DNA from: Tautonia plasticadhaerens
GTDB taxonomy: Bacteria; Planctomycetota; Planctomycetia; Isosphaerales; Isosphaeraceae
Length of the DNA: 64,000 nt
Reading direction: 5' to 3'
Assembly (NCBI RefSeq): GCF_007752535.1
Contig: NZ_CP036426.1
Span: forward strand, 2,108,001-2,172,000
The notes beneath the pieces were generated by a model. It saw only the letters and a list, made by a program, of their open reading frames with translations, was not told the origin of the DNA and ran no database searches. The position numbers were made by a program, and so were the translations under genes. Shown here one piece after another: positions 1-64,000 of the stretch. Position 1 is the first letter of the stretch, and each line of letters opens with the position of its first letter.

Positions 1-1
1 C

Positions 2-610
2 GAGCAAAACCATCACGAGTCGATCAAGTCGGTCTTCCTCGATCGGCCCGACGTCGTCGCCGCCCTCGGCCGGCTCGGCTATCGCCCGGAGCAATTCGTC
101 GACGACGCGGTCTACCCGCTGCTCGAACGCCCCTTGCCCTGGCTCTGCGCCGACCGGCTCGACTATTTCTTCCGGGACAGCCTCGCCTGCAGGGTCTCCT
201 CCCCCGAGGTCGTCTCCCGGCTCCTGGCGAAGCTCGACGTGGTCGGGAGCACGATCGTCTTCACCGACGCCGCCGCCGCCCGGGAGGCCGCCGGCCTGTT
301 CGCGGTGATGAACCGGGAGTGGTGGGCGAGCCCGACCGAGGCGTACATCTACAACGAATTCGCCGCGATGCTCCGGATCGCCTTCGACACCGGCGTCCTC
401 GTCGAGGATGACCTGATGACCGACGACGCCCGGGTCCTCGCGAAGCTTTACGCCTCGGGAGACCCGACCATCACCGACGCCCTCTCCCGGATCGAGCGGT
501 TCGACCCCGGCCGGCTCGCCGACTACGTCCCCCGGGTCATCCCCAAGGTCCGCTGGCTCGACCCGCCGGTGAAGACCGGGTCGTCATTCACCCTGCTCTC
601 GCGACTCTGA
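2..610 (+). CDS. HD-domain phosphohydrolase-like protein, 5' end missing
   Basis: The frame is open from the first bases of the window, so only the last 202 residues are present. The visible part begins with ENHHE-like residues (EQNHHES) followed by a helical segment with LCADRLDYFFRDSL, which resembles the second half of HD-domain metal-dependent phosphohydrolases, where a distal Asp in an A-D-x-L-D-Y motif completes the metal site. The primary HD motif would lie to the left of the window. An internal ATG at 134 would give a shorter product, but the upstream in-frame residues look genuine. The substrate cannot be told. The stop overlaps the tail of the degraded Uma2 gene on the other strand by about 27 bases. 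Confidence 0.7.
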   Translation, partial: EQNHHESIKSVFLDRPDVVAALGRLGYRPEQFVDDAVYPLLERPLPWLCADRLDYFFRDSLACRVSSPEVVSRLLAKLDVVGSTIVFTDAAAAREAAGLFAVMNREWWASPTEAYIYNEFAAMLRIAFDTGVLVEDDLMTDDARVLAKLYASGDPTITDALSRIERFDPGRLADYVPRVIPKVRWLDPPVKTGSSFTLLSRL

Positions 611-1351
611 CCGGGCCCGCTCGTCCCTCCGCCGCCGCAGTTCCTCGACGAAGGCGGCGTGCTCCGGGCTGGCGAGGCCCCGGTTCAGGGCGGCGATTAA
701 CGACGCCTTGTCCTTGGCGGACAACGCGGCAGGATCGAGCCAGAATCCGGGGAAGACGCGTGATCGGAAGAGGCCATCCTCGGCCGGCTCCAGGGGGAAG
801 AACCCCCCATCCTGATTGTCGAACCAGCGGACACGGCCTCCACGAAGGTCTTAGACGATGTATTCGCGGACGCCCGCCGACTCATAGTCGCGTAGCTTCT
901 GGTTCAGGTCGGTCGACCGGCTGCTGAGGGCGACCTCGACGATCATCTCGGGGGCCCCGTGGGTGTAGTCATCGGCCCCGTCTCGCGACTGGCCACCGTA
1001 TACGTCACGGATGAGAAGGGCCGAATCCGGTTGGGGCTCGCTCTCCTCGCCGAAGATCGTCGTGGCGTTCGTCTGCCCCTCGGTCCCGGGTGTCGCGGCG
1101 CTGTAGATGAACATCAACCCGCTCAGATTGAAGTCGGAGCGGGCGTGCCGAATCTTCAAGGGCGAGCTCATGACGTAGACGATCCCCCCGATCAATTCCG
1201 CCTTGAACCCGGGAGGCGTCTTCTCGTAACGCTCGTGGAAGGTCTTCTGATCCATACGCTCGCCGTTCTCGAGCCAGGGGAAGCCTTCGGGGTCGAAGAG
1301 ACTCTTCTCTTCCCGAGGGCCGGCCTGCGACGGCGTGTTGACGGTCGTCAT
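584..1351 (-). pseudogene. Uma2-family (DUF820) endonuclease-like gene interrupted by an in-frame TAA
   Basis: The protein starts at the ATG at 1351, which has a GGGAGG ribosome site; an upstream ATG at 1387 lacks one. It carries the PD-(D/E)xK fold residues typical of Uma2 proteins: PQPDSALL, EMIVEVALSS and DLNQKLRDYESAGVREYIV. Translation stops at a TAA at 851-853 right after EYIV. Reading on in the same frame gives DLRGGRVRWFDNQDGGFF and a further helix-rich tail to a TGA at 584-586. That is the normal C-terminal continuation of the family, where the position of the stop is usually an aromatic or small residue followed by Asp. One base change (TAC or TAT to TAA) would explain it. The catalytic residues lie before the stop, so a truncated product of about 166 residues might fold poorly or keep some function. 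Uma2 genes are abundant and often decaying in planctomycetes and cyanobacteria. Confidence 0.72.
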
Positions 1352-1376
1352 CGGATGTCCTCCCGATCGAAAAGGA

Positions 1377-3983
1377 TCAGCCCTCAAGCGCCTCCCGGGC
1401 GACCTGGAGCGCCTTCTCCAGCGCCTGGGGGATCTGGTCGGGCTTCTTGCCGCCGGCCTGGGCGAAGTCCGGCTTGCCGCCGCCCCCGCCGCCGACCACC
1501 GGGGCGACCTGTTTCAGCCAGTTGCCCGCGTGCAGACCGCGAGCGACGAGATCCGGCGTCAGCCCCGCGGCGAGGACGACCTTGCCGTCGGCCTCGGTGA
1601 TGAGCAGGGCGGCCAGGCCCGTCTCGGCCTTGCGGCGGGCGACGTCGATGAGCTGCCGGAGCTCGTCCGGCTGGACGCCGGGGACGGCGACCGCCACCAC
1701 CTTCGCCCCTCCGACCTCCCGGGCCCCTCCCATCAACTCGTCGGCCGAGACCTTCGGGGCCTCCCGACGCTGGGCGGCCTGCTTCTTCAGGACCTTGACC
1801 TCGTCGAGCAGTGCGGCGACCCGGTCGGCGGCCTGCTGGGGGGGGACCTTCAACGCCGAGGCGACGGCACCCAGCGCGTCTTCCTCCTGGCGGATGTAGT
1901 CGTAGGCCGCCCGCCCGGTCAACGCCGTCACGCGGCGGGTCCCGGCGGAGACGGACTCCTCGCCGACGACCTTGAACAGGCCGATCCGGCCGACGCTCTC
2001 CAGGTGGGTGCCGCCGCAGAGCTCCCGGGAGAACTCGCCCATCTCGACGACGCGGACCACCTCCGGGTACTTCTCGCCGAAGAGGGCCATCGCCCCGAGC
2101 TGCCTGGCCTCCTCCAGCGGCATCGTCCGCCAGCGGATCGGCTCGCCGAGGAGGATGCGGTCGTTGACCGTCTCCTCGATCAGCCGGAGCCGGTCCCGGC
2201 CCACGGCCTCGGGATTGGAGAAGTCGAATCGGAGTCGGTCGGGCTCGACCTTCGACCCGGCCTGCTGGGCGTGCTTGCCCAGGTGCGTGTGCAGGGCGTG
2301 GTGCAGGACGTGCGTGGCCGAGTGCGCCCGGCGGATCGCCTCGCGGCGTGCGGCGTCGACCCTCGCCACCACCCGGGCGTTGACCGTGACCGTCCCCTCG
2401 TCGACCCGGCCGACGTGGAGGATGAAGCCCCGGTCGCGCTGGGTGTCCTCGACGTGGAAGCGGAAGCCGTCCCCCTCGATGAGGCCGACGTCGCCGACCT
2501 GGCCGCCGGACTCGCCGTAGAAGGGGGAGCGGTCGAGCACCAGGGCGACGGGGTCGCCGTTGCCGGCCGTCTCCCGGTCGACCAGGCGCTTCTGGGCGAC
2601 GATGCCGATGACGGTGGCCTCGGCCTCGGTCGCCTCGTAGCCGAGGAAGACGCTCCCCTCGTGGTGCTCCTGCTTCAACGCGTCCAGCGGGCCGGTCGAG
2701 AAGACGGCGGCGGCGGAATCCTGGCCGGAGGTCTTCGCGTGCTCGTCGCGCTCGGCCTCGAATTCGCCCCGGTCGACCGAGAGGTCCTGCTCGGCGGCGA
2801 GGCTCTCGGTCATCTCAATCGGGAAGCCGTAGGTCGAATGCAGCTTGAACGCCTCGACGCCGGAGATCACGTCCGAGCCGGCCGCCTTGGTCTTGCGGAC
2901 GGTGTCGTTGTAGAGCTTCAGGCCCGTCTCGATCCCCCGGAAGAACTGCTCCTCCTCCTCCTTCACCACGGTCCGGATCCGGGGGACGCTGTCGACCAGC
3001 TCCGGGTACGGCCGCTTCATCACCTCGGCCACCGCCGGGATCAGCTCGAACAGGTAGGGCTCCCGGCGGCCCATCAGGTAGGCGTCGAGCACGGCGCGTC
3101 GGAGCAGGCGGCGGACGACGTAGCCCTGCTCCTTCGGGCCGGGCTGGACGTTCTCGAAGATCGTGAACGTGAGGGCCCGGGCGTGGTCGGCGGCCCGTCG
3201 GATGCGGACGCCGTCGAGCGTCTCCGCCTCGTACTTCTTGCCGAGCACGTCCTCGACCGCGCCCACCAGCGGCACGAAGATGTCGATCTCGAAGTTGGTC
3301 TTCACCCCCTGCAGGCAGGAGGCGGCGCGTTCCAGTCCCATGCCGGTATCGATATTCTTGCTCGGCAGGGGTTCGAGCTGATTGGGGCCGACGCGGTTGA
3401 ACTGGGTGAAGACGAGGTTCCAGATCTCCACCTCCCGGCCGTCGTCGTAGTGGTAGAAGATCTCCGAGCAGGGGCCGCAGACGCCGTCCGGCCCGTGGGT
3501 GGGGGCGCCGGCGGGCCAGAAGTTGTCGTCCTCGCCCATCCGGGTGATCCGGTCGGCCGGGATCTTCACCTCCTTGTGCCAGATGTCATACGCCTCGTCG
3601 TCGTCGAGGTAGACGGTGATCGTCAGGCGGTCGGCCGGGATCCTCAGGGTCTTCGTGAGGAACTCCCAGGCCCAGTGGATCGCCTCCCGCTTGAAGTAGT
3701 CGCCGAAGGAGAAGTTGCCGAGCATCTCGAAGAACGTCATGTGCCGGCCGGTCTTGCCGACGTTCTCGATGTCCCCGGTCCGGATGCACTTCTGGCAGGT
3801 GGTGGCGCGCCTGAAATTCGGGTCGCCCAGGCCCATGAACTCGCGCTTGAACTGGTTCATGCCGGCCGGGGTGAACAGGACGGTCTCGTCGTCCCGGGGG
3901 GCGAGCACGTCGCTGGCCCGCCGCTCGCAGCCCTTGGAGGCGAAGAAGTCGAGGTACGCTTCGCGGAGTTCGTCGGTGGTCAT
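1377..3983 (-). CDS. alaS: Alanyl-tRNA synthetase
   Basis: Class II synthetase that charges tRNA-Ala and hydrolyses mischarged Ser/Gly-tRNA-Ala in the cytoplasm. The start chosen at 3983 gives MTTDELREAYLDFFASKG, the usual N-terminus; the upstream in-frame ATG at 4067 adds 28 low-quality residues. Visible parts in order: the class II catalytic core (NQFKREFMG, CQKCIRTGDIENVG, TFFEMLGNFSFGDYFK), the editing domain with its metal motifs HSATHVLHHAL and CGGTHLESVG, and a C-terminal DHHA1-type domain rich in glycine (VVGGGGGGKPDFAQAGG). At 868 residues it has the family's normal length. It is the last intact gene of the minus-strand housekeeping block. Confidence 0.97.
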   Translation of the reverse strand: MTTDELREAYLDFFASKGCERRASDVLAPRDDETVLFTPAGMNQFKREFMGLGDPNFRRATTCQKCIRTGDIENVGKTGRHMTFFEMLGNFSFGDYFKREAIHWAWEFLTKTLRIPADRLTITVYLDDDEAYDIWHKEVKIPADRITRMGEDDNFWPAGAPTHGPDGVCGPCSEIFYHYDDGREVEIWNLVFTQFNRVGPNQLEPLPSKNIDTGMGLERAASCLQGVKTNFEIDIFVPLVGAVEDVLGKKYEAETLDGVRIRRAADHARALTFTIFENVQPGPKEQGYVVRRLLRRAVLDAYLMGRREPYLFELIPAVAEVMKRPYPELVDSVPRIRTVVKEEEEQFFRGIETGLKLYNDTVRKTKAAGSDVISGVEAFKLHSTYGFPIEMTESLAAEQDLSVDRGEFEAERDEHAKTSGQDSAAAVFSTGPLDALKQEHHEGSVFLGYEATEAEATVIGIVAQKRLVDRETAGNGDPVALVLDRSPFYGESGGQVGDVGLIEGDGFRFHVEDTQRDRGFILHVGRVDEGTVTVNARVVARVDAARREAIRRAHSATHVLHHALHTHLGKHAQQAGSKVEPDRLRFDFSNPEAVGRDRLRLIEETVNDRILLGEPIRWRTMPLEEARQLGAMALFGEKYPEVVRVVEMGEFSRELCGGTHLESVGRIGLFKVVGEESVSAGTRRVTALTGRAAYDYIRQEEDALGAVASALKVPPQQAADRVAALLDEVKVLKKQAAQRREAPKVSADELMGGAREVGGAKVVAVAVPGVQPDELRQLIDVARRKAETGLAALLITEADGKVVLAAGLTPDLVARGLHAGNWLKQVAPVVGGGGGGKPDFAQAGGKKPDQIPQALEKALQVAREALEG

Positions 3984-4193
3984 CGGGATCGGGACTCTGG
4001 GCCGGTTCCGGCGGGATTCGGGTGAGGGCGGGGATCGATCGGTCGCGCGACGACCGACGCCGCGCAAGCCCCGAAGTCGCCGCCGGGGTCGACGCCGACG
4101 GCGGCGACGGATGAGACCAGGATACCCGAAGCCGGCCCTCGGGAGCAGCGTCGGCCCGGGAGGATCGGGGCCGCCCGGGTCGGGCCGAATCGC

Positions 4194-5738
4194 TCAGCCC
4201 GCCTCGTCGATGTCGTCGCCGTCGCCGCCGTCGCCGTCGATGGCGTCGCCGCCTTCGGCCGGCGTGTCGGGGGGGACGGTGATCGTCCCCCGGTCGGTGC
4301 CGAGCCGGACGGGCCGGCCCGACCGGCCCCCGGCGGCTTCCCGGAACTCCCCGGGGGTGCGGACGGGAGTGCCGTCGACGCTGGAGATGATCGTGCCGGC
4401 CCGGAGGCCCGCCCCCTCGGCCCTCGAGCCCGGGACGACCTCGAGCACGCCGACGCCGCCGCGGGCCATCGCCTCCAACGCATCCAGGCCGGGGCCGACC
4501 ACGCTGGAGTAATCGACCCGGGCCCCTCGCCACGGTGCGGGCCGGTTCGAGGCGATCACCTCACCCTCGACCGGGAACTTCGAGAGCGTCACCTCCTTCT
4601 CCAGCGACCGGCCGTCCCGGCGGATCAGCAGCCCGATTGGCTCGCCGACCGGGGAGGCGTTGACCGCCCGGATCAGGCTGTCGAAGTCGGTGATCGGCAG
4701 CCCGCTGACCTCGACGATCTCGTCCCCCCGCACCAGGCCGCCCTCGCCGGCCGGGGTGCCGGGCTGGACCTCGTCGACGAGGTTCGAGGGATTCTGGAGC
4801 CGGATGCCGAGGAAGCCGTACTCCACCTCCTCGCCCTCGATCAGCGACCGGAGCACGCGGAGGCCGAGCGTGTCCATCGGGATCGCGTAACCGGCCCTCG
4901 GGTCGTAGCCGACGGCATTGGCCGAGGCGGTCGTGATCGCCACGAGTTCCCCCCGGAGATTCACCACCGCCCCGCCGCTCATCCCCAGGTTCAGCTTCGA
5001 GTCGAGTTGGAAGAGGGTGGAATAGTGCTGCAACTGCCTGGGGGACGCCGCGCCGAAGTCCTCGGGGGGCGGGGCGACCAGCCGACGGGCCGTGTTGGCG
5101 AGGATCCCGAAGCTGGCCGAGGCCTGGCCGTCCCTCGACGCGTTGTGCGCATTCCCCAGGGCCACCAGGAACGAGCCGGGCCGCAGGCCCGAGGCGTCGC
5201 CGATGGCGATCGGCTTCAGGCCGGGGGCGCCGGGGATCTCGGCCAGGGGGGCGACCGGGGCGACCACGGCGAGGTCGCTCCGGGGGTCGGCGGCGAGGAT
5301 TTCCGCCTCGATCGGCTCCAGGCCCGGGGCCCGGATCAGGAGTCGGGCGGCGCCGATCACGACGTGATAGGCGGTCAGGATCCGCCCACCGTCCCCCACC
5401 ACCACGCCCGATCCGAAGTCGAAGGACGGGTAGTCGGGGCTCTCGGGCCCGCCGACCTGGAAGCCGAAGCCGCCGTCGATGATGATCGCGCCGTTGGGGT
5501 TGCCGGGGGGCCGGGCGTCCTCCCGGCCCCGCACGGCCAGGGTCCGGCCGTCGTCCGACTTGATCCGGTCGATCGTCACGACCGAGGGCCGGGCCGAGTC
5601 GATCGCGTCGGTCACCGCCGACTCCAGGGCGGAGACGACGTCGATCGGCCGGGGGGGGGGCGTCCGCTCGTCGTCGACCGGGCCGACGGGGCCGCAGCAG
5701 AGGGCGAGGAGCAGAGGGGCGATCGGGTGGCTCATCAT
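4194..5738 (-). CDS. Secreted trypsin-like serine protease with two PDZ domains
   Basis: A HtrA/Deg-like periplasmic or cell-surface protease of 514 residues. The start at 5738 (a second ATG follows directly) gives a short signal peptide, MMSHPIAPLLLALCCG. The catalytic triad is visible: His125 in TAYHVV, Asp155 in RSDLAVV and Ser254 in LGMSGGAVV. The serine motif is GMSGG instead of the common GNSGG. Two PDZ domains follow, at about 295-390 (GFLGIRLQNPSN, GLVRGDEIVEVSG) and 415-510 (GVGVLEVVPGSRAEGAGLRAG). The C-terminus is a short Asp/Gly-rich tail. A poly-G run (5651-5659) falls in the proline-rich stretch after the signal peptide. Its substrates are unknown. It lies between recA and alaS, with no sign of co-regulation. 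Confidence 0.88.
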   Translation of the reverse strand: MMSHPIAPLLLALCCGPVGPVDDERTPPPRPIDVVSALESAVTDAIDSARPSVVTIDRIKSDDGRTLAVRGREDARPPGNPNGAIIIDGGFGFQVGGPESPDYPSFDFGSGVVVGDGGRILTAYHVVIGAARLLIRAPGLEPIEAEILAADPRSDLAVVAPVAPLAEIPGAPGLKPIAIGDASGLRPGSFLVALGNAHNASRDGQASASFGILANTARRLVAPPPEDFGAASPRQLQHYSTLFQLDSKLNLGMSGGAVVNLRGELVAITTASANAVGYDPRAGYAIPMDTLGLRVLRSLIEGEEVEYGFLGIRLQNPSNLVDEVQPGTPAGEGGLVRGDEIVEVSGLPITDFDSLIRAVNASPVGEPIGLLIRRDGRSLEKEVTLSKFPVEGEVIASNRPAPWRGARVDYSSVVGPGLDALEAMARGGVGVLEVVPGSRAEGAGLRAGTIISSVDGTPVRTPGEFREAAGGRSGRPVRLGTDRGTITVPPDTPAEGGDAIDGDGGDGDDIDEAG

Positions 5739-5827
5739 GCGGCCTGCGATCCGGGTCGGCGGGGGGACGTCTCCGGGAGGGGGCCGGCGTCGGGGACCGG
5801 CCGGTCGACCTATTGTCCCCGCCCGGC

Positions 5828-5853
5828 CCCGGCCCGACAAGACGAGGGCCGGG
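5828..5853 (-). terminator. Possible terminator hairpin downstream of recA
   Basis: CCCGGCCC (5828-5835) and GGGCCGGG (5846-5853) form a perfect 8-bp GC stem with a 10-base loop in the gap between recA and the protease gene. There is no T-tract, which is common in such GC-rich genomes. The function is inferred from position. Confidence 0.4.
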
Positions 5854-5892
5854 CCGCCTGGATTGGCGGGCGACCCCGGCCCGTCCGGCCGG

Positions 5893-7017
<1,125 letters not shown>

Positions 7018-7071
7018 GGCATCGCCTCCCTCGGGTCCGCTTCGGGCATCGTTCCTGTACGCAAGCACACT

Positions 7072-7101
7072 AGTCTACCGCACGAAAGGGGGCGCAGTCA
7101 A
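7072..7101 (-). promoter_or_regulatory. Predicted sigma70-type promoter of recA
   Basis: On the minus strand, TTGACT (7096-7101) and TAGACT (7072-7077) are separated by 18 bases. The -35 box overlaps the stop codon of thpR. The leader of about 50 bases to the GTG contains GTGTGCTTGCGTACAGG, which could hold a LexA-type operator, but I cannot match it to a known box with certainty. Confidence 0.45.
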
Positions 7102-7685
7102 GCCGAGGATCCGATCAGCGGCGAGGGCCGCAGCACGGAGTAGACGGGCCCGTCCCGGGTCAGGACCGAGGCGACCGTCTCCACCGTCCCGATCGGCAGG
7201 GGGCCGGCCAGCCAGGCCCGGTGGGCCTCGCAGGCCGGTCGGGCGTCCGGGCCGGGCCCCCGGCCGGCCTTCGACCGGGCGACGGTGACGTGGGGGTGGA
7301 ACCGGAGGTCGTCCGGCGGATGTCCGACGGACCGGGCGGCCCGGAGGACCTCCCGATGCAATTCGTCGAGCCTCGGCAGCGCCTCCCCGGCGATCCCGGC
7401 CCAGAGGACCCGGGCCCGGGCGGGATTGGGGAAGGCGCCAAGCCCGCCGACCACCAGTTCGAACGGGGGGAGGGGGGCGACAGCGGCCGAGACGGCGTCG
7501 CAGAGACGGTCGAGGTCGCCGGTCGGTACGTCGCCGAGGAAGGCGAGCGTGAGGTGGAGTTGCCGTGAGGCGGTCAGGCGCAGGCCGGGGAACTCGCCGC
7601 GGAGCGACTCCTGGAGCCGCTCGACGGCGAGTCGGGTCTGCTCGGGCAGGGGAACGGCGATGAACGTGCGGGTCGTCCCGGCCAT
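7098..7685 (-). CDS. thpR: RNA 2',3'-cyclic phosphodiesterase (2H family)
   Basis: Member of the LigT/ThpR 2H phosphoesterases, which open 2',3'-cyclic phosphates on RNA. Both catalytic motifs are seen: HLTL at residues 44-47 and HVTV at 132-135. The start at 7685 gives MAGTTRTFIAVPLPEQ, the classic N-terminus, and 195 residues, the usual size. It follows the PfkB kinase gene by 26 bases on the same strand and its stop overlaps the predicted -35 box of recA. The cellular substrate in bacteria is not settled. Confidence 0.93.
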   Translation of the reverse strand: MAGTTRTFIAVPLPEQTRLAVERLQESLRGEFPGLRLTASRQLHLTLAFLGDVPTGDLDRLCDAVSAAVAPLPPFELVVGGLGAFPNPARARVLWAGIAGEALPRLDELHREVLRAARSVGHPPDDLRFHPHVTVARSKAGRGPGPDARPACEAHRAWLAGPLPIGTVETVASVLTRDGPVYSVLRPSPLIGSSA

Positions 7686-7711
7686 CGCTCGCCTCGCTCC
7701 GATCGGGTGGG

Positions 7712-8689
7712 TCAGGCCGAGACGGCGGAGCCGTCGAGCAGCGCGTCGACCTCGTCCGACGGGCCGAAGTTGGCCCGGTAGCGCTCGACGAACTGCTCGA
7801 TGGAGTAGCCGTGCTCCTGGGGCCCCATGTGTTCGACCGCGTGGACGGCCGTCAGGGCGGCGATCCGGCCTGCGGTCTCCCAGGAGAAGCCCCGGGCCAT
7901 TCCGGTGATCAACCCGGCCCGGAAGGCGTCGCCGGCCCCGGTGGGGTCCACCACCTTCTCGGGCTTGGCGGCGGGGATGTCGTAGGTCGTTCCCTCGGCC
8001 ACGATGGTGGCGCCGGCCTCCCCCCGGGTGATGACGGTGATCGGAACCCGGCTGTGCAGCTCCTTCTCCGCCACGCCGAGCTTCTCGGCCATCATGCCGA
8101 ACTCGTAGTCGTTGCCGATGAGGACCTTGGCCCCCTTGCAGCCCTCCTCGAACTCCTCCTTGGACAGGCGGGGGAGCTGCATCGTGGGGTCGTAGAGGTA
8201 GGGGATGCCCCGCTCGGTGCACTCGGCGGCGTACCGGGCCATCGCCTCCGGCGAGTTCGGGGCGATGACGACCAGGTCCCGGGTGGTTGCGCCGAACTCC
8301 AGCGGGGAGACGGACGCCGCGTGGGACATCGCCCCGGGGTAGAAGGCGGTGATCTGGTTGTCCTGCAGGTCGTTGTTGATGAAGCAGGACGAGGTGAATT
8401 CCCCGGAGATGGCCCGGACCCCCTCCAGGTCGACGCCGTGCCGCTCCAGCCACTGGCGGTACTCGCCGAAGTCCTCGCCGACGGCGCCGACGAGCTTGGG
8501 ACGGTTGCCCAGCAGGGCAAGGTTGTAGGCGATGTTCGCCCCGGTGCCGCCCCGCTGCCGCTTCAGGGAGTCGACCAGGAAGGACACGCTCAGCACGTGC
8601 ATCTTCTCCGGGAGGATGTGCTCCCGGAACTTCCCGGGGAAGACCATGATGTAGTCGTAGGCGATCGACCCGGTGACGAACGTTCGCAT
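7712..8689 (-). CDS. PfkB-family carbohydrate/nucleoside kinase
   Basis: Cytoplasmic ATP-dependent kinase of the ribokinase/adenosine kinase fold, 325 residues. The N-terminal beta strand (MRTFVTGSIAYDYIM), the sugar-binding GGTGANIAYNLALLG segment and the PfkB signature with the catalytic Asp (DPTGAGDAF, Asp254) are present. The NGD/adenosine-kinase-like N-terminus resembles the group annotated as adenosine kinase or fructokinase in planctomycetes, but residues that settle the substrate cannot be read by eye. It sits 42 bases after a small membrane-anchored protein gene and 26 before thpR, so the three are probably co-transcribed. Confidence 0.88.
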   Translation of the reverse strand: MRTFVTGSIAYDYIMVFPGKFREHILPEKMHVLSVSFLVDSLKRQRGGTGANIAYNLALLGNRPKLVGAVGEDFGEYRQWLERHGVDLEGVRAISGEFTSSCFINNDLQDNQITAFYPGAMSHAASVSPLEFGATTRDLVVIAPNSPEAMARYAAECTERGIPYLYDPTMQLPRLSKEEFEEGCKGAKVLIGNDYEFGMMAEKLGVAEKELHSRVPITVITRGEAGATIVAEGTTYDIPAAKPEKVVDPTGAGDAFRAGLITGMARGFSWETAGRIAALTAVHAVEHMGPQEHGYSIEQFVERYRANFGPSDEVDALLDGSAVSA

Positions 8690-8731
8690 GGGTTCTCGAT
8701 TCCCTTTCTCAGGATCGTTCGGGGTGGGATG

Positions 8732-9181
8732 TCAGAAGGGGGACGGCAACGCGAGGGGGGTCCGCTTCCGGAGGAAGGCCTTGAATCGGGCAGAGGCCGA
8801 GGGGTCGTCCTCGTTGTAATCCGAGACCTCGCCGTCGGGCAGCAGGACGACCACGAACCGGAGCCCCTCGCCTCGGAGGCGTTTCCCCTCGAACGAGGGC
8901 AGCTCCAGGGACCGGGGCAGGTCGCCATCGTCCCGGTAGCGGAGGATCAGCGGCGACGAGCCCGAGGCGAGGACGTCCAGCTCCACCCGCCCGCCGTCGA
9001 CCAAGGGGGAGACCGGGATCTGCCGCCCGAGCGTCCCGACGGCCAGTGAGCCGACCCGCTGCCCCGTCCGGTTCTCGACGACGACCTCGACCCGGGGGCC
9101 CCGCATGGACCTCAGGCCCAGCTCCAGGGCGATCAGGGCGGCGGCGAGGGCGAAGATCGCGATCCGGAGGCGCCTCGACAT
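8732..9181 (-). CDS. Small membrane-anchored protein of unknown function
   Basis: 149 residues beginning MSRRLRIAIFALAAALIALELGL, a single N-terminal transmembrane helix or uncleaved signal anchor with positive charges inside. The rest is a beta-rich soluble domain (VEVVVENRTGQRVGSLAVG, ELDVLASGSSPLILRYRDDGD, RFVVVLLPDGEVSDYNEDD) that looks like a small beta-sandwich facing the periplasm. I do not recognise a family. It lies between gltX, 40 bases upstream, and the PfkB kinase on the same strand. An ATG at 9346 in the same frame would add a basic low-complexity stretch and is rejected because it runs inside gltX. Confidence 0.68.
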   Translation of the reverse strand: MSRRLRIAIFALAAALIALELGLRSMRGPRVEVVVENRTGQRVGSLAVGTLGRQIPVSPLVDGGRVELDVLASGSSPLILRYRDDGDLPRSLELPSFEGKRLRGEGLRFVVVLLPDGEVSDYNEDDPSASARFKAFLRKRTPLALPSPF

Positions 9182-9221
9182 CGGATGCCTCGTGGCCTGG
9201 GGCCGATCCCGCCGCTCGACC

Positions 9222-10772
9222 TCACGTCGAGGCCTCGGCGAGCATCTGCCTGGTCTGGGAGATCCGCCGGATGCAGGACTCCCGGCCGAGGATGACCAGG
9301 CAATCGTAGAGGCCGGGGCCGACGCCCTGGCCGGTCGTCGCCACACGGACGGCGTTGACGACCTTGCCGACCCCCTCCCCCTTGGACTCGGCGTACGCCT
9401 TGATCCGCTCCTCCAGCGTCTCCAGGTCGAACGGCTCGACCTCGCCGAGCAGGGCCTCGACGTCGGCCAGGATCTCGGGCACCCCTTCCTTCTTCAGCCG
9501 CTTCTTAACGGCATCGGGGTCGTAGGTCAGCTCCTCGGTGAAGAAGTAGCGGCCGAGCTTGACGATGTCGGAGGCCACCTTGAGCCGGTCGCCCAACGCC
9601 TCGATCACCGCCCGGAACCGCGGGGCCTCCTCCCCGGGGACCTCGGCGGGCTCCCGGAGGAAGGGGAGGATCTCCTGGTCCTCGGCCGAGGGTGGGTCCT
9701 CCGTGCGGTCCTTGCGGCGCCTGGCGTAGGCCGCCCACTCGTCGGCGTGCGTGACGTAGGGGGCGGTCAGCGCGAGCTTGCGGTCGAGGCCCGCCGCCTT
9801 CATCCACTCCCCCTCGATCCAGAAGAGCTTGTCCGGGTCGTGGCTGGCGGGGGAGCTGTTCACGCGATCGAGCGTGAACTTCTCGATCAGCTCGGCCCGG
9901 GAGAAGATCTCGCTTGTCTCGTCGTAGCTCCAGCCGAGCCGGGCGAGGTAGTTCATCATCCCCTCGGGCAGGTACCCGTCGTTGATGAACTCGTGCAGGC
10001 CCACCGCCCCGTCCCGCTTCGACAGCTTCTTCTTCGAGCCGGGCGCGGCCACGTAGGGCACGTGGGCGAAGGTCGGCAGCGTGTAGCCGAGCGCCTCGAA
10101 GATCAACAGCTGCGGGAAGGTGTTGGTCAGGTGCTCCTCGGCCCGGACGACGTGGGAGATCCGCATCGACGCGTCGTCGACCACCGAGGCGAAGTTGTAG
10201 AGCGGGGAGCCGTCGGGGCGGACGATCACGAAGTCCGACACCTCCTCGGTCCGCATCTCGACGGGCCCCTTGATCTCGTCCTGCAGGACCAGCGTCCTGC
10301 CCTGGGGCACCTCGAAGCGGAGGGCGAAGGGCTTCCCCTCGGCCTCGTACCGGGCTTGCTGCTCGTCGGTCAGCGGCTTGCGGCGGAAGCGATAGGCCCG
10401 CTTCTCGGCCTCGGCGGCGGCCTTGTCGGCGGCGCGCTCGGACTCGGTCGAGTAGTCCCGGTAGGCGACCCCGGCGGCGACCAGCGTCTCCGCGGCCTCG
10501 CGATAGAGGTCCCCGCGCTCCGACTGGTAGTACGGCCCGTGGGGGCCCCCCACGCCGGGGCCCTCGTCCCAGTCCATGCCCATCCAGCGGAATCCGTCGA
10601 GGATCAGCCCGACGGCGCGCTCGACGTGCCGCTGCTGGTCGGTGTCGTCGATCCGGAGGATGAACCGGCCGCCGTGGTGCCGGGCGAGCAGCCAGTTGAA
10701 CAGGGCCGTGCGGACGCCTCCGATGTGGAGGAACCCGGTCGGGCTGGGGGCGAATCGGGTCCGGACGCTCAT
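9222..10772 (-). CDS. gltX: Glutamyl-tRNA synthetase
   Basis: Class I synthetase, 516 residues. It attaches glutamate to tRNA-Glu, and also to tRNA-Gln if the organism uses the GatCAB route. HIGH-type motif HIGG at residues 16-19 in RFAPSPTGFLHIGGVRTALFNWLLA, KMSKS-type motif KLSKR near residue 250, and a C-terminal helical anticodon-binding domain are visible. The start at 10772 is the standard one. Whether it is discriminating cannot be told without comparing the anticodon-binding residues. Confidence 0.97.
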   Translation of the reverse strand: MSVRTRFAPSPTGFLHIGGVRTALFNWLLARHHGGRFILRIDDTDQQRHVERAVGLILDGFRWMGMDWDEGPGVGGPHGPYYQSERGDLYREAAETLVAAGVAYRDYSTESERAADKAAAEAEKRAYRFRRKPLTDEQQARYEAEGKPFALRFEVPQGRTLVLQDEIKGPVEMRTEEVSDFVIVRPDGSPLYNFASVVDDASMRISHVVRAEEHLTNTFPQLLIFEALGYTLPTFAHVPYVAAPGSKKKLSKRDGAVGLHEFINDGYLPEGMMNYLARLGWSYDETSEIFSRAELIEKFTLDRVNSSPASHDPDKLFWIEGEWMKAAGLDRKLALTAPYVTHADEWAAYARRRKDRTEDPPSAEDQEILPFLREPAEVPGEEAPRFRAVIEALGDRLKVASDIVKLGRYFFTEELTYDPDAVKKRLKKEGVPEILADVEALLGEVEPFDLETLEERIKAYAESKGEGVGKVVNAVRVATTGQGVGPGLYDCLVILGRESCIRRISQTRQMLAEAST

Positions 10773-10929
10773 GGACGGGCGGCTGCTCGCGGGTGTCAGG
10801 CCGGGGAGGGGCGTCGTCGACGCGACGAGGGCCGGGCACCACCATAGAACCCGGGGCTTCGCCTTGTCAACCGACGCCGATCGCCGGGGGACGGCCGCCC
10901 GCCCCCCCGCCCCCGGGGTCCGACGCCGA

Positions 10930-11283
10930 TCAGCGGAGCGACAGGCCCGCGGGCTCGGGCCCGGCCAGGGCGTGCTCCTCGGCCTCCATCGGCTTGCGAT
11001 AGCCGAGGCTCAGGAGGACCTCCAGCACCTCGCTCCAGGTCGGGAACATCCGGCCGCTCCGCCGCTTGTACTCCTGCATCGCCCGGAGGAACTCCATCTC
11101 CTCGGGGGAGTAGTCCCGGTCCGTGGTGGTCGGGTCGACGTTCCGGCGACGGCCGCTGGCGTGGCTCGCCTGGGCGGCACGCCGGGCCTTGTCGGAGGCC
11201 CTGGCGCGGGTCCATGCGACATCGACCCCGGCTTTCGGGTCCGCGGTGGTCGCGGGGATGCCGCGCGTCATCTCCTGGTACAT
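10930..11283 (-). CDS. Small conserved hypothetical protein
   Basis: 117 residues. The N-terminal half is basic and disordered in appearance ([22 protein letters not shown]). The C-terminal half is a compact helical segment, [18 protein letters not shown] followed by [19 protein letters not shown] have the impression that this [16 protein letters not shown] motif recurs as a short stand-alone protein in planctomycetes, but its role is unknown. The start at 11283 has upstream bases poor in clear ribosome-site signal. It sits between gltX and a divergent diguanylate cyclase gene; a tandem 10-bp direct repeat lies directly upstream. Confidence 0.6.
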
Positions 11284-11297
11284 GGATCATCCCTCTT

Positions 11298-11317
11298 CGA
11301 TGCGAATCGATGCGAAT
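11298..11317. repeat. Tandem 10-bp direct repeat in a divergent promoter region
   Basis: CGATGCGAAT occurs twice without a gap, directly upstream of the small minus-strand gene starting at 11283 and in the gap before the plus-strand diguanylate cyclase. It could be a regulator-binding site or a chance duplication. Confidence 0.5.
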
Positions 11318-11516
11318 GGGACCCGCTCCGGGCCCGGTTGTCTCGGAGACCCCCGCCCGGCGGGCCGATGGGCCGGGCCCCCGGCTCGTCGCCGATCGAC
11401 CCCGGCCCGCCCCGCGGGTATCCTCAATGGCGACCATACGACCCCGGGACCTCGAAGGCACCGCCCCCACCCCGTTTCCCCCGAGGGCCCGGGTTCCCGG
11501 CGAACCCGAGACGCCG

Positions 11517-12476
11517 ATGGACGACCTCGACTCCCAGGGCGGACCCGTCCACCCGATCGCCGGGCCGATCGTCTCCCGGTTCCTGGCCGGGTCGTGCGGC
11601 GGCGTCATCGCCCGGCTCGACGCCGACGGGATCGTCCTCGAAGCGGGCGATCGCCTCGCCTCCCGGATGCCCGACCCGGGCCCGGTCCCGCTGGCCGAAT
11701 TGATGACCGGGCCGTCCGCCCGGCGGTGGCGGTCGCTGATCGATCGGCTCCGGCCGGGCGGCCGCCCCCGGCCGATCCGGCTGCGGATCCGGGGCGGGGG
11801 GCCGACCCTCCGCCTGATCGGCCTGGCCCATCGGGAGCCCGACGGCCGGCTCTGGCTGCTGGCGATGCCCGAGGTCGACGCCGATGCCCTCGGCTCCGCC
11901 CGGGAACTGGCCCGGGAACTGTCCCTGCTGAAGCGGCATCTCGCGCGCTCCGATCGCATGGGCCGCCTGGTCGAGAAGGCCCGCCGCGAGGCCCGGACCG
12001 ATCCGCTGACCGGCCTGGCCAACCGGCGACAGGGGATCCGATGGCTGAAGCAGGCGGCCCGCGAAGGCCGGCTTCAGCCGACGAGGAGTTGCTGTTGCAT
12101 CGTGGTCGACCTCGACGAATTCAAGGCGATCAACGACACCTTCGGCCACCCCGAGGGGGACCGGGTGCTCCGGGCCGCCGCCCGGACCCTCGGCGAGCAG
12201 ATCCGGCCGGTCGACAGAATCTTCCGCTTCGGGGGCGAGGAATTCGTGGTGCTGCTACCCGAGACGGGCCTCGACGGCGGCCGGGCCGTCGCCGATCGAT
12301 TGCGGGTCGCCCTCTCCGGCCGGCCGCTCGGGCCGCTCGACGGGTCCCTGACCGCCAGCTTCGGCGTCGCCTGCCTCAGGGCAGGAGAGTCGGCCGCTTC
12401 GCTTTTCAAGCGTGCCGATCTGGCATTGGTACGCGCAAAGAATTTGGGTCGTGACCGGGTCGAGGTCGAACCCTGA
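11517..12476 (+). CDS. Diguanylate cyclase (GGDEF domain)
   Basis: Makes cyclic di-GMP from two GTP. The C-terminal GGDEF domain (about residues 150-319) has DPLTGLANRR, the metal-binding VDLDEFKAINDTFGH and the active-site motif GGEEF inside RFGGEEFVVLLPE, so it should be active. No RxxD inhibitory site is obvious before the motif. The N-terminal 140 residues look like a degenerate PAS-type sensor (GGVIARLDADGIVLEAGDRLASRM, LRLIGLAHREPDGRLWLLAMPE), followed by a helical linker (ELARELSLLKRHLARSDRMGRLVEKARREA). There is no membrane segment, so it acts in the cytoplasm. The ATG at 11427 is an alternative start that would add 30 low-complexity residues; neither has a strong ribosome site. Confidence 0.88.
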   Translation: MDDLDSQGGPVHPIAGPIVSRFLAGSCGGVIARLDADGIVLEAGDRLASRMPDPGPVPLAELMTGPSARRWRSLIDRLRPGGRPRPIRLRIRGGGPTLRLIGLAHREPDGRLWLLAMPEVDADALGSARELARELSLLKRHLARSDRMGRLVEKARREARTDPLTGLANRRQGIRWLKQAAREGRLQPTRSCCCIVVDLDEFKAINDTFGHPEGDRVLRAAARTLGEQIRPVDRIFRFGGEEFVVLLPETGLDGGRAVADRLRVALSGRPLGPLDGSLTASFGVACLRAGESAASLFKRADLALVRAKNLGRDRVEVEP

Positions 12477-12490
12477 CGCGGGCGTTGACC

Positions 12491-13579
12491 TCACGCAACA
12501 TCGGGCCCGATCGCCCGGTCGATCCAGCCCCCGCCCAGCAGCGCCTCCCCTTCGTACACGGCGACGATCTGCCCCGGGGTGACGGCCGGCTGGGGCTCCT
12601 CGAACCGTACGACGGCCCGGTCCCCCTCCGCCGGCTCGACGACCGCCGAGACCGCCCGGTGCCTCGCCCGGATCTGGGCGAGGCAGGGGATCGGCCCCGC
12701 CGGCCTCGGGATCTGCCAGTTGAACCGGCTCGCCTCCAGGCCCGGCCGTTCCAGCGACTCCCGGCTCCCGACCGTCACCGTCCTGGTCGTCGGCTCGATG
12801 CCCACGACGTATCGGGGCTCACCGAAGGCGATCCCCAGCCCCTTCCGCTGGCCGATCGTGAACGCCTCGATCCCCCCATGCTCGCCGACCTTCGACCCCT
12901 GCTCGTCCACGATCGCCCCCGGCTCGCTCGACCCGGGACGACGTCGTCGGACGAACCCCAGGTAATCGTCGTCGGGGATGAAGCAGATCTCCTGGCTGTC
13001 CTGCTTGTCGTGGACCGGCAGGGCCAGCTCCCGGGCCATCTCCCGGATCTCGGCCTTGGTGGAGCCGCCGACAGGAAGGAGCACGTGGGGGAGCAGCTCC
13101 CGACGCAGGCCGGACAGGACGTACGACTGGTCCTTGCCCGGGTCGACGGCCCGTCGGATCCGGGGGTACTCCCCGCCGTCGGCGCCGATCCGGGCGTGGT
13201 GCCCGGTGGCGACGAAGTCGGCCCCGACCTGCTTCCCGTAGGCCCAGAGCTTGCCGAACTTCAGCCAGACGTTGCAGAGGACGCAGGGGTTGGGGGTCCG
13301 CCCGGCGAGGTACTCGTCGGCGAAGTCGTCCATGATCCGGCCGAAGTCGCGCTCGAAGTCGAGGGCGAAGAAGGGGATGTCCAACCGGTCGGCGACCTTC
13401 TGGGCGTCGATCGCATCGGTGGCGCTGCAGCAGGTCTTGGCCCGGCGCTCGGGCTGGTCGACATGCGCCCCGGTCCTCATGAAGAGGCCGATCACGTCAT
13501 ACCCGTCTCGCTTGAGCAGATGAGCGGCCACCGAGCTGTCCACGCCGCCGCTCATCGCCAGCACCACCCGACGCGCCAT
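12491..13579 (-). CDS. mnmA: tRNA-specific 2-thiouridylase MnmA
   Basis: Puts sulfur on U34 of tRNA-Lys, -Glu and -Gln. The PP-loop AMSGGVDSSVAA is at residues 8-19; catalytic cysteines are in CVLCN and CFIPDDDY; TGHHARI, KDQSYVLSGL and the C-terminal beta-barrel (PGQIVAVYEGEALLGGGWI) are all in place. The start at 13579 follows GGGGAGCGAGGGG; an in-frame ATG at 13621 lies upstream of that site. The 362 residues match the family. It lies 88 bases downstream of selA on the same strand and may share its transcript. The 3' end is 14 bases from the convergent diguanylate cyclase gene. Confidence 0.96.
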   Translation of the reverse strand: MARRVVLAMSGGVDSSVAAHLLKRDGYDVIGLFMRTGAHVDQPERRAKTCCSATDAIDAQKVADRLDIPFFALDFERDFGRIMDDFADEYLAGRTPNPCVLCNVWLKFGKLWAYGKQVGADFVATGHHARIGADGGEYPRIRRAVDPGKDQSYVLSGLRRELLPHVLLPVGGSTKAEIREMARELALPVHDKQDSQEICFIPDDDYLGFVRRRRPGSSEPGAIVDEQGSKVGEHGGIEAFTIGQRKGLGIAFGEPRYVVGIEPTTRTVTVGSRESLERPGLEASRFNWQIPRPAGPIPCLAQIRARHRAVSAVVEPAEGDRAVVRFEEPQPAVTPGQIVAVYEGEALLGGGWIDRAIGPDVA

Positions 13580-13667
13580 GATCCCCTCGCTCCCCCGATC
13601 GGCCCGATCCCGACTTCCCACCGAACGGTGGTATCCTAGGCGGTCTCCTCCCCTTCGGGCAAGGCGA

Positions 13668-15074
13668 TCAGCCCCGGACGACGGCCCCGATCGCCCCCGC
13701 GATGCGGTCGTCGTCCTCCTCGAAGACCGCCCTCAGGTCGAACCAGAGGGCCCCCGCCTGCACCCGGCAGACGACACCCGGCTCTCCCTCCCGGAGGGCC
13801 CGGCTCGCCTCCGATGCCCCAGGACACCGGCCCGGCAAGGGCGGTTCGATGCGGACCGAAACCGACGGGATCGCCTCGCCCGGCGCGCTGCCCCCGCCGA
13901 CGTAGGAAACCGAGTCGGCCGACGCCGCCCCCAGTCCGAACTCCTCCCGCAACCGATCCGACAGCCGATCGGCCCGGCCCCGGAGCGATTCGACCGGCGT
14001 CGCAAGGAAGGCCCAGAGCGGGATCGATCGGCTCGCCCGAGACGGGTCGAGGGCGATCCGGAGCGTCGCCTCCAGCGCCGCCAGGGTCATCTTGTCGACC
14101 CGGAGGGCCCGCATGAGCGGGTCGGCCTCGATTCGGCGGATGACCGCCTCCCGGCCGATCAACAGCCCGCATTGCGGCCCGCCGAGCAGCTTGTCGCCGG
14201 AGCAAAGCACAAGGTCGGCCCCGGCCTGCACGCCTTCGAGCACCGTCGGTTCCTCAACCACGACCGGCGGGCGACCGGGGCCGAGGGCCCCGGATCCGAC
14301 GTCGTCGATCGTCAGGACCCCCCGGGATCGGCCGAGCGCGGCCAGCTCCGAGATCCCGACCGACTCCGTGAAGCCGACGATCCGGTAGTTGCTCGGATGG
14401 ACCCGGAGCAGGGCGGCCGTGTCGGGGCCGATGGCCCGCTCGTAGTCCGAGAGCCTCGTCCTGTTCGTGGTGCCGACCTCCCGGAGCCGGGCGCCCGACG
14501 CCTCGAAGACCTCCGGCAGCCGGTAGCTGCCGCCGATCTCGACCAGCTGCCCCCGGGAGACGACCACCTCCCGGCCCGTCGCCAGGGCCCGGAGCGCGAG
14601 CATCGTGGCCCCGGCGTTGTTGTTGACGACCGTCGCCGCCTCGGCACCGGTCAGGCGTCGGATCAGCCCGGCGACCCCGTCCGCCCGACGACCCCGATGC
14701 CCCGACTCCAGGTCGAACTCCAGGTTGCAATACCCCGACGCCACCCGGGCGACCGCCTCGACCGCCTCCCTCGCCAGAGGCGCCCGGCCGAGCCCGGTGT
14801 GCAGCAGGATGCCGGTGGCGTTGATGACCGGCCGCAGGATCGGCCGGTCGGAGGCGAGGCGATCGGCGGCCGACCTCGCCAGCGCCCCCGGGTCGACCTC
14901 GATCGCCTCCCCCCGGGCGATCCGGGACCGGGCGTCATCCAGGGTCGACCGGACGGCCGAGAGGACCGCGTCCCGGCCGAGCCGGTCGATCGATCCCGCC
15001 AGCGGGCCCGAGGCGAGCAGCTCGTTGACCGGCGGTAAGCGGCGGAACGGGGAGGGGTCGTCACGGTCGGGCAT
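13668..15074 (-). CDS. selA: L-seryl-tRNA(Sec) selenium transferase
   Basis: PLP enzyme that converts seryl-tRNA(Sec) to selenocysteyl-tRNA(Sec) with selenophosphate. Typical blocks are seen: RLPPVNELLA, NATGILLHTGLGRAPLA, VVNNNAGATMLALRALA, REVGTTNRTRLSDYE, and the PLP lysine in CSGDKLLGGPQCGLL (about residue 294). 468 residues, normal length. The ATG at 15074 lies inside the end of selB (14-base overlap), the classic coupled selB-selA arrangement. I see neither selC nor selD in the window. Confidence 0.96.
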   Translation of the reverse strand: MPDRDDPSPFRRLPPVNELLASGPLAGSIDRLGRDAVLSAVRSTLDDARSRIARGEAIEVDPGALARSAADRLASDRPILRPVINATGILLHTGLGRAPLAREAVEAVARVASGYCNLEFDLESGHRGRRADGVAGLIRRLTGAEAATVVNNNAGATMLALRALATGREVVVSRGQLVEIGGSYRLPEVFEASGARLREVGTTNRTRLSDYERAIGPDTAALLRVHPSNYRIVGFTESVGISELAALGRSRGVLTIDDVGSGALGPGRPPVVVEEPTVLEGVQAGADLVLCSGDKLLGGPQCGLLIGREAVIRRIEADPLMRALRVDKMTLAALEATLRIALDPSRASRSIPLWAFLATPVESLRGRADRLSDRLREEFGLGAASADSVSYVGGGSAPGEAIPSVSVRIEPPLPGRCPGASEASRALREGEPGVVCRVQAGALWFDLRAVFEEDDDRIAGAIGAVVRG

Positions 15075-17010
15075 CGTCGGCCCCCGAGGCTGCGGGGCCG
15101 AGGCGTCGGAGGTCCCCGTCCCGGAGGGTGAGGCCGACGCGGTCGAGGTATTCGCCGATCGGCACGGCATACTTGCGGCTGGTCCGGAGCAGGTCCCGGA
15201 GGTCGGCCATCGTCATCGTCGAGCCCTCGGAGGAGAGGCGTCCGACCACCCGTCGGCGCAGCTCCGCGTCGGCCTCGGGGTCGAGGTAGAGCGCCCTCGG
15301 CTCGACCGGGGCGAGGTGCCCTTCCTCGGCCAGCAGGTCGAGCAGCTCGGGGACGATCGCCGCCCGCTGCCCGGCATTCTCCGCCAGTTCCGAGGCGAGC
15401 GGGGGGGCGAATCCGGCCCCCCGGTGGGCCTCCAGCAGCTCGTTCTTCAGGCGACGCTCGGCCTGGGTCAGTTGCGGCTGGTATCCGGCGATCGACACCG
15501 TCCGATCCGTCGCCGAGAGGCGTCGGGCGGCGTCCAGGCGGTCGATCAGGGCGGCCACGAGGGACTCGCTCCTCAGGTCGGACAGCTCCCCCAGCACGCT
15601 CGACCGCCGGACCCCGGAGAGCCTCGGGTTCCTCCGATGCAATCGTTCGACCGCCCGGACCACCCGGTCCTCCAGCTCGGCCAGGTAGGCGCGGGTCAGG
15701 CGGACCGACCGGCGGGGTCCGGTGGGCAGGTCGACCAGCTCGCCCGCCTCCCGGGCCTCCGAGACGATCCGCCCGACCTCGCCCGGCGAGAGGCCGGCGT
15801 CCCGGGCGAGGTCGTGGTCGGTCCAGGGCTCGAGCCGATAGGACGAGAGGGCGGCCCCGGCCCGTTCGATCGGGGCGTCGCTCGACAGTCGGACGAGCCG
15901 GCCCCGGCCGTCGAGGTCCCGGCGCCGGATCCGGGCGGCGACCGGCTGGAGGATCCGGCCGCCGCCGAGGGTCCAGGGGGGGCTCTCCTCCCGGATCACG
16001 AACGGCTGGCCGTGCTCGGCGACGACCCGCTCGGAGAGGAACAATTGGACAAGCCCCTCCGACCCCGGGGCCAGCTCCGGGCCGTCGAACACGACCACCG
16101 ACGCGGCCACCTCCGCCGTCCCCAGGTGGACCCGATACCGGCCCCGGTGGCGGATCGGCCGGGGGGCGTCCGTCGACGCCCGGACCGAGGCCGAGAGGAC
16201 CGTCGACGGCCTCAGGAACCCGGGGGAGGCCAGCTCCTGTCCCCTGCGGATCTCGGTGTGGTGCACCCCCGCCAGGTTGATCGCCGCCCGGGATCCCCGG
16301 GCGATCCGGTCGGCCGCCCGGTCGTGGCGGTGCAGGCCCCGGACCCGGACCGGTCGGCCCTCGGGGAGCCAGTCCACCTCGTCACCCACGGCCACCGACC
16401 CGGACACGACCGTGCCCGTGACCACCGTGCCGTGCCCGGCCACGGTGAAGCAGCGGTCGATCGCCATCCGGAACGGCCGGTCCTCCTCGGCCCGATCCGG
16501 CAGGGCGAGCACGGCGTCGGCCAGGGCGGCCCGGAGGGCGTCGATCCCCTCGCCGGTCGCCGAGGAGGTCCGGAGGATCGGGGCCCCTTCCAGGAACGTC
16601 CCGGCGACGAGCGCCCGGACGTCTTCCGAGACGAGGTCCAGCCAGTCCGGGGCGGCGAGGTCGCACTTGGTCAACGCCACCAGGCCGGAACGGAGGCCGA
16701 GCAGGCGGAGGATCTCCAGGTGCTCCCGGGTCTGGGGCATCACCGAGTCGTCGGCGGCGACGACGAGCAGGGCGAGGTCGAACCCCGTGGCCCCGGCCAG
16801 CATGTTGCGGATGAACCGCTCGTGCCCGGGCACGTCGACCAAGCCGAGCCGGGCGCCTCCCAGGTCGAGCGCGGCGAAGCCCAGGTCGATCGTGATCCCG
16901 CGCTGCTTCTCGGCCGGGAGCCGATCGGTGTCGACCCCGGTCAGGGCGCGGACCAGCGCCGTCTTGCCGTGGTCGATGTGTCCGGCGGTGCCGAGGATGA
17001 GGTCGCGCAC
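15061..17010 (-). CDS. selB: Selenocysteine-specific elongation factor SelB
   Basis: Delivers Sec-tRNA to UGA codons marked by a SECIS hairpin. GTPase motifs: GTAGHIDHGKT (G1), DVPGHERF (G3) and TKCDL (G4). The elongation-factor-like domains II and III follow, then the winged-helix array, ending in the mRNA-binding last winged helix (RKYAVPIGEYLDRVGLTLRDGD). Because the SECIS-reading end is intact the protein should be functional. I chose the GTG at 17010 directly before the first beta strand (VRDLILGTAGHID), giving 649 residues; the ribosome site there is weak. The upstream in-frame ATG at 17250 would add 80 Pro/Gly/Arg-rich residues of shadow coding. Confidence 0.95.
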   Translation of the reverse strand: MRDLILGTAGHIDHGKTALVRALTGVDTDRLPAEKQRGITIDLGFAALDLGGARLGLVDVPGHERFIRNMLAGATGFDLALLVVAADDSVMPQTREHLEILRLLGLRSGLVALTKCDLAAPDWLDLVSEDVRALVAGTFLEGAPILRTSSATGEGIDALRAALADAVLALPDRAEEDRPFRMAIDRCFTVAGHGTVVTGTVVSGSVAVGDEVDWLPEGRPVRVRGLHRHDRAADRIARGSRAAINLAGVHHTEIRRGQELASPGFLRPSTVLSASVRASTDAPRPIRHRGRYRVHLGTAEVAASVVVFDGPELAPGSEGLVQLFLSERVVAEHGQPFVIREESPPWTLGGGRILQPVAARIRRRDLDGRGRLVRLSSDAPIERAGAALSSYRLEPWTDHDLARDAGLSPGEVGRIVSEAREAGELVDLPTGPRRSVRLTRAYLAELEDRVVRAVERLHRRNPRLSGVRRSSVLGELSDLRSESLVAALIDRLDAARRLSATDRTVSIAGYQPQLTQAERRLKNELLEAHRGAGFAPPLASELAENAGQRAAIVPELLDLLAEEGHLAPVEPRALYLDPEADAELRRRVVGRLSSEGSTMTMADLRDLLRTSRKYAVPIGEYLDRVGLTLRDGDLRRLGPAASGADDARP

Positions 17011-17194
17011 GATTCGGTCGTCGCCCCGGGTGAGTTCGTCCCCCCGCCACCATAGCGGACGCGGGGCGGGGCAGGAAGCGGGCCATCGCCCTCGGATCCG
17101 AAGGCCGGGGGGCGCGGGGCGGGGCCGGTCGGCCCCGCGCGACTCCCCCGCGTCCCCCCGGCCGGGGGCCGTCCCGTTCCGCCCGGATCCGCTC

Positions 17195-17223
17195 TTGACC
17201 CGCCCCGCGGGCGAGGGCATACT
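17195..17223 (+). promoter_or_regulatory. Predicted sigma70-type promoter for the exopolysaccharide cluster
   Basis: TTGACC (17195-17200) and CATACT (17218-17223) are 17 bases apart, pointing toward the WecA-like gene at 17592. This would give a leader of about 360 bases that includes the 14-codon frame. Confidence 0.42.
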
Positions 17224-17353
17224 ACGGCCGCTCGATCGACCGGCCGGCAAGGATGCTCATCAGGGAATGATCGCAGCACCCTCGCCCCGGATCGGGCCAC
17301 CTCGCCCCCGGACGACACCCTCAGCGCGACATCAGGGAAGGAGCACGCTGACC

Positions 17354-17398
17354 ATGAATGCGACCCACCGGAACGGCCGAACCGCCCCCCGACGTTGA
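17354..17398 (+). CDS. Possible 14-residue leader peptide
   Basis: An ATG at 17354 follows AGGGAAGGAG at a spacing of 10 bases and opens MNATHRNGRTAPRR before a TGA. It lies between the predicted promoter and the WecA-like gene. Only position and ribosome site support it; composition cannot help at this length. Confidence 0.2.
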   Translation: MNATHRNGRTAPRR

Positions 17399-17591
17399 CC
17401 GGGCCCCCGGGTCGGCCTCGTGCCGACCCGCCCCGGATCGACGGGGAGCCCCGGCCGAGTGCGGCCCCCTCGCCGTTGTACCGGATCAAAGGATTCGCTT
17501 TCGAGCACGGATGCGAGCGAGTCGAGCCGCGCCCCCGGCGGGCGAAGGGACGGCTCCGCGCGTCCGGGCCGGATGGAGCTGGTGCCGGTCC

Positions 17592-19268
17592 ATGACGCCC
17601 GATTCCTACCTACTCGTCTTCGCGCTGTCGTTCCTCGGCTGCGTGCTGGCCACGCCGATCGTCACCCGACTGGCCGTCCTGGCCGGGGCGATCGACCGCC
17701 CGGACCAGTTCCGCCGCATCCACAAGGGGGCGACCCCCAGATTGGGGGGCCTGGGCCTGGCCGTGGGGCTGGCCTCGGGCCTGGTGCCCCTGGTCCTCGG
17801 CGGCCTGATGCCGGACTGGCCGGGCCTGGGGGCCTGGGCCGACTCGCTCCCCTGGATCGGCCTGGCGGCCGGCGTCGTCCTGTCGCTGGGGGTGGTCGAC
17901 GACACGATCGGGGTCGGCCCCCGGGCCAAGCTCGTCGTCCAGGGGGTCGCGGTCCTGCTGCTCTATGCCGGCGGCATCCGGATCGAGTCGGTCGAGATCC
18001 TCGGCCTGGAACTCTCGCTGAGCCTGCCGATGTCGTTCGTCCTGCCGGGACGCGGGGGGGAGTGGCTCATCGACCTGCCGAGCGTGGCGATCACCCTGCT
18101 CTGGTTCCTCGGCTGCATGAACATCTGGAACCTGATCGACGGCATGGACGGGCTCGCCTCCGGCGTCGGCCTGCTCGTGGCCGGCACGCTGATGCTGGTG
18201 GCCGTCGCGCTGGCCAACTACGGGTCGGCCCTGATGGGGGCGGCGCTCGCCGGCGGCCTCGCCGGCTTCCTGCTCTACAACTGGCACCCGGCCTGCATCT
18301 TCCTGGGGGACAGCGGCAGCCTGCTGATCGGCATGCTGATCGGCGTGATCGGCATCCAGGGCTCGCTCAAGGGGACGATGGCCGTCTCGATCCTGCTGCC
18401 GATCCTGGCGATGGGGCTGCCGATCTCCGACACGGCCCTGGCCATCTTCCGGCGCTGGGTCCGCAACCTCCCGCTCACGGCCGCCGACCGCAGGCACGTC
18501 CACCACGTCCTGATCGGCCTGGGGCTGAACCCGAGGCAGGCGGCGGCGATGCTCTACAGCTTCACGGCGTTCCTCTGCGGGGTGGTCCTGCTGGGGGTGG
18601 CGATGCGGAGCGACGTGCTCGCCCTGATCCTGGGCAGCTCCGGCTGCTCGGCGTTCGTGCTGATCCTCTACAGCCGCCGCAACGAGCTGGCCGAGCTGCG
18701 GCAGGACCTGGCCTCCCGGATGGTCCGGGGCGGCCAGGAGCGCCGGGCCGCCAAGGCGACCTGGGAGGCGATCCAGCGGGTCGAGCTGGCCCCGGACGCG
18801 ACACGGGTGCTGGGCATCCTCGCCGAGACGGCCGAGGCCCTCGGCTGCACCGCCTGCCGGCTGGCCTTCCGGGGGCAGGGGATCGCGGCCGAGCGGCTGG
18901 ACCTCGGCCGATGGCCCCGGGACGGCGTCGACCTCGTGTCGGGGCCGACGGCCAACCTCCGACTCTTCGGGGCCGGCGACGCGCTGCTCACCGTGGACCT
19001 CCACCTCTGCGACCGCTCGGACCTCGCGTCCGACATCGCCTTCCGCTTCCTCCAGCGCCTCTCGTTGGCCAGCAGCGAGCGCCTCGGCCGCCTGGCGGCC
19101 GACGGGGCGCTCGGGCGTCCCGCCGGGTCGGAGCCCGGCGAGGAGGACGACGCGGAGTCGAGGGGCGGCACCCTGGTGCTCTCCCCGACCCCCGCCGGGC
19201 TGGCGAGCGGCTGGCCCGAGCCGGCCGGGGCCCCCGGCCGCTCCTCCCGGACCCCCGACACCGACTGA
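17592..19268 (+). CDS. WecA/MraY-type polyprenyl-phosphate sugar-1-phosphate transferase with a long soluble tail
   Basis: Probably starts exopolysaccharide synthesis by placing a sugar-1-phosphate on undecaprenyl phosphate at the inner membrane. The first ~350 residues are a multi-helix PNPT domain with GVVDDTIGVGPRAKL, NIWNLIDGMDGLASG, FLGDSGSLLIG and the His-rich RRHVHHVLIGLGL loop. The remaining ~200 residues are soluble: a coiled linker (NELAELRQDLASRM) and an alpha/beta domain (LGILAETAEALGCTACRLAFRG, LLTVDLHLCDRSDLASDIAFRF) that resembles a GAF-like fold, then a disordered end. Standard WecA proteins end after the membrane domain, so this extension may be a sensor or docking module. 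The start at 17592 is the first ATG before the first helix. Confidence 0.88.
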   Translation: MTPDSYLLVFALSFLGCVLATPIVTRLAVLAGAIDRPDQFRRIHKGATPRLGGLGLAVGLASGLVPLVLGGLMPDWPGLGAWADSLPWIGLAAGVVLSLGVVDDTIGVGPRAKLVVQGVAVLLLYAGGIRIESVEILGLELSLSLPMSFVLPGRGGEWLIDLPSVAITLLWFLGCMNIWNLIDGMDGLASGVGLLVAGTLMLVAVALANYGSALMGAALAGGLAGFLLYNWHPACIFLGDSGSLLIGMLIGVIGIQGSLKGTMAVSILLPILAMGLPISDTALAIFRRWVRNLPLTAADRRHVHHVLIGLGLNPRQAAAMLYSFTAFLCGVVLLGVAMRSDVLALILGSSGCSAFVLILYSRRNELAELRQDLASRMVRGGQERRAAKATWEAIQRVELAPDATRVLGILAETAEALGCTACRLAFRGQGIAAERLDLGRWPRDGVDLVSGPTANLRLFGAGDALLTVDLHLCDRSDLASDIAFRFLQRLSLASSERLGRLAADGALGRPAGSEPGEEDDAESRGGTLVLSPTPAGLASGWPEPAGAPGRSSRTPDTD

Positions 19269-19298
19269 CCGCGACGACCCCCAGGAAGGGCGTGATTC

Positions 19299-21578
19299 AT
19301 GGAGCGGACCATCCTCCCCTACGGCGGCCTCCCCGCCCACCCGAGCGACCGGGCCCCCGCCCCGGGCGGCCCCCCGACCCTCTCGGTGCACGCCGGCCAC
19401 CCGACCGGCTTCGGGCACGCCCCGGGCCACCCCCAGGGGCAGGGCAAGGGGGCGGGCGACTACCTCCGCGCCCTGCGTCGCCGGTTCTGGCTGCTCACGC
19501 TCGTCACCGGCCTTCTGGCGACCATCGGCACGGTGGCCGTCCTGAAGCTGAAGCCGGTCTACCGGGCGTCGGCCCAGATCGAGGTCATGCCGCCGCAGTT
19601 CGACTCGATCCTCGCTAGCCTGCTCGCCGACGAGGAGATCAACCTCAACGCCATGCGCGCCGAGCAGTACGAGGCGAACCTGCTGGCCAGGCTCCGCAAC
19701 CCCCAAATCGTCCGGATCGCCCTGAAAAACCCCCGGATCGGCCCGCCGATCAGGTCGGAGGAGGACCCGGCGATCGAGCTGATCAAGGAGCTGAAGACCA
19801 ACCAGCTCCCCCGGACCTCGGTCTACGACATCCACCTGGAAGGGGACGACCCCTACCGGGTCTCGACGATCCTCAACGTCTGGCTCGAGGAGTACGAGCG
19901 GGCGGCCGAGTCGGAGGTTACTGACAAGATCGACAACTCCCGGATCGCCGCCGAGAACAACGTCAAGAAGATGTACGACGAGCTGGACCGGATCAACCGG
20001 GACATCGGCGAGATGATGGCCCAGTCCCCGAACCTCTCGCCCGACGGCACCAACCACCTGCACAAGCAGTATGAGTCGCTCGGCCTGGAGAAGCGGCAGA
20101 AGCAGATCAGCATCGACCAGCTCCAGCACCAGCTCTTCCTCGCCCGGATGTTCCCGAAGGAGCAGGCCCCGCACCTGGCCGTCGACCAGCGGGAGATGTC
20201 CCAACTGATGGAGGACCGCCGGGCCCTGGACCTGAAGATCGACCAGGTCACCCGGATCGTCCGCAACCCGAGGGACCCGGCGATCAACCGCCTGATGAAC
20301 ATGAAGGCGGACCTCGACGACCAGCTCCATGCCCTCCGGGACTCGACCGTTCAGGCCGCCTCCCCCCGGGGCGAGCCGGCCGAGGCCTACTTCTCGCAGT
20401 ACCGCGAGGTGCTCACCGGCGAGCTGACCCGGATCACCGAGGAGGAGCAGGCCGTCATGCGGGACATCCAGCGGGGCGCCGCCGACCACAACCGGTTCAA
20501 CACCAAGCTCGAGGAACGCCTCCGCACCGCCGAGGCCATCGCCTCGCTCCAGGCGAAGATCGACCAGTTCGAGGTCCTCTCCAAGACCCAGAACAAGCCG
20601 GTCGAGGTCGTCCAGCTCGCCACCGCCTCGACCAAGCCGGTGCGGCCGGGCTACACGATGTTGCTGGTGCTGGTCGGCCTGATGTCGATGGGATCGGGCC
20701 TCGGCCTGGTCTTCCTGCTGGAGCACCTCGACCACTCGGTCCGGGCCCCCGAGCAGTTGACGACCGGGCTGACCCTGCCGCTGCTGGGGGTCGTCCCCCA
20801 CATGAGGCGGACCGCCCGGCTCCAGCGCGGCGGCCACCTCTGGACGGCCGGGGCCCCGATGTCGGCCGAAGCCGACGCCTACCGGAACCTGAGGGCGAGC
20901 CTCGTCGGCCTGACCTGCCCGCAGGGCAAGCCGGCCGTCACCCTGCTGGTCACCAGCTCCAAGGCCGGCGAGGGGAAGAGCACGACCGCCCTGAACCTGG
21001 CCGCCACCTGCGCCCGGTCCGGCGAGCGGACCCTGCTGCTGGAGGTCGACCTCCGGCGCCCCAGCCTCCGCCCCGTCTTCGACGAGGGGGACCACGACCT
21101 CGGCCTGGTCGACGTGCTCCGGGGGGAGATGCCCTGGCAGCGGACGGTGGTCCGGACCGACGAGCCGAACCTCGACTTCCTCCCCTCGGGTGACCCCTCG
21201 GGCGTGCCGGTCGAGGTGCTCGGCGCCCTGGAGATGAAGCAGCTCATCGCCGCCGTCTCCGGCCACTACGACCGGGTGATCCTGGACGGCCCGGCGATCC
21301 TCGGCCTGGCCGACTGCCGGATGCTCGGCCGGGTGGTCGACGCCGCCGTGCTGGTCGTCCGGGCCGGGGCGAACGACCTCCGCCCGGTGGTCCGGGCCCG
21401 GACGATGCTGGAGCAGTCCCGGGCGCCGATCGTCGGCGTGGTCTTCAACGGGCTCTGCGAGGACGTGAAGAACTGGTCCTGCGTCTCGGCCTACCTGGAC
21501 GAGGAGGCCGAGGCCGACGCCCGGGCCCTCCCCGCCCGCCCGGGCCGGGCGGCCGGGGCGCTGGCCGCCGCCGACTGA
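19299..21578 (+). CDS. Wzc-like polysaccharide chain-length regulator fused to a tyrosine-kinase-type ATPase
   Basis: 759 residues. After a flexible Gly/Pro/His-rich start comes a Wzz domain bounded by two transmembrane helices (RRFWLLTLVTGLLATIGTVAV near 55-80 and MLLVLVGLMSMGSGLGLVFLL near 450), with a long coiled-coil periplasmic part between. The cytoplasmic BY-kinase domain has Walker A SSKAGEGKSTTALNLAA (near 550-565), Walker A' LLLEVDLRRPSL and Walker B VILDGPAIL. The C-terminal tail has one tyrosine (SAYLDEE) and no tyrosine cluster, so autophosphorylation control may differ from E. coli Wzc. It lies 30 bases after the WecA-like gene and is probably co-transcribed with it. Confidence 0.92.
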   Translation: MERTILPYGGLPAHPSDRAPAPGGPPTLSVHAGHPTGFGHAPGHPQGQGKGAGDYLRALRRRFWLLTLVTGLLATIGTVAVLKLKPVYRASAQIEVMPPQFDSILASLLADEEINLNAMRAEQYEANLLARLRNPQIVRIALKNPRIGPPIRSEEDPAIELIKELKTNQLPRTSVYDIHLEGDDPYRVSTILNVWLEEYERAAESEVTDKIDNSRIAAENNVKKMYDELDRINRDIGEMMAQSPNLSPDGTNHLHKQYESLGLEKRQKQISIDQLQHQLFLARMFPKEQAPHLAVDQREMSQLMEDRRALDLKIDQVTRIVRNPRDPAINRLMNMKADLDDQLHALRDSTVQAASPRGEPAEAYFSQYREVLTGELTRITEEEQAVMRDIQRGAADHNRFNTKLEERLRTAEAIASLQAKIDQFEVLSKTQNKPVEVVQLATASTKPVRPGYTMLLVLVGLMSMGSGLGLVFLLEHLDHSVRAPEQLTTGLTLPLLGVVPHMRRTARLQRGGHLWTAGAPMSAEADAYRNLRASLVGLTCPQGKPAVTLLVTSSKAGEGKSTTALNLAATCARSGERTLLLEVDLRRPSLRPVFDEGDHDLGLVDVLRGEMPWQRTVVRTDEPNLDFLPSGDPSGVPVEVLGALEMKQLIAAVSGHYDRVILDGPAILGLADCRMLGRVVDAAVLVVRAGANDLRPVVRARTMLEQSRAPIVGVVFNGLCEDVKNWSCVSAYLDEEAEADARALPARPGRAAGALAAAD

Positions 21579-21648
21579 GGCCGGCGGCCGGGCAGGCCGA
21601 CCGACGGGCATCGACACGCACCGAACGGAATCGAACCGGAGACGCCCG

Positions 21649-23214
21649 GTGGGCACCTTCCGAACCCGCATCCTCGAATGGACCGACCGCCTCCAGGCCG
21701 CCCTGCTGGTGGCGATGCTCGTCGGCTCGGCCCTGGCCTTCGGCGGGGCGGTCTGGTGGTGGCGGCCGGTCGCGGCGGCCCTGGCCGTCGGCCTGGTCGT
21801 GCTCGGGTTCTCCCGGGTGGCGATCGAGGGCCGGGCCCGGATCCGGCTCAGCCCGCTGCCGATCCTCGGCGTGTTGGCCCTGGGCCTGGCGGCCGCGCAG
21901 CTCACGCCGGTGCCGTCGGGCCTGGCTCGTCGGCTCTCCCCGGAGTCCCGGTCCCTGCACTCCCGGGGGATCCTGACCGGCCTGGCCCTGCAGGACGACC
22001 GGGCGGCCGAGCTGCCCGAGGCGCTCGCCTCCCGGACCCCGACGACGGTCGACCGCTCGGCGACCCTCCGGTGGCTGTTCGACGCGAGCATCGGCCTGGT
22101 CGTCCTGGTCACCTCGGCCCGGTTCGCCCGGAGGCTGGGGCGCACGATGGTCATCTGGGGGAGCGTGGTCGCGGTCTTCGGGCTGATGACCGGGGTCGGC
22201 CTGGTCCAGTTGATCGGCGACGCGCCGGGCCTCTGGGGGTTCATCACCCCGGGCCGGGGGCCGAGCTGGGCGCCCTCGACCCTGGACCTGCTCGCCGCCC
22301 CCGGCGCCTCGGTGCTGCGGCCGCTGGCGGAGGAGGGGGGGGCGCTCGGGCCCTGGATGCTGGCCCGGCCGGATCGGCCGTTCTTCATCGGCGGGCTCCT
22401 GGGGGGCCCGGGGGCGTACCTGGCGATCGCCGCGCTGGGCCTGCCGCTGTCGCTGACGGTCCTGCTCCAGGTGCTCGCCCCGAGGGGGAGCCGGGAGCCG
22501 ATGGCGGAGCGGATCGGCCGGGCGGGGCTCGGGCCCCTGGTGGTGCTGCTCGGGGTGGTGGTCCTGGTGGGGGCCGGGCTCGTCGGCGCCCTGGCCGGGC
22601 CGATGCTGGCCGTGCCGTTCGCCCTGGGACTGGCCCTCGCGGGCGTGCCGGGGGCCAGGGGGACGGGGCTCGGGTGGCTCGCGGTGGGGGTCACGCTGCT
22701 CGGCCTCACGGGGCTGGGGACCGGGGTGGCGATCCACCGGCTGGCGGGGCTCGGCGACGACCCGAAGCTCTCCCCGATCACCGCCGAGCCGGGCCGGGCC
22801 GCCGACCTCTGGCGGGGCTCGGTCGAGGTCGTCAAGGACTTCCCCCTGCTGGGCACCGGCCTGGGGACCTTCGGCCGGATCCACCCCTCGTACAAGTCGA
22901 CCGACCCGAGCCCGACGACCGCCGGCAGCAGCGTGCTGCAATGGCTCGTCGAGTCGGGGATGGCCGGGGGGGCGATCCTGGCAGTCGCCGGGCTCTGGGG
23001 GCTGGGGAGGCTGGTCCGGGCCTGGCGACGGGTGGGATCGGCCGACCGGGCCCTGGCCTGCGGGCTGGTCGCCACGGCGGGCTGCTTCGTCGGGTTCGCG
23101 GCGGTGCACTGGGCGGTGGAGCTGCCCGCCGTCGCCCTGGCGGCCTGCGCCGTCTTCGGGACGATGGATCGCTGGCTCTCCGGCGGGACCGACCTGTTCG
23201 TCGAGGCCGCCTGA
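21649..23214 (+). CDS. O-antigen ligase/polymerase-like membrane protein
   Basis: 521 residues with about ten hydrophobic helices and a periplasmic loop. The segment LLGTGLGTFGRIHPSYKS and then SSVLQWLVESGMAGGAIL is the signature of Wzy/WaaL-type polysaccharide polymerases and ligases (Wzy_C region). It starts at a GTG (21649) after ACCGGAGACGCCC. Position between the Wzc-like regulator and the exosortase genes supports polymerisation or transfer of the repeat unit outside the inner membrane. Ligase and polymerase roles cannot be separated from sequence alone. Confidence 0.82.
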   Translation: MGTFRTRILEWTDRLQAALLVAMLVGSALAFGGAVWWWRPVAAALAVGLVVLGFSRVAIEGRARIRLSPLPILGVLALGLAAAQLTPVPSGLARRLSPESRSLHSRGILTGLALQDDRAAELPEALASRTPTTVDRSATLRWLFDASIGLVVLVTSARFARRLGRTMVIWGSVVAVFGLMTGVGLVQLIGDAPGLWGFITPGRGPSWAPSTLDLLAAPGASVLRPLAEEGGALGPWMLARPDRPFFIGGLLGGPGAYLAIAALGLPLSLTVLLQVLAPRGSREPMAERIGRAGLGPLVVLLGVVVLVGAGLVGALAGPMLAVPFALGLALAGVPGARGTGLGWLAVGVTLLGLTGLGTGVAIHRLAGLGDDPKLSPITAEPGRAADLWRGSVEVVKDFPLLGTGLGTFGRIHPSYKSTDPSPTTAGSSVLQWLVESGMAGGAILAVAGLWGLGRLVRAWRRVGSADRALACGLVATAGCFVGFAAVHWAVELPAVALAACAVFGTMDRWLSGGTDLFVEAA

Positions 23215-23289
23215 GTGGTAGGGTCGAGGACGGGCAGGATGTCCCGCGCCGGCGACGAGGCGATGCACCAGGGAGGAGGAGCCAACAGG

Positions 23290-26200
23290 ATGCGAGACGA
23301 GGCCTTTCTGCACATCCGGTCCCGGGACGGGCGGGCGACCCGGATCGTCCCCCTGTCGGGGCCGAGCGTCCGGGTCGGCCGGGGCCGGTCGTGCGAGGTC
23401 CGGCTCGACGACCCGACCCTCGCCGAGGTCGAGTTCCTGCTCCGGCGCCGGGGGGACTCCTACCACCTGCAGCCGGTCCGGCCGGACTCCCGGCTGACCA
23501 TCGACGGCCGCCCCGCCGACCGCCCCCGGCCGCTGGCCATGGGCACCACGCTCCGGCTCGCCGACCGCTGGCTCACCCTCCTGCCGACCGACGACGCGCC
23601 GGAACTCGACGGCAACGGACCCGACGCCCCCCCGGGCGAGGCCCCCGAGGCCTTCCCCCCCGGGGCGGAGTCGGGGGCGGAGGCCGAGCCGGACCCGGAT
23701 CCCGACGAGCCCGAAGCCCTGGACGGCCGACGGGAGGAACTGGCCCGCTGGGAGTCCCGGCTCAAGCAGCGGGAACGCTGGCTCTCCGACCGCCTGCACG
23801 AGCGTCAGTGGGAGGCCCGATGGCGGGCCGCCGGGGCGTCGCTGAAGGCCCGAAGCCGGCCCGCCGACGCCGCCTCCCCCCGCCCCCGATCGGCCCCGAG
23901 GCCCGCCCCGATCCCGACCCCGACGGTCGCCCCCGGGCCGCCGATCCGCCCCCGGAGGGGGGTCGAGCCCGCCCCCTACGGGCCCCCGACCGCCCGGGTC
24001 GACCGACCCACGTCGGGCCTCCCGCCTGCCCCCGCCCCGGCGCCGCCCCCCCGGGCCGTCGTCCCCCCGATCGCCCGACCCGGACCGACCGCCCCCCGGC
24101 CCCGGTCCGAGTCCCCCGGCCCGGAGGGGCCGGGCCCCGTCCCCCGGGCCATCCGCCTGATCCCCAAGGTCGTCGAGGCCCCGACGCGTCGGCCCGGCCT
24201 CGCCTTGAGTTTCCCCCCCGAGGTCGTCGAGACGGTCATCGAGATCGACGAGAGCGACCCCGAGCCGGCCGACCAGCGGCCGGGGCCGGTCGACGCCGAT
24301 CCGGAGGGCCCGGGATGCCTCGCCGAGGGGCTCGCGATCGACCCGGACCTCGCCGAATCCGTCGAGACCGACCGGGGTGTCGCCGAATCCGTCGAGACCG
24401 ATCCGGGATCGGCCGAGGCCACCTCGATTCCGATCCCCGAGCCACCCGAACGGGGCAACGCGGAGGCGGAATGCCCCACCATCCCGGTCGCGATCGGGGC
24501 CTCGACCCTCGCCGTCGTCCCCTCCCCGGACCTCGATCCCGCCGTCGACTCGGGGTCCGGGCTCCCGGAGAGCCGGTCGGATGCCTCGGATGCCGAGGCC
24601 CCCGAGGTCTCGACGGGGTTGATGCCCTCGGGGGTCGGCGGCGAGCCGGTCGGCCTGGCGTCCGAGGCCGAGGCCGTCGAGACGAGGACCGGCCCCGAGG
24701 CCGTCGGCGGGGAGGCATCGGCGTGGCTCTCGGTGCCGATGCTCGGCCTGAACGACCTGGTCTCGTTCCTCAGCCGTTCGGCCCGGCCCGGCACGCAGGA
24801 CGGTCCCCCGGCCGGGGGAGGCGAGGCCCGAGGCGGGCCGATCGAAGACGCCGTCGGGGCGGTCGAGACGGCCTCCCCGACAGGCCCGGAGGAGCCAAGC
24901 GAGGAGGCCGTCGTCCCGCATCAGGAAGTGAGGGACGAGGACGAGGTCGAGGACGAAGTCGAGCAGGAGCAGGAAGAGGCCACGGCCTGGGCAGCGGGCC
25001 CCGCCGAGGCGACGGGCACGGGTCCCTCGGGCGGTCCCTCGAACGATTGGCCTTCGGCGAACGCGATCCTCGGGGCCCGGCCCGGCCGGGGGCCAAGGCG
25101 GGCAGCGTCCCGGGCGAGGAAGGCGGCGAGCTTCCCCGAGCCGACCGGCCGGATCTCGCCGGACGAGTGGACCATCCCCGGGGGGGCCTGGCTCTGCATC
25201 CCGATGATGTTCGCCGCCCTGGCGGCGGGGGTGGTCGGGGTGAGGCTGGCCTGGACCTGGGCCGTGCTGGACCGGGAGTCGGGCCGGATCGCCGACCGGC
25301 TCGCCTCGGGCAAGCGGCCCGAGGCGGGGTCGATCGACCTGCTGCTGGAGCGGGAGCTGGAGCTGCCGATGGCCTCGTGGCGGAACAGCACCGCCGACGC
25401 GATGGTCGCCCGGGCGGCTCTGCTGGCCGGGCCGGGGCCGGGGGCGGACCCGGCCTCCCAGGAGCGGGCCGGCGGCCTGATCCACGCCGCCGGGGCCGCC
25501 TCCCCCAACCACCCGGGGTTGCGGTTCGCCCGGGCCTGGCGGGCGGTGCAGGAGCCGGGGGCCGACGCCCCGAGCCTGGCCGTCGGCCTGAGCCGGGACA
25601 TCTGGCCGCTGGCCTGGTCCGGCCGAGCCCTGCTGGCGGCCGGGAAGCAGGACGAGGCGAGGCGGTGCTACCTGAAGGCCCTGGACCTGGCCTGCCGGGC
25701 CTCGCCGGACGAGTCCCCGGCGCCGGTCTTCCACGGGGAGCCCCAGGGCGGCCGCTTCGGCATGCCGCTGGAGGGGATCCTCGGCGTGGTCGTCTCGGAC
25801 ATGGCGGACCGGCCCGAATGGTCGTCGGGCGACTGGCTGGGGCTGATCCCCGACTCCTCGGTCGCCTGGCTGGTCGCCACCCGGGTGCTCCGGCAGCGGG
25901 GGGACGGCGAGGCCGACCGGGCCCTGGAGCGGGCGATCGCCCTGGCGGACTCGCCCGCGCCGGGGGGCTGCTCCGAGGCGATCCACCTGGCCGCCGTCGC
26001 CGAGGCGATGGCCCTGGACGGCCGGGTCGAGGAGGCGGTCGAGGGCTACCGCCGGGCGGTCGACCGGCTGACCGCGGCCGAGGAGTCGGCCCGGAGGCCC
26101 TGGCTGTTCAACCTGGCCGAGCTGCTCGGCCGGCTCGACGACCGGGACGGCGAGCGCGAGGCCCTGCTGGCGGCGATGACCACCGACCCGGACGACCCCG

Positions 26201-26319
26201 TCACGGCCGAGGCCATCCGGGCGCAGCTGCGCCGGGGGGTCGACCTGGTCGGAGCCGGCCCCGACGGCGGCACCGGCGGGGGCGGCGAGGGGGACCGACG
26301 CGACACCTTCGGAGAGTGA
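23290..26319 (+). CDS. FHA-like / coiled-coil / acidic linker / one-TM / helical-repeat protein
   Basis: 1009 residues; the ATG at 23290 follows GGAGGAGGAG. Residues 1-95 read as an FHA domain (PSVRVGRGRSCEVRLDD, YHLQPVRPDSRLTIDGRPA), but the usual SxxH phosphothreonine-contact motif is replaced by LAEVEF, so binding may be lost or altered. Residues ~145-190 form a charged coiled coil (RREELARWESRLKQRERWL). A long Pro/Glu/Asp-rich linker follows, with a 10-residue tandem repeat (ESVETD). One hydrophobic helix lies near residue 630 (CIPMMFAALAAGVVGVRLAW). The C-terminal third is TPR/Sel1-like helical repeats (ALERAIALADSPA, EEAVEGYRRAVDRLTAAEE). The likely topology is FHA inside and repeats outside. 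It is wedged between the ligase-like and exosortase genes; I know of no established role. Confidence 0.72.
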   Translation: MRDEAFLHIRSRDGRATRIVPLSGPSVRVGRGRSCEVRLDDPTLAEVEFLLRRRGDSYHLQPVRPDSRLTIDGRPADRPRPLAMGTTLRLADRWLTLLPTDDAPELDGNGPDAPPGEAPEAFPPGAESGAEAEPDPDPDEPEALDGRREELARWESRLKQRERWLSDRLHERQWEARWRAAGASLKARSRPADAASPRPRSAPRPAPIPTPTVAPGPPIRPRRGVEPAPYGPPTARVDRPTSGLPPAPAPAPPPRAVVPPIARPGPTAPRPRSESPGPEGPGPVPRAIRLIPKVVEAPTRRPGLALSFPPEVVETVIEIDESDPEPADQRPGPVDADPEGPGCLAEGLAIDPDLAESVETDRGVAESVETDPGSAEATSIPIPEPPERGNAEAECPTIPVAIGASTLAVVPSPDLDPAVDSGSGLPESRSDASDAEAPEVSTGLMPSGVGGEPVGLASEAEAVETRTGPEAVGGEASAWLSVPMLGLNDLVSFLSRSARPGTQDGPPAGGGEARGGPIEDAVGAVETASPTGPEEPSEEAVVPHQEVRDEDEVEDEVEQEQEEATAWAAGPAEATGTGPSGGPSNDWPSANAILGARPGRGPRRAASRARKAASFPEPTGRISPDEWTIPGGAWLCIPMMFAALAAGVVGVRLAWTWAVLDRESGRIADRLASGKRPEAGSIDLLLERELELPMASWRNSTADAMVARAALLAGPGPGADPASQERAGGLIHAAGAASPNHPGLRFARAWRAVQEPGADAPSLAVGLSRDIWPLAWSGRALLAAGKQDEARRCYLKALDLACRASPDESPAPVFHGEPQGGRFGMPLEGILGVVVSDMADRPEWSSGDWLGLIPDSSVAWLVATRVLRQRGDGEADRALERAIALADSPAPGGCSEAIHLAAVAEAMALDGRVEEAVEGYRRAVDRLTAAEESARRPWLFNLAELLGRLDDRDGEREALLAAMTTDPDDPVTAEAIRAQLRRGVDLVGAGPDGGTGGGGEGDRRDTFGE
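24350..24401 (+). repeat. Internal tandem repeat, 30-bp period
   Basis: A core of about 22 bases beginning TCGCCGAATCCGTCGAGACC occurs at 24350 and again at 24380, encoding two copies of AESVETD in the acidic linker of the FHA-like protein. Confidence 0.7.
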
Positions 26320-26331
26320 GGAGACGATCCC

Positions 26332-27282
26332 TTGGCCACGTCCACGATCTCGGCCCGAGACGACGACGCCCCCGCCCCTCGGGAATTGCCCGCGCTGGCG
26401 GGCCTGCTCCGGGACGGCTGGGCCCTCCCCGGGGGGAAGGTCGCGCTGCTGGGCGCCTCGGCGTGCCTGGCGCTGCTCGCCCTGGCCTTCCGGTCGACCC
26501 TCTGGCACTTCGCCCACGTCTGGTCGACCGACCCGAACTACAGCCACGGCTTCCTCGTCCCGCTGATCAGCCTGTACTTCGCCAACATGGCGGCCAAGGA
26601 GGGGCCCACCCGGCAGGTGCCGGGGGTCGCCCTCGGGGCGTCCCTGCTGGTGTTCGCCCTGCTGGGGAGGCTGGCGACGATCGTCGTGCCGGTGGGGTTC
26701 GCCAGCGACCTGGCCTTCCTGACCGGGCTGGCCGGGATCCTCTCGCTCTTCGCCGGGAGGGCGGCCCTGTACCGATACGGGTTCGCCCTGACGTTCCTGG
26801 TCTTCATGGTCCCGCTGCCGATCCACCTGTACACGACGATCGCCACCCCCTTGCAGCTGCTGGTGAGCAAGGTCGCCGCCACGATCCTCAACGGCGCCGG
26901 GCTGCCGGTGCTCTGCGAGGGCAACCACCTGACCCTGCCCGGCGGGGTCCGGATGTTCGTGGCCGAGGCCTGCAGCGGGATGAGGCAGCTGACCGGCTTC
27001 CTCGCGCTGACGACCGCCGTGGCCTTCCTGACCCCCCGGCCCCGCTGGTACCGGGCGGTCCTGATCGGCTCGGCGATCCCGGTGGCGCTGACGGCCAACG
27101 TGGCCCGGGTGGTGCTGACCGGCTGGATCATGTCGCACGACCCGAGGCTGGCGCAGGGGGCCTTCCACACCCTGGAGGGGCTCCTGCTGATGGGCTTCGG
27201 CCTGGCCCTGCTGAGGCTGGAGTGCGCGGTGCTCAACGTGCTGGTGGACGAGGAGCCCGAGCCCGTCCCCGCGGCGGCCTGA
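26332..27282 (+). CDS. Exosortase
   Basis: Inner-membrane cysteine transpeptidase-like enzyme that cleaves PEP-CTERM-type sorting signals. 316 residues, eight or so helices. The catalytic residues are visible: Cys214 in VAEACSGMRQL, Arg259 in TANVARVVL and His279 in FHTLEG; YSHGFLVPLIS near residue 70 is also typical. The start is a TTG at 26332 with GAGGAG eight bases upstream, just after the stop of the FHA-like gene. EpsI follows at once. No protein with a recognisable PEP-CTERM tail is encoded in this window, so its substrates lie elsewhere or use another signal. The Xrt subtype is not assigned. Confidence 0.93.
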   Translation: MATSTISARDDDAPAPRELPALAGLLRDGWALPGGKVALLGASACLALLALAFRSTLWHFAHVWSTDPNYSHGFLVPLISLYFANMAAKEGPTRQVPGVALGASLLVFALLGRLATIVVPVGFASDLAFLTGLAGILSLFAGRAALYRYGFALTFLVFMVPLPIHLYTTIATPLQLLVSKVAATILNGAGLPVLCEGNHLTLPGGVRMFVAEACSGMRQLTGFLALTTAVAFLTPRPRWYRAVLIGSAIPVALTANVARVVLTGWIMSHDPRLAQGAFHTLEGLLLMGFGLALLRLECAVLNVLVDEEPEPVPAAA

Positions 27283-27309
27283 TCGGGGGACCGGCAGGGA
27301 GGACGACCG

Positions 27310-28026
27310 ATGACGATGACGACGAAGGCGGCGACCGAGCCCATCTCCCCCGGGACCATGACCCGGCGCGCCGCGATCGGCCTGGCGATCCTCGGCGGCG
27401 GCCTGGCCGCCGAGGCGGCGGTGGACCGGGCGACCCGGACCGAGCGGCCCCCGCTGGGGGGGTCGCTGGCGGGCGTGCCGATGGTGCTGGGAGACTGGGT
27501 GGGCAAGGACGAGCCGGTCGACCCCGAGATCGCCCGGGAGTCGCAGGCCACCGAGTACCTGAACCGGGCCTACTCCCTGAAGGGGAGGCCGGGGGCCCAG
27601 CTCTGGCTCTGGATCAACTACTCCGACCGGGGCCTGAACCTGCGGCACTCGCCGGAGATCTGCCTCCCCTCGGGGGGCTGGCAGAAGGCCGAGGCGCTGA
27701 CCAAGGTGGTCGAGGTCGACCGGCCCGGCGGCGAGGCCCAGCGGGTCTCGCTGCTCGGGTACGAGAAAGGAGATATGGTCCAGCGGATCGGATTCTGGTA
27801 CTACATTTTCGGAGAAGGTCGCGTCGAGCGGTTCGTCCGGGGCCTGCCGATCTCCAGCCGGAGCAGCCACGGCCGCACCACCCGCGGCTCGGGCCTCACG
27901 GCGGAGGTCTTCTACCCCGGCGACGCCGGGCTCGGCGACGCCGAGCTGCGCGACTTCATCGGACGATTGCTCGACGCGATCGAGCCGGTCCTCCCCGAGG
28001 ACCGGGCCGTCTACCACGTGCCCTGA
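27310..28026 (+). CDS. EpsI-family exosortase-associated protein
   Basis: 238 residues with an N-terminal twin-Arg-like stretch and hydrophobic helix (TRRAAIGLAILGGGLAAEAA), then the EpsI/DUF3485 domain with its hallmark NYSDRGLNLRHSPEICLPSGGW. This family is almost always next to or fused with exosortases and is thought to work with them in exopolysaccharide-linked export; its chemistry is unknown. It lies 27 bases after the exosortase gene and has a purine-rich ribosome site (GGCAGGGAGG). Confidence 0.9.
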   Translation: MTMTTKAATEPISPGTMTRRAAIGLAILGGGLAAEAAVDRATRTERPPLGGSLAGVPMVLGDWVGKDEPVDPEIARESQATEYLNRAYSLKGRPGAQLWLWINYSDRGLNLRHSPEICLPSGGWQKAEALTKVVEVDRPGGEAQRVSLLGYEKGDMVQRIGFWYYIFGEGRVERFVRGLPISSRSSHGRTTRGSGLTAEVFYPGDAGLGDAELRDFIGRLLDAIEPVLPEDRAVYHVP

Positions 28027-28149
28027 GCCGGGCCGGGGCCGAGCGGGCCGGCGGGGAGACGACCGACGGTCGACTCGCGACGAGCCCGAGCCAACGCCGG
28101 GAGCAGGAGGCGCCCCGGACAACCGACCGCCATCGCGGAGGGATGGATC

Positions 28150-29193
28150 GTGAAGCATGCGTTGATCACCGGAATCACCGGCCAGGACGGCTCCTACCTG
28201 GCCGACTTCCTGCTGGGCAAGCCCGACTACACCGTGCACGGCCTGGTCCGCCGCACGAGCACCCTGAACCGATCCCGGATCGACCACATCGCCCGCAACC
28301 CCGACTTCCGGGACCGCTTCCACCTGCACTACGCCGACCTCGGCGACGCGTCGAGCCTCTCCGGCCTGATGGAGACGATCCGCCCCGACGAGGTCTATAA
28401 CCTCGGCGCCCAGAGCCACGTCCGGGTCTCGTTCGACCAGCCGATCTACACCGCCGACGTCGTCGGCGTGGGCACCCTCCGATTGCTGGAGGCCGTCCGG
28501 CAGCTCGCCCGCAGCCAGCCGGTCCGGTTCTACCAGGCCTCCAGCTCCGAGATGTTCGGCTCGGCCCCGCCGCCGCAGACGATGGAGACCCCCTTCCACC
28601 CCCGCTCCCCCTACGCCTGCGCCAAGCTGTACGGCCACTGGCAGACGATCAACTACCGGGAGGCTTACGGCCTGTTCGCCTGCTCCGGCATCCTCTTCAA
28701 CCACGAGAGCCCCCGGCGCGGCGAGAGCTTCGTCACCCGCAAGATCACCCTGGGTGCCACCCGCATCAAGGAAGGCTTGCAGAAGACGCTGGTCATGGGC
28801 AACCTCGACGCCAAGCGCGACTGGGGCTTCGCCGGCGACTACGTGAAGGCCATGTGGCTGATGCTCCAGCAGGAGACGCCCGACGACTACATCGTGGCCA
28901 TGGGCGTCACCCACTCGGTCCGGGAGTTCCTGGAGAAGACCTTCTCCCAGCTCGACCTCGACTACAACGACTTCGTCGAGTTCGACGAACGCTACATGAG
29001 GCCCTCCGAGGTCGACGTGCTGCTCGGCGACCCGAGCAAGGCCAGGAAGAACCTGGGCTGGGAGCCGGAGGTCGACCTCGACGGCCTCGTCAAGATGATG
29101 GTCGAGAATGACCTGGAGCTGGCCCGCCGCGAGAAGTTCGCCCAGGGCTACAAGGGCACCTCGATCAGCACCCCGCACCTCGGCCGCCTCTGA
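28150..29193 (+). CDS. gmd: GDP-mannose 4,6-dehydratase
   Basis: NADP-dependent short-chain dehydrogenase that makes GDP-4-keto-6-deoxymannose, the precursor of GDP-fucose, GDP-rhamnose and related sugars. The Rossmann motif [10 protein letters not shown], the catalytic Thr/Ser (ASSSEMFG) and [10 protein letters not shown] (YxxxK) are visible, as is the family's [14 protein letters not shown] loop. 347 residues. It starts at a GTG (28150) after CGGAGGGATGG. It probably supplies a deoxysugar for the polymer built by this cluster; the partner reductase or epimerase is not in the window. Confidence 0.94.
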
Positions 29194-29233
29194 GCCGTCG
29201 ACGACGGCCCGAGCGGATCGAGACCGACCTCCC

Positions 29234-29274
29234 GACGCCCCGACGCCGCCCCAAGGGGGTGGCGCCGGGGCGTC
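29234..29274 (+). terminator. Terminator-like hairpin after gmd
   Basis: Arms 29234-29247 and 29261-29274 pair at 13 of 14 positions (GACGCCCCG with CGGGGCGTC), and the inside closes further with CCCC/GGGG. It lies 41 bases past the stop of gmd. There is no T-run. Confidence 0.6.
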
Positions 29275-29389
29275 CGGCGTTTCGAGGATTCCCTGCCATT
29301 TCGGCAGGTGGCTTCGTTCGGCGCACATACTCGACCGGGGGGTCAGGAGTTCGTCCGGCGTCATACCGGATCGCAAGGAGGAGTCAGGA

Positions 29390-29473
29390 TCGGGGTGGCT
29401 GGGGTCCGCGCCGCGGCCCGCGGTACCCGAGGCGGTCGACCGGGGGCCGCGGCGCGGACCCCTGCCACCCCGA
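29390..29473. repeat. 30-bp inverted repeat with a 24-base loop
   Basis: Arm 29390-29419 matches the reverse complement of 29444-29473 at 29 of 30 positions; the core is GGGGTCCGCGCCGCGGCCC. The loop carries GGTACC and GTCGAC. It ends 31 bases before the stop of the minus-strand gene at 29505. It could be a bidirectional terminator, but the stem is unusually long for that. Confidence 0.85.
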
Positions 29474-29504
29474 CGATCCGTAATCCAGGCGATCCGGCAT
29501 CAGG

Positions 29505-30662
29505 TCAGGATCTCCGCCCCGCCTTCGCCTTCTTCAACGCCCGACGCGCCCGGCGGTTCATGAAGACCTGGGGCTCGGCCAGGCCGGACCGGGCGGCAGT
29601 AGCGAAGGACGGGACCGGGGCGGACGGGACGGGGACCGCGTCCGATTCGTCGTCGAGGACGAGGTCGACCTCCCGGGCCAGGGCCGGGGACGACCGACGC
29701 GCCGATCGGTCGGGCCGGGGATCGGGGGGGCCTTCGAGGGCGACCGGCAGGTCCGCGGGCGGGGCCGGTTCGGGCTCCTCTCCGCGTTCGACCATCCGGG
29801 CGTAGGCCATCAGGTCGCCGATCGGGTCGTCCTGGGACTCGGGGTCGTCGTCGAGCCGGTCGGGATCCCGGGCCCGGGCGGCCTTGTACGAGGCTTCGAG
29901 GGAGCGGAACCGGCGCCAGAGTGCCGACTCGTGGCCCCGGAGGCGTCGGAGGTGGGAGTGCTCGGCGGTCGGCAGGCCGATCTCGGCGAGGGCCCGGCTC
30001 GATTCGTCGAGCAGGGCGGTCGACTCCTTGAGCGCCTCCAGGCCGGAGACGTGGTCCCGGACGAGGTATCGCAGGTCGTCGACGGTGAGGCGGGCCAGCA
30101 TCACCCGGTCGGCCTCCCGGAACTCGTCGGGGGTCTGCATCAGGTCGAGGCAGAGCCGGCGCTGGGCGTCGTCCCAGCCCGCCTCGTCGTCGAGCCGGTC
30201 GGCCAGCCCGTTCCACCGGGCGAGCAGCCAGTCGAGCCCGGCCCCCGACTGGCAGAGCCGGGAGACGACCCGGTCGGGGTCGCTCGACAGCCGGCCGCCG
30301 AGGGCGGCGGCCTCGGCCTCGCGGTCGACCACCCAGCAGGAGGCGGCCCGATCGGCCTCGTATCGGGCCTGGGCCCGCTGGTGGTCCTGGCAGCGGTCGA
30401 TCCGGACCGAGGCGAGCAAGAGCTTCTCGACCAGCCATCGCCCGTACTCGTCGTCCGGGGAGGTCGGGAAGGCCCCGGCCCACTGCTCGCGACGGGCGGC
30501 GACCGCCTCGGCCTCCTCCGGCCCGACGGCATCGGACTCGGCCCGGAAGCCGTGCTTCCAGGCGTTCAGGCGGATCCGGTCCTTGCCCGCCTGGGTGACG
30601 GGGCCGGTGCTCTTCTTCGAATTCCGGCGGTTGGCGTTGAGCCGGGCTGCGCTGACGGCCAT
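29505..30662 (-). CDS. Lineage-type protein with RRN-KSTGP N-terminal motif, function unknown
   Basis: 385 residues. The N-terminus MAVSAARLNANRRNSKKSTGP, then AGKDRIRLNAWKHGFRAE, resembles a motif found on many planctomycete and acidobacterial proteins of unknown function; the basic, Asn-rich character suggests nucleic-acid contact. A long helical body follows, with conserved-looking WLVEKLLLASVRIDRCQDHQRAQARYEAD. The C-terminus is Pro/Asp-rich and ends in MNRRARRALKKAKAGRRS, a strongly basic patch. No membrane segment or enzyme motif is seen. It stands alone on the minus strand between exopolysaccharide and beta-helix genes. Confidence 0.72.
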   Translation of the reverse strand: MAVSAARLNANRRNSKKSTGPVTQAGKDRIRLNAWKHGFRAESDAVGPEEAEAVAARREQWAGAFPTSPDDEYGRWLVEKLLLASVRIDRCQDHQRAQARYEADRAASCWVVDREAEAAALGGRLSSDPDRVVSRLCQSGAGLDWLLARWNGLADRLDDEAGWDDAQRRLCLDLMQTPDEFREADRVMLARLTVDDLRYLVRDHVSGLEALKESTALLDESSRALAEIGLPTAEHSHLRRLRGHESALWRRFRSLEASYKAARARDPDRLDDDPESQDDPIGDLMAYARMVERGEEPEPAPPADLPVALEGPPDPRPDRSARRSSPALAREVDLVLDDESDAVPVPSAPVPSFATAARSGLAEPQVFMNRRARRALKKAKAGRRS

Positions 30663-31168
30663 CGCGGTGCGTCCCTCGGGGTGTCTCGTCGTCGAGGCGA
30701 GGCGAGTCGAGGGCCGGCTGGGGGATCGGCGTCGATCCGGGGAGTCGCGGCCCTACTCCAAGATCATCGAGAGAGGCGGGCGGAATATTCACAAGAACCC
30801 GACGGCCGAGGACGGTCGGCCCGAATTTGAGCGGGATCCGCGGGTCTGAGTTATTTCCTTGAACCGGCCCGGCGCCCCTGTTGTAATCCTTGCTTCGGTC
30901 ATGCGACCGGGTCCCTGATGGGGAAATGACCCGGATCGATGCACTTCGGCCGACGGCGGACTCCTCGGCGACAACGAGGGTACGCCCGGCGTTTCCCGGT
31001 CGGAACCACCCGACTCGATTCCGACCGATCCATCGTGCCGCCCCACCCCGACACGATCGGGTGGGTTGGGGCACCCAAGGGTCGCCGGGTCGACCGGTCG
31101 ACGTCCGATCGGGAGGTGGGAGGGTCGCGGCGGTCCGCACACATGGAAGGTCCACCTGGGAGTGAGTC
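30663..31168. other. 506-base divergent gap upstream of the beta-helix gene
   Basis: Less GC-rich than its surroundings in the middle. It holds the predicted promoter at 30859-30887, a CCCACCCCGA/TCGGGTGGG hairpin near 31041-31065 and the palindrome GTCGACCGGTCGAC near 31088-31103. These would lie in a 270-base leader of the beta-helix mRNA. I see no coding region here. Confidence 0.5.
30859..30887 (+). promoter_or_regulatory. Predicted sigma70-type promoter for the beta-helix gene
   Basis: TTGAAC (30859-30864) and TGTAAT (30882-30887) are 17 bases apart; each matches consensus at four or more of six positions. The leader to the ATG at 31169 would be about 270 bases. Confidence 0.45.
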
Positions 31169-32995
31169 ATGCGTTCATTCGATGTCCGTTGGCGTCCGAT
31201 CCTGGGCCCGGCCGGGCGACGAGGCCCGGGGGGGCGACGGCGGCCCGTTCCGCGGCTCGAGCCGCTGGAAGCGAGGGAACTGCTGGCGATCGTCGTCGAC
31301 ACGTTCGACGACGTGATTGCGGATGACGGGCTCACAAGCCTGCGAGAGGCGATCGAACTGGCCGAATCGTGGGGAGGAGCGGACACGATCGAGGTGCCGG
31401 CCGGGACCTATGCGTTGGACCTGGGGCAGCTCACGTTCGACGACGCCAGCGCCCCCGTGGCGGTCCGATCCACCGGCGGCCCGGCGACGATCGACGGCCG
31501 GGGCGCCAGCCGAGTGTTCCTGGTCGTCCAGGGCAGCGAGGTAGTGCTCGATGGCCTGGTGATCACCGGAGGCGTGGCCGACCTGGGGGGCGGCCTGCTC
31601 AATCTGGGGACGACGACGATCCTCGACAGCTCGTTCCTGGGGAACGAGGCCTTCGGCGGCGGCGGGATCTTCACCTTCCCCGGGAGCACCACCGTCGTTG
31701 ACGACAGCCTCCTCGAGGGCAATCAGGCGGTCTTCGGCGCCGGCATCTCCAACGCTGGAGTCCTGGCGATCCATGACGGCCGCTTCATCGACAACGTGGC
31801 CACCGGGGGCAACGGCGGGGGCATCGACTCGATCGGCGACGTGGTGATCGCCGAGAGCCGCTTCGAGGGGAACCGGGCCGACTTCGGTGGCGCCATCGGC
31901 AACGGGGGCACGATGGTCGTCCGGGACAGCACCCTGAGGGGCAATTCGGCGGCCGGGAACGCGGGTGGCGTCTTCAGCAACTTCGACGGGGTGCTGGAGA
32001 TCTCCGGCAGCGGGCTCGAGGGGAACTCGGCCGGAGGCTACGGCGGTGCCATCTCCACCTGGGGCGTCACGACGGTCGACGGGAGCACGATCGAGGGGAA
32101 TTCATCGGGCCTCGGCGGCGGCGGGATCGATCACTTCGTGGGCACCCTGGGCATCACCGACTCCGTCATCTCGGGCAACAGTGCCGGGTGGGACGGCGGC
32201 GGCATCCACAGCTTCGAGGGGGCCGGCCTGACGCTGATCGACGCGACGCTGTCCGGCAACTCGGCGCATTACGGCGGCGGGATCCGGATCGGTCGGGGCA
32301 CCCTGATCGCCGACCGCACCACGATGGTCGAGAACGTCGCGAACTTCGACGGCGGCGGCATCTCCGCCTTCTCCAACTCCACCACGTTGCTGGAGAGCGA
32401 GGTCTCCGGCAACGACGCCTTCGGCCGAGGCGGCGGCATCGAGGTCTCCGGCGGCTCGTCGACCATCGTCGGCTCGACCATCTCGGACAACTCGGCCTCG
32501 TACGCCGGGGGCGGGATCTTCGGCTCGAACGGGGCCCTGGTGACGGTGGCCGGGTCGACGCTCGCCCGCAACTCGTCCGACTTCGGCGGCGGAATCCTGA
32601 TCGAGTTCGGCGAGCTGGCCCTCCGCCAGACCACGTTGGCCGACAACCTGGCGCGATTCAACGGCGGCGGGATCTACAGCTTCTTCGGCACGACCAATGT
32701 GCAGGAGAGCACCCTGAGGGGCAACGAGGCCGGTCAGGACGGGGGAGGGATCTTCAACGTGGGCGACTTGACCGTCAGCGACGTGCACTTCGCCCACAAC
32801 AGCGCCGGCCGGAACGGCGGGGGGATCTTCAACGACGGCGTCACCCGGGTCTTCGACAGCATCTTCTCCGGCAACAAGGCCGCGAAGAGGACGGGGCTTG
32901 GCACCGCGATCTACACCACGATTGGCGGCATGCTGATCCTGGACGACCAGACCGTCATCAGCCAGAACGGCGTGGCGATCTACCAGGAGCAATAG
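31169..32995 (+). CDS. Secreted right-handed beta-helix protein with LEPR-XLL-like N-terminus
   Basis: 608 residues. The N-terminus is basic and runs into RLEPLEARELLA, a variant of the LEPR-XLL motif that heads many large exported planctomycete proteins in place of a classic signal peptide. Next is a CSLREAI-like block (LTSLREAIELA). From about residue 100 to the end are some 20 turns of a repeat of the form GNSA..GGGI, with S/T-rich strands between, as in parallel beta-helix and chlamydial Pmp-type proteins. There is no autotransporter barrel, membrane anchor or PEP-CTERM tail. It is probably a cell-surface or secreted structural/adhesive protein; carbohydrate lyase activity is possible but no catalytic site is visible. 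The ribosome site is GGGAGTGAG. Confidence 0.85.
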   Translation: MRSFDVRWRPILGPAGRRGPGGRRRPVPRLEPLEARELLAIVVDTFDDVIADDGLTSLREAIELAESWGGADTIEVPAGTYALDLGQLTFDDASAPVAVRSTGGPATIDGRGASRVFLVVQGSEVVLDGLVITGGVADLGGGLLNLGTTTILDSSFLGNEAFGGGGIFTFPGSTTVVDDSLLEGNQAVFGAGISNAGVLAIHDGRFIDNVATGGNGGGIDSIGDVVIAESRFEGNRADFGGAIGNGGTMVVRDSTLRGNSAAGNAGGVFSNFDGVLEISGSGLEGNSAGGYGGAISTWGVTTVDGSTIEGNSSGLGGGGIDHFVGTLGITDSVISGNSAGWDGGGIHSFEGAGLTLIDATLSGNSAHYGGGIRIGRGTLIADRTTMVENVANFDGGGISAFSNSTTLLESEVSGNDAFGRGGGIEVSGGSSTIVGSTISDNSASYAGGGIFGSNGALVTVAGSTLARNSSDFGGGILIEFGELALRQTTLADNLARFNGGGIYSFFGTTNVQESTLRGNEAGQDGGGIFNVGDLTVSDVHFAHNSAGRNGGGIFNDGVTRVFDSIFSGNKAAKRTGLGTAIYTTIGGMLILDDQTVISQNGVAIYQEQ

Positions 32996-33009
32996 ATTTC
33001 CCGGGGCAT

Positions 33010-33052
33010 GGCTCGGCCCCATTCGGGTGCCGAGCCGCCCCGCTCGGGGCGG
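33010..33052 (+). terminator. Tandem hairpins after the beta-helix gene
   Basis: GGCTCGG/CCGAGCC (33010-33036) is followed directly by CCGCCCCG/CGGGGCGG (33035-33052). They lie 15 bases after the stop, in the gap to the convergent aldo/keto reductase gene, and may serve both. Confidence 0.5.
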
Positions 33053-33135
33053 AGCACAGCTCCCCGCGACGATCAAGGAGGACCCTGGCCGCGCGGGGAG
33101 AGCCGCAACGCCTCGACACGCTCCGCGATCGACCG

Positions 33136-34158
33136 CTAGATGACGGGAGTGCCATACGCCTCGGCCCAGTCCTCCCGGGCGGCCATGTCGAGGCCGGTCC
33201 TGGCGAGTTCAAGGGCCTCGGCGTCGGAGAGGGGCTCGATGGTGGCGACGGTCTTCGCGGCCTGCTCCAACTCGGGGATGCCCTCCATGCCGATGACGGC
33301 CACGTGCAGGCCGGGGATGGTGAAGGCGTAGCGCATGGCCTGCTCGTAAGTGCCCTCGGGGAGGCGGTGGCCGCCCCCGGTGGCCTTCGACTGGTCCCCG
33401 GCGCCGCCGAGGACCTTCATGGCGACGAGCCCGACGTTGTCCTGCCGGGCCCGGGACCAGACCTTGTGCTCGAAGTCATACGAGTGCTGGACGACGAAGT
33501 TGACGGCGTTCATGAGCACGTCGACGGCGCCGGAGTCGAGGACGAGGTGGAACCGGGAGGGGTGCAGGTGGCCGCTGGCGCCGATGAAGCGGACGAGGCC
33601 CTGCTCCCGGGCCTCCCGGAGGGCGCCGAGGGAGCCGTCCTTGCCGAGGGCGAACTTCGGGTCGCCCCATCGGGGCTCGTCGCCGAAATTGTGGAGGTGG
33701 ACGAGGTCGACCGAGTCGGTCCTCATGCGCCTGAGGCTCTGCTCCAGCAGGCGCCAGGTGCCGTCCCGGGTCGGCTCCTCGGTCTTGGTGACGAGGAAGA
33801 ACTTCGAGCGGAAGTCGGCGTCTTCGAGGGAGGGGCCCATCTTCTCCTCGGAGAAGCCGGTCTGCTCGTTGCCGTAGTTGGGGGCGACGTCGAGGTAGGT
33901 GACGCCCAGTTCCAGGGCCCGCCGGAGGGTGGCCTGCACGTCATCGGGGGTGACGTGCTCGCGCTGGAAGTAGGCGCAGCCGATGCCGAGCCGGGAGACC
34001 TCGGCCCCGGTCCGGCCGAGGGTGGTCGAGGGGACCCGGATCGGGTCGCCCTCGTCGGCCCGGACCGCCGAGCCCCGGGCGGTGGCCGCGGCGGCGGCCA
34101 GGGCGGCGGAGGATCGGACGAAGTCGCGACGGGAGAGGTCCTGGGGTCGGGGGGTCAT
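33136..34158 (-). CDS. Tat-exported aldo/keto reductase
   Basis: 340 residues. The start at 34158 follows CCGGAGGACCCC and gives a twin-arginine signal, SRRDFVRSSAALAAAAATARG. The AKR barrel follows with the catalytic Asp/Tyr in YLDVAPNYGNEQ, Lys in SKFFLVTK and His in LVHLHNFGD. Cytoplasmic AKRs use NADPH, so export by Tat implies folding with bound cofactor before transport. Such proteins are common in planctomycetes, but the substrate is unknown. The gene is followed on the same strand by none in this window; a secreted protein gene lies 81 bases upstream in the same direction. Confidence 0.88.
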   Translation of the reverse strand: MTPRPQDLSRRDFVRSSAALAAAAATARGSAVRADEGDPIRVPSTTLGRTGAEVSRLGIGCAYFQREHVTPDDVQATLRRALELGVTYLDVAPNYGNEQTGFSEEKMGPSLEDADFRSKFFLVTKTEEPTRDGTWRLLEQSLRRMRTDSVDLVHLHNFGDEPRWGDPKFALGKDGSLGALREAREQGLVRFIGASGHLHPSRFHLVLDSGAVDVLMNAVNFVVQHSYDFEHKVWSRARQDNVGLVAMKVLGGAGDQSKATGGGHRLPEGTYEQAMRYAFTIPGLHVAVIGMEGIPELEQAAKTVATIEPLSDAEALELARTGLDMAAREDWAEAYGTPVI

Positions 34159-34239
34159 GGGGTCCTCCGGGGGGTTCGGTGGGAGAGGATGGCCGGGGCC
34201 GGGTGCCGACCGCCAGCGTCCCGCCGAGGGATGCAAGGC

Positions 34240-35088
34240 TCATTCCCCTCGGTCCGGGTCGTCGCCGTGCTCGGGGAAGTCGGCGCGGTAGCGGTCGAGC
34301 AGGCGGTCGAGGTCGGCCTCGACGAGGTAGAGGACGCCGCGGATCTGCTTGGATTCGCCGGGGGCGAGGCCGCCGATCCGGAAGTCGGAATGGAGGCAGA
34401 CGATGATGCCCTGGAAGAGTTCCTGGTAGGGCTCCCAGGCGGTGGCGAGGATCTTGGACTCGTCGGCGGAGTAACAGCCGATCAGCCCGCTGGACGGGAC
34501 GAGGTCGCTGAGCGGCCGGGGGTTCACGTCGGTCCGGGGGACGTGTTTCGGGCACCAGACCTGGCCGGGGGTGTAGCGGGCTTCGGTGGCCCAGGGCTCG
34601 GTCGGCAGTCGGCGGGGCTCGCCGTCGATGAAGACGAATGACTTCGGCAGGTATTGCTCCGAGTTGCGCTCGGGGGGGACGCCGGTGAAGCGGTCGACCC
34701 GGATGCAGGGCTGGGCCCAGTGGGCCATCGAGGGCCGGTCGGTGGGGTTGGTGGCGGTGACGAGGAAGTCGACGCGGTCGGATCCGGCGGTGATCTCGTG
34801 GTCGACGACCACGCCGTCCTCCAGGGTGGAGCGGAGCCGGAGGGAACGGCCATCGGGGCCCGATCCGATCAGCTCGGTGCGGTGGGTGATGACCGTCTCG
34901 GCCCAGTCCCGGTCGGTGGAACCGGGGCGGCAGAACGCCTCGATGTACCAGATGTCGAGCGACTCGCCGGGGAGGTCGGGGCCCCGGACGGTGAGGATCT
35001 CGTCGGCCCAGGAGAGGCGAAGCGCGCCTTCGGCCGGGGCCGCCGGGGAGGCCGAGGCGACCAGGAGCAGGAGCGAGGGGATGAGCAT
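34240..35088 (-). CDS. Secreted protein of unknown function
   Basis: 282 residues with a signal peptide (MLIPSLLLLVASASPAAPA) at the start chosen at 35088. The mature part is beta-rich (LRLRSTLEDGVVVDHEITAG, VDFLVTATNPTDRPSMAHWAQPCIRVDRFTG, IIVCLHSDFRIGGLAPGESKQIRGVLYLVEADLDRLLDRY). The last segment resembles the end of beta-sandwich carbohydrate-binding or aldose-epimerase-like domains, but I cannot name a family. It may be co-transcribed with the Tat-exported reductase that follows, which suggests a shared extracellular sugar substrate; this is inference. Confidence 0.7.
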   Translation of the reverse strand: MLIPSLLLLVASASPAAPAEGALRLSWADEILTVRGPDLPGESLDIWYIEAFCRPGSTDRDWAETVITHRTELIGSGPDGRSLRLRSTLEDGVVVDHEITAGSDRVDFLVTATNPTDRPSMAHWAQPCIRVDRFTGVPPERNSEQYLPKSFVFIDGEPRRLPTEPWATEARYTPGQVWCPKHVPRTDVNPRPLSDLVPSSGLIGCYSADESKILATAWEPYQELFQGIIVCLHSDFRIGGLAPGESKQIRGVLYLVEADLDRLLDRYRADFPEHGDDPDRGE

Positions 35089-35170
35089 GAGTCGTGGCCC
35101 CGGGAGGTCGGGAGGGACGGGGGATCGTCCCTCAGGGGACCACAAATCGCTTCGACTCGAAAGGCCCGAG

Positions 35171-35185
35171 CGGCTACCGTAGCCG
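35171..35185. promoter_or_regulatory. Palindrome CGGCTAC-C-GTAGCCG
   Basis: Perfect 7-bp arms around one base, 45 bases before the enolase-superfamily start and in the gap to the divergent secreted-protein gene. It looks like a dimeric regulator's operator. Confidence 0.35.
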
Positions 35186-35230
35186 GTCCCGACCGCCCGG
35201 AACCAAGACGCCCCGAGGAGTTCCCCGCCG

Positions 35231-36643
35231 ATGCCCTCGCCGAAGGACGCCCGAGTCGTGGCCGCCTCGCTGTACTTCCTGCCGATCGAGACGCGGGTGC
35301 CGCTCAAGTTCGGGCTGGAGACCCTGACGCACGTCACCTGCGCCCGGGTCCGGCTGACGGTGGTCGACGGGGCCGGGACTCGGGCCGAGGGGTGGGGGGA
35401 AACCCCCTTGAGCGTGCAGTGGGCCTGGCCGGGGCCGTCGACGTTCGAGGACCGGCTGGGGGCGATGCAAGCCTTCTGCGTCGAGCTGGCCGGGGCCTGG
35501 TGCGAGCCGGGCCTCGGGGCCGGGCACCCGATCGAACTGGGGCACCGGTTCCTGGAAGACCGCCTGCCGGGCCTGACGGATCGGTTCAACGCGCGTGAGC
35601 GGGCCGGGGCCGAGCCGATGCCGAGGCTGGCGGCCCTGATCTGCGCCTCGGCCTTCGACCTGGCGCTGCATGACGCGTACGCCCTGCTGAACGGAGTGCC
35701 CGCGTACCAGGCGTACGGCCCCGAGTTCATGGCGAATGACCTGGGCCGTTACTTGGAGCCGGAGGCGGGCGGCCCGTCCTTCGCCGGGAGGTACCCGGCC
35801 GACTTCCTGGCGAGCGACCCTCCCCGGTCGCTGCCCGCCTGGCACCTGGTGGGGGGGAAGGACCCGATCGACCCGTCCGAGCTGACGGGGGAAGAGCCCG
35901 ACGACGGCTACCCGGTCCTGCTCCGGGACTGGATCGCGCGGGACGGCCTGAAGTGCCTGAAGATCAAGCTGCGGGGGGATGACCCGGCCTGGGACTTCGA
36001 CCGGGTGGCCCGGGTGGGGCGGATCGCCGAGGAGTCGGGGGTAGACTGGCTCTCGACCGACTTCAACTGCACCGTGCGGGACCCGGACTACGTCGACGAG
36101 ATCCTCGACCGCCTGCTGCGGGACGAGCCGAGGACTTTCGGAAAAATCCTCTACGTCGAGCAGCCCTTCCCGTACGACCTGGAGGCGCACCGGGTGGACG
36201 TCCGCTCCGTCTCGGCCCGGAAGCCGCTGTTCATGGACGAGAGCGCGCACGACTGGAAGCTCGTCCGGCTGGGGAGGTCGCTCGGCTGGACCGGGGTGGC
36301 GCTGAAGACCTGCAAGACGCAGACGGGGGCGCTGCTCTCCGCCTGCTGGGCGAAGGCGCACGGCATGACCCTGATGGTGCAGGACCTGACCAACCCGATG
36401 CTCGCTCAGATCCCCCACGTCCTGCTGGCGGCCCACGCGGGGACGATCATGGGGGTGGAGACCAACGCGATGCAGTTCTACCCCGAGGCCTCCGGCCCCG
36501 AGGCGGCCGTGCATCCGGGGCTCTATGCCCGGAGGGGGGGGCGGGTGGACTGGTCGAGCGTGACCGGCCCGGGGTTCGGCTATCGGATCGCCGAGATCGA
36601 TCGGGCGTTGCCGGAACCGGCGGCGGAGGTCGGCGAGGGCTAA
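35231..36643 (+). CDS. Enolase-superfamily (mandelate racemase / muconate lactonizing type) enzyme
   Basis: 470 residues, longer than the usual 360-400. The alpha/beta capping domain and TIM barrel are present, with the KxK base motif in CLKIKL, metal ligands at STDFNCT, VEQP and FMDES, and a further Lys in VALKTCKTQTG. The family abstracts a proton next to a carboxylate; typical substrates are sugar acids or dipeptides. The insert around residues 150-230 (EFMANDLGRYLEPEAGG...) sets it apart from the common subgroups. The reaction is not assignable. The divergent neighbours are secreted sugar-like proteins. Confidence 0.86.
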   Translation: MPSPKDARVVAASLYFLPIETRVPLKFGLETLTHVTCARVRLTVVDGAGTRAEGWGETPLSVQWAWPGPSTFEDRLGAMQAFCVELAGAWCEPGLGAGHPIELGHRFLEDRLPGLTDRFNARERAGAEPMPRLAALICASAFDLALHDAYALLNGVPAYQAYGPEFMANDLGRYLEPEAGGPSFAGRYPADFLASDPPRSLPAWHLVGGKDPIDPSELTGEEPDDGYPVLLRDWIARDGLKCLKIKLRGDDPAWDFDRVARVGRIAEESGVDWLSTDFNCTVRDPDYVDEILDRLLRDEPRTFGKILYVEQPFPYDLEAHRVDVRSVSARKPLFMDESAHDWKLVRLGRSLGWTGVALKTCKTQTGALLSACWAKAHGMTLMVQDLTNPMLAQIPHVLLAAHAGTIMGVETNAMQFYPEASGPEAAVHPGLYARRGGRVDWSSVTGPGFGYRIAEIDRALPEPAAEVGEG

Positions 36644-36689
36644 GCGGCCCGGGCCCCGACTCGGATTGACGGGGAGGGGAGGCGGCCCT

Positions 36690-38057
36690 ATGATCGCGCC
36701 CCTCGCTTCAGGGATGGACGACTCGACGATCAGGGACGATCTCGTGACGCACCTCGCGCTGCACTCGCCGCCGGAGCGCGGCCCGGCCGGGCCCGAACCC
36801 GGGCCGATGGCCCTGGTCGCCTGCCCCGACGCCCGGCCCCCCGCCTACCAGGCGGCCATCGGCCTCGCCGGTCGGGCCCAGCTCGACACGTTCCTCACCG
36901 GCTTCTACGACCGGGGAGACGGCCCGTTCCGACGGGTCGCCAGCCGGGTGCTCGACCAGGGCCGGCGCTCCCGGCTGGAGCGGGCGCTGGGGAGGAGGCA
37001 CCACCCCGACCTGCCGGGGGATCGGGTGCGGTCGACCCTGGCGTTCGACCTGGCACTGGCGGCCGAGAAGCGGCTGTCGGGCAAGTCCCGGCGGTCCGTC
37101 TCCCGGTGGCGGACCGAGCACTTCGACCGGACCCTGGAGGCCCGGATCCGCCGGGAGCCGCCGGGCGTGGCGTTCGTCTTCAGCGACGTGGGATCGGGCC
37201 ATGCGTTGCCGTTGTGCCGGTCGTGGGGCATCCCGACCGTGTTGAGCATGGTGCACGGGGACGTGAGGGAGGAGCGCCGGATCCTGGACGAGGAGGCCGA
37301 ACGCTGCCCGGAGGCGTTCGGGCTCTACCTCGGCGACGCGACGCTCGACCGGGCCGAGCTGGACTACCTGCACGGGCGTCGGCTGCGGGACCTGGAATAC
37401 GCCGACCTCGTGCTGGTCCCCTCGGGGCACATCGCCGGGGAATTGCGCAAGAACGGGTTCCCGGGCGACCGGATCCGGGTGGTGCCCTACGCCAGCGACG
37501 TCCGCCGGTTCCGCCCCGACCCGGCCAAGGTGCATGGGTCGGGCTGCACGTTCCTGTTCGCGGGGGGGATCAGCCAGCGGAAGGGGATCGCCTATCTGCT
37601 GAGGGCCTGGCAGTCGGTCCGGAGGCCCGGCTGGCGGCTGCAACTTCTGGGGGAGCCTCCCCGGGCGTTCGGGCCGCTGGCGCCGCTGCTGGTGGGGGTG
37701 GAGGTGCTCGGCCGGGTGCCGCACGGGGAGGTCCCGGCGGCGATGGCCCGGGCCGACGTCTTCGTCTTCCCGTCGCTGTTCGAGGGGTCGGCGGTGGTGA
37801 CCTACGAGGCCCTCTCCTGCGGCCTGCCGGGCGTGGTGACGCCGTCGAGCGGCTCGGTGGCCCGGGACGGGCTGGACGGGATCGTCGTGCCGCCGGCCGA
37901 CGTGGCGGCCCTGGCGGGGGCGATGGAGCGGCTCGGGTCGGATCCCGAGCTGAGGGCGTTCTGCTCCCGCAACGCCAGGAGCCAGGCCGAGCGGTTCGAC
38001 TGGCCGAGGTATCACCGGGCGGTCGTCGAGGCGGTGGGGGCGGTCGCGCCCCGCTGA
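36690..38057 (+). CDS. Glycosyltransferase family 4
   Basis: 455 residues. GT-B fold: the C-terminal half has IRVVPYASDVRRFRP, TFLFAGGISQRKGIAYLLRAW and the nucleotide-sugar site PSLFEGSAVVTYEALSCGLPGVVT (ExxxxxxE). No transmembrane segment, so it is cytoplasmic or peripheral. The ATG at 36690 follows GGGGAGGGGAGG; a second ATG at 36714 is possible. It is the first of four same-strand glycosyltransferase genes and probably adds one sugar of the exopolysaccharide repeat; donor and acceptor are unknown. Confidence 0.88.
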   Translation: MIAPLASGMDDSTIRDDLVTHLALHSPPERGPAGPEPGPMALVACPDARPPAYQAAIGLAGRAQLDTFLTGFYDRGDGPFRRVASRVLDQGRRSRLERALGRRHHPDLPGDRVRSTLAFDLALAAEKRLSGKSRRSVSRWRTEHFDRTLEARIRREPPGVAFVFSDVGSGHALPLCRSWGIPTVLSMVHGDVREERRILDEEAERCPEAFGLYLGDATLDRAELDYLHGRRLRDLEYADLVLVPSGHIAGELRKNGFPGDRIRVVPYASDVRRFRPDPAKVHGSGCTFLFAGGISQRKGIAYLLRAWQSVRRPGWRLQLLGEPPRAFGPLAPLLVGVEVLGRVPHGEVPAAMARADVFVFPSLFEGSAVVTYEALSCGLPGVVTPSSGSVARDGLDGIVVPPADVAALAGAMERLGSDPELRAFCSRNARSQAERFDWPRYHRAVVEAVGAVAPR

Positions 38058-38114
38058 GGGGATCGGGCATCGGCATCGGGCGGACGGGCGACGGATCGAT
38101 CGAGGAGTTCGCAC

Positions 38115-39299
38115 ATGGACCTGGCGATCAGCTTCACCAACCTCGGCCCCTACCACCTGGCCCGGCTGAGGGCGGCGGCGATCCTGCTGTCGAGGCAGGG
38201 GGGGACGCTCACCGCGTACGAGACGGCGTCGGTCGAGCGGCTCTATCCGTGGCAGGTGGCGACCCGGGAGGAGCCGTTCCGGAGGGTCGTCCTGTTCCCC
38301 GACCGGGCGCTGGAGGACGTCCCCTCGGGCGACTGCGCCATGGCGATGGAGGAGGCGCTGGACCGGGACCGGCCCGACGCCGTCGCCGCGACCGGGTACG
38401 TCCGGCCCGAGGCCCTGGCGGCGGCGCGGTGGGCCCGGAAGACCGGCAGGGCGTCGGTCCTGCTCTCCGAGAGCCAGGAGATCGACCGCCCCCGCCCCTG
38501 GTGGAAGGAGGCGGTCAAGCGTCGCCGGCTGCGGCTCTTCGACTCGGCCCTGGTGGGGGGCGAGTCGCACCGGGCCTACCTCGAGACCCTGGGGATGCCC
38601 GGCGACCGGATCGCGCTGGGCTACAACGCCGTGGACAACGTCTCCTACGCGGCGCGGGCGCAGGCGAGCCGGAGGTCCCCCGAGGGGGCGGCGGGCCGCC
38701 CGGGTCGGCCGTACTTCCTGAGCGTCTGCCGGTTCGCCCGGGAGAAGAACCTGCCCGCACTGATCGACGCCTACGCCCGGTATCGGGGGGCGGTCGGCGA
38801 GGCGTCGGCCTGGGACCTGGTGCTCTGCGGGGGCGGCCCGGAGGCGGACGAGGTGGCCCGGGCGATCTCCCGGAGCGGGGCCGGGGGGTCGATCCACCGG
38901 CCGGGGTTCTTGCAGGCGGATCGGCTGGCGCCCTGGTACGCCTTCGCCTCGGCGTTCGTGCTGGCGAGCCGGTCGGAGCCCTGGGGCCTGGTCGTGAACG
39001 AGGCGGCGGCCTGCGGGCTCCCCCTGCTCGTGAGCGACCGGGCCGGCGCCGCCGGGACGCTCGTCCCCGACCCGGCCGGGACCACCGGGATGCGGTTCGA
39101 CCCGACCCGGGTCGCCTCGATCGCCGGGGCCTTGCAGTGGATGGCCTCGCGGACGGACGAGCAGCGCGAGGCGATGGGCCGACGGGCCGCCGAGGAGGTG
39201 GCCAGGTGGGGGCCGGAGCGGTTCGCCTCGGGGCTGATCGAGGCGGTCGAAATCGCCTCGGCCTCGCCGAGGGGCCGGCGCCTGGCGAGGGCCTCGTGA
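38115..39299 (+). CDS. Glycosyltransferase family 4
   Basis: 394 residues, starting after GAGGAG at a 9-base spacing. GT-B features: YFLSVCRFAREKNLPALIDAYARY, VLCGGGPEADEVARAI, and ASRSEPWGLVVNEAAACGLPLLVS (ExxxxxxE-type site). The N-terminus MDLAISFTNLGPYHLARLRAA matches transferases that act on lipid-linked sugars. Gap of 57 bases from the previous gene. Confidence 0.88.
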   Translation: MDLAISFTNLGPYHLARLRAAAILLSRQGGTLTAYETASVERLYPWQVATREEPFRRVVLFPDRALEDVPSGDCAMAMEEALDRDRPDAVAATGYVRPEALAAARWARKTGRASVLLSESQEIDRPRPWWKEAVKRRRLRLFDSALVGGESHRAYLETLGMPGDRIALGYNAVDNVSYAARAQASRRSPEGAAGRPGRPYFLSVCRFAREKNLPALIDAYARYRGAVGEASAWDLVLCGGGPEADEVARAISRSGAGGSIHRPGFLQADRLAPWYAFASAFVLASRSEPWGLVVNEAAACGLPLLVSDRAGAAGTLVPDPAGTTGMRFDPTRVASIAGALQWMASRTDEQREAMGRRAAEEVARWGPERFASGLIEAVEIASASPRGRRLARAS

Positions 39300-39351
39300 G
39301 CGGGGCAGAGGCCCTTGGGATCGGATCGACGACCTTGCAAGGACGCACACC

Positions 39352-40374
39352 ATGACCATCACCGAGACGGCGACGCCCGCGGCCCGACCCCGATCGCCTC
39401 GACCGGCCTCCCGGGGGGCGTCGGGCTGGCTGCACCTCTGCAACGGCCTGGACCCGAGGCGGGACGGCGGGATGGTGCCGAGCATCCTCGGGATGACCGG
39501 GGCCCTGGTCGGCCGGGGGACCCGGGTCGAGATCGTCACCCCCACCCCGTCGAGGACGGACGCGTTCACCCTTCCCGAGGGCCTGACCCTCCGGGGGCCC
39601 GAGGCGGACCTCGTCTCCGCCGTGAAGGGGGCCGAGGTGGTGCACATGCACGGCCTCTGGCAGGGGCATACCCGACGCGGGGCCTCGGCGGCGAGGAGGG
39701 CCGGGGTGCCGTACCTGATCGCGGCCCACGGGATGGCCGAGCCCTGGGCGCTGCGGCACAAGGCCCTGAAGAAGAAGGTCTACACGGCGCTGGTCGAGGG
39801 GCCGAACCTCCGGGGGGCCTCCTGCCTGCACGCGCTGTCGAGGCCCGAGGTCGGCCACCTGAGGGCGATCGCCCCCGACGCCACCGTCTGCTTCGTGCCC
39901 AACGGGGTCGACCTGGCGCCGTTCGACCGCCTGTCTCCCCGTTCGGAACTGGAGGCGGAGCATCCCGAGCTGCAAGGCAAGTTCCTGCTGCTGTTCCTGG
40001 GACGGCTGCACGCCAAGAAGGGGCTCGACCTGCTGGCCGGTGCCATGGGGGTGCTCTCGAAGTCTCGCCCCGACCTGCACGTGCTCCTGGCCGGGCACGA
40101 CGACGGGGCGCTCGGCCCCTTCCTGGGACGGATGCGGGAGCAGGGCCTGGCCGACCGGGTGACGCGGCTCGGGCACGTCTCGGGGGAGTCGGCGAGGAGG
40201 GCCTGGGGGGCGGCCGACGCCTTCGCGCTGCCGAGCTACAGCGAGGGGTTCAGCATGGCGATCCTGGAGGCCCTGGCCAGCCGGCTGCCGACCCTGATCA
40301 CCACCGCCTGCCACTTCCCGGAGCTGGCCGGGGCGGGGGGGGGATCGTCGTCGAGCCGGACCAGGCCGGGGTGA
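39352..40374 (+). CDS. Glycosyltransferase family 4, C-terminus lost by frameshift
   Basis: 340 residues as read. GT-B domain with WLHLCNGLDPRRDGGMVPSILGMTGAL, CFVPNGVDLAPFDR, LLLFLGRLHAKKGLDLLAGAM and ALPSYSEGFSMAILEALASRLPTLIT. Just after TACHFPELAGAGG the frame enters a G9 run (40335-40343) and ends in the spurious GSSSSRTRPG. The expected continuation, IVVEPDQAGVTRGLRELLDRSPRERAELG, is present in another frame to 40556. One extra G or two fewer would restore a 400-residue protein. So it is either a sequencing or assembly error, a real mutation, or slippage-controlled. Confidence 0.82.
   Translation: MTITETATPAARPRSPRPASRGASGWLHLCNGLDPRRDGGMVPSILGMTGALVGRGTRVEIVTPTPSRTDAFTLPEGLTLRGPEADLVSAVKGAEVVHMHGLWQGHTRRGASAARRAGVPYLIAAHGMAEPWALRHKALKKKVYTALVEGPNLRGASCLHALSRPEVGHLRAIAPDATVCFVPNGVDLAPFDRLSPRSELEAEHPELQGKFLLLFLGRLHAKKGLDLLAGAMGVLSKSRPDLHVLLAGHDDGALGPFLGRMREQGLADRVTRLGHVSGESARRAWGAADAFALPSYSEGFSMAILEALASRLPTLITTACHFPELAGAGGGSSSSRTRPG
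40335..40343 (+). other. G9 homopolymer at the frameshift point
   Basis: Nine G in a row at the exact place where the reading frame of the glycosyltransferase breaks. Several other G or C runs of 9-10 occur within intact genes of the window. Confidence 0.85.
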
Positions 40375-40556
40375 CCCGGGGGCTCCGGGAGCTGCTCGAC
40401 CGCTCCCCCCGGGAGCGGGCCGAGCTGGGATTGCGGGGCCGGGCGCTGGTCGAGCGGTCGTACACCTGGGGCCGCCAGGCCGAGAAACTGGCCGGGGTCT
40501 ACCGCTGGCTGGCCGGCGGCGGGTCCAGGCCCGAGGCGATCGAGGCGGCGGCCTGA
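40344..40556 (+). pseudogene. Detached C-terminal part of the frameshifted glycosyltransferase
   Basis: In the frame starting ATC at 40344 the sequence reads VVEPDQAGVTRGLRELLDRS through YTWGRQAEKLAGVYRWLAGG to a TGA at 40554-40556. This is the usual terminal helix pair of family 4 transferases and has no start of its own. Confidence 0.8.
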
Positions 40557-40615
40557 CCGGGGATGCCGGGACCGCCTTCCCGATCAACCGAGCACGGATC
40601 GAAGGAGCATCGCCG

Positions 40616-41536
40616 ATGGCGACCATCGCCGAATCGAGGGCCGACGCGACGAGCACGCCCGGGACGGCCCGGGTGCCGGTCAGCGTGATCGTGCCGGTGA
40701 AGAACGAGGCCGGGAACCTGCGGAGGTGCCTGCCCGCCCTGTCCTGGGCCGACGAGGTGTTCGTCGTCGACAGCCAGAGCACCGACGAGACGGCCGAGGT
40801 GGCCGAGGAGCACGGCGCGACCGTCGTCCAGTTCCGCTTCAACGGCACGTACCCGAAGAAGAAGAACTGGGCGCTCGATGCGATCGACTTCCGCAACGAC
40901 TGGGTCCTGATCGTCGACGCCGACGAGGTGGTGCCGCCCGCGCTGGCCCGGGAGATCGCCGGGAAGGTCGAGTCGGGCGCGCTCGACGGTTATTACCTGA
41001 ACATGAAATACTATTTCCTCGGCCGCCGGATCCGGCATTGCGGCTACGCCGAGTGCTGGAACCTCCGGTTCTTCAAGCACCGGCTCGGGCGGTACGAGCG
41101 GATGCCCGTCTCGCCGGGGTCGAGGACGGGGGACAACGAGGCGCACGAGCACGTCGAGCTGGAGGGCAGGGTCGGCCGGCTGGAACACGAGCTGGACCAC
41201 CACGCCTACCCGACCATCGACTCCTGGGTCGAGAAGCACAACCGGTACGCCTCGTGGGAGGCCGAGCAGTTCGAGCGGTTCCTGCACGAGCCGGTGCCGT
41301 CGGGGATCGGCCGGGGGAAGCGGCTCAAGCGGCTGCTGAAGAAGGTGTACCTGAGGCTGCCGATGCGGCCGGTGGTCCGGTTCGTCTACGCCTACGTGAT
41401 CCGGCTCGGGTTCCTGGACGGCAAGCCGGGCCTGGCGTTCTGCGCCCTGCTGTCGTTCTACGACTTCCTCTGCTGGGCGAAGGTCTACGAGCGCCGGGTC
41501 GCCGGGGGGGGGGAGGTCCGGGCGACGGCCCCGTAG
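40616..41536 (+). CDS. Glycosyltransferase family 2
   Basis: 306 residues, starting after AAGGAG. GT-A fold: VSVIVPVKNEAGNLRRCLPALSWADEVFVVDSQSTDET, the metal-binding VDADEVV and later WNLRFFKHRLGRYERMPVSPG. It resembles the WaaE/KdtX-like branch, which transfers heptose or hexose to lipid-linked acceptors. There are two short amphipathic helices at the end but no clear membrane anchor. Its last 52 bases overlap the end of the convergent glycosyltransferase gene, within which lies a G10 run (41504-41513). Confidence 0.88.
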   Translation: MATIAESRADATSTPGTARVPVSVIVPVKNEAGNLRRCLPALSWADEVFVVDSQSTDETAEVAEEHGATVVQFRFNGTYPKKKNWALDAIDFRNDWVLIVDADEVVPPALAREIAGKVESGALDGYYLNMKYYFLGRRIRHCGYAECWNLRFFKHRLGRYERMPVSPGSRTGDNEAHEHVELEGRVGRLEHELDHHAYPTIDSWVEKHNRYASWEAEQFERFLHEPVPSGIGRGKRLKRLLKKVYLRLPMRPVVRFVYAYVIRLGFLDGKPGLAFCALLSFYDFLCWAKVYERRVAGGGEVRATAP

Positions 41537-42588
41537 AGCGAGGCGAGGGCGTCGGCCTCGCGGTCGGGGTCGAGGTGGGTGCAGGCCCAGGCCCGGGCCC
41601 GGTCGGCCAGGGACCGGGCGAGCAGGGGCCGGTCGAGCATCGAGAGCAGGGCCCGGGCCAGGGCGGCGGGGTCCCCGGGGGGGACGAGCAGGCCGAGGTC
41701 CCCGGGGGAGAGCAGCTGCCGGAGGCCGTCGAGGTCGGGGGCGACGCAGGGCCTGCCGGCGGCCATCGCGGCCATCAGGTGCCGGCCGCAGGAGGGGACC
41801 GCGGAGGGCTGGTGGTAGACGTCGACCACCCCCCAGAAGGCGTCCTCCAGCGTCGAGGGGCCGGCGAAGGTGAGGCGGTCGGCGATGCCGAGGCGGTCGG
41901 CCCGGCGGCGGACCCGGGACTCCCCGGGCCCGAGCCCGACGACGAGGAACTCCACGTCCCGGCCGGTCTCGACGACCCGGTGGACCGCGTCCAGGAAGGT
42001 CTCGAACCCGGATCCGGGGCCGAGCCGGCCCATCGCGCCGATGACCGGGACGCGGCCGACCGGCGGGGAGCCGTCGGCCGGCCCGGGGTCGGCCGGGGGG
42101 TCGAAGCCGGGGGGGATGACCCGGACCAGCCGGCCGATCGCGCGGTCCCTGGCGTCGAGCAGGGCGGCCATGCGGGCGTCGCAGGCGACCACGGCGGCGA
42201 GCCCCCGGGGGTCGAGCCGGGAGGGGCCGTCGAGCCCGGCGTCGTCCTCGACCGTCCGGATCAGGGGCAAGTCGCGGAGTCGGGCCAGCACGGCGGCGGC
42301 CCCGGCCGCCTCGTCGTGGAGGGCGTGGACGAGGTCGGGGCGGAAGTCGGGGTCGGCCATCGGCAGCCGACGGGCCGAGGCCCGGGCGAGCCAGGGGCGG
42401 GCGAGCCAGGGCTCTTCCAGGGGGTCCACCCCATGCTCCCTCAGCTCCGTCCCCCCCCCGGGCAGGACGACCCGGGCCGAGACCCCCCGGGAGGCCAGGC
42501 GGTCGACCAGCCGGGCCAGCCGCCTCGCCTCCCCGGTCCGGGAGGGGTGGCCGCCCAGCAGGGCGACCGTGATCGGGGCCTCGGCCAT
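41485..42588 (-). CDS. Glycosyltransferase family 4
   Basis: 367 residues; the start at 42588 gives MAEAPITVALLGGHPSRTGEARRLARLVDRLASRG. GT-B fold with VRVIPPGFDP, VPVIGAMGRLGPGSGFETFLDAV and a terminal site HQPSAVPSCGRHLMAAMAAGRPCVAP; the second Glu of the usual ExxxxxxE motif is not seen, so activity is less certain than for its neighbours. It faces the other four transferases and overlaps the family 2 gene tail to tail. Confidence 0.8.
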   Translation of the reverse strand: MAEAPITVALLGGHPSRTGEARRLARLVDRLASRGVSARVVLPGGGTELREHGVDPLEEPWLARPWLARASARRLPMADPDFRPDLVHALHDEAAGAAAVLARLRDLPLIRTVEDDAGLDGPSRLDPRGLAAVVACDARMAALLDARDRAIGRLVRVIPPGFDPPADPGPADGSPPVGRVPVIGAMGRLGPGSGFETFLDAVHRVVETGRDVEFLVVGLGPGESRVRRRADRLGIADRLTFAGPSTLEDAFWGVVDVYHQPSAVPSCGRHLMAAMAAGRPCVAPDLDGLRQLLSPGDLGLLVPPGDPAALARALLSMLDRPLLARSLADRARAWACTHLDPDREADALASLYGAVARTSPPPATRRS

Positions 42589-42781
42589 CAACCGCCTCGC
42601 TCTCCGGCTCGGTTCGGGTCGGGGGGCCGGTCGCGAGGCCCATCGGCGTCCGGGTCGAACCATACCACACCGGCGGGGGCGGCGCCTCTCGGGGAGTCGG
42701 CCGGGCCGGGGGGCCCGGGGACGCCCCCGGGCTCGCAACGGGGAGGGGAGGGGGGATCGCCGAAGTCGGGGATCGGGGGCG

Positions 42782-42810
42782 TGGAAACGGGGGAGGGGGG
42801 GGCGTATAAT
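42782..42810 (+). promoter_or_regulatory. Predicted sigma70-type promoter of the MoxR operon
   Basis: A perfect TATAAT (42805-42810) with TGGAAA 17 bases upstream (42782-42787, four of six matches). It is among the best promoter matches in the window. The leader to the ATG at 42899 is about 82 bases. Confidence 0.6.
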
Positions 42811-42812
42811 CG

Positions 42813-42836
42813 CCGGATCGAATCGAGACGATCCGG
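42813..42836 (+). promoter_or_regulatory. Palindrome just downstream of the MoxR promoter
   Basis: CCGGATCG (42813-42820) and CGATCCGG (42829-42836), perfect arms with an 8-base spacer, begin two bases after the -10 box. It could be an operator blocking initiation or a hairpin at the 5' end of the mRNA. Confidence 0.45.
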
Positions 42837-42898
42837 AGGGATCGAACGGATCGGCGTCCCGCCCAGGATTCCCCCGACGAGCGAGCCCCGGATCGCCC

Positions 42899-43876
42899 AT
42901 GAGTGCCCCGACCATCGACGAGCTGACCGCGCCGGACCTCGAATCGCTGCTGCCGCTGCTCGATCGCCTGACGGAGAACGTCGGCTCGGTGGTGCTGGGC
43001 AAGCCGGAGGTGATCCGCCTGGTGCTGGTCGCCCTGCTGGCCGAGGGGCACCTGCTGATCGAGGACGTGCCGGGGGTGGGCAAGACGCTGCTGGCCCGGG
43101 CCCTGGCGGCGAGCATCGATTGCAGCTTCCGCCGGGTGCAGTTCACTCCGGACCTGCTGCCGTCGGACATCCTCGGTTCGAGCGTCTACAACTCGGGGAC
43201 CGGGGAATTCGTCTTCAAGCCGGGCCCGCTGTTCGCCAACGTGATCCTCGCCGACGAGATCAACCGGACCACGCCGAGGACCCAGAGCGCCCTGCTGGAG
43301 GCGATGGGGGACCGCCAGGTGTCGGTCGAGGGGAAGTCGTACCCGCTCGAGCCGCCGTTCCTGGTGCTGGCGACCCAGAACCCGTACGAGTTCGAGGGGA
43401 CCTACGTCCTGCCCGAGAGCCAGCTCGACCGCTTCATGATGCGGATCCGGATGGGGTATCCGATCCCCAGCGAGGAGCGGCACATCCTGACCAGCCACCG
43501 GGGGGGGGAGCCGGTCGAGGACCTCAGGCCGGTGCTCTCGCGGGAGGAGGTGCTCCGGCTGCAGCACGCCTCCCGGGCGGTCCGGGTCGACGACGCGATC
43601 GCCGACTACCTGATGGAGATCGTGCACGCGACCCGGGACAGCGAGGACCTGAACGTCGGCGTCAGCACCCGGGGGGCGTTGACGCTCTACCGGGCCGCCC
43701 AGGGCTTCGCCCTGGTCCAGGGCCGGTCGTTCGTGGTGCCCGACGACATCAAGGCGATGAGCCTGCCGGTCCTGGCGCACCGGGTGGTCGGCAAGTCGTT
43801 CCTCCAGGCCGGCGAGTTCAACGCCTCCGAGGCGATCATCCGGGACCTGGTGGACCGCATCCGGGTGCCGGCCTGA
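42899..43876 (+). CDS. MoxR-family AAA+ ATPase
   Basis: 325 residues. AAA+ motor with Walker A DVPGVGKTLLARALA (Gly59-Thr63), Walker B VILADEINR, and sensor 1 VLATQNPYEFEGTYVLPE. The lid domain contains GVSTRGALTLYRAAQ. MoxR ATPases work as chaperones for partner proteins with metal-binding or DUF58 domains. Here the DUF58 gene and a transglutaminase-like gene follow, the standard three-gene set, likely one operon from the promoter at 42782. Confidence 0.95.
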   Translation: MSAPTIDELTAPDLESLLPLLDRLTENVGSVVLGKPEVIRLVLVALLAEGHLLIEDVPGVGKTLLARALAASIDCSFRRVQFTPDLLPSDILGSSVYNSGTGEFVFKPGPLFANVILADEINRTTPRTQSALLEAMGDRQVSVEGKSYPLEPPFLVLATQNPYEFEGTYVLPESQLDRFMMRIRMGYPIPSEERHILTSHRGGEPVEDLRPVLSREEVLRLQHASRAVRVDDAIADYLMEIVHATRDSEDLNVGVSTRGALTLYRAAQGFALVQGRSFVVPDDIKAMSLPVLAHRVVGKSFLQAGEFNASEAIIRDLVDRIRVPA

Positions 43877-43955
43877 TTCCCCTCCCCCCCGGGGCCGTCC
43901 CGCTCCCGCTCCCGTCCCGCACCCTCCGCCCTGACCCCACCGGGGATCGCTCCGC

Positions 43956-45305
43956 ATGGCCCGAAGCCCGATCGGCAGACTGGCCCGCGCCGCCTCGGCC
44001 GCGCTGCGGCCGAGCCAGACGTTGCGGTGGACGGCGGAGGGGGTGGGGTACATCGCCGTCTGGCTGATCCTGCTGGGCACGGGGTTGTACCAGCAGATCA
44101 ACCTCGTGCTGCTGATCGCCGGGCTGGCGGCGGGGCCGATCGTGGGGTCGATCTTCGTCAGCGCGGCGGTCCTGCGGGGCCTCCGGGTGACCCGCCGGGG
44201 CCCGCCTTACGTCTTCGCCGAGTCCCCGCTGGTGATCGACTACGTCCTGGAGAACCCGCACCGCTGGCGGGAGGCGCTGGCGATGACGGCCGCCGACGTG
44301 CTGACGCCCGACGGGCCGGGGACCCCCTCGGCCCGGGAGCTGTACCCGAAGGCCTTCTTCCCTAGGGTGCCGGGGCGGGACCGGCTGCGGATCTCCTGGA
44401 GGGGGAATGCTCCGGCCCGGGGCCGGTACACCTTCGGCACGATCGAGCTGGTGACCCGGTCCCCCTTCGGCCTTCTGGAGCGGAGGGTGACGATCGAGTC
44501 CCCCGGGTCGCTGGTCGTCTACCCCGGCGTGGGGACCCTGACCCGCCGCTGGCGACGGGTCTTCCGGGAGGCGACGGAGACCCGGAGGGGCCGCCGCCAC
44601 GACCGCAGCGCCCAGCAGCAGGAGTACCACGGCCTGAGGGACTACCGGCCCGGGGACAGCCCCCGCTGGATCCACTGGCGGACCAGCGCCCGGCTCGGCC
44701 AGCCGATGGTCAAGGAGTTCGAGCAGCAGAGCGACCAGGACCTCGCCGTGCTGCTCGACCCCTGGCTGCCCAGGTCCAAGGCCTCGGCCGAGCAGCGGGA
44801 GGCGGTCGAGCGGGCGATCCGCTTCGCCGCCACGGTCTGCCTGGAGACGTGCCGGGGCTCGGGGCGTCGGCTCCTGCTGGGGTGGACCGGGCCGAGCCCG
44901 GCGGTCCGGCACGGGCCGGCCTCGATCCGGCTGCTGCACGAGCTGCTGGAGTCGCTCGCGGTGCTGAGGCCGACGCCCGAGGGGCACGTCGGCGGCCTGC
45001 TCGACGCCCTGCCGGCCTCGATGCTGCGGGACGCGATGCTGCTGATCGTCACCACCCGGCCGATCAACCTGGCCGAGGAATACGAGCGGGCGGCCCGGCT
45101 GAACGAGTCGACCGGCCTGCGGATCACCGGCCGGATCCTGACCCTCGACGCCTCCCGGGGCGACCTGGAGGATTACATCCGCTTCGACGGCGGCCCCGGC
45201 CTCGCCCCGGCGGGGCCGATCGACGACCGGCCGGCCCTCGACCCGGACGGCGACGGCCGGCCCGGGGCCCCTGGCCGGGACCGACGCCCGGAGGTGCCGG
45301 CATGA
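43956..45305 (+). CDS. DUF58-domain membrane protein
   Basis: 449 residues with two transmembrane helices near the N-terminus (YIAVWLILLGTGLYQQINLVLLIAGLAAGPIVGSI region, about 30-70). Then come a beta-rich cytoplasmic part and the DUF58 core GLRDYRPGDSPRWIHWRTSARLGQPMVKEFEQQ, followed by a vWA-like fold (LAVLLDPWLP). DUF58 proteins are partners of MoxR ATPases; the exact task is unknown. Its stop overlaps the next gene by ATGA at 45302-45305, so translation is coupled. The C-terminal 30 residues are Asp/Arg/Pro-rich. Confidence 0.92.
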   Translation: MARSPIGRLARAASAALRPSQTLRWTAEGVGYIAVWLILLGTGLYQQINLVLLIAGLAAGPIVGSIFVSAAVLRGLRVTRRGPPYVFAESPLVIDYVLENPHRWREALAMTAADVLTPDGPGTPSARELYPKAFFPRVPGRDRLRISWRGNAPARGRYTFGTIELVTRSPFGLLERRVTIESPGSLVVYPGVGTLTRRWRRVFREATETRRGRRHDRSAQQQEYHGLRDYRPGDSPRWIHWRTSARLGQPMVKEFEQQSDQDLAVLLDPWLPRSKASAEQREAVERAIRFAATVCLETCRGSGRRLLLGWTGPSPAVRHGPASIRLLHELLESLAVLRPTPEGHVGGLLDALPASMLRDAMLLIVTTRPINLAEEYERAARLNESTGLRITGRILTLDASRGDLEDYIRFDGGPGLAPAGPIDDRPALDPDGDGRPGAPGRDRRPEVPA

Positions 45306-47626
45306 GGTTCGAGTCGCTCTATCGGATCAGCCTGTACCTGCTGATGTTCCTCTCGGCCCTGATCCTGAACGTCGACGCCGACGCGGCGATCCTGCTGGGC
45401 GGGTCGAACTTCCGCTACGCGCGGTTCTTCCCCCCGGTGATGGCCGCGGCCGGGGTGCTCGCCTACCTGATGGTCGACCGGAGGCCGGGCCGGGGGATCG
45501 GGCCGGGGACGGCGAACCTGCTGGGCGTCGCCTCGCTGATGCTGGTCTACCTGGAATACCGGATCGACCCGAACCAGCTGGTGCTGGCCTGCGGGCACTG
45601 GCTGTACTACCTCGCCCTGGTCAAGATGTTCCGCCCCAAGGAGCCGACCGACGACTGGTACCTGATCCTGCTGGGCCTGATGCAGGTGCTCGTCGGTTGC
45701 TTCCTCAGCCAGGGGGACCGGGTGGGGCTCTTGCTGGTGCTCTGGGCGATTCTTGCGCTTTGGGTGTTGAGCCTGTTCTACCTGCACCGGGAGGCGTTGC
45801 GGTCGGGGCGCCCGGGCCCGGCCCCGCCGGGCCCGCCGGCCGGGGCGGGCGGGCCGACGGGGGGGGAGCCGTATCCGGGGCTCTTCGGGCTGCCCTTCTA
45901 CATCGCCACGGCGAGGGCGGCGGCGATGACCCTGCTGCTGGGCATGTTCATCTTCCTGATCATGCCCCGCTCCGACGCCCGACAGGCGCCCCCGAGGGGC
46001 GCCGTGGCCCCCAGGAGCCTGACCGGCTTCAGCGACGAGGTCCGGCTCGGGCAGATGGGGGAGATCCTGGAGAACAACGCCATCGTCTTCTCGGCCGACC
46101 TGCTGGCCGACGGCGAACGGATCCGGCCGGAGGAGGACCTGCGCTGGCGGGGTGTGACGCTGACCGGCTACCGGGACGGCCGATGGCGCCGGGACCGCGA
46201 CGACATCCAGTCGACTTCCCCCCCGGCGTCCCGGGGGGGGGGCCGGGGGCTGATCGAGCAGCGGATCCGGATGGAGGAGACGTCGGATCGGGTGCTCTTC
46301 GCGCTGAGGCCGATCCTCAAGATCGAGGGCCCCGAGGGCCTGATCGAGATGAACGCCACCGACGGCACGCTGGTCCGGGACCTCGACCGCGGCCCCCGGC
46401 GGATCGGGGGGGGCCGGCGCAACCTCGGGCCGCTGAGCTACTCGGTCTTCTCGGAGCGGGACCGCCCTGGGATCCCCATCCAGCCGGGGGAGAACGACGT
46501 GGTGGTCGCCTCCTTCGACGGCGGCGGCCTGATGGACGTGCCCGACGACCTGGTGGCCCCGCTCGGGGAGATCTCCGACCGGGTGGTGGCCGGCATCCCC
46601 TCGGACGACCTCGTCGCCAAGGCCCGGGCGCTGGAGGCGTATCTGGGGGACTCGGGGGAGTTCCACTACTCCTTGCGGATGACCCGGGAGGACACGACGC
46701 TCGACCCCAACCTCGACTTCCTGCTCAACACCCGGACCGGCCATTGCGAGTACTTCGCCTCCGCCCTGGCGCTGATGCTCCGGTGCCAGGGGATCCCCTC
46801 CCGGGTGGTCAACGGCTTCAAGGGGGGGGACTGGAACGACCTGGCCCAGATGATCATCGTCCGGCAGCGGCACGCGCACAGCTGGGTCGAGGCGTACGTC
46901 GGCTTCACCCCCGACCGCGACCGGCGGCCGGTCTGGCTGCCGCTGGACCCGGCGCCGGCGGCCGAGCAGGCCGAGCAGGTCGCCCAGGTCGGCGGGATGC
47001 CGACGAGCCTCCGCCAGGTGGCCGACTTCGTCCGCTACATCTGGGTCTTCTACGTCGCCGGCTTCAACGCCGATCGCCAGAAGCAGCTGCTCTACGACCC
47101 GATCCGGGCCCTGGTGAAGGAGGCCCGGGAGGGGTTCCAGATCATGCGGCTGGCGCTGCTCAACGCCATGCGATGGCTGACCGACTTCCCCAGCCCGACG
47201 GCCTTCTTCAGCGTCAAGGGGTTCGTCGCCTCGTCCCTGGTGATGCTGCTGACCGTCGGCCTGTACGGGACGGGCCGTCGGCTCTGGCGGCTCCTGGGCC
47301 GCCGGCTCTCCGGCCCGGACGACCGGGCCGACGACCCCTCGGGCGCCCTGGCCGCCTACGTCCGGCTGGTCCGGGTGCTGGAGTCGTACGGCCTGCAACG
47401 CCCGTCCACCGAGACCCCCCGGGAGTTCGCCCGACGCGCCTCGGTGCTGCTGGGGGACCGCGCCCGGGGCGGCGACGGCCGCCCCCTGGCCGAGGTGCCC
47501 GGCCGGGTGGTCGAGGCCTTCTACCGGGTCCGCTACGGGGCCCTGCCGCTGGGCGTTGAGGTCGTCTCCGAGCTGGACACCCAGATCGACGCCCTGGAGG
47601 CCGGCCTCCGGCCCTCGACGGGCTGA
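45302..47626 (+). CDS. Transglutaminase-like membrane protein (DUF3488-type)
   Basis: 774 residues. N-terminal six-to-seven-helix membrane block (LYRISLYLLMFLSALILNVDADA to about residue 220), an extracellular domain and a papain-like transglutaminase fold with catalytic Cys482 in TGHCEYFASALALMLRCQGIPSR, His in HAHSWVEAYV and Asp in PLDPAP. A transmembrane helix near 650 and a cytoplasmic DUF4129-like tail (SYGLQRPSTETPREFARRA) follow. The likely roles are protein cross-linking or proteolysis at the cell surface. Third gene of the MoxR/DUF58 operon. It includes a G10 run (46233-46242) in the flexible PASRGGGRG loop. Confidence 0.92.
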   Translation: MRFESLYRISLYLLMFLSALILNVDADAAILLGGSNFRYARFFPPVMAAAGVLAYLMVDRRPGRGIGPGTANLLGVASLMLVYLEYRIDPNQLVLACGHWLYYLALVKMFRPKEPTDDWYLILLGLMQVLVGCFLSQGDRVGLLLVLWAILALWVLSLFYLHREALRSGRPGPAPPGPPAGAGGPTGGEPYPGLFGLPFYIATARAAAMTLLLGMFIFLIMPRSDARQAPPRGAVAPRSLTGFSDEVRLGQMGEILENNAIVFSADLLADGERIRPEEDLRWRGVTLTGYRDGRWRRDRDDIQSTSPPASRGGGRGLIEQRIRMEETSDRVLFALRPILKIEGPEGLIEMNATDGTLVRDLDRGPRRIGGGRRNLGPLSYSVFSERDRPGIPIQPGENDVVVASFDGGGLMDVPDDLVAPLGEISDRVVAGIPSDDLVAKARALEAYLGDSGEFHYSLRMTREDTTLDPNLDFLLNTRTGHCEYFASALALMLRCQGIPSRVVNGFKGGDWNDLAQMIIVRQRHAHSWVEAYVGFTPDRDRRPVWLPLDPAPAAEQAEQVAQVGGMPTSLRQVADFVRYIWVFYVAGFNADRQKQLLYDPIRALVKEAREGFQIMRLALLNAMRWLTDFPSPTAFFSVKGFVASSLVMLLTVGLYGTGRRLWRLLGRRLSGPDDRADDPSGALAAYVRLVRVLESYGLQRPSTETPREFARRASVLLGDRARGGDGRPLAEVPGRVVEAFYRVRYGALPLGVEVVSELDTQIDALEAGLRPSTG

Positions 47627-47885
47627 CCGGGCCGGGGGCCCGGGACCCGGGGAGGACGGGCGTCGGACGGCGGGGGGTGCGGGGGACGGGGCCGGGGTCC
47701 GCCCCGGCGGCCTTCCCGAAGCCTCCCGACGCCAACGCCGACCCCGATGCCGCCGGTCCGCCCCCTCCCTAGGCCTCCCGACCGGCCTCCGTCACCGTCC
47801 ATGGATCATTTTCCACCAGGCGACCCCGCCCCGAGCCGGGCCGCCGCCACGCCAGACACGATGGTGTCGAAAGGGAACGAGTCCG

Positions 47886-48911
47886 ATGCAAGCGGGCCTG
47901 GTCGGTTTCGCCGGGAGCGGCAAGAGCACGTTGTTCCAGCTGCTGACGGGCGTCTCGCCCGACCCGGGCAAGGTGCAGCAGGGGCAGGTCGGCATCGCGG
48001 TCCTCAACGACCCGAGGATCGACGACCTGGCGGCGATGTATTCGCCGAAGAAGGTGACCCGGGCCAACGTTGAGTTCCTCGACACCCCCGGCCTGCTGCC
48101 CGGCGGCAGCGGGGACAACCCGCAGCGCCTGGCCTTGATCCGCAAGGGGGACGCCCTGGTCGTCGTCATCAACGGCTTCGCCGCCGGGGGGGACCCGGCC
48201 ACCGAGCTGGCCCACTTCCGGGACGAGCTGGTCTTCGCCGACCTGAGCGTCCTGACCAAGCGGTCCGAGACGCTGGAGTCGCAGGTCAAGAAGCCCCGGC
48301 CCGACCGGGACGCGCTGACCAAGGAACTCGACGTGGTGAGGCGATGCGCCGCCGCCCTGGAGGCCGGCCAGGTCGTCGGCGACCTGGACCTGACCGAGGA
48401 GGAGAAGAAGCCGATGCGCTCCTTCGGCCTGCTCACGGACAAGGCCCTGGTGGTCGTGGTCAACGCCCCCCAGGGGGAGGGGGTGCCGGGGGGGGTGTCG
48501 GAGTCGGCCCCCGACGCCCTGGCGATCGACGCGCAACTCGAACTGGAGCTGGGGCAGATGTCCCCCGAGGAGCGGGCCGGCTTCATGGAGGAGTGGGGGA
48601 TCGAGGAACTGGGGAGGGACCGGATCATCCGGGCCGCGTACGACGCGGTCGGCATCCTCACCTTCTTCACCGCCGGGGAGCCCGAGGTCCGCGGCTGGAA
48701 CCTGGAGCGGGGGGGCTCGGCCGTCGACGCCGCCGGGAAGATCCACACGGACCTGGCCCGGGGCTTCATCCGGGCCGAGGTCACCGCGTTCGAGGACCTG
48801 AAGCGCGCCGGCTCGGAGAAGGAGGCCAAGGCCCAGAACCTCCAGCGCCTTGAGGGGAAGGCCTACATCGTCCAGGATGGGGACGTGATGTACTTCCGCA
48901 GCAGCATCTGA
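47886..48911 (+). CDS. YchF/DUF933-type GTPase-like protein
   Basis: 341 residues, starting at the ATG at 47886. P-loop GFAGSGKST at residues 7-15, switch II LDTPGLLPGG and the YchF C-terminal DUF933/TGS-like end (TFFTAGEPEVRGWNLERGGSAVDAAGKIHTDLARGFIRAEV) are visible. It is a short, divergent relative of the universally conserved YchF/Ola1 (about 365 residues): there is no NKxD and the nucleotide preference (ATP in YchF) cannot be told. It likely acts near the ribosome or in stress response. The 259-base gap before it, after the transglutaminase gene, shows nothing clear. Confidence 0.9.
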   Translation: MQAGLVGFAGSGKSTLFQLLTGVSPDPGKVQQGQVGIAVLNDPRIDDLAAMYSPKKVTRANVEFLDTPGLLPGGSGDNPQRLALIRKGDALVVVINGFAAGGDPATELAHFRDELVFADLSVLTKRSETLESQVKKPRPDRDALTKELDVVRRCAAALEAGQVVGDLDLTEEEKKPMRSFGLLTDKALVVVVNAPQGEGVPGGVSESAPDALAIDAQLELELGQMSPEERAGFMEEWGIEELGRDRIIRAAYDAVGILTFFTAGEPEVRGWNLERGGSAVDAAGKIHTDLARGFIRAEVTAFEDLKRAGSEKEAKAQNLQRLEGKAYIVQDGDVMYFRSSI

Positions 48912-48943
48912 CCCCCTGCCGATCCCGATGCGGAGCCGCCCCC

Positions 48944-49639
48944 ATGATCGCCCGACTCGCCTGCCTCGCCGTCGTGCTGTGCCCGGTCGCCGGCCTGGCC
49001 GATGAGCCGGATCGCCCGGCGGCGGCCCTCGACTGGCCGCTGGTCGCCGCCTCGACCTTCGACGCGCACGGGCTGGAGGGTTGGAGCTTCACCGACGCCG
49101 ACGCCTGGAGGCTCGCCGAGGTCGATGGCCAGCCCGTCCTCGAACAGTTCCAGAAGAGCGACTACGAGCCCGAGGTCCGCTCTCCGCTGAACATCGCCCT
49201 GATGGAGACGCCCTGGCTGCTTTCGTTCGTGTTGGATCTCGAGGTGCGATCGACCGGCCGTGACTACGGCCACCGCGATCTCTGCCTCTTCTTCGGCCAT
49301 CAGGACCCGAGCCACTTCTATTACGTCCATCTCGGGAAGGAAGCCGACCCGCACGCCCACAGCATCTTCCTCGTCGACGGGGCCCCCCGGGTGTCCATCG
49401 CCAAGGAACGGACCGACGGGACCCCCTGGACCGACGACTGGCACCACGTCCGGCTCGTCCGGAATGTCGTGGAAGGGACGATCGCCGTCTACTTCGACGA
49501 CATGGAGACGCCGATCATGACGGCCGAGGACAGGACGTTCGTGCCCGGTCGGATCGGCGTCGGGTCGTTCGACGACTCGGGTCAGTTCCGCAACCTCAAG
49601 ATCTGGGGGCAGGAGACGAGCCAACCCGCCGCCGACTGA
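48944..49639 (+). CDS. Secreted LamG/DUF1080-like protein
   Basis: 231 residues with a signal peptide (MIARLACLAVVLCPVAGLA). The mature domain has the jelly-roll pattern of DUF1080/concanavalin-like proteins: GWSFTDADAWRLAEVDGQPVL, LLSFVLDLEVRSTGRDYGHRDLCLFFG, HFYYVHLGKEADPH, WHHVRLVRNVVEGTIAVYFDD and GRIGVGSFDDSGQFRNLKIWG. Family members act on or bind carbohydrates outside the cell; no catalytic residues are clear. It lies 33 bases after the GTPase gene. It converges on the LysM-like gene at 49699. Confidence 0.8.
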   Translation: MIARLACLAVVLCPVAGLADEPDRPAAALDWPLVAASTFDAHGLEGWSFTDADAWRLAEVDGQPVLEQFQKSDYEPEVRSPLNIALMETPWLLSFVLDLEVRSTGRDYGHRDLCLFFGHQDPSHFYYVHLGKEADPHAHSIFLVDGAPRVSIAKERTDGTPWTDDWHHVRLVRNVVEGTIAVYFDDMETPIMTAEDRTFVPGRIGVGSFDDSGQFRNLKIWGQETSQPAAD

Positions 49640-49698
49640 GCGGCCGATGGCCCGCCGGGCCCCGCGTCGAGGATCCGGGGGAGGGCCCGTCGGGCCGA

Positions 49699-50148
49699 TC
49701 AGGGCAGCCGGATCAGGGTCCCCCCGGGCAGGGGGCGCCAGGGCTCGACGAGGACCGAGGGGTTGGCGTCGAGCAGCGGCCCGGCCATCTCGGCCGAGCC
49801 GTAGGCCCGCTCGGAGACCGTCCTCAGCGACTCGCCGGGGAGGGAGGCGATCACCCGGGGGACGCCGGGGAGGGGCTCGAGCCGGGGGACGCCGGGGAGG
49901 GGCTCGACCCGATCCCCGACCGGGGGGGGCGAGGGGGGATCGGGGGGCGGATCGACCTCGGCCCGGGCCTCGACCTCGGGATTTTCGGGCTTGACCGGCC
50001 CGGAGGGGTCGGCGATCGTGCCCCCATCGTGATGGACCACCCCTTCCCGGCCTCCGTCGCCGTCCCGGATGGCGCCGGAGAGCCCGATGGCCGCGACGAG
50101 GACGATGGCGAAACTCAGCGGCATGCTGATCACGGCCTGGCGACTCAT
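49699..50148 (-). CDS. Small LysM-like membrane protein
   Basis: 149 residues. The start at 50148 gives MSRQAVISMPLSFAIVLVAAIGLSG, one N-terminal membrane helix. A Pro/Glu-rich spacer with a 9-residue tandem repeat (VEPLPGVPR then LEPLPGVPR) follows. The C-terminal ~50 residues are a LysM-type domain (VIASLPGESLRTVSERAYGSAEMAGPLLDANP...PLPGGTLIRLP), which binds glycan chains. It is probably anchored in the inner membrane with the domain outside. An in-frame ATG at 50337 is rejected because it would make the membrane helix internal. Confidence 0.78.
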   Translation of the reverse strand: MSRQAVISMPLSFAIVLVAAIGLSGAIRDGDGGREGVVHHDGGTIADPSGPVKPENPEVEARAEVDPPPDPPSPPPVGDRVEPLPGVPRLEPLPGVPRVIASLPGESLRTVSERAYGSAEMAGPLLDANPSVLVEPWRPLPGGTLIRLP

Positions 50149-50530
50149 CGGCTCGGCTCCGGGTGTGCCGATCGGGGGGGATCGACGCGTCGGGATCGGC
50201 CCGGATGACCGTCCCTCCGGGAAAAGCTTAACCCCTGACTTGCCCATTCGCCCCGGTTTGCCCGGAAATGGGGTAAATCCCGACATCGACGGGCCCCGGG
50301 CCGCCGGATGTCGAGGGGCCCGGGACGTTCCTCGCACAATTCCCGGGTCGTTGCGTAGAATGATGAAGTACCCGGGAAGGGGCGTCCCCAGGGCGTCCCG
50401 ACCCGATCCCGACGCCCCGGGGTCGGCCCCCGGGTCTGCCCCCGCCCGGCCCCCCGACCGGGGAGTCCGGCCGTCGCGGTTCGCACCGCCCCGTCCGCAA
50501 ACCCTCCGAGATCTTTCGGGAGCTCGCTAC
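50149..50530. other. 382-base divergent gap before the S41 protease gene
   Basis: It holds a CGACATC/GATGTCG stem (50281-50313) enclosing GGGCCCCGGG-type pairs, which would lie in the leader of the protease mRNA. A TAGAAT near 50355 lacks a convincing -35 box. No gene seen. Confidence 0.4.
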
Positions 50531-52654
50531 ATGCCGCGGTCCTCAGCACATCGGTTCAAGGGAGTGGCGGCGGTCCTCGGGGTCGCCGTCGGCGTGTCGG
50601 CCCTGCTCGGGGCCCAGGATGCCGAGATCGAGCCCAACCAGGCCGACCGGCTCACGGCCCGGATCGTCGCCGAATTGATCGAGCGGGCCCACCTGTCGAA
50701 GCCGGAGATCGGCGACGAGGTCTCGGCCCGCTGGCACGGGCGCTACATCGAGTCGCTCGACCGCGGCAAGTTGTTCTTCACCAAGGCCGACATCGAAGAA
50801 TTCGAGCCCTTCAAGGACCAGCTCGACGACCAGATCCAGCGCGGGGATCTCTCGTTCGCCCAGGTCGTCTTCGACCGGTTCCTCACCCGGCTCGACGAGC
50901 GGTTCGCCGTCATCAATGAACTGCTCGACGCCGGCTTCGACTTCGAGGCCGAGGAGACCTACGTCGACGACCCCGAGGCGCTGGACTACCCGGCCGACGC
51001 CGAGGAGGCGAAGGAGCGCTGGCGGAAGGAGCTGAAGTACCAACTGCTGGTGCAGATGCTCGGCGACACCGAGTACGACGAGGCCGTCAAGCGGCTGAAG
51101 ATCCGGTACAAGGACAACCTGTACCGCTACTTCCACCAGTTCGAGATGCTCGAATTGATGGAGTACTACCTGACGGCCCTCTCGCAATCGGTCGACCCGC
51201 ACAGCGAGTACATGGGCTGGAAGAACCTGGAAGACATGATGAACCAGCAGCTCCAGCTCTCGCTGGAGGGGATCGGCGCCTCCCTGACGATGGAGGACGG
51301 CCTGCCGGTCATCAAGGAGATCATCCCCGGCGGCGCCGCCGCCAAGGACGGCCGCCTGAAGCCCGAGGACAAGATCCTCGCGGTCGAGAAGGAGGAGGGC
51401 GGCGAGCTGGTCGACTTCTACGAGAAGAAGATCAGCGACGTGGTCCGGGTGATCCGGGGCCCCCGGGGCACCGAGGTGAGGCTCGTCGTCCAGCCGGCCG
51501 GCACCAAGGAGCGCGAGACCTACGTCATCACCCGGGAGAAGATCGAGCTGGCCGACCAGCACGCCAAGGGGGAGGTGATCGAGGCCGAGGCCCCCGACGG
51601 CACCCCCCTGAAGTTCGGCGTGATCAACCTGCCGAGCTTCTACGGCGACACCGCCGCCGTCCGCCGCGGCGACGAGGACGCCGTCAGCGCCACCATCGAC
51701 TGCGAGAAGCTGCTGGAGGGCTTCAACGAGCAGGGGGTCGACTGCGTCCTGATCGACCTGAGGGGCAACGGCGGCGGCCTGCTGCTGGAGGCGATCTCCC
51801 TCTCCGGCCTGTTCATCGACTCCGGCCCGGTGGTCCGGGTCCGGGACGCCGACGGCGTCCTGCCCTACGACGACGAGGACGCCGGCACCGCCTACGACGG
51901 CCCGCTCGCCGTGCTCATCAGCCACACCAGCGCCAGCGCCTCGGAGATCTTCGCCGGGGTGATCAAGGACTACGGCCGGGGGCTGATCGTCGGCGACTCC
52001 AGCACCTTCGGCAAGGGGACGGTGCAGAGCATCATCGACCTGAACAACTGGCTCCGCAACCCCGAGGGGTTCCCCAACCTCGGCGCCCTCCGCCTGACGA
52101 TCCAGCAGTTCTACCGGGCCAACGGCATGAGCACCCAGGTCCGGGGGGTGACGCCGGACATCCACATCCCCTCGGTCGCCGACCACATCGAGCAGCTCGG
52201 CGAGGGGGAGATGGACAACGCCCTGGCCTTCGACAAGATCGACGCCCTGCCGCACGACCACTACAACCGGGTGCCCGCCGAGCTGGTCTCGCAGCTCACC
52301 GAGCGTTCCCTGGAGCGTCGCCGGGGCAGCGAGAAGTTCCAGAAGCAGGCCGAGGCGATCCAGAAGTTCATCGACCGGCAGAACCGCAAGGAGCTGCCCT
52401 TGAAGAAGGACCTCTTCTTCGCCGAGTTCGAGAAGGACGAGGACGAGGAGGTCCAGGAGCTGATCGAGCAGCCCGAGGCCGTCACCTCCGGCCGGGCCGG
52501 CGGCGAGGGCGACGAGAAGACGGTCTGGAACCTCGACTCGTTCTATAACGCCGAGGTCACCAAGATCGTCGCCGACTACATCACCCTGGGCGCCGAGGTC
52601 GTGGCGGCGGCCCCCGTCCCGGCCGCCGACCTGGCCGGCGGGCGTCGGAACTGA
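50531..52654 (+). CDS. C-terminal (tail-specific) processing protease, S41 family
   Basis: 707 residues. The signal peptide is MPRSSAHRFKGVAAVLGVAVGVSALLGAQ. In order: an N-terminal helical domain (SVDPHSEYM end), PDZ (LEGIGASLTMEDGLPVIKEIIPGGAAAKDGRLKPEDKILAV) and the protease core with catalytic Ser471 in TSASASEIFAG and Lys495 in TFGKGTVQS. The C-terminal tail is helical and acidic, ending near AAAPVPAADLAGGRRN. It is related to E. coli Tsp/Prc by length and order. It degrades or trims exported proteins from the C-terminus. It is followed by a strong terminator. Confidence 0.95.
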   Translation: MPRSSAHRFKGVAAVLGVAVGVSALLGAQDAEIEPNQADRLTARIVAELIERAHLSKPEIGDEVSARWHGRYIESLDRGKLFFTKADIEEFEPFKDQLDDQIQRGDLSFAQVVFDRFLTRLDERFAVINELLDAGFDFEAEETYVDDPEALDYPADAEEAKERWRKELKYQLLVQMLGDTEYDEAVKRLKIRYKDNLYRYFHQFEMLELMEYYLTALSQSVDPHSEYMGWKNLEDMMNQQLQLSLEGIGASLTMEDGLPVIKEIIPGGAAAKDGRLKPEDKILAVEKEEGGELVDFYEKKISDVVRVIRGPRGTEVRLVVQPAGTKERETYVITREKIELADQHAKGEVIEAEAPDGTPLKFGVINLPSFYGDTAAVRRGDEDAVSATIDCEKLLEGFNEQGVDCVLIDLRGNGGGLLLEAISLSGLFIDSGPVVRVRDADGVLPYDDEDAGTAYDGPLAVLISHTSASASEIFAGVIKDYGRGLIVGDSSTFGKGTVQSIIDLNNWLRNPEGFPNLGALRLTIQQFYRANGMSTQVRGVTPDIHIPSVADHIEQLGEGEMDNALAFDKIDALPHDHYNRVPAELVSQLTERSLERRRGSEKFQKQAEAIQKFIDRQNRKELPLKKDLFFAEFEKDEDEEVQELIEQPEAVTSGRAGGEGDEKTVWNLDSFYNAEVTKIVADYITLGAEVVAAAPVPAADLAGGRRN

Positions 52655-52689
52655 GCGCCCGGTCCTGGCCGCATCGCCGGATCGCATCC

Positions 52690-52737
52690 CGAAACCACCC
52701 CGAGGGCGACCCGCAGGTCGCCCTCGAGGTGGTTTCG
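52690..52737 (+). terminator. Strong terminator hairpin after the S41 protease gene
   Basis: Arms 52690-52711 and 52716-52737 pair at 21 of 22 positions, with loop CGCA. It lies 35 bases after the stop and 52 before the end of the convergent channel gene, so it may stop both transcripts. No T-tract. Confidence 0.75.
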
Positions 52738-52788
52738 CCGGCCCCCCCTTGAGCCCGAGCGGTCCCCTCCCGGCCCGACCTCGGGGCT

Positions 52789-53787
52789 TCAGGATGCGGA
52801 CCATCCATCCTGGCGGCACATCGCAACCAGTCGACGACGCCGCTCGAGATATCCGGAGGGTCCTGCGTCGGTCCCGGACGTCCTGGTCGGGATGCCGAGC
52901 TGCACGAGCGTTTCCCGGTCGAGATGGTTGGGGACGTCCCGATCGACTTGCTCGATGCCGACGACCCCGTTGTCGGCCCGGCTCGAATAGTTCTCGATGC
53001 TGCTCCAGGCCACCTTGAGGACCCCCTCCGGTGGTCGGGCCTCGGGACTGGCGTAGTGGTCGATCAGGAAGAGGGCGTCGGAGAGCAGGAGGATGGCACG
53101 GCTCGGCGACTGGCGGGGATCGTCGCTGTGGTAGTAGTGGAGCACCGGGTAGCAGAGGTGCTTGAGCGAGTGGTCGCCGATGCGTGACGCCAGCCGCATG
53201 ATGTGGTCGTCGAGGGGCCCGCCGGGGTCCCGGGCCCAGGCGTTCGCGACGAACTCCTCGACGTCTCCACCGACGGCGAAGATGCCCTCGGCGAGTCGCT
53301 TGCGTTCGATCGCCGCCGAGATGACCGAGAGCACGTAGGAGAGCGACGTGGTGAGGAGCACCGTCCCCGAGAGCACGGCGACATTGCTGAGGACCGTCCA
53401 GGGGAGGCCTCGGGGGACGAGGTCACCGTAGCCGACGCCGGAGATCGTGGCCCCCACGAAGTAGACCTTCTCGGGCAGCCCGACGGCGGTCCCCGTGCCC
53501 TTGTCGATGACCGAGGTGGCGTCCCCCGCGAAGAGCAGGAACCACCCGAGGCCGAGCAGGGCGTACCACGCCAGGATCGCGAGCAGGAGCATCATGGGGC
53601 CCGACATCGCCAGGACCCGATGGACGGGCCTCCTCCGATGGATGGCGAGCAGGGCCTTCCAGGCCGATCGAGTCCAGAGTCCCGTCATCGGGCCGGCCCC
53701 CCTCGTGCTGAAGACCGTCACGAACGCGTCGAAGGCCACGAAGAGGAGCAGCGTCGTGGCGATCGCGTAGAGCAGGAGCTGCGTCAT
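52789..53787 (-). CDS. Two-TM-type potassium channel-like protein with a large soluble tail
   Basis: 332 residues. Helices: LLLYAIATTLLLFVAFDAFVTVF, MMLLLAILAWYALLGLGWFLLF, then a pore loop with the K+ selectivity motif GVGYGD inside VYFVGATISGVGYGDLVP, and a final helix (VLSNVAVLSGTVLLTTSLSYVLSVI). The cytoplasmic tail of about 150 residues is helical (FIDHYAS..., ENYSSRADNGVVGIEQVDRDVPNHLDRETLV), with no RCK domain that I can recognise. Start at 53787, chosen over 53796 because GAGAGG fits the later ATG. The role is probably ion conduction; what gates it is unknown. Confidence 0.82.
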   Translation of the reverse strand: MTQLLLYAIATTLLLFVAFDAFVTVFSTRGAGPMTGLWTRSAWKALLAIHRRRPVHRVLAMSGPMMLLLAILAWYALLGLGWFLLFAGDATSVIDKGTGTAVGLPEKVYFVGATISGVGYGDLVPRGLPWTVLSNVAVLSGTVLLTTSLSYVLSVISAAIERKRLAEGIFAVGGDVEEFVANAWARDPGGPLDDHIMRLASRIGDHSLKHLCYPVLHYYHSDDPRQSPSRAILLLSDALFLIDHYASPEARPPEGVLKVAWSSIENYSSRADNGVVGIEQVDRDVPNHLDRETLVQLGIPTRTSGTDAGPSGYLERRRRLVAMCRQDGWSAS

Positions 53788-53874
53788 CGGTCCCATCCTC
53801 TCGGTCGTCGATCGCGAACGTCGGCCGAGGCCGTCCCCCGGCGGCCTCATCCCGGCGTCGGACGCCTCCCGGGC

Positions 53875-56868
53875 TCAGCCCCCCTGCAGGCCCTTCAGGT
53901 AGGCGATCAGGTCGGCCATCTGCTCGACGGTGACCTCCTCCTCCAGCCCCTCGGGCATGAGGGACTGGCCGGTGGAGGCGAACTCGTCGATCTGGTCCCG
54001 GGGGACGACGTCGGTGACCCCCTCGGCCCGCTTGAGCGTGATCGAGGTGGGCGACTCGGAGGCGACCTGGCCGCTGAGGACCCGGCCGTCGACCGTGGCG
54101 ACGTTGTAATTCAGGTACTGCGGCAGGACCTCCCGGTTCGGGTCGAGGATGTGGATGACCAGATCCTCGGGCGTCCGGTTGGTCACGGTGGCGAGATCCG
54201 GCCCGACCTCGGCGCCGAAGCCCTCGGCCTTGTGGCAGGTGGCGCAGGCCTTCCGGAAGACGACCTGGCCGCGGTCGGGCCCGCCCTCCAGCGAGAGGGC
54301 GTCCCGGTAGGAGGCGATCACCTCGGCCCGGGTCGAGGACGCCGAGGTGCCGGCGAGCAGTTGCTCGGCCCGGCCCCGGACGGAGGCGTCCCGGTGCTGG
54401 AGGAGCTGGTCCCGGCGGGCGGGGTCGAGCTGGCCGGGCGGGATCGCGCCGGACTGCATGGCGTCGAGCAGGGCGGAGAGGCGATCGGGCCGGGCGAAGA
54501 GGACCTCGGTGGCCTCCCGGCGGGAGGAGGGGCCGAACCCCCGCCAGGCGGCGGTGAGGATCGGCCCGACCTCGGGCTCGGCGCGGTCGCCCAGGGCCCG
54601 CAGCGCGGCCAGCTGCACCGGGGAGGGCTGCCGGCCGTCGAGCAATTCGGGGAGGGTCTCCAGCGCCAGTCCGCTCGGGGCCAGGGCCAGCAGTCGGATG
54701 GCCTCGATCCGATCCGGGCCGTCTCCTCCTGCCGAGGCGGCCTCGGCGGCTCGTTCGAAGACGGGGGCCAGCGCCTCGCCGGCCGGGCCGGAGGTCAGCA
54801 CGGCGGGGTCCCCCCCGGAGCGCCGGAGCCCCTCTCCCAGGCCGTTGAGGATGGCGAGGACGACGGCGGGCCGGGCCTCGGGATGGCCGATCCGGGCGAT
54901 CAGGGCATCGATCGGACCGCGATCACCGGAGGCGCCGACGAGCAGGGCGAGCTCGCCGAGCCAGGCGGTCGCCTCGGGGCGGTCGAGGAACCCGGGGAGG
55001 TCGATCAGGGAGGAGAGCAGGGCGTCGGCCCGCCCGTCGAGGGCGGTCATCACGGCGGATCGGGTCCAGCGGTCACCGGAGTCCTCCGAGACGACGGCGG
55101 CCAGGGCGTCGATCGCCTCGGGCCCGGGGACGACCCCGGTCGAGAGGGCGGCCTGGAATCGGACCATCGGGTCCTCGTCCCGGGCGAGGGCGAGCAGGGC
55201 GTCCCGGAGGTCGTCTGCGGCTGCATCGGCATCGGCGACCAGCGGCTCGGCGAGCCGGGCGGCGTTCTCCCGGACGCGGGGCTCGGCGTCGGAGAGGGCG
55301 GGGAGCAGGTCTCCCGCCGTCAGGCCGCCGAGGGCGGAGAGGGTCCAGAGGGCGTGCATCCGGCCCAGGGCGGTCGGCCGGTCGGCGGCGAGCGCACGGA
55401 GGGCGGGGATGGCGTCCCGGGCGTCCCGCTCGATCAGCAGGCGCTGGGCGGTCTCCCGCCACCAGGAGTCGGGGTCGGCGAGCAGGGGGACCAGCTCGGC
55501 GTCCGGGGCCCGGGAGAGCCGAGGGCGTTCCCGGGGCTCGAAGTCGGCGGGGACGAGGTCGTAGATGCGGCCCCGGTCGTGGCCGCTGGTCAGGTCGAGG
55601 TGCTGCTTGATCGGCTCGGGGATCGAGGCGGGGTGCTCGATCGTCTCACGGTACATGTCGAGCACGAGCAGGGTGCCGTCGGGCGTGTTCCGGAAGTTGA
55701 CGGGGCGGAACCAGTTGTCGGTGGAGGCGGCGAACTCGACCCCTTCCTCGGCCCGGGTGGCCTCGAAGGTCGAGCCGTCGACGGCCAGGTGCTTGCGGTG
55801 GACGAGGTTGCCGCCCACGTCGCCGATGAAGGCGTTGCCGAGGTAGTCGGGGCCGAAGGCGGTCCCCCGGTAGATGGTCACGCCGGTGGCGGAGGTGAAG
55901 AAGCCGGAGGGGACCAGCTCGTTGGGCGGGAGGCGTCGGCGGAACTCGGGGTCGGCGGCACGCTGGCGGGTCCGGACGATCCGCCAGGGCTCGACCGGGC
56001 TGATCCGGAAGACCGGGGCGGCGGCCCCCTCGGCGGCGATGTCGATGATGGGGGTGCTGGCGGCGTAGTCGGGGTTGCGGGCCAGGGCGTCGGCGGGCAG
56101 GACGACCTGGCGGATGTGGTTGCTATTGTTGCAGGTGAAGCGGTGGCCCCAGTCGTCGAAGGCGTGGCCGTTCTGGCCCCCCCCGGAGACCGGCTCGAAG
56201 GCCGAGCCGTCGGGCTTGAAGCGGAAGTCGCGGGTGCCGAGGGGGATGAGGTCGGCCCCGGGGTCGAGGTGGTTGACCACCCGGTCGGCGCCGTTGCTGC
56301 TGGAGACGCCGTAGATCCAGCCGTCGGGGCCCCAGAGCAGGCCGTTGACCAGGCCCTGCACGTTGCTCGTGCCGAAGCCGGAGAAGGCGACCTCGCGGAC
56401 GTCGGCGACGCCGTCGCCGTCGGTGTCCTTGGCGTAGAGGATCTCCGGGGCCACGGCGATGAAGACGCCGCCGTCGTAGGGGACGACCGCCGTGGGCCAG
56501 GAGAGGTCGTCGAGGAAGGTGGTGCCGGAGTCGAACCGGCCGTCGTCGTCCGCGTCGTCGATGAGGCGGACCCGGCCGGTGGGCACGTCCTCGGGGTAGG
56601 GATAGCCGCGCATCTCGACGACGTAGAGCCGGCCGTCGGCGTCGTAGCTGGCGTCGACGGGGTCGGTGATCAGGGGCTCGACGGCGACCGGCGCGAGCGA
56701 GAATCCGTGCTGGACCCGGAAGGTGGCGGGGGCGTCGGCGGCCTCGGTCGGCGGGATGCGGGGGAGTTCCCGGGCGAGGTCTTCGTCGAGGGGGGTGGGG
56801 GCGGCCGAGGCCGAGACGACGAGCAGGAGCGGCAGGGGGAGGAATCGACGGATGGACCGGTGCAGCAT
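53875..56868 (-). CDS. PVC-type membrane-bound dehydrogenase: propeller, HEAT repeats and cytochrome c
   Basis: 997 residues. The signal peptide is MLHRSIRRFLPLPLLLVVSASA. Residues ~50-430 are a glucose/sorbosone-type beta-propeller, with calcium-type loops DADDDGRFDSG and KDTDGDGVADVRE and the family motif YVVEMRGYPYP. Next are HEAT repeats (about 450-800), then a haem site CATCH (near 874) and the terminal TIGR02603-type segment (VGPDLATVTNRTPEDL...LNYNVATVDGRVLSGQ). This architecture is a planctomycete hallmark; it oxidises an unknown sugar or alcohol and passes electrons to haem. Start at 56868; an operator-like palindrome and a good -10/-35 pair lie upstream. Confidence 0.93.
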   Translation of the reverse strand: MLHRSIRRFLPLPLLLVVSASAAPTPLDEDLARELPRIPPTEAADAPATFRVQHGFSLAPVAVEPLITDPVDASYDADGRLYVVEMRGYPYPEDVPTGRVRLIDDADDDGRFDSGTTFLDDLSWPTAVVPYDGGVFIAVAPEILYAKDTDGDGVADVREVAFSGFGTSNVQGLVNGLLWGPDGWIYGVSSSNGADRVVNHLDPGADLIPLGTRDFRFKPDGSAFEPVSGGGQNGHAFDDWGHRFTCNNSNHIRQVVLPADALARNPDYAASTPIIDIAAEGAAAPVFRISPVEPWRIVRTRQRAADPEFRRRLPPNELVPSGFFTSATGVTIYRGTAFGPDYLGNAFIGDVGGNLVHRKHLAVDGSTFEATRAEEGVEFAASTDNWFRPVNFRNTPDGTLLVLDMYRETIEHPASIPEPIKQHLDLTSGHDRGRIYDLVPADFEPRERPRLSRAPDAELVPLLADPDSWWRETAQRLLIERDARDAIPALRALAADRPTALGRMHALWTLSALGGLTAGDLLPALSDAEPRVRENAARLAEPLVADADAAADDLRDALLALARDEDPMVRFQAALSTGVVPGPEAIDALAAVVSEDSGDRWTRSAVMTALDGRADALLSSLIDLPGFLDRPEATAWLGELALLVGASGDRGPIDALIARIGHPEARPAVVLAILNGLGEGLRRSGGDPAVLTSGPAGEALAPVFERAAEAASAGGDGPDRIEAIRLLALAPSGLALETLPELLDGRQPSPVQLAALRALGDRAEPEVGPILTAAWRGFGPSSRREATEVLFARPDRLSALLDAMQSGAIPPGQLDPARRDQLLQHRDASVRGRAEQLLAGTSASSTRAEVIASYRDALSLEGGPDRGQVVFRKACATCHKAEGFGAEVGPDLATVTNRTPEDLVIHILDPNREVLPQYLNYNVATVDGRVLSGQVASESPTSITLKRAEGVTDVVPRDQIDEFASTGQSLMPEGLEEEVTVEQMADLIAYLKGLQGG

Positions 56869-56877
56869 CGAAGATCT

Positions 56878-56892
56878 CTCGAACGGTTCGAG
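56878..56892. promoter_or_regulatory. Palindrome CTCGAAC-G-GTTCGAG
   Basis: Perfect 7-bp arms around one base, ten bases upstream of the start of the PVC-type dehydrogenase (in the leader on the minus strand). Such a site could bind a dimeric regulator or form a hairpin that hides the ribosome site. Confidence 0.35.
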
Positions 56893-56943
56893 GGTGGAAG
56901 GCCGCCCCCGAATTCCGGACGGGCCGGGGTCGGCGAAGCCGTC

Positions 56944-56972
56944 ATGATAGGGCAACGGGATCGGCATGACGA
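56944..56972 (-). promoter_or_regulatory. Predicted sigma70-type promoter of the PVC-type dehydrogenase
   Basis: On the minus strand TCGTCA (56967-56972) and TATCAT (56944-56949) are 17 bases apart, with four and five of six consensus bases. The start codon lies about 76 bases downstream. Confidence 0.4.
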
Positions 56973-57154
56973 CGGCCAATCGGCGGAAAGCCCCGTCGGA
57001 CGGCGCATGTCTGGGCTCGTCGACGCCGGGCAGGAGGACGGCAATTCGCCGCAAGGATTCCCCCTCCCCGGCGAATGACCGAGCGAGTCGTCCGCGACGG
57101 GGAGGGGGTTGCCGATGCCGGGCATCAGCACCCGAGGCGATCCGGGAGGATGTC

Positions 57155-58183
57155 ATGAACGCGACCACGCCGGACCCCGCGAGGCGGTGGTCCCTCACGA
57201 TCGACCTGATGGTGTTGTCGCCGATGTGCGCCGAGTACATCATCGGCTACGACACGAGCACCGGGGACCCCGCCGTGCTGCTCGGCAGCCTGCTGATCTT
57301 CGCCCCCCTGTACGGCGCCCCCGCGGTCCTGATCCGGGAGGCCGCGAGGCGGTCCGGGGCGGGTTGGCCGGGGATCGTCGCGCTGTCGGCCGCGTTCGGA
57401 ATCCTCCAGGCCGGCGTGGTCGACCAGTCGATGTTCAGCGAGTCCTACCGGGAGATCGACTACTGGGAGGCGCTGGTCCGCACCACCTGGATCGGGCCGC
57501 TGGGGCTCTCCGCCTATGCGACCATGGTCTTCCTGGTGGGCCACGTCATCTGGAGCTTCTGCATCCCGATCGCCCTGGTGGAGTCCCTGAGCCCCGGGAT
57601 GGCCGATCGGCCCTGGTTGCGGGCGCCGGGGCTCATCCTGGTCGGCCTGCTCTACCTGGCGGCGGCCGCCCTGGTGCTGGACGACCACCTCGAGACCGAG
57701 CGGGATCACGCCTCGGCGGCCCAGGTGGCCGGATCGCTCGGCGTCGCCGTCGGGCTGGCGATCCTGGGGCTCGCGGTCTGCCGCCCGGGGCCCGGGGACC
57801 GGGAGACCGGGGTGCCCGGGCCCCTCGCCGTGGGCGTCCTCGGCCTGGTCGCGGCGATCCTCTACAACCTCATGCCGGAGAGCTGGGCCGGGTTCTCGGG
57901 AGGGATGGCGATCCTGGCGGTGGGCGCGGCGACCGTCTCCCTCTGGTCACGGTCGGGCCGATGGGGACGCCGACACGTCATCGCGCTCGCGACGGGGGTC
58001 CTGATGGCCCGGGCCCTCTTCGGCTTCCTCATCGAGCCGCTGGGAGACGTCCCGCCGGTCGCCAAGTACTCGCACAACGCCGGGTTCCTGCTGGGGGCGG
58101 CCCTGCTGGGGCTCTGGGCCTGGTCGCGAAACCGGCCCGTCCCCACCGAGTCGATCGAGGACGGCGATCGGGTCCCCGCATGA
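57155..58183 (+). CDS. Multi-pass membrane protein of unknown function
   Basis: 342 residues with about eight to nine hydrophobic helices (LLGSLLIFAPLYGAPAVLI, LSAYATMVFLVGHVIWSFCIPIAL, LGLVAAILYNLM, FLLGAALLGLWAW). The early segment LMVLSPMCAEYIIGYDTSTGD is distinctive. I cannot place it in a transporter or enzyme family by eye. The ATG at 57155 follows GGGAGGATGTC, a strong ribosome site; upstream in-frame residues to 56966 are not needed. It is divergent from the PVC-type dehydrogenase and convergent with the ABC-2 permease, separated by a strong terminator. Confidence 0.75.
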   Translation: MNATTPDPARRWSLTIDLMVLSPMCAEYIIGYDTSTGDPAVLLGSLLIFAPLYGAPAVLIREAARRSGAGWPGIVALSAAFGILQAGVVDQSMFSESYREIDYWEALVRTTWIGPLGLSAYATMVFLVGHVIWSFCIPIALVESLSPGMADRPWLRAPGLILVGLLYLAAAALVLDDHLETERDHASAAQVAGSLGVAVGLAILGLAVCRPGPGDRETGVPGPLAVGVLGLVAAILYNLMPESWAGFSGGMAILAVGAATVSLWSRSGRWGRRHVIALATGVLMARALFGFLIEPLGDVPPVAKYSHNAGFLLGAALLGLWAWSRNRPVPTESIEDGDRVPA

Positions 58184-58212
58184 GTCGACCCCCCGGACAC
58201 GGGCGGTCCGAC

Positions 58213-58257
58213 CCGGGGGCCCGGGCGACGCCGGATTGGCGTCGCCCGGGCCCCCGG
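58213..58257. terminator. Bidirectional terminator hairpin
   Basis: A perfect 20-bp stem (58213-58232 with 58238-58257, core GGGCGACGCC) with a 5-base loop, GGATT, sits between two convergent genes, 30 bases after one stop and 6 before the other. Confidence 0.85.
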
Positions 58258-58262
58258 CATCG

Positions 58263-60251
58263 CTATCCCTGGATCGCGTTGGTGCGGCCCAGGGCGATGT
58301 CGAAGTCGCTGACCGCCGGGATCAGCATCGACAGCAGGGCGAACGAGTAGACCGCGAGGCTCACGAGGAAGGCGGCCCCGAAGTCCCCCTGCAAAATGCT
58401 GATGATGCAGTAGAAGCTCCAGAACGGGGTGAGCAGCGCCACCAGGCCGATCGCCGGCGACGGGTTCTTCGCCCCGAGCGACCCGTAGAGCGCCACGCTG
58501 CCGGCGCCGATGAAGATCAGGAAGCTGAGCAGCTGCCTGGCGAACTCGGTCCGGCTCTGGATGATCAGGGCGGCGCAGAAGAGGATGCCGAGCATCAGGA
58601 AGAAGATCGTCCCCAGGCTGTGGGCCACCGCCTGCCGGCTGTTGGTGTAGGTGATCGCCGCGTGCAGGCCGAGCATCGCCGAGAAGTGGACGAGCACGGT
58701 GAAGTTGATGAGGACGAAGACCAGGGAGTCGAGCTTCATGTGGCCGCCCGCCCAGATGGCGACGGCCAGGAGGATCGGCAGCGCCACCATCTCCTTGGCG
58801 TTGTAGAGCGCCCCGTAGAGCTTGCCGTAGATGAACTGCTTGGGGGACAGCTCGGTGACCAGCAGCAGGTCGAGCGCACCGGTGTCCCGCTCGCTGGTCA
58901 GGGCCGTCACGCCCTGGGCGTTGATGAGGATCAGGCTGAGGACCGCCAGCAGGGCGGGGAGGGCCGCCTTGGCCCCCGACCAGGCGCCGGACTCGGGAGA
59001 GATCCCCGAGAAGTAGGCGAGCACGCCGAGGACGAACGCGAGGACGTAGGCCCCCTTGATGATCAGGGGCTTCGTGCCGTAGGCCCGGGTGCGCAGCTCC
59101 CGCCAGAGGATCGGGTTGGCCCAGACTTTCCGATGCGGCCTGGCCTGGCGGACCACCCGGCGATGGGTCCGGCGGGGGACGTGCAGGCCGGTCGTCTCCC
59201 GCCGGGCGAACGACAGGCCCCCGGGCCGATCGACGGCCCCGTCGCCGTCGCCGTTTCCGCCTCGGACGTCGCCCCCCGGGCCTCCCCCCTCGGCGAGGGA
59301 GCGGGCCGGGGAGGAGGAGGCGTCCCCCCGGGCCTCGGCCACGTGGGCGGCGATCAGGGCGCCGACGACGGCGGGCTCGGGCCGGGCGACCTCGGCCTCC
59401 TCGACCTCGTAGAGCTGCTCGACGACCTCGGCCTCGCCCTCCCCCTCGCGTTGCTCCCTCGGCTCGTTGCGGCCGGGGTTCCAGGCGCGGAGCCGGAGGA
59501 TCGAGGCGAGCACCACCAGGGCCGTCGCCCCGAGGTAGATCGCGGTGAAGGTCAGGCTGGACGCGCCGAGCGGCCCCACCAGCCGATCCGGGCGGGGGCG
59601 GATGGCCTCGCCGATGGCCCGGAAGGGGCTGAGTGCGGTGGCCAGCAGGCTCGACTCGGGCAGGACCAGTGCGGCCGCCTCCCCCAGGATCAGCACGAGG
59701 ACCACCAGCAGGACCGTCAGGGCGATCGACTGGAAGGTCCGGTCGCGCCAGAGGGCGACGATCATCCCCAGGGCCCCGCCGAACGCGCCCGCGGCGAAGG
59801 TGACCAGGAACACGTCGATCACCTGGCCGAAGGAGACGCCCCCCAGCAGCAGGCAGAGGGAGAACACCGGCAGGGAGGTCAGCAGCAGCGTCAGGATCTG
59901 CAGCAGGCTGGCGACGAGCTTGCCGACGACGATCTCCACGTCCCTCAGGTCGGTCATCAGCAGCAGGACGAACGTCCGGCGGTCCTTCTCGTGGGCCACG
60001 GCGGTGGCCGAGGCGATCGGGGCGAAGAAGAGCATCAGCGTGAGCTGGATGTAGGCGAAGAAGAGGAAGAGGATGGCCCCGAACCGGGAGAGGATGCTCA
60101 GCGCGTCGCCCTCTTCCCAGCCCACGAAGACCTGCCAGATCGTCAGCATGACGATCAGCAACCCGCCGGCATACGAGGCCCGGGCGGCGTAGTAGCGCGG
60201 GGGGCGGGGGGCCGTCAGCAGCTCCCGGGCGATGATAGGTCCGGCGAACAA
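58263..60251 (-). CDS. ABC-2 type permease, long form
   Basis: 662 residues with about twelve hydrophobic helices in two blocks separated by an acidic, disordered middle (EPREQREGEGEAEVVEQ; DASSSPARSLAEGGG). Each half looks like an ABC-2 permease: the first begins LFAGPIIARELLTAPRPPRYY and carries HEKDRRTFVLLLMTDLRD, the second has NPILWRELRTRAYGTKPLI and SERDTGALDLLLVTEL. It thus seems a fused pair of half-permeases. The ATPase is not in the window. I chose the TTG at 60251, with GAGGAG 9 bases upstream; no good ATG exists near. The same frame stays open far upstream to 63959, but that is antisense to the kinase gene. Confidence 0.8.
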   Translation of the reverse strand: MFAGPIIARELLTAPRPPRYYAARASYAGGLLIVMLTIWQVFVGWEEGDALSILSRFGAILFLFFAYIQLTLMLFFAPIASATAVAHEKDRRTFVLLLMTDLRDVEIVVGKLVASLLQILTLLLTSLPVFSLCLLLGGVSFGQVIDVFLVTFAAGAFGGALGMIVALWRDRTFQSIALTVLLVVLVLILGEAAALVLPESSLLATALSPFRAIGEAIRPRPDRLVGPLGASSLTFTAIYLGATALVVLASILRLRAWNPGRNEPREQREGEGEAEVVEQLYEVEEAEVARPEPAVVGALIAAHVAEARGDASSSPARSLAEGGGPGGDVRGGNGDGDGAVDRPGGLSFARRETTGLHVPRRTHRRVVRQARPHRKVWANPILWRELRTRAYGTKPLIIKGAYVLAFVLGVLAYFSGISPESGAWSGAKAALPALLAVLSLILINAQGVTALTSERDTGALDLLLVTELSPKQFIYGKLYGALYNAKEMVALPILLAVAIWAGGHMKLDSLVFVLINFTVLVHFSAMLGLHAAITYTNSRQAVAHSLGTIFFLMLGILFCAALIIQSRTEFARQLLSFLIFIGAGSVALYGSLGAKNPSPAIGLVALLTPFWSFYCIISILQGDFGAAFLVSLAVYSFALLSMLIPAVSDFDIALGRTNAIQG

Positions 60252-60647
60252 CGCGACATCCTCCTCGATGGGCGGCGGGGGGGCGGCGACCTCGGCCCGA
60301 CGCCATGCCCGGGCCTCGGGCGGGGCCGGTCTCGCCGGAGGGCCGCCCGAATTTACCAGGATAGCATAAGGGGGCCGGGCTTTGGCGACCCGGGCGCCTC
60401 CCGGGTCGAGGCCGCGGCGGGGGCCGGGGCCCCTGGCGGTGCGGCCCCCGAATCTCCTCCATTCGACCGCCGGGGGGGGACGGTTCGGCCCCCCCGATCG
60501 GTTCGAGCCCGCCCCCCTCCCCGGGGGACGGTTGCGGGAAGCCCCTCCCTCCCCAATAATCGGGGGACGCGGGTCGATCCCCGAGCCGCGACGACGGCCA
60601 GGCCCGTTGTGACCCGGGCCGAGCCCCCGCCGAGTTCGAGCGCCGGG
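60252..60647. other. 396-base divergent gap between permease and kinase genes
   Basis: It contains the promoter pair at 60532-60560 for the kinase gene. On the permease side the sequence AATTTACCAGGATAGCATAAG (60353-60371) is AT-rich for this region and may hold a promoter, but I see no clear -35 box. Confidence 0.45.
60532..60560 (+). promoter_or_regulatory. Predicted sigma70-type promoter of the kinase gene
   Basis: TTGCGG (60532-60537) and AATAAT (60555-60560) are 17 bases apart; the start codon is about 88 bases downstream. The -10 is flanked by CCCC and CGGGGG. Confidence 0.42.
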
Positions 60648-63600
60648 ATGGCACGCGACGACGCCGACACGTCCTGGCAAGAGGAATTCGGCCCCGACGA
60701 CCGGGAGGCCCTGAGCCGGATCCTCCGGGCCCTGGTCGAGGGCCGGCTGGACCTCGATTCGACCGTCGGCCGGCTGATCGAATGGAGGACCGTGGACGAC
60801 CCCTCCCCGGCCGTGAGGCCGACCACCCCGGGGCCGATCCGATGGCCCTCGCCCTTGCGGGGGGACGGGGAGGGACGGGCGTCGGGGGCCGACCCCGGGC
60901 CCGAGGGCCGGGACGGGCCCGCGACCGCCGAGTCGGGCCCCGGGGCGGACGGGCCCGGGCCCGGGGAAGCCGGCGGATGGCCCGTGACCGGCGGCCGCTT
61001 CGAGGTGCGCACGTTCCTCGCCCGGGGCGGATTGGGGGAGGTCTACGTCGCCTTCGACCGCGAGGTCGGCCGGGAGGTGGCGCTGAAGGTCATGAGGCCC
61101 GACCGGTCGTCCCGGGGGGTCCGACGCGACCGGTTCCTGATGGAGGCCGAGATCACCGGCCAGCTCGAACACCCGGGCATCGTGCCCATCTACGCGATCG
61201 GCCTCGACGATCGGGGGGGCCCGTTCTACGCGATGCGGCTGATCCGGGGCCGGAGCCTGCTGCAGGCCCTCTCGACGTGCGACCGGGGCCGAGGGTTCGC
61301 CTCCTCGCTGGAGTTCCGGGGCCTGGTCGCCCGCTTCCTGGCGGCCTGCGACGCGGTCTCCTACGCCCACAGCCGGGGGGTGCTGCACCGCGACCTGAAG
61401 CCCTCGAACATCCTCTGCGGCCCCTTCGGCGAGACGATCGTCGTCGACTGGGGGCTCGCCAAGCCGGTCGGCGACCCGGGCCCGGAGATCGACCGGCGGG
61501 GGGGGGCCTCGGGCACGGGCCCGGGCCCGGACGACCCGGGCCCGCCGGGGCCGGCCCGGCCGCCCTCGGCCGGGGGGACCGAGACCCGGCCCGGCACCGT
61601 CGTGGGCACTCCCGGGTACATGAGCCCCGAGCAGGCCCGGGGCGGGCACGGGGCGCCCGGGCCGGCCTCGGACGTCTACAGCCTCGGCGCCACGCTCTAC
61701 CACCTCGCCGTCGGCCGGGTGCCGATCGATGCCGCGGATCTCGCGGAGGCGCTCGATCGCACCCGGCTGGGGGAGTTCGAGCGGCCCCGCCGGGCCAACC
61801 GGGGGATCCCGAGGGCCCTGGAGGCGATCATCCTCCGGGCGATGGCCAACCGGCCGGAGGACCGCTACCCGTCGGCGTCGGGGCTCGCCGCGGAGCTGCG
61901 CCGATGGCTGGCCGACGAGCCCGTCATCTGCCACCGCGAGGGGGGGGTCGAGCGCCTCTCCCGGTGGTCCCGGAAGCACCGGGCCCTGGCCGGGGCGGCG
62001 GTCCTGGCGCTGGCGGCGGTGGCGGCGGTGGCGAGCGTCTCGGCGCTGGCCGTGGCCGGCGCCCTCCGGTCGGCCGAGCTGGCCGGGGCCCGGGCGGAGG
62101 AGGCCGGGCGGCGGGCCCGGGCCGAGGGGGCGAGGCTGACGCTCGACCGGGCCCTGTACCTCTGCCAGCTCGGCGACGTGCACGCCGGGCTGCTCTGGCT
62201 GGCCGAGGCCCTGCGGCTCGACGACGAGGCCGGGCTCGGCGACGGGCCGACGATCCGGGCCAACCTCGCCGCCTGGGGGCGCCAGCTCGGCGAGGTGGTG
62301 CGGGCGATCCCCCACCCCGAGCACCTCGCCGCCGTCGCCGTCTCCCCCGACGGCGATCGGATGGCGACCGCCTGCCACGACGGCCTCGTCCGGGTCTGGG
62401 ATCCCGACACCGAGGGGCCGCCGATCGCGCTCCGGCACGAGGGCCCCGCCACCGTCGTCGCCTTCACCCCGGGCGGGGCCCTGATCTCGGGGGACGGCTC
62501 GGGGTGGGTGATCGCCTGGGACCTCGGGCGTCGGGCCCCCCGGTGGCGGCTCCGGGCCCTGGCGGCCTGCGCCGCCATCGCCGTCTCCCCCGACGGGAGC
62601 GCCTGCGTCGTCTCGGGACGGGACGGGGACGGGGTGGGCGTGGCCCGGCTGGTCGACCTCGGCGGGGGGACGTTGATCGGCGAGCCGATGCGCCACGAGG
62701 GCTCCGTCGCGATCCTCGACGTGGCCTACCGGCCCGACGGCCTGGCCCTCGCCACCGCCGGCCACGACGGCACCGTCCGCACCTGGGACGCCCGGACCGG
62801 GGCACCCGGGCCGCTCCGGCTGGGGCACCCGATGCCCGCCCAGGTCGTGGCCTATTCCCCCGACGGGGCCCGGCTGCTCACCGGCTGCCGGGACGGCCGG
62901 CTGCGGACCTGGGACGCGGGCCTGGGCGTCGAGCTGGCCGGCCCGAGGCCGGCCCACCTGTCGGGGATCTCGGGCCTGGAGTTCCGGCCCGACGGCCGGG
63001 TGCTGCTGACCGTCGGCTGGGACGCCACGGCGCGGCTCTGGGACGCGGCCACCGGCCGGCCGATCGGCCCGGAACTGCCGCACCACCTCGACCTGGCCGC
63101 CGGCACCTTCTTCCCCGACGGCCGTCGGATCGCCACGGTCTCCAATGACTTCGTGGCCCGGGTCTGGGCCGCCCCCCCCGGGCCGCCCAACGAGCCGATC
63201 CTCCGGCCCGGCGGCTCGATCCGGCACGTCTCCTACCGCCCCGACGGCCGGGCCTTCCTGACCGGGGACGACCGGGGCCGCTCCCAGCTCTGGGACGCCG
63301 GGGACCTCTCGCCGATCGGCGGGCCCATGGTGCACCCCGGCGGGCTCGCCCGCATGGAGTTCGACGAGTCCTCCCGACGCCTGCTGACCTTCCGAGATCG
63401 GCGGATCATGGTCTGGGACGCCCGGGAGGGCGGGCCGACCGGGCTGGCGATCGAGGCGCCGATCCCCCTGATCTTCCCGAAGTTCGCCGCCGGCGGCGAC
63501 CGGATCGTCGCCGTCGCGATCGACGGCCGGCTCTCCTGCTGGGACTCGGCCGACGGCCGACCGGCCTGGGGGCCGGTGGACGTGCCCCTGGAACCGGACG

Positions 63601-64000
63601 TCCTGATCACCTCCCCCGACGGCCGGTCCGCCTGGGTCGGCGGCGGGGGCGGGACGATGATCGAGCTGGAGGTCGAGACCGGCCGGATCTCGAACACCGT
63701 GGCCGGCCTCGGGGCGACCGTGCTGGCGATGGCGGTCACCCCCGATGGGGAGACGGCGCTGGCCGGCCTGGCCGACGGCCGGGCCGTCCTGATCGACCTG
63801 TCCGACGGGGCCCGGCTGGGGCCGGAGATGGCCCACCGGGCCCCCCTGGCCTGGGTCGGCTTCGACGCCGAGGGCGGCGAGGCGCTGACCGAGTCCGGCG
63901 GGGTCCTCCGGCGCTGGGACGCGCGGACCGGGGCCCCGATCGGGCCGATGCTCCCCCACCTGGGCCCGACGATCGCCCGGGCCCGGGATGCCGGGCTCCG
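60648..64000 (+). CDS. Membrane Ser/Thr protein kinase with WD40 repeats, 3' end missing
   Basis: The frame runs open past the right edge, giving at least 1117 residues. In order: an N-terminal acidic segment (FGPDDREALSRILRALVEGRLDLD) and a Pro/Gly linker; a Hanks-type kinase (about 115-400) with GGLGEV, Lys in VALKVMRP, HRDLKPSN (His247, Asp249), DWG for DFG at Asp267, and GTPGYMSPEQA; one membrane helix near 446-470; then many WD40 repeats of the form VSPDG..RVWD (VAVSPDGDRMATACHDGLVRVWD). The catalytic residues are intact, so it should phosphorylate Ser/Thr inside the cell. The repeats, on the other side of the helix, probably sense or bind partners. DWG is frequent in planctomycete kinases. 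The ATG at 60648 is preceded by a weak ribosome site. Confidence 0.9.
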   Translation, partial: MARDDADTSWQEEFGPDDREALSRILRALVEGRLDLDSTVGRLIEWRTVDDPSPAVRPTTPGPIRWPSPLRGDGEGRASGADPGPEGRDGPATAESGPGADGPGPGEAGGWPVTGGRFEVRTFLARGGLGEVYVAFDREVGREVALKVMRPDRSSRGVRRDRFLMEAEITGQLEHPGIVPIYAIGLDDRGGPFYAMRLIRGRSLLQALSTCDRGRGFASSLEFRGLVARFLAACDAVSYAHSRGVLHRDLKPSNILCGPFGETIVVDWGLAKPVGDPGPEIDRRGGASGTGPGPDDPGPPGPARPPSAGGTETRPGTVVGTPGYMSPEQARGGHGAPGPASDVYSLGATLYHLAVGRVPIDAADLAEALDRTRLGEFERPRRANRGIPRALEAIILRAMANRPEDRYPSASGLAAELRRWLADEPVICHREGGVERLSRWSRKHRALAGAAVLALAAVAAVASVSALAVAGALRSAELAGARAEEAGRRARAEGARLTLDRALYLCQLGDVHAGLLWLAEALRLDDEAGLGDGPTIRANLAAWGRQLGEVVRAIPHPEHLAAVAVSPDGDRMATACHDGLVRVWDPDTEGPPIALRHEGPATVVAFTPGGALISGDGSGWVIAWDLGRRAPRWRLRALAACAAIAVSPDGSACVVSGRDGDGVGVARLVDLGGGTLIGEPMRHEGSVAILDVAYRPDGLALATAGHDGTVRTWDARTGAPGPLRLGHPMPAQVVAYSPDGARLLTGCRDGRLRTWDAGLGVELAGPRPAHLSGISGLEFRPDGRVLLTVGWDATARLWDAATGRPIGPELPHHLDLAAGTFFPDGRRIATVSNDFVARVWAAPPGPPNEPILRPGGSIRHVSYRPDGRAFLTGDDRGRSQLWDAGDLSPIGGPMVHPGGLARMEFDESSRRLLTFRDRRIMVWDAREGGPTGLAIEAPIPLIFPKFAAGGDRIVAVAIDGRLSCWDSADGRPAWGPVDVPLEPDVLITSPDGRSAWVGGGGGTMIELEVETGRISNTVAGLGATVLAMAVTPDGETALAGLADGRAVLIDLSDGARLGPEMAHRAPLAWVGFDAEGGEALTESGGVLRRWDARTGAPIGPMLPHLGPTIARARDAGL

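Follow-up and report, generated by a model that had tools for sequence, protein, structure and literature searches.

A single protein encoded between a Wzy-like ligase gene and the exosortase gene of Tautonia plasticadhaerens carries an N-terminal FHA fold, a putative membrane helix and C-terminal TPR-like repeats. Its position and domain order are best fitted by an inner-membrane scaffold with the TPR part outside and the FHA arm inside, i.e., an adaptor within a machine that would unite Wzy-type polymer assembly with an exosortase, a reading to which we assign a probability of about 0.5. The TPR-like solenoid would hold the Wzy-like ligase, EpsH and EpsI together in the periplasm or, alternatively, guide the polymer or tagged proteins from one to the other. 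In most Isosphaeraceae, a long flexible cytoplasmic arm would be tipped by the FHA fold, which most likely docks a cytoplasmic partner of the machine, bypassing the classical phosphothreonine (pThr) pocket; the Wzc-type ATPase and the first-sugar transferase are candidate partners.

The window, i.e., the whole stretch of 64,000 nucleotides that was analyzed, belongs to a genome of 9,395,224 bases in six contigs; PMC7716859 gives strain ElP an 8.67-Mb chromosome and five plasmids. The cluster and the parts of the protein are as follows.

17358 to 19268, + strand: Glycos_transf_4 / WecA-like first-sugar transferase (Pfam, NCBIfam)
19299 to 21578, + strand: Wzc-like protein, Wzz plus BY-kinase-type ATPase (Pfam, NCBIfam, alignment)
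21649 to 23214, + strand: Wzy_C ligase/polymerase-like membrane protein (27.8 bits, short of the 31.7 that Pfam requires)
23290 to 26319, + strand: FHA - linker - membrane helix - TPR protein, 1009 aa (frame and Pfam)
23290 to 23604, + strand: FHA-fold domain, residues 1-105, with A45, E48 and S67 in place of the pThr contacts Ser, His and Asn, and R31 kept
23605 to 25179, + strand: 525-residue Pro/Asp/Glu-rich linker with W-x-x-R-W-(K/R/Q)-A near its start, here WEARWRA
25180 to 25269, + strand: hydrophobic segment, residues 631-660, taken as a single membrane helix (Kyte-Doolittle, model)
25270 to 26316, + strand: region of TPR-like helical repeats, residues 661-1009, assigned to the periplasm (Pfam TPR_2 in relatives, model, Foldseek)
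26332 to 27282, + strand: exosortase EpsH (200 bits)
27310 to 28026, + strand: EpsI-like protein, DUF3485 (95.7 bits)
28150 to 29193, + strand: GDP-mannose 4,6-dehydratase (Pfam, NCBIfam)

The Pfam matches of the neighbors bear out the placement directly between the Wzy_C ligase-like gene and epsH that an earlier note on this DNA had proposed. EpsH and EpsI as neighbors, together with PEP-CTERM proteins elsewhere in the genome, mark this as an exosortase locus. PEP-CTERM searches gave 46 matches at E 0.1, of which 44 exceeded the cut-off, three of them only with neighboring sequence; these proteins are possible sorting substrates. The closest named EpsH locus is that of Tautonia sociabilis, at 80% identity.

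The protein is encoded on the + strand by one open frame that begins at ATG 23290 and closes with the stop at 26319, and its 1009 residues make the "giant" of the earlier note an overstatement. The longest frame opens upstream at GTG 23215. The start was nevertheless placed at ATG 23290 rather than at this GTG, because GGGAGGAGGAG lies directly 5' of the ATG and relatives share M.(E/D)...LHI at the same position. Pfam, composition, Kyte-Doolittle plots and models agree with the proposed layout of FHA domain, acidic linker, one hydrophobic segment and repeats. The linker (525 residues) contains 17% Pro, 18% Asp/Glu and 9% Lys/Arg. The sole hydrophobic segment, located by Kyte-Doolittle only, spans residues 631-660 between FHA domain and repeats, where a membrane helix had been claimed. 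The charges flanking it give no clear topology signal, and the predicted orientation, with the TPR part on the periplasmic side, follows from this one hydropathy peak and the type of the domains. Among the 32 relatives with FHA and TPR parts in one frame, 24 carry W-x-x-R-W-(K/R/Q)-A after the FHA domain, compared with 0.01 expected after shuffling. The stretch that had been called a coiled coil ends in this motif. In four other relatives the FHA and TPR parts lie in separate frames. Frames are broken in L053, L058 and L067, through either sequence error or true gene splitting, and L065 contains an assembly gap.

The FHA fold was identified by a profile match and by a beta-sandwich model. Pfam FHA scored 23 bits on the whole protein against a cut-off of 20.7, while Yop-YscD_cpl scored 27.5 bits on the whole protein and 32.7 on the domain alone, both below its curated cut-off of 33.2. 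At E 0.01, Yop-YscD_cpl matched 25/25 rows and FHA 21/25, the window protein included; within its own genome the protein ranks 32nd of 35 FHA matches (28.9 bits). An AlphaFold2 model of the domain reached a pLDDT of 83.7, and with both fold tools the top PDB matches were FHA domains (Ki67, Rv0020c, EmbR). Ki67 aligned with a TM of 0.74-0.88 and a Z of 16.2 (100 residues, 1.8 A), so that a fold other than FHA was rejected; the structure prediction that the earlier note had called for thus returned the expected fold. A phmmer search of the PDB with the FHA domain alone gave no match.

FHA domains normally bind phosphothreonine. In the profile alignment with Ki67, whose aligned residues we take to be the usual pThr contacts, the Ser position is A45, the His position E48 and the Asn position S67. 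Relatives were aligned in 37 rows, from which one locus (L053) was dropped for frame changes inside the domain. In the remaining 36, Ser, His and Asn are each kept once, and the loop Arg31 is kept in 33. As judged by alignment, the classical Arg/Ser/His/Asn contact set is therefore incomplete in this FHA domain, the Arg alone being kept. "Degenerate FHA" was an apt description, as in nearly all relatives not only the SxxH contact but also the Asn is gone. Arg28, Gly30 and Cys35 are invariant across the 36 rows. A Cys at that place and the polar residue that follows it recur in other FHA domains of the same genome, and neither is thus special to this protein.

The earlier note had seen in this layout a link from phosphorylation inside the cell to assembly outside, an input that the loss of three pThr contacts makes doubtful. 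The Wzc-type protein is the only kinase-like product of the cluster. It matches NCBIfam eps_fam with 127.8 bits (cut-off, 108.05), and its GxGKST and ILDGPA-type (Walker-type) columns are conserved over 11 rows, in agreement with a BY-kinase-type ATPase. A C-terminal tyrosine cluster is the defining trait of BY-kinases; the last 70 residues of the Wzc frame hold 0-2 Tyr in 24/36 relatives and 3-5 in 12/36. In L076, the tail of this frame is unlike a Wzc end. A genome profile search for Ser/Thr kinases at E 1e-10 yielded 95 matched stretches and none inside the cluster, the nearest lying at about 61005-61472 in the window, some 35 kb from the gene.

A model of the C-terminal part (pLDDT 84.4) shows helix pairs behind one long helix that includes the hydrophobic segment. 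By Foldseek, this model is best matched by TPR proteins, with a TM of only 0.20-0.36, and LbcA (7rqf) leads the 50 fold matches listed with a TMq of 0.36. At E 0.01, Pfam TPR_2 matched 18 of the 31 members, the window protein itself staying below the TPR cut-offs. The helix pairs fit the repeats described by the earlier note, and we call them TPR-like. Using the TPR alignment to find related loci led nowhere.

Searches for the C-terminal part succeeded in 43 of 45 Isosphaeraceae genomes, mostly with one strong match each, and in all 26 genomes whose completeness reaches 90% and whose contamination does not exceed 5%. The two genomes in which it was missed have a completeness of 77% and 74%, and their exosortase matches are all weak. 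In the 42 loci that were fetched, epsH is next on the same strand in 40, and the contigs of the other two end first, which rejects the idea of relatives away from exosortases. The Wzy gene lies upstream in 38/42; three of the others are cut by a contig end, and the fourth contig begins shortly upstream. Wzc is present in 36 of these loci, GT4 in 35 and EpsI in 37, and the order GT4-Wzc-Wzy-protein-EpsH-EpsI shows zero strand mismatches in measurable pairs. Whether exosortase and EpsI always accompany the protein was a check proposed by the earlier note, and the counts for both agree with it within the limits of contig ends. The GDP-mannose dehydratase is found downstream in 33/42 and is missing from three loci (L079, L082 and L083) although the stretches extend far enough. 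A further 31 Isosphaeraceae loci found via EpsH come for the most part from the same contigs as the 42 and are not independent evidence.

Mean pairwise identity, calculated for the 29 loci with all seven genes or parts (L053 dropped), is 0.58 for EpsH, 0.46 for FHA, 0.45 for Wzc, 0.43 for Wzy and 0.33 for the TPR part. The FHA domain is thus conserved about as well as the neighbors Wzc and Wzy, and the TPR part has diverged fastest. Divergence is correlated among cluster parts (0.80-0.94), which, like the gene order, indicates shared descent, not contact.

Of 347 genomes of the class, 263 have exosortases, whereas strong matches to profile A1, built for the FHA-TPR protein family, were confined to Isosphaeraceae, and the notion of a widespread protein was rejected. 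Outside this family A1 gave at most 33 bits in the 347 class genomes; among 392 phylum genomes it matched two of its own family and otherwise gave three weak, partial matches (best, 43 bits). The outside matches are weak and TPR-like. Because these scans scored the best 6 (class) or 5 (phylum) first-look candidates per genome, they can miss distant forms, such as the f4 proteins described below, which were not found that way. None of 89 control exosortase loci, namely, 30 elsewhere in the class, 10 other Isosphaeraceae loci and 49 from other phyla, had an A1 match above 30 bits; the 40 planctomycete controls were chosen by hand from the listed top matches, not at random. Since the controls lack A1 matches above 30 bits and strong matches are found only in Isosphaeraceae, the protein is, on profile evidence, tied to one exosortase type and not to exosortases generally. 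Its known taxonomic range is narrow, covering one planctomycete family.

Two results count against the weight that the earlier note gave to FHA, which is not supported as the essential element of the protein. In the two genomes of genus g15 (L071 and L073), the protein in the same slot has the TPR part without FHA. In the frame that encodes the TPR part, no FHA was detected by unfiltered local profiles or by Pfam up to E 1, and we rejected an overlooked domain on this basis; other frames upstream were covered through the ORF list alone. The N-terminal side is available in 38 loci, with FHA sequence in 36 (frame-broken in L053) and none in these two. Two of the three genomes of family f4 (L205 and L222), which are two of the 30 class controls, have the order Wzc - Wzy - X - EpsH - EpsI. 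Protein X combines TPR repeats with a linker and a hydrophobic segment and has no Pfam FHA match. It aligns with the family profile at an hhalign probability of 92% (E 5e-7), mainly over TPR columns, so that generic TPR similarity may contribute to the link. Since the membrane-TPR part stays in L071, L073, L205 and L222 while FHA is absent, the shared core is probably a membrane-TPR protein with an optional FHA.

Several observations count for a scaffold: the fixed same-strand order, the single strong match that most of the 43 genomes gave, the TPR-like fold, the persistence of the membrane-TPR part without FHA, the retention of FHA (0.46) despite its lost contacts, the precedent of TPR proteins in polymer export and in PEP-CTERM systems, and the presence of PEP-CTERM candidates. 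Against it count the TPR identity of 0.33, unusual for a core scaffold, the low TM to TPR structures (0.20-0.36) and the weakness of the f4 link (hhalign 92%, mainly TPR columns). The scaffold might also belong to one envelope machine of Isosphaeraceae in which a dedicated inside-out subunit physically joins a Wzy-type assembler to an exosortase. The degenerate FHA would then dock independently of phosphorylation, much like its counterparts in type III secretion rings, and would link the ATPase in the cytoplasm with the polymer assembly and protein sorting that take place outside. Polymer and sorted proteins would in this way reach the surface jointly; we consider this extension possible but rather unlikely. 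The FHA domain might instead still bind a phosphorylated partner by means of Arg31 in a modified pocket, switching polymer or protein export upon the action of a Ser/Thr kinase, by analogy with the FHA domain of mycobacterial FhaA, which binds the intracellular part of Rv3910. Conservation of Arg31 in 33/36 rows, the abundance of Ser/Thr kinase stretches in the genome (95) and the solved FhaA-Rv3910 complex (3oun) among the FHA fold matches would suit such a sensor. With Ser, His and Asn each kept in just one row, no Ser/Thr kinase in the cluster and four same-slot proteins devoid of FHA, we consider it rather unlikely.

LbcA is a TPR lipoprotein serving the protease CtpA, and its place at the top of the listed fold matches, low though the TMq is, raises the idea that the TPR part catches PEP-CTERM proteins and passes them to EpsH in a similar manner. 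The epsH gene comes next, and potential clients are many. However, most of the other exosortase loci examined have no A1 match (none of the 89 controls above 30 bits), so exosortases work without this protein, and its adjacency to Wzy is as fixed as that to EpsH, making an adaptor for substrates unlikely. It is more improbable still that the FHA domain is a functionless relic on a TPR protein. Its absence from L071, L073, L205 and L222, the lost pThr contacts and the split frames of four relatives are what one would expect of a remnant, but R28, G30 and C35 are invariant, though some of these are ordinary FHA residues, identity is similar to that of Wzc and Wzy, and the fold model is confident (pLDDT 83.7).

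The occurrence of exosortases in exopolysaccharide loci calls for an explanation, as does the possible union of sorting and polymer assembly in one physical process. A protein present in 43 of 45 genomes between the ligase-like gene and the exosortase offers a direct handle on this linkage, to which natural forms with and without FHA add. A phenotype should be measurable, since T. plasticadhaerens adheres to plastic and produces matrix in abundance, according to PMC7716859.

FHA domains, TPR repeats and exosortase/polymer loci are all known, and it is their combination in a fixed place that appears undescribed. The earlier note knew of no described protein with this role. In keeping with that, literature searches outside most subscription journals found no described relative and no text joining "exosortase" with "FHA domain" or "forkhead". 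A TPR lipoprotein, PrsT, accompanies PEP-CTERM systems (Haft et al. 2006, PMC1569441). Both it and the Tautonia protein are TPR proteins tied to an exosortase and exopolysaccharide setting, but PrsT bears a lipoprotein signal and is accompanied by PrsK/PrsR, whereas the Tautonia protein has an internal membrane segment and an FHA arm predicted on the cytoplasmic side. By frame and model, the N-terminus is an FHA domain in place of a PrsT-type lipoprotein signal. No NCBIfam family matched the protein up to E 0.1, the PrsT model, presumably part of that collection, included.

AlgK, with its TPR content, and PelB are periplasmic TPR scaffolds of polymer export. More broadly, PMC4443731 describes TPR proteins acting in the polymer export of other systems. 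As in AlgK and PelB, the TPR part is thought to act between polymer synthesis and exit; those systems are synthase-dependent, whereas here an inner-membrane protein with a putative cytoplasmic arm belongs to a Wzy/exosortase locus. FhaA (Rv0020c) of Mycobacterium tuberculosis, in complex with Rv3910 (3oun), shares an FHA domain, which acts there on an envelope-precursor protein. FhaA has kept its pThr-binding site, in contrast to the Tautonia family, whose FHA lacks the Ser, His and Asn contacts.

YscD and PrgH, inner-membrane ring proteins of type III secretion with periplasmic ring-building domains, likewise combine an FHA-type N-terminal domain with a single membrane helix and a portion outside. 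All 25 rows match Yop-YscD_cpl at E 0.01, and the YscD structures 4a0e and 4d9v are among the FHA fold matches. YscD-like domains are a precedent for phospho-independent docking, and together with the lost pThr contacts they suggest this mode for the Tautonia domain. The Tautonia protein differs from YscD and PrgH in the TPR-like nature of its outside part, its long disordered-looking linker and its place in a polymer/exosortase locus.

In four family relatives of the main protein (loci L053, which also carries the handle L119, L058, L065 and L067), the FHA and TPR parts lie in separate reading frames. The frame changes within the FHA part in L053 and within the linker in L058 and L067, and in L065 a run of N stands where the two frames part. 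These splits may reflect sequencing error, a broken gene or a split gene.

A soluble-looking FHA protein, distinct from the main protein, was observed near exosortases of another type at 7 of 40 planctomycete exosortase loci, which were chosen from the listed top matches and not at random:

L199:3872-5440
L200:7853-9541
L201:10555-12120
L207:10296-11981
L226:7181-8899
L227:11888-13201
L232:6149-7462

Two FHA stretches were found in each of the four proteins scanned (L199, L201, L226 and L227). Among 56 relatives of the L227 protein in Isosphaeraceae, 22 shared a contig with an exosortase no more than 60 kb away; for 14 of them the distance was within 25 kb and for 5 within 3 kb, a closeness that may be due in part to plasmid location. 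A second strong exosortase of the T. plasticadhaerens genome (G000:C5:52218-52985, locus L233) lies on a 92-kb contig, C5, that also carries three PEP-CTERM matches, at 35912, 36348 and 61469.

Within the window, the following features lie in or around the cluster, or farther away in the case of the kinase match:

11214-12476, GGDEF protein, upstream
13668-17250, selenocysteine genes SelA and SelB, upstream
17358-19268, WecA-like transferase
31169-32995, protein of 608 aa carrying polymorphic outer-membrane repeats of the Chlamydia type (Chlam_PMP, 41 bits), immediately downstream
35231-41536, enolase-like protein and four glycosyltransferases, further downstream
61005-61472, Ser/Thr kinase match (72.8 bits) within a 2119-aa open frame

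The C-terminal extension of the WecA-like transferase, of approximately 200 residues, had no Pfam match and is a candidate cytoplasmic docking partner. The downstream enolase-like and glycosyltransferase genes are consistent with a polysaccharide locus.
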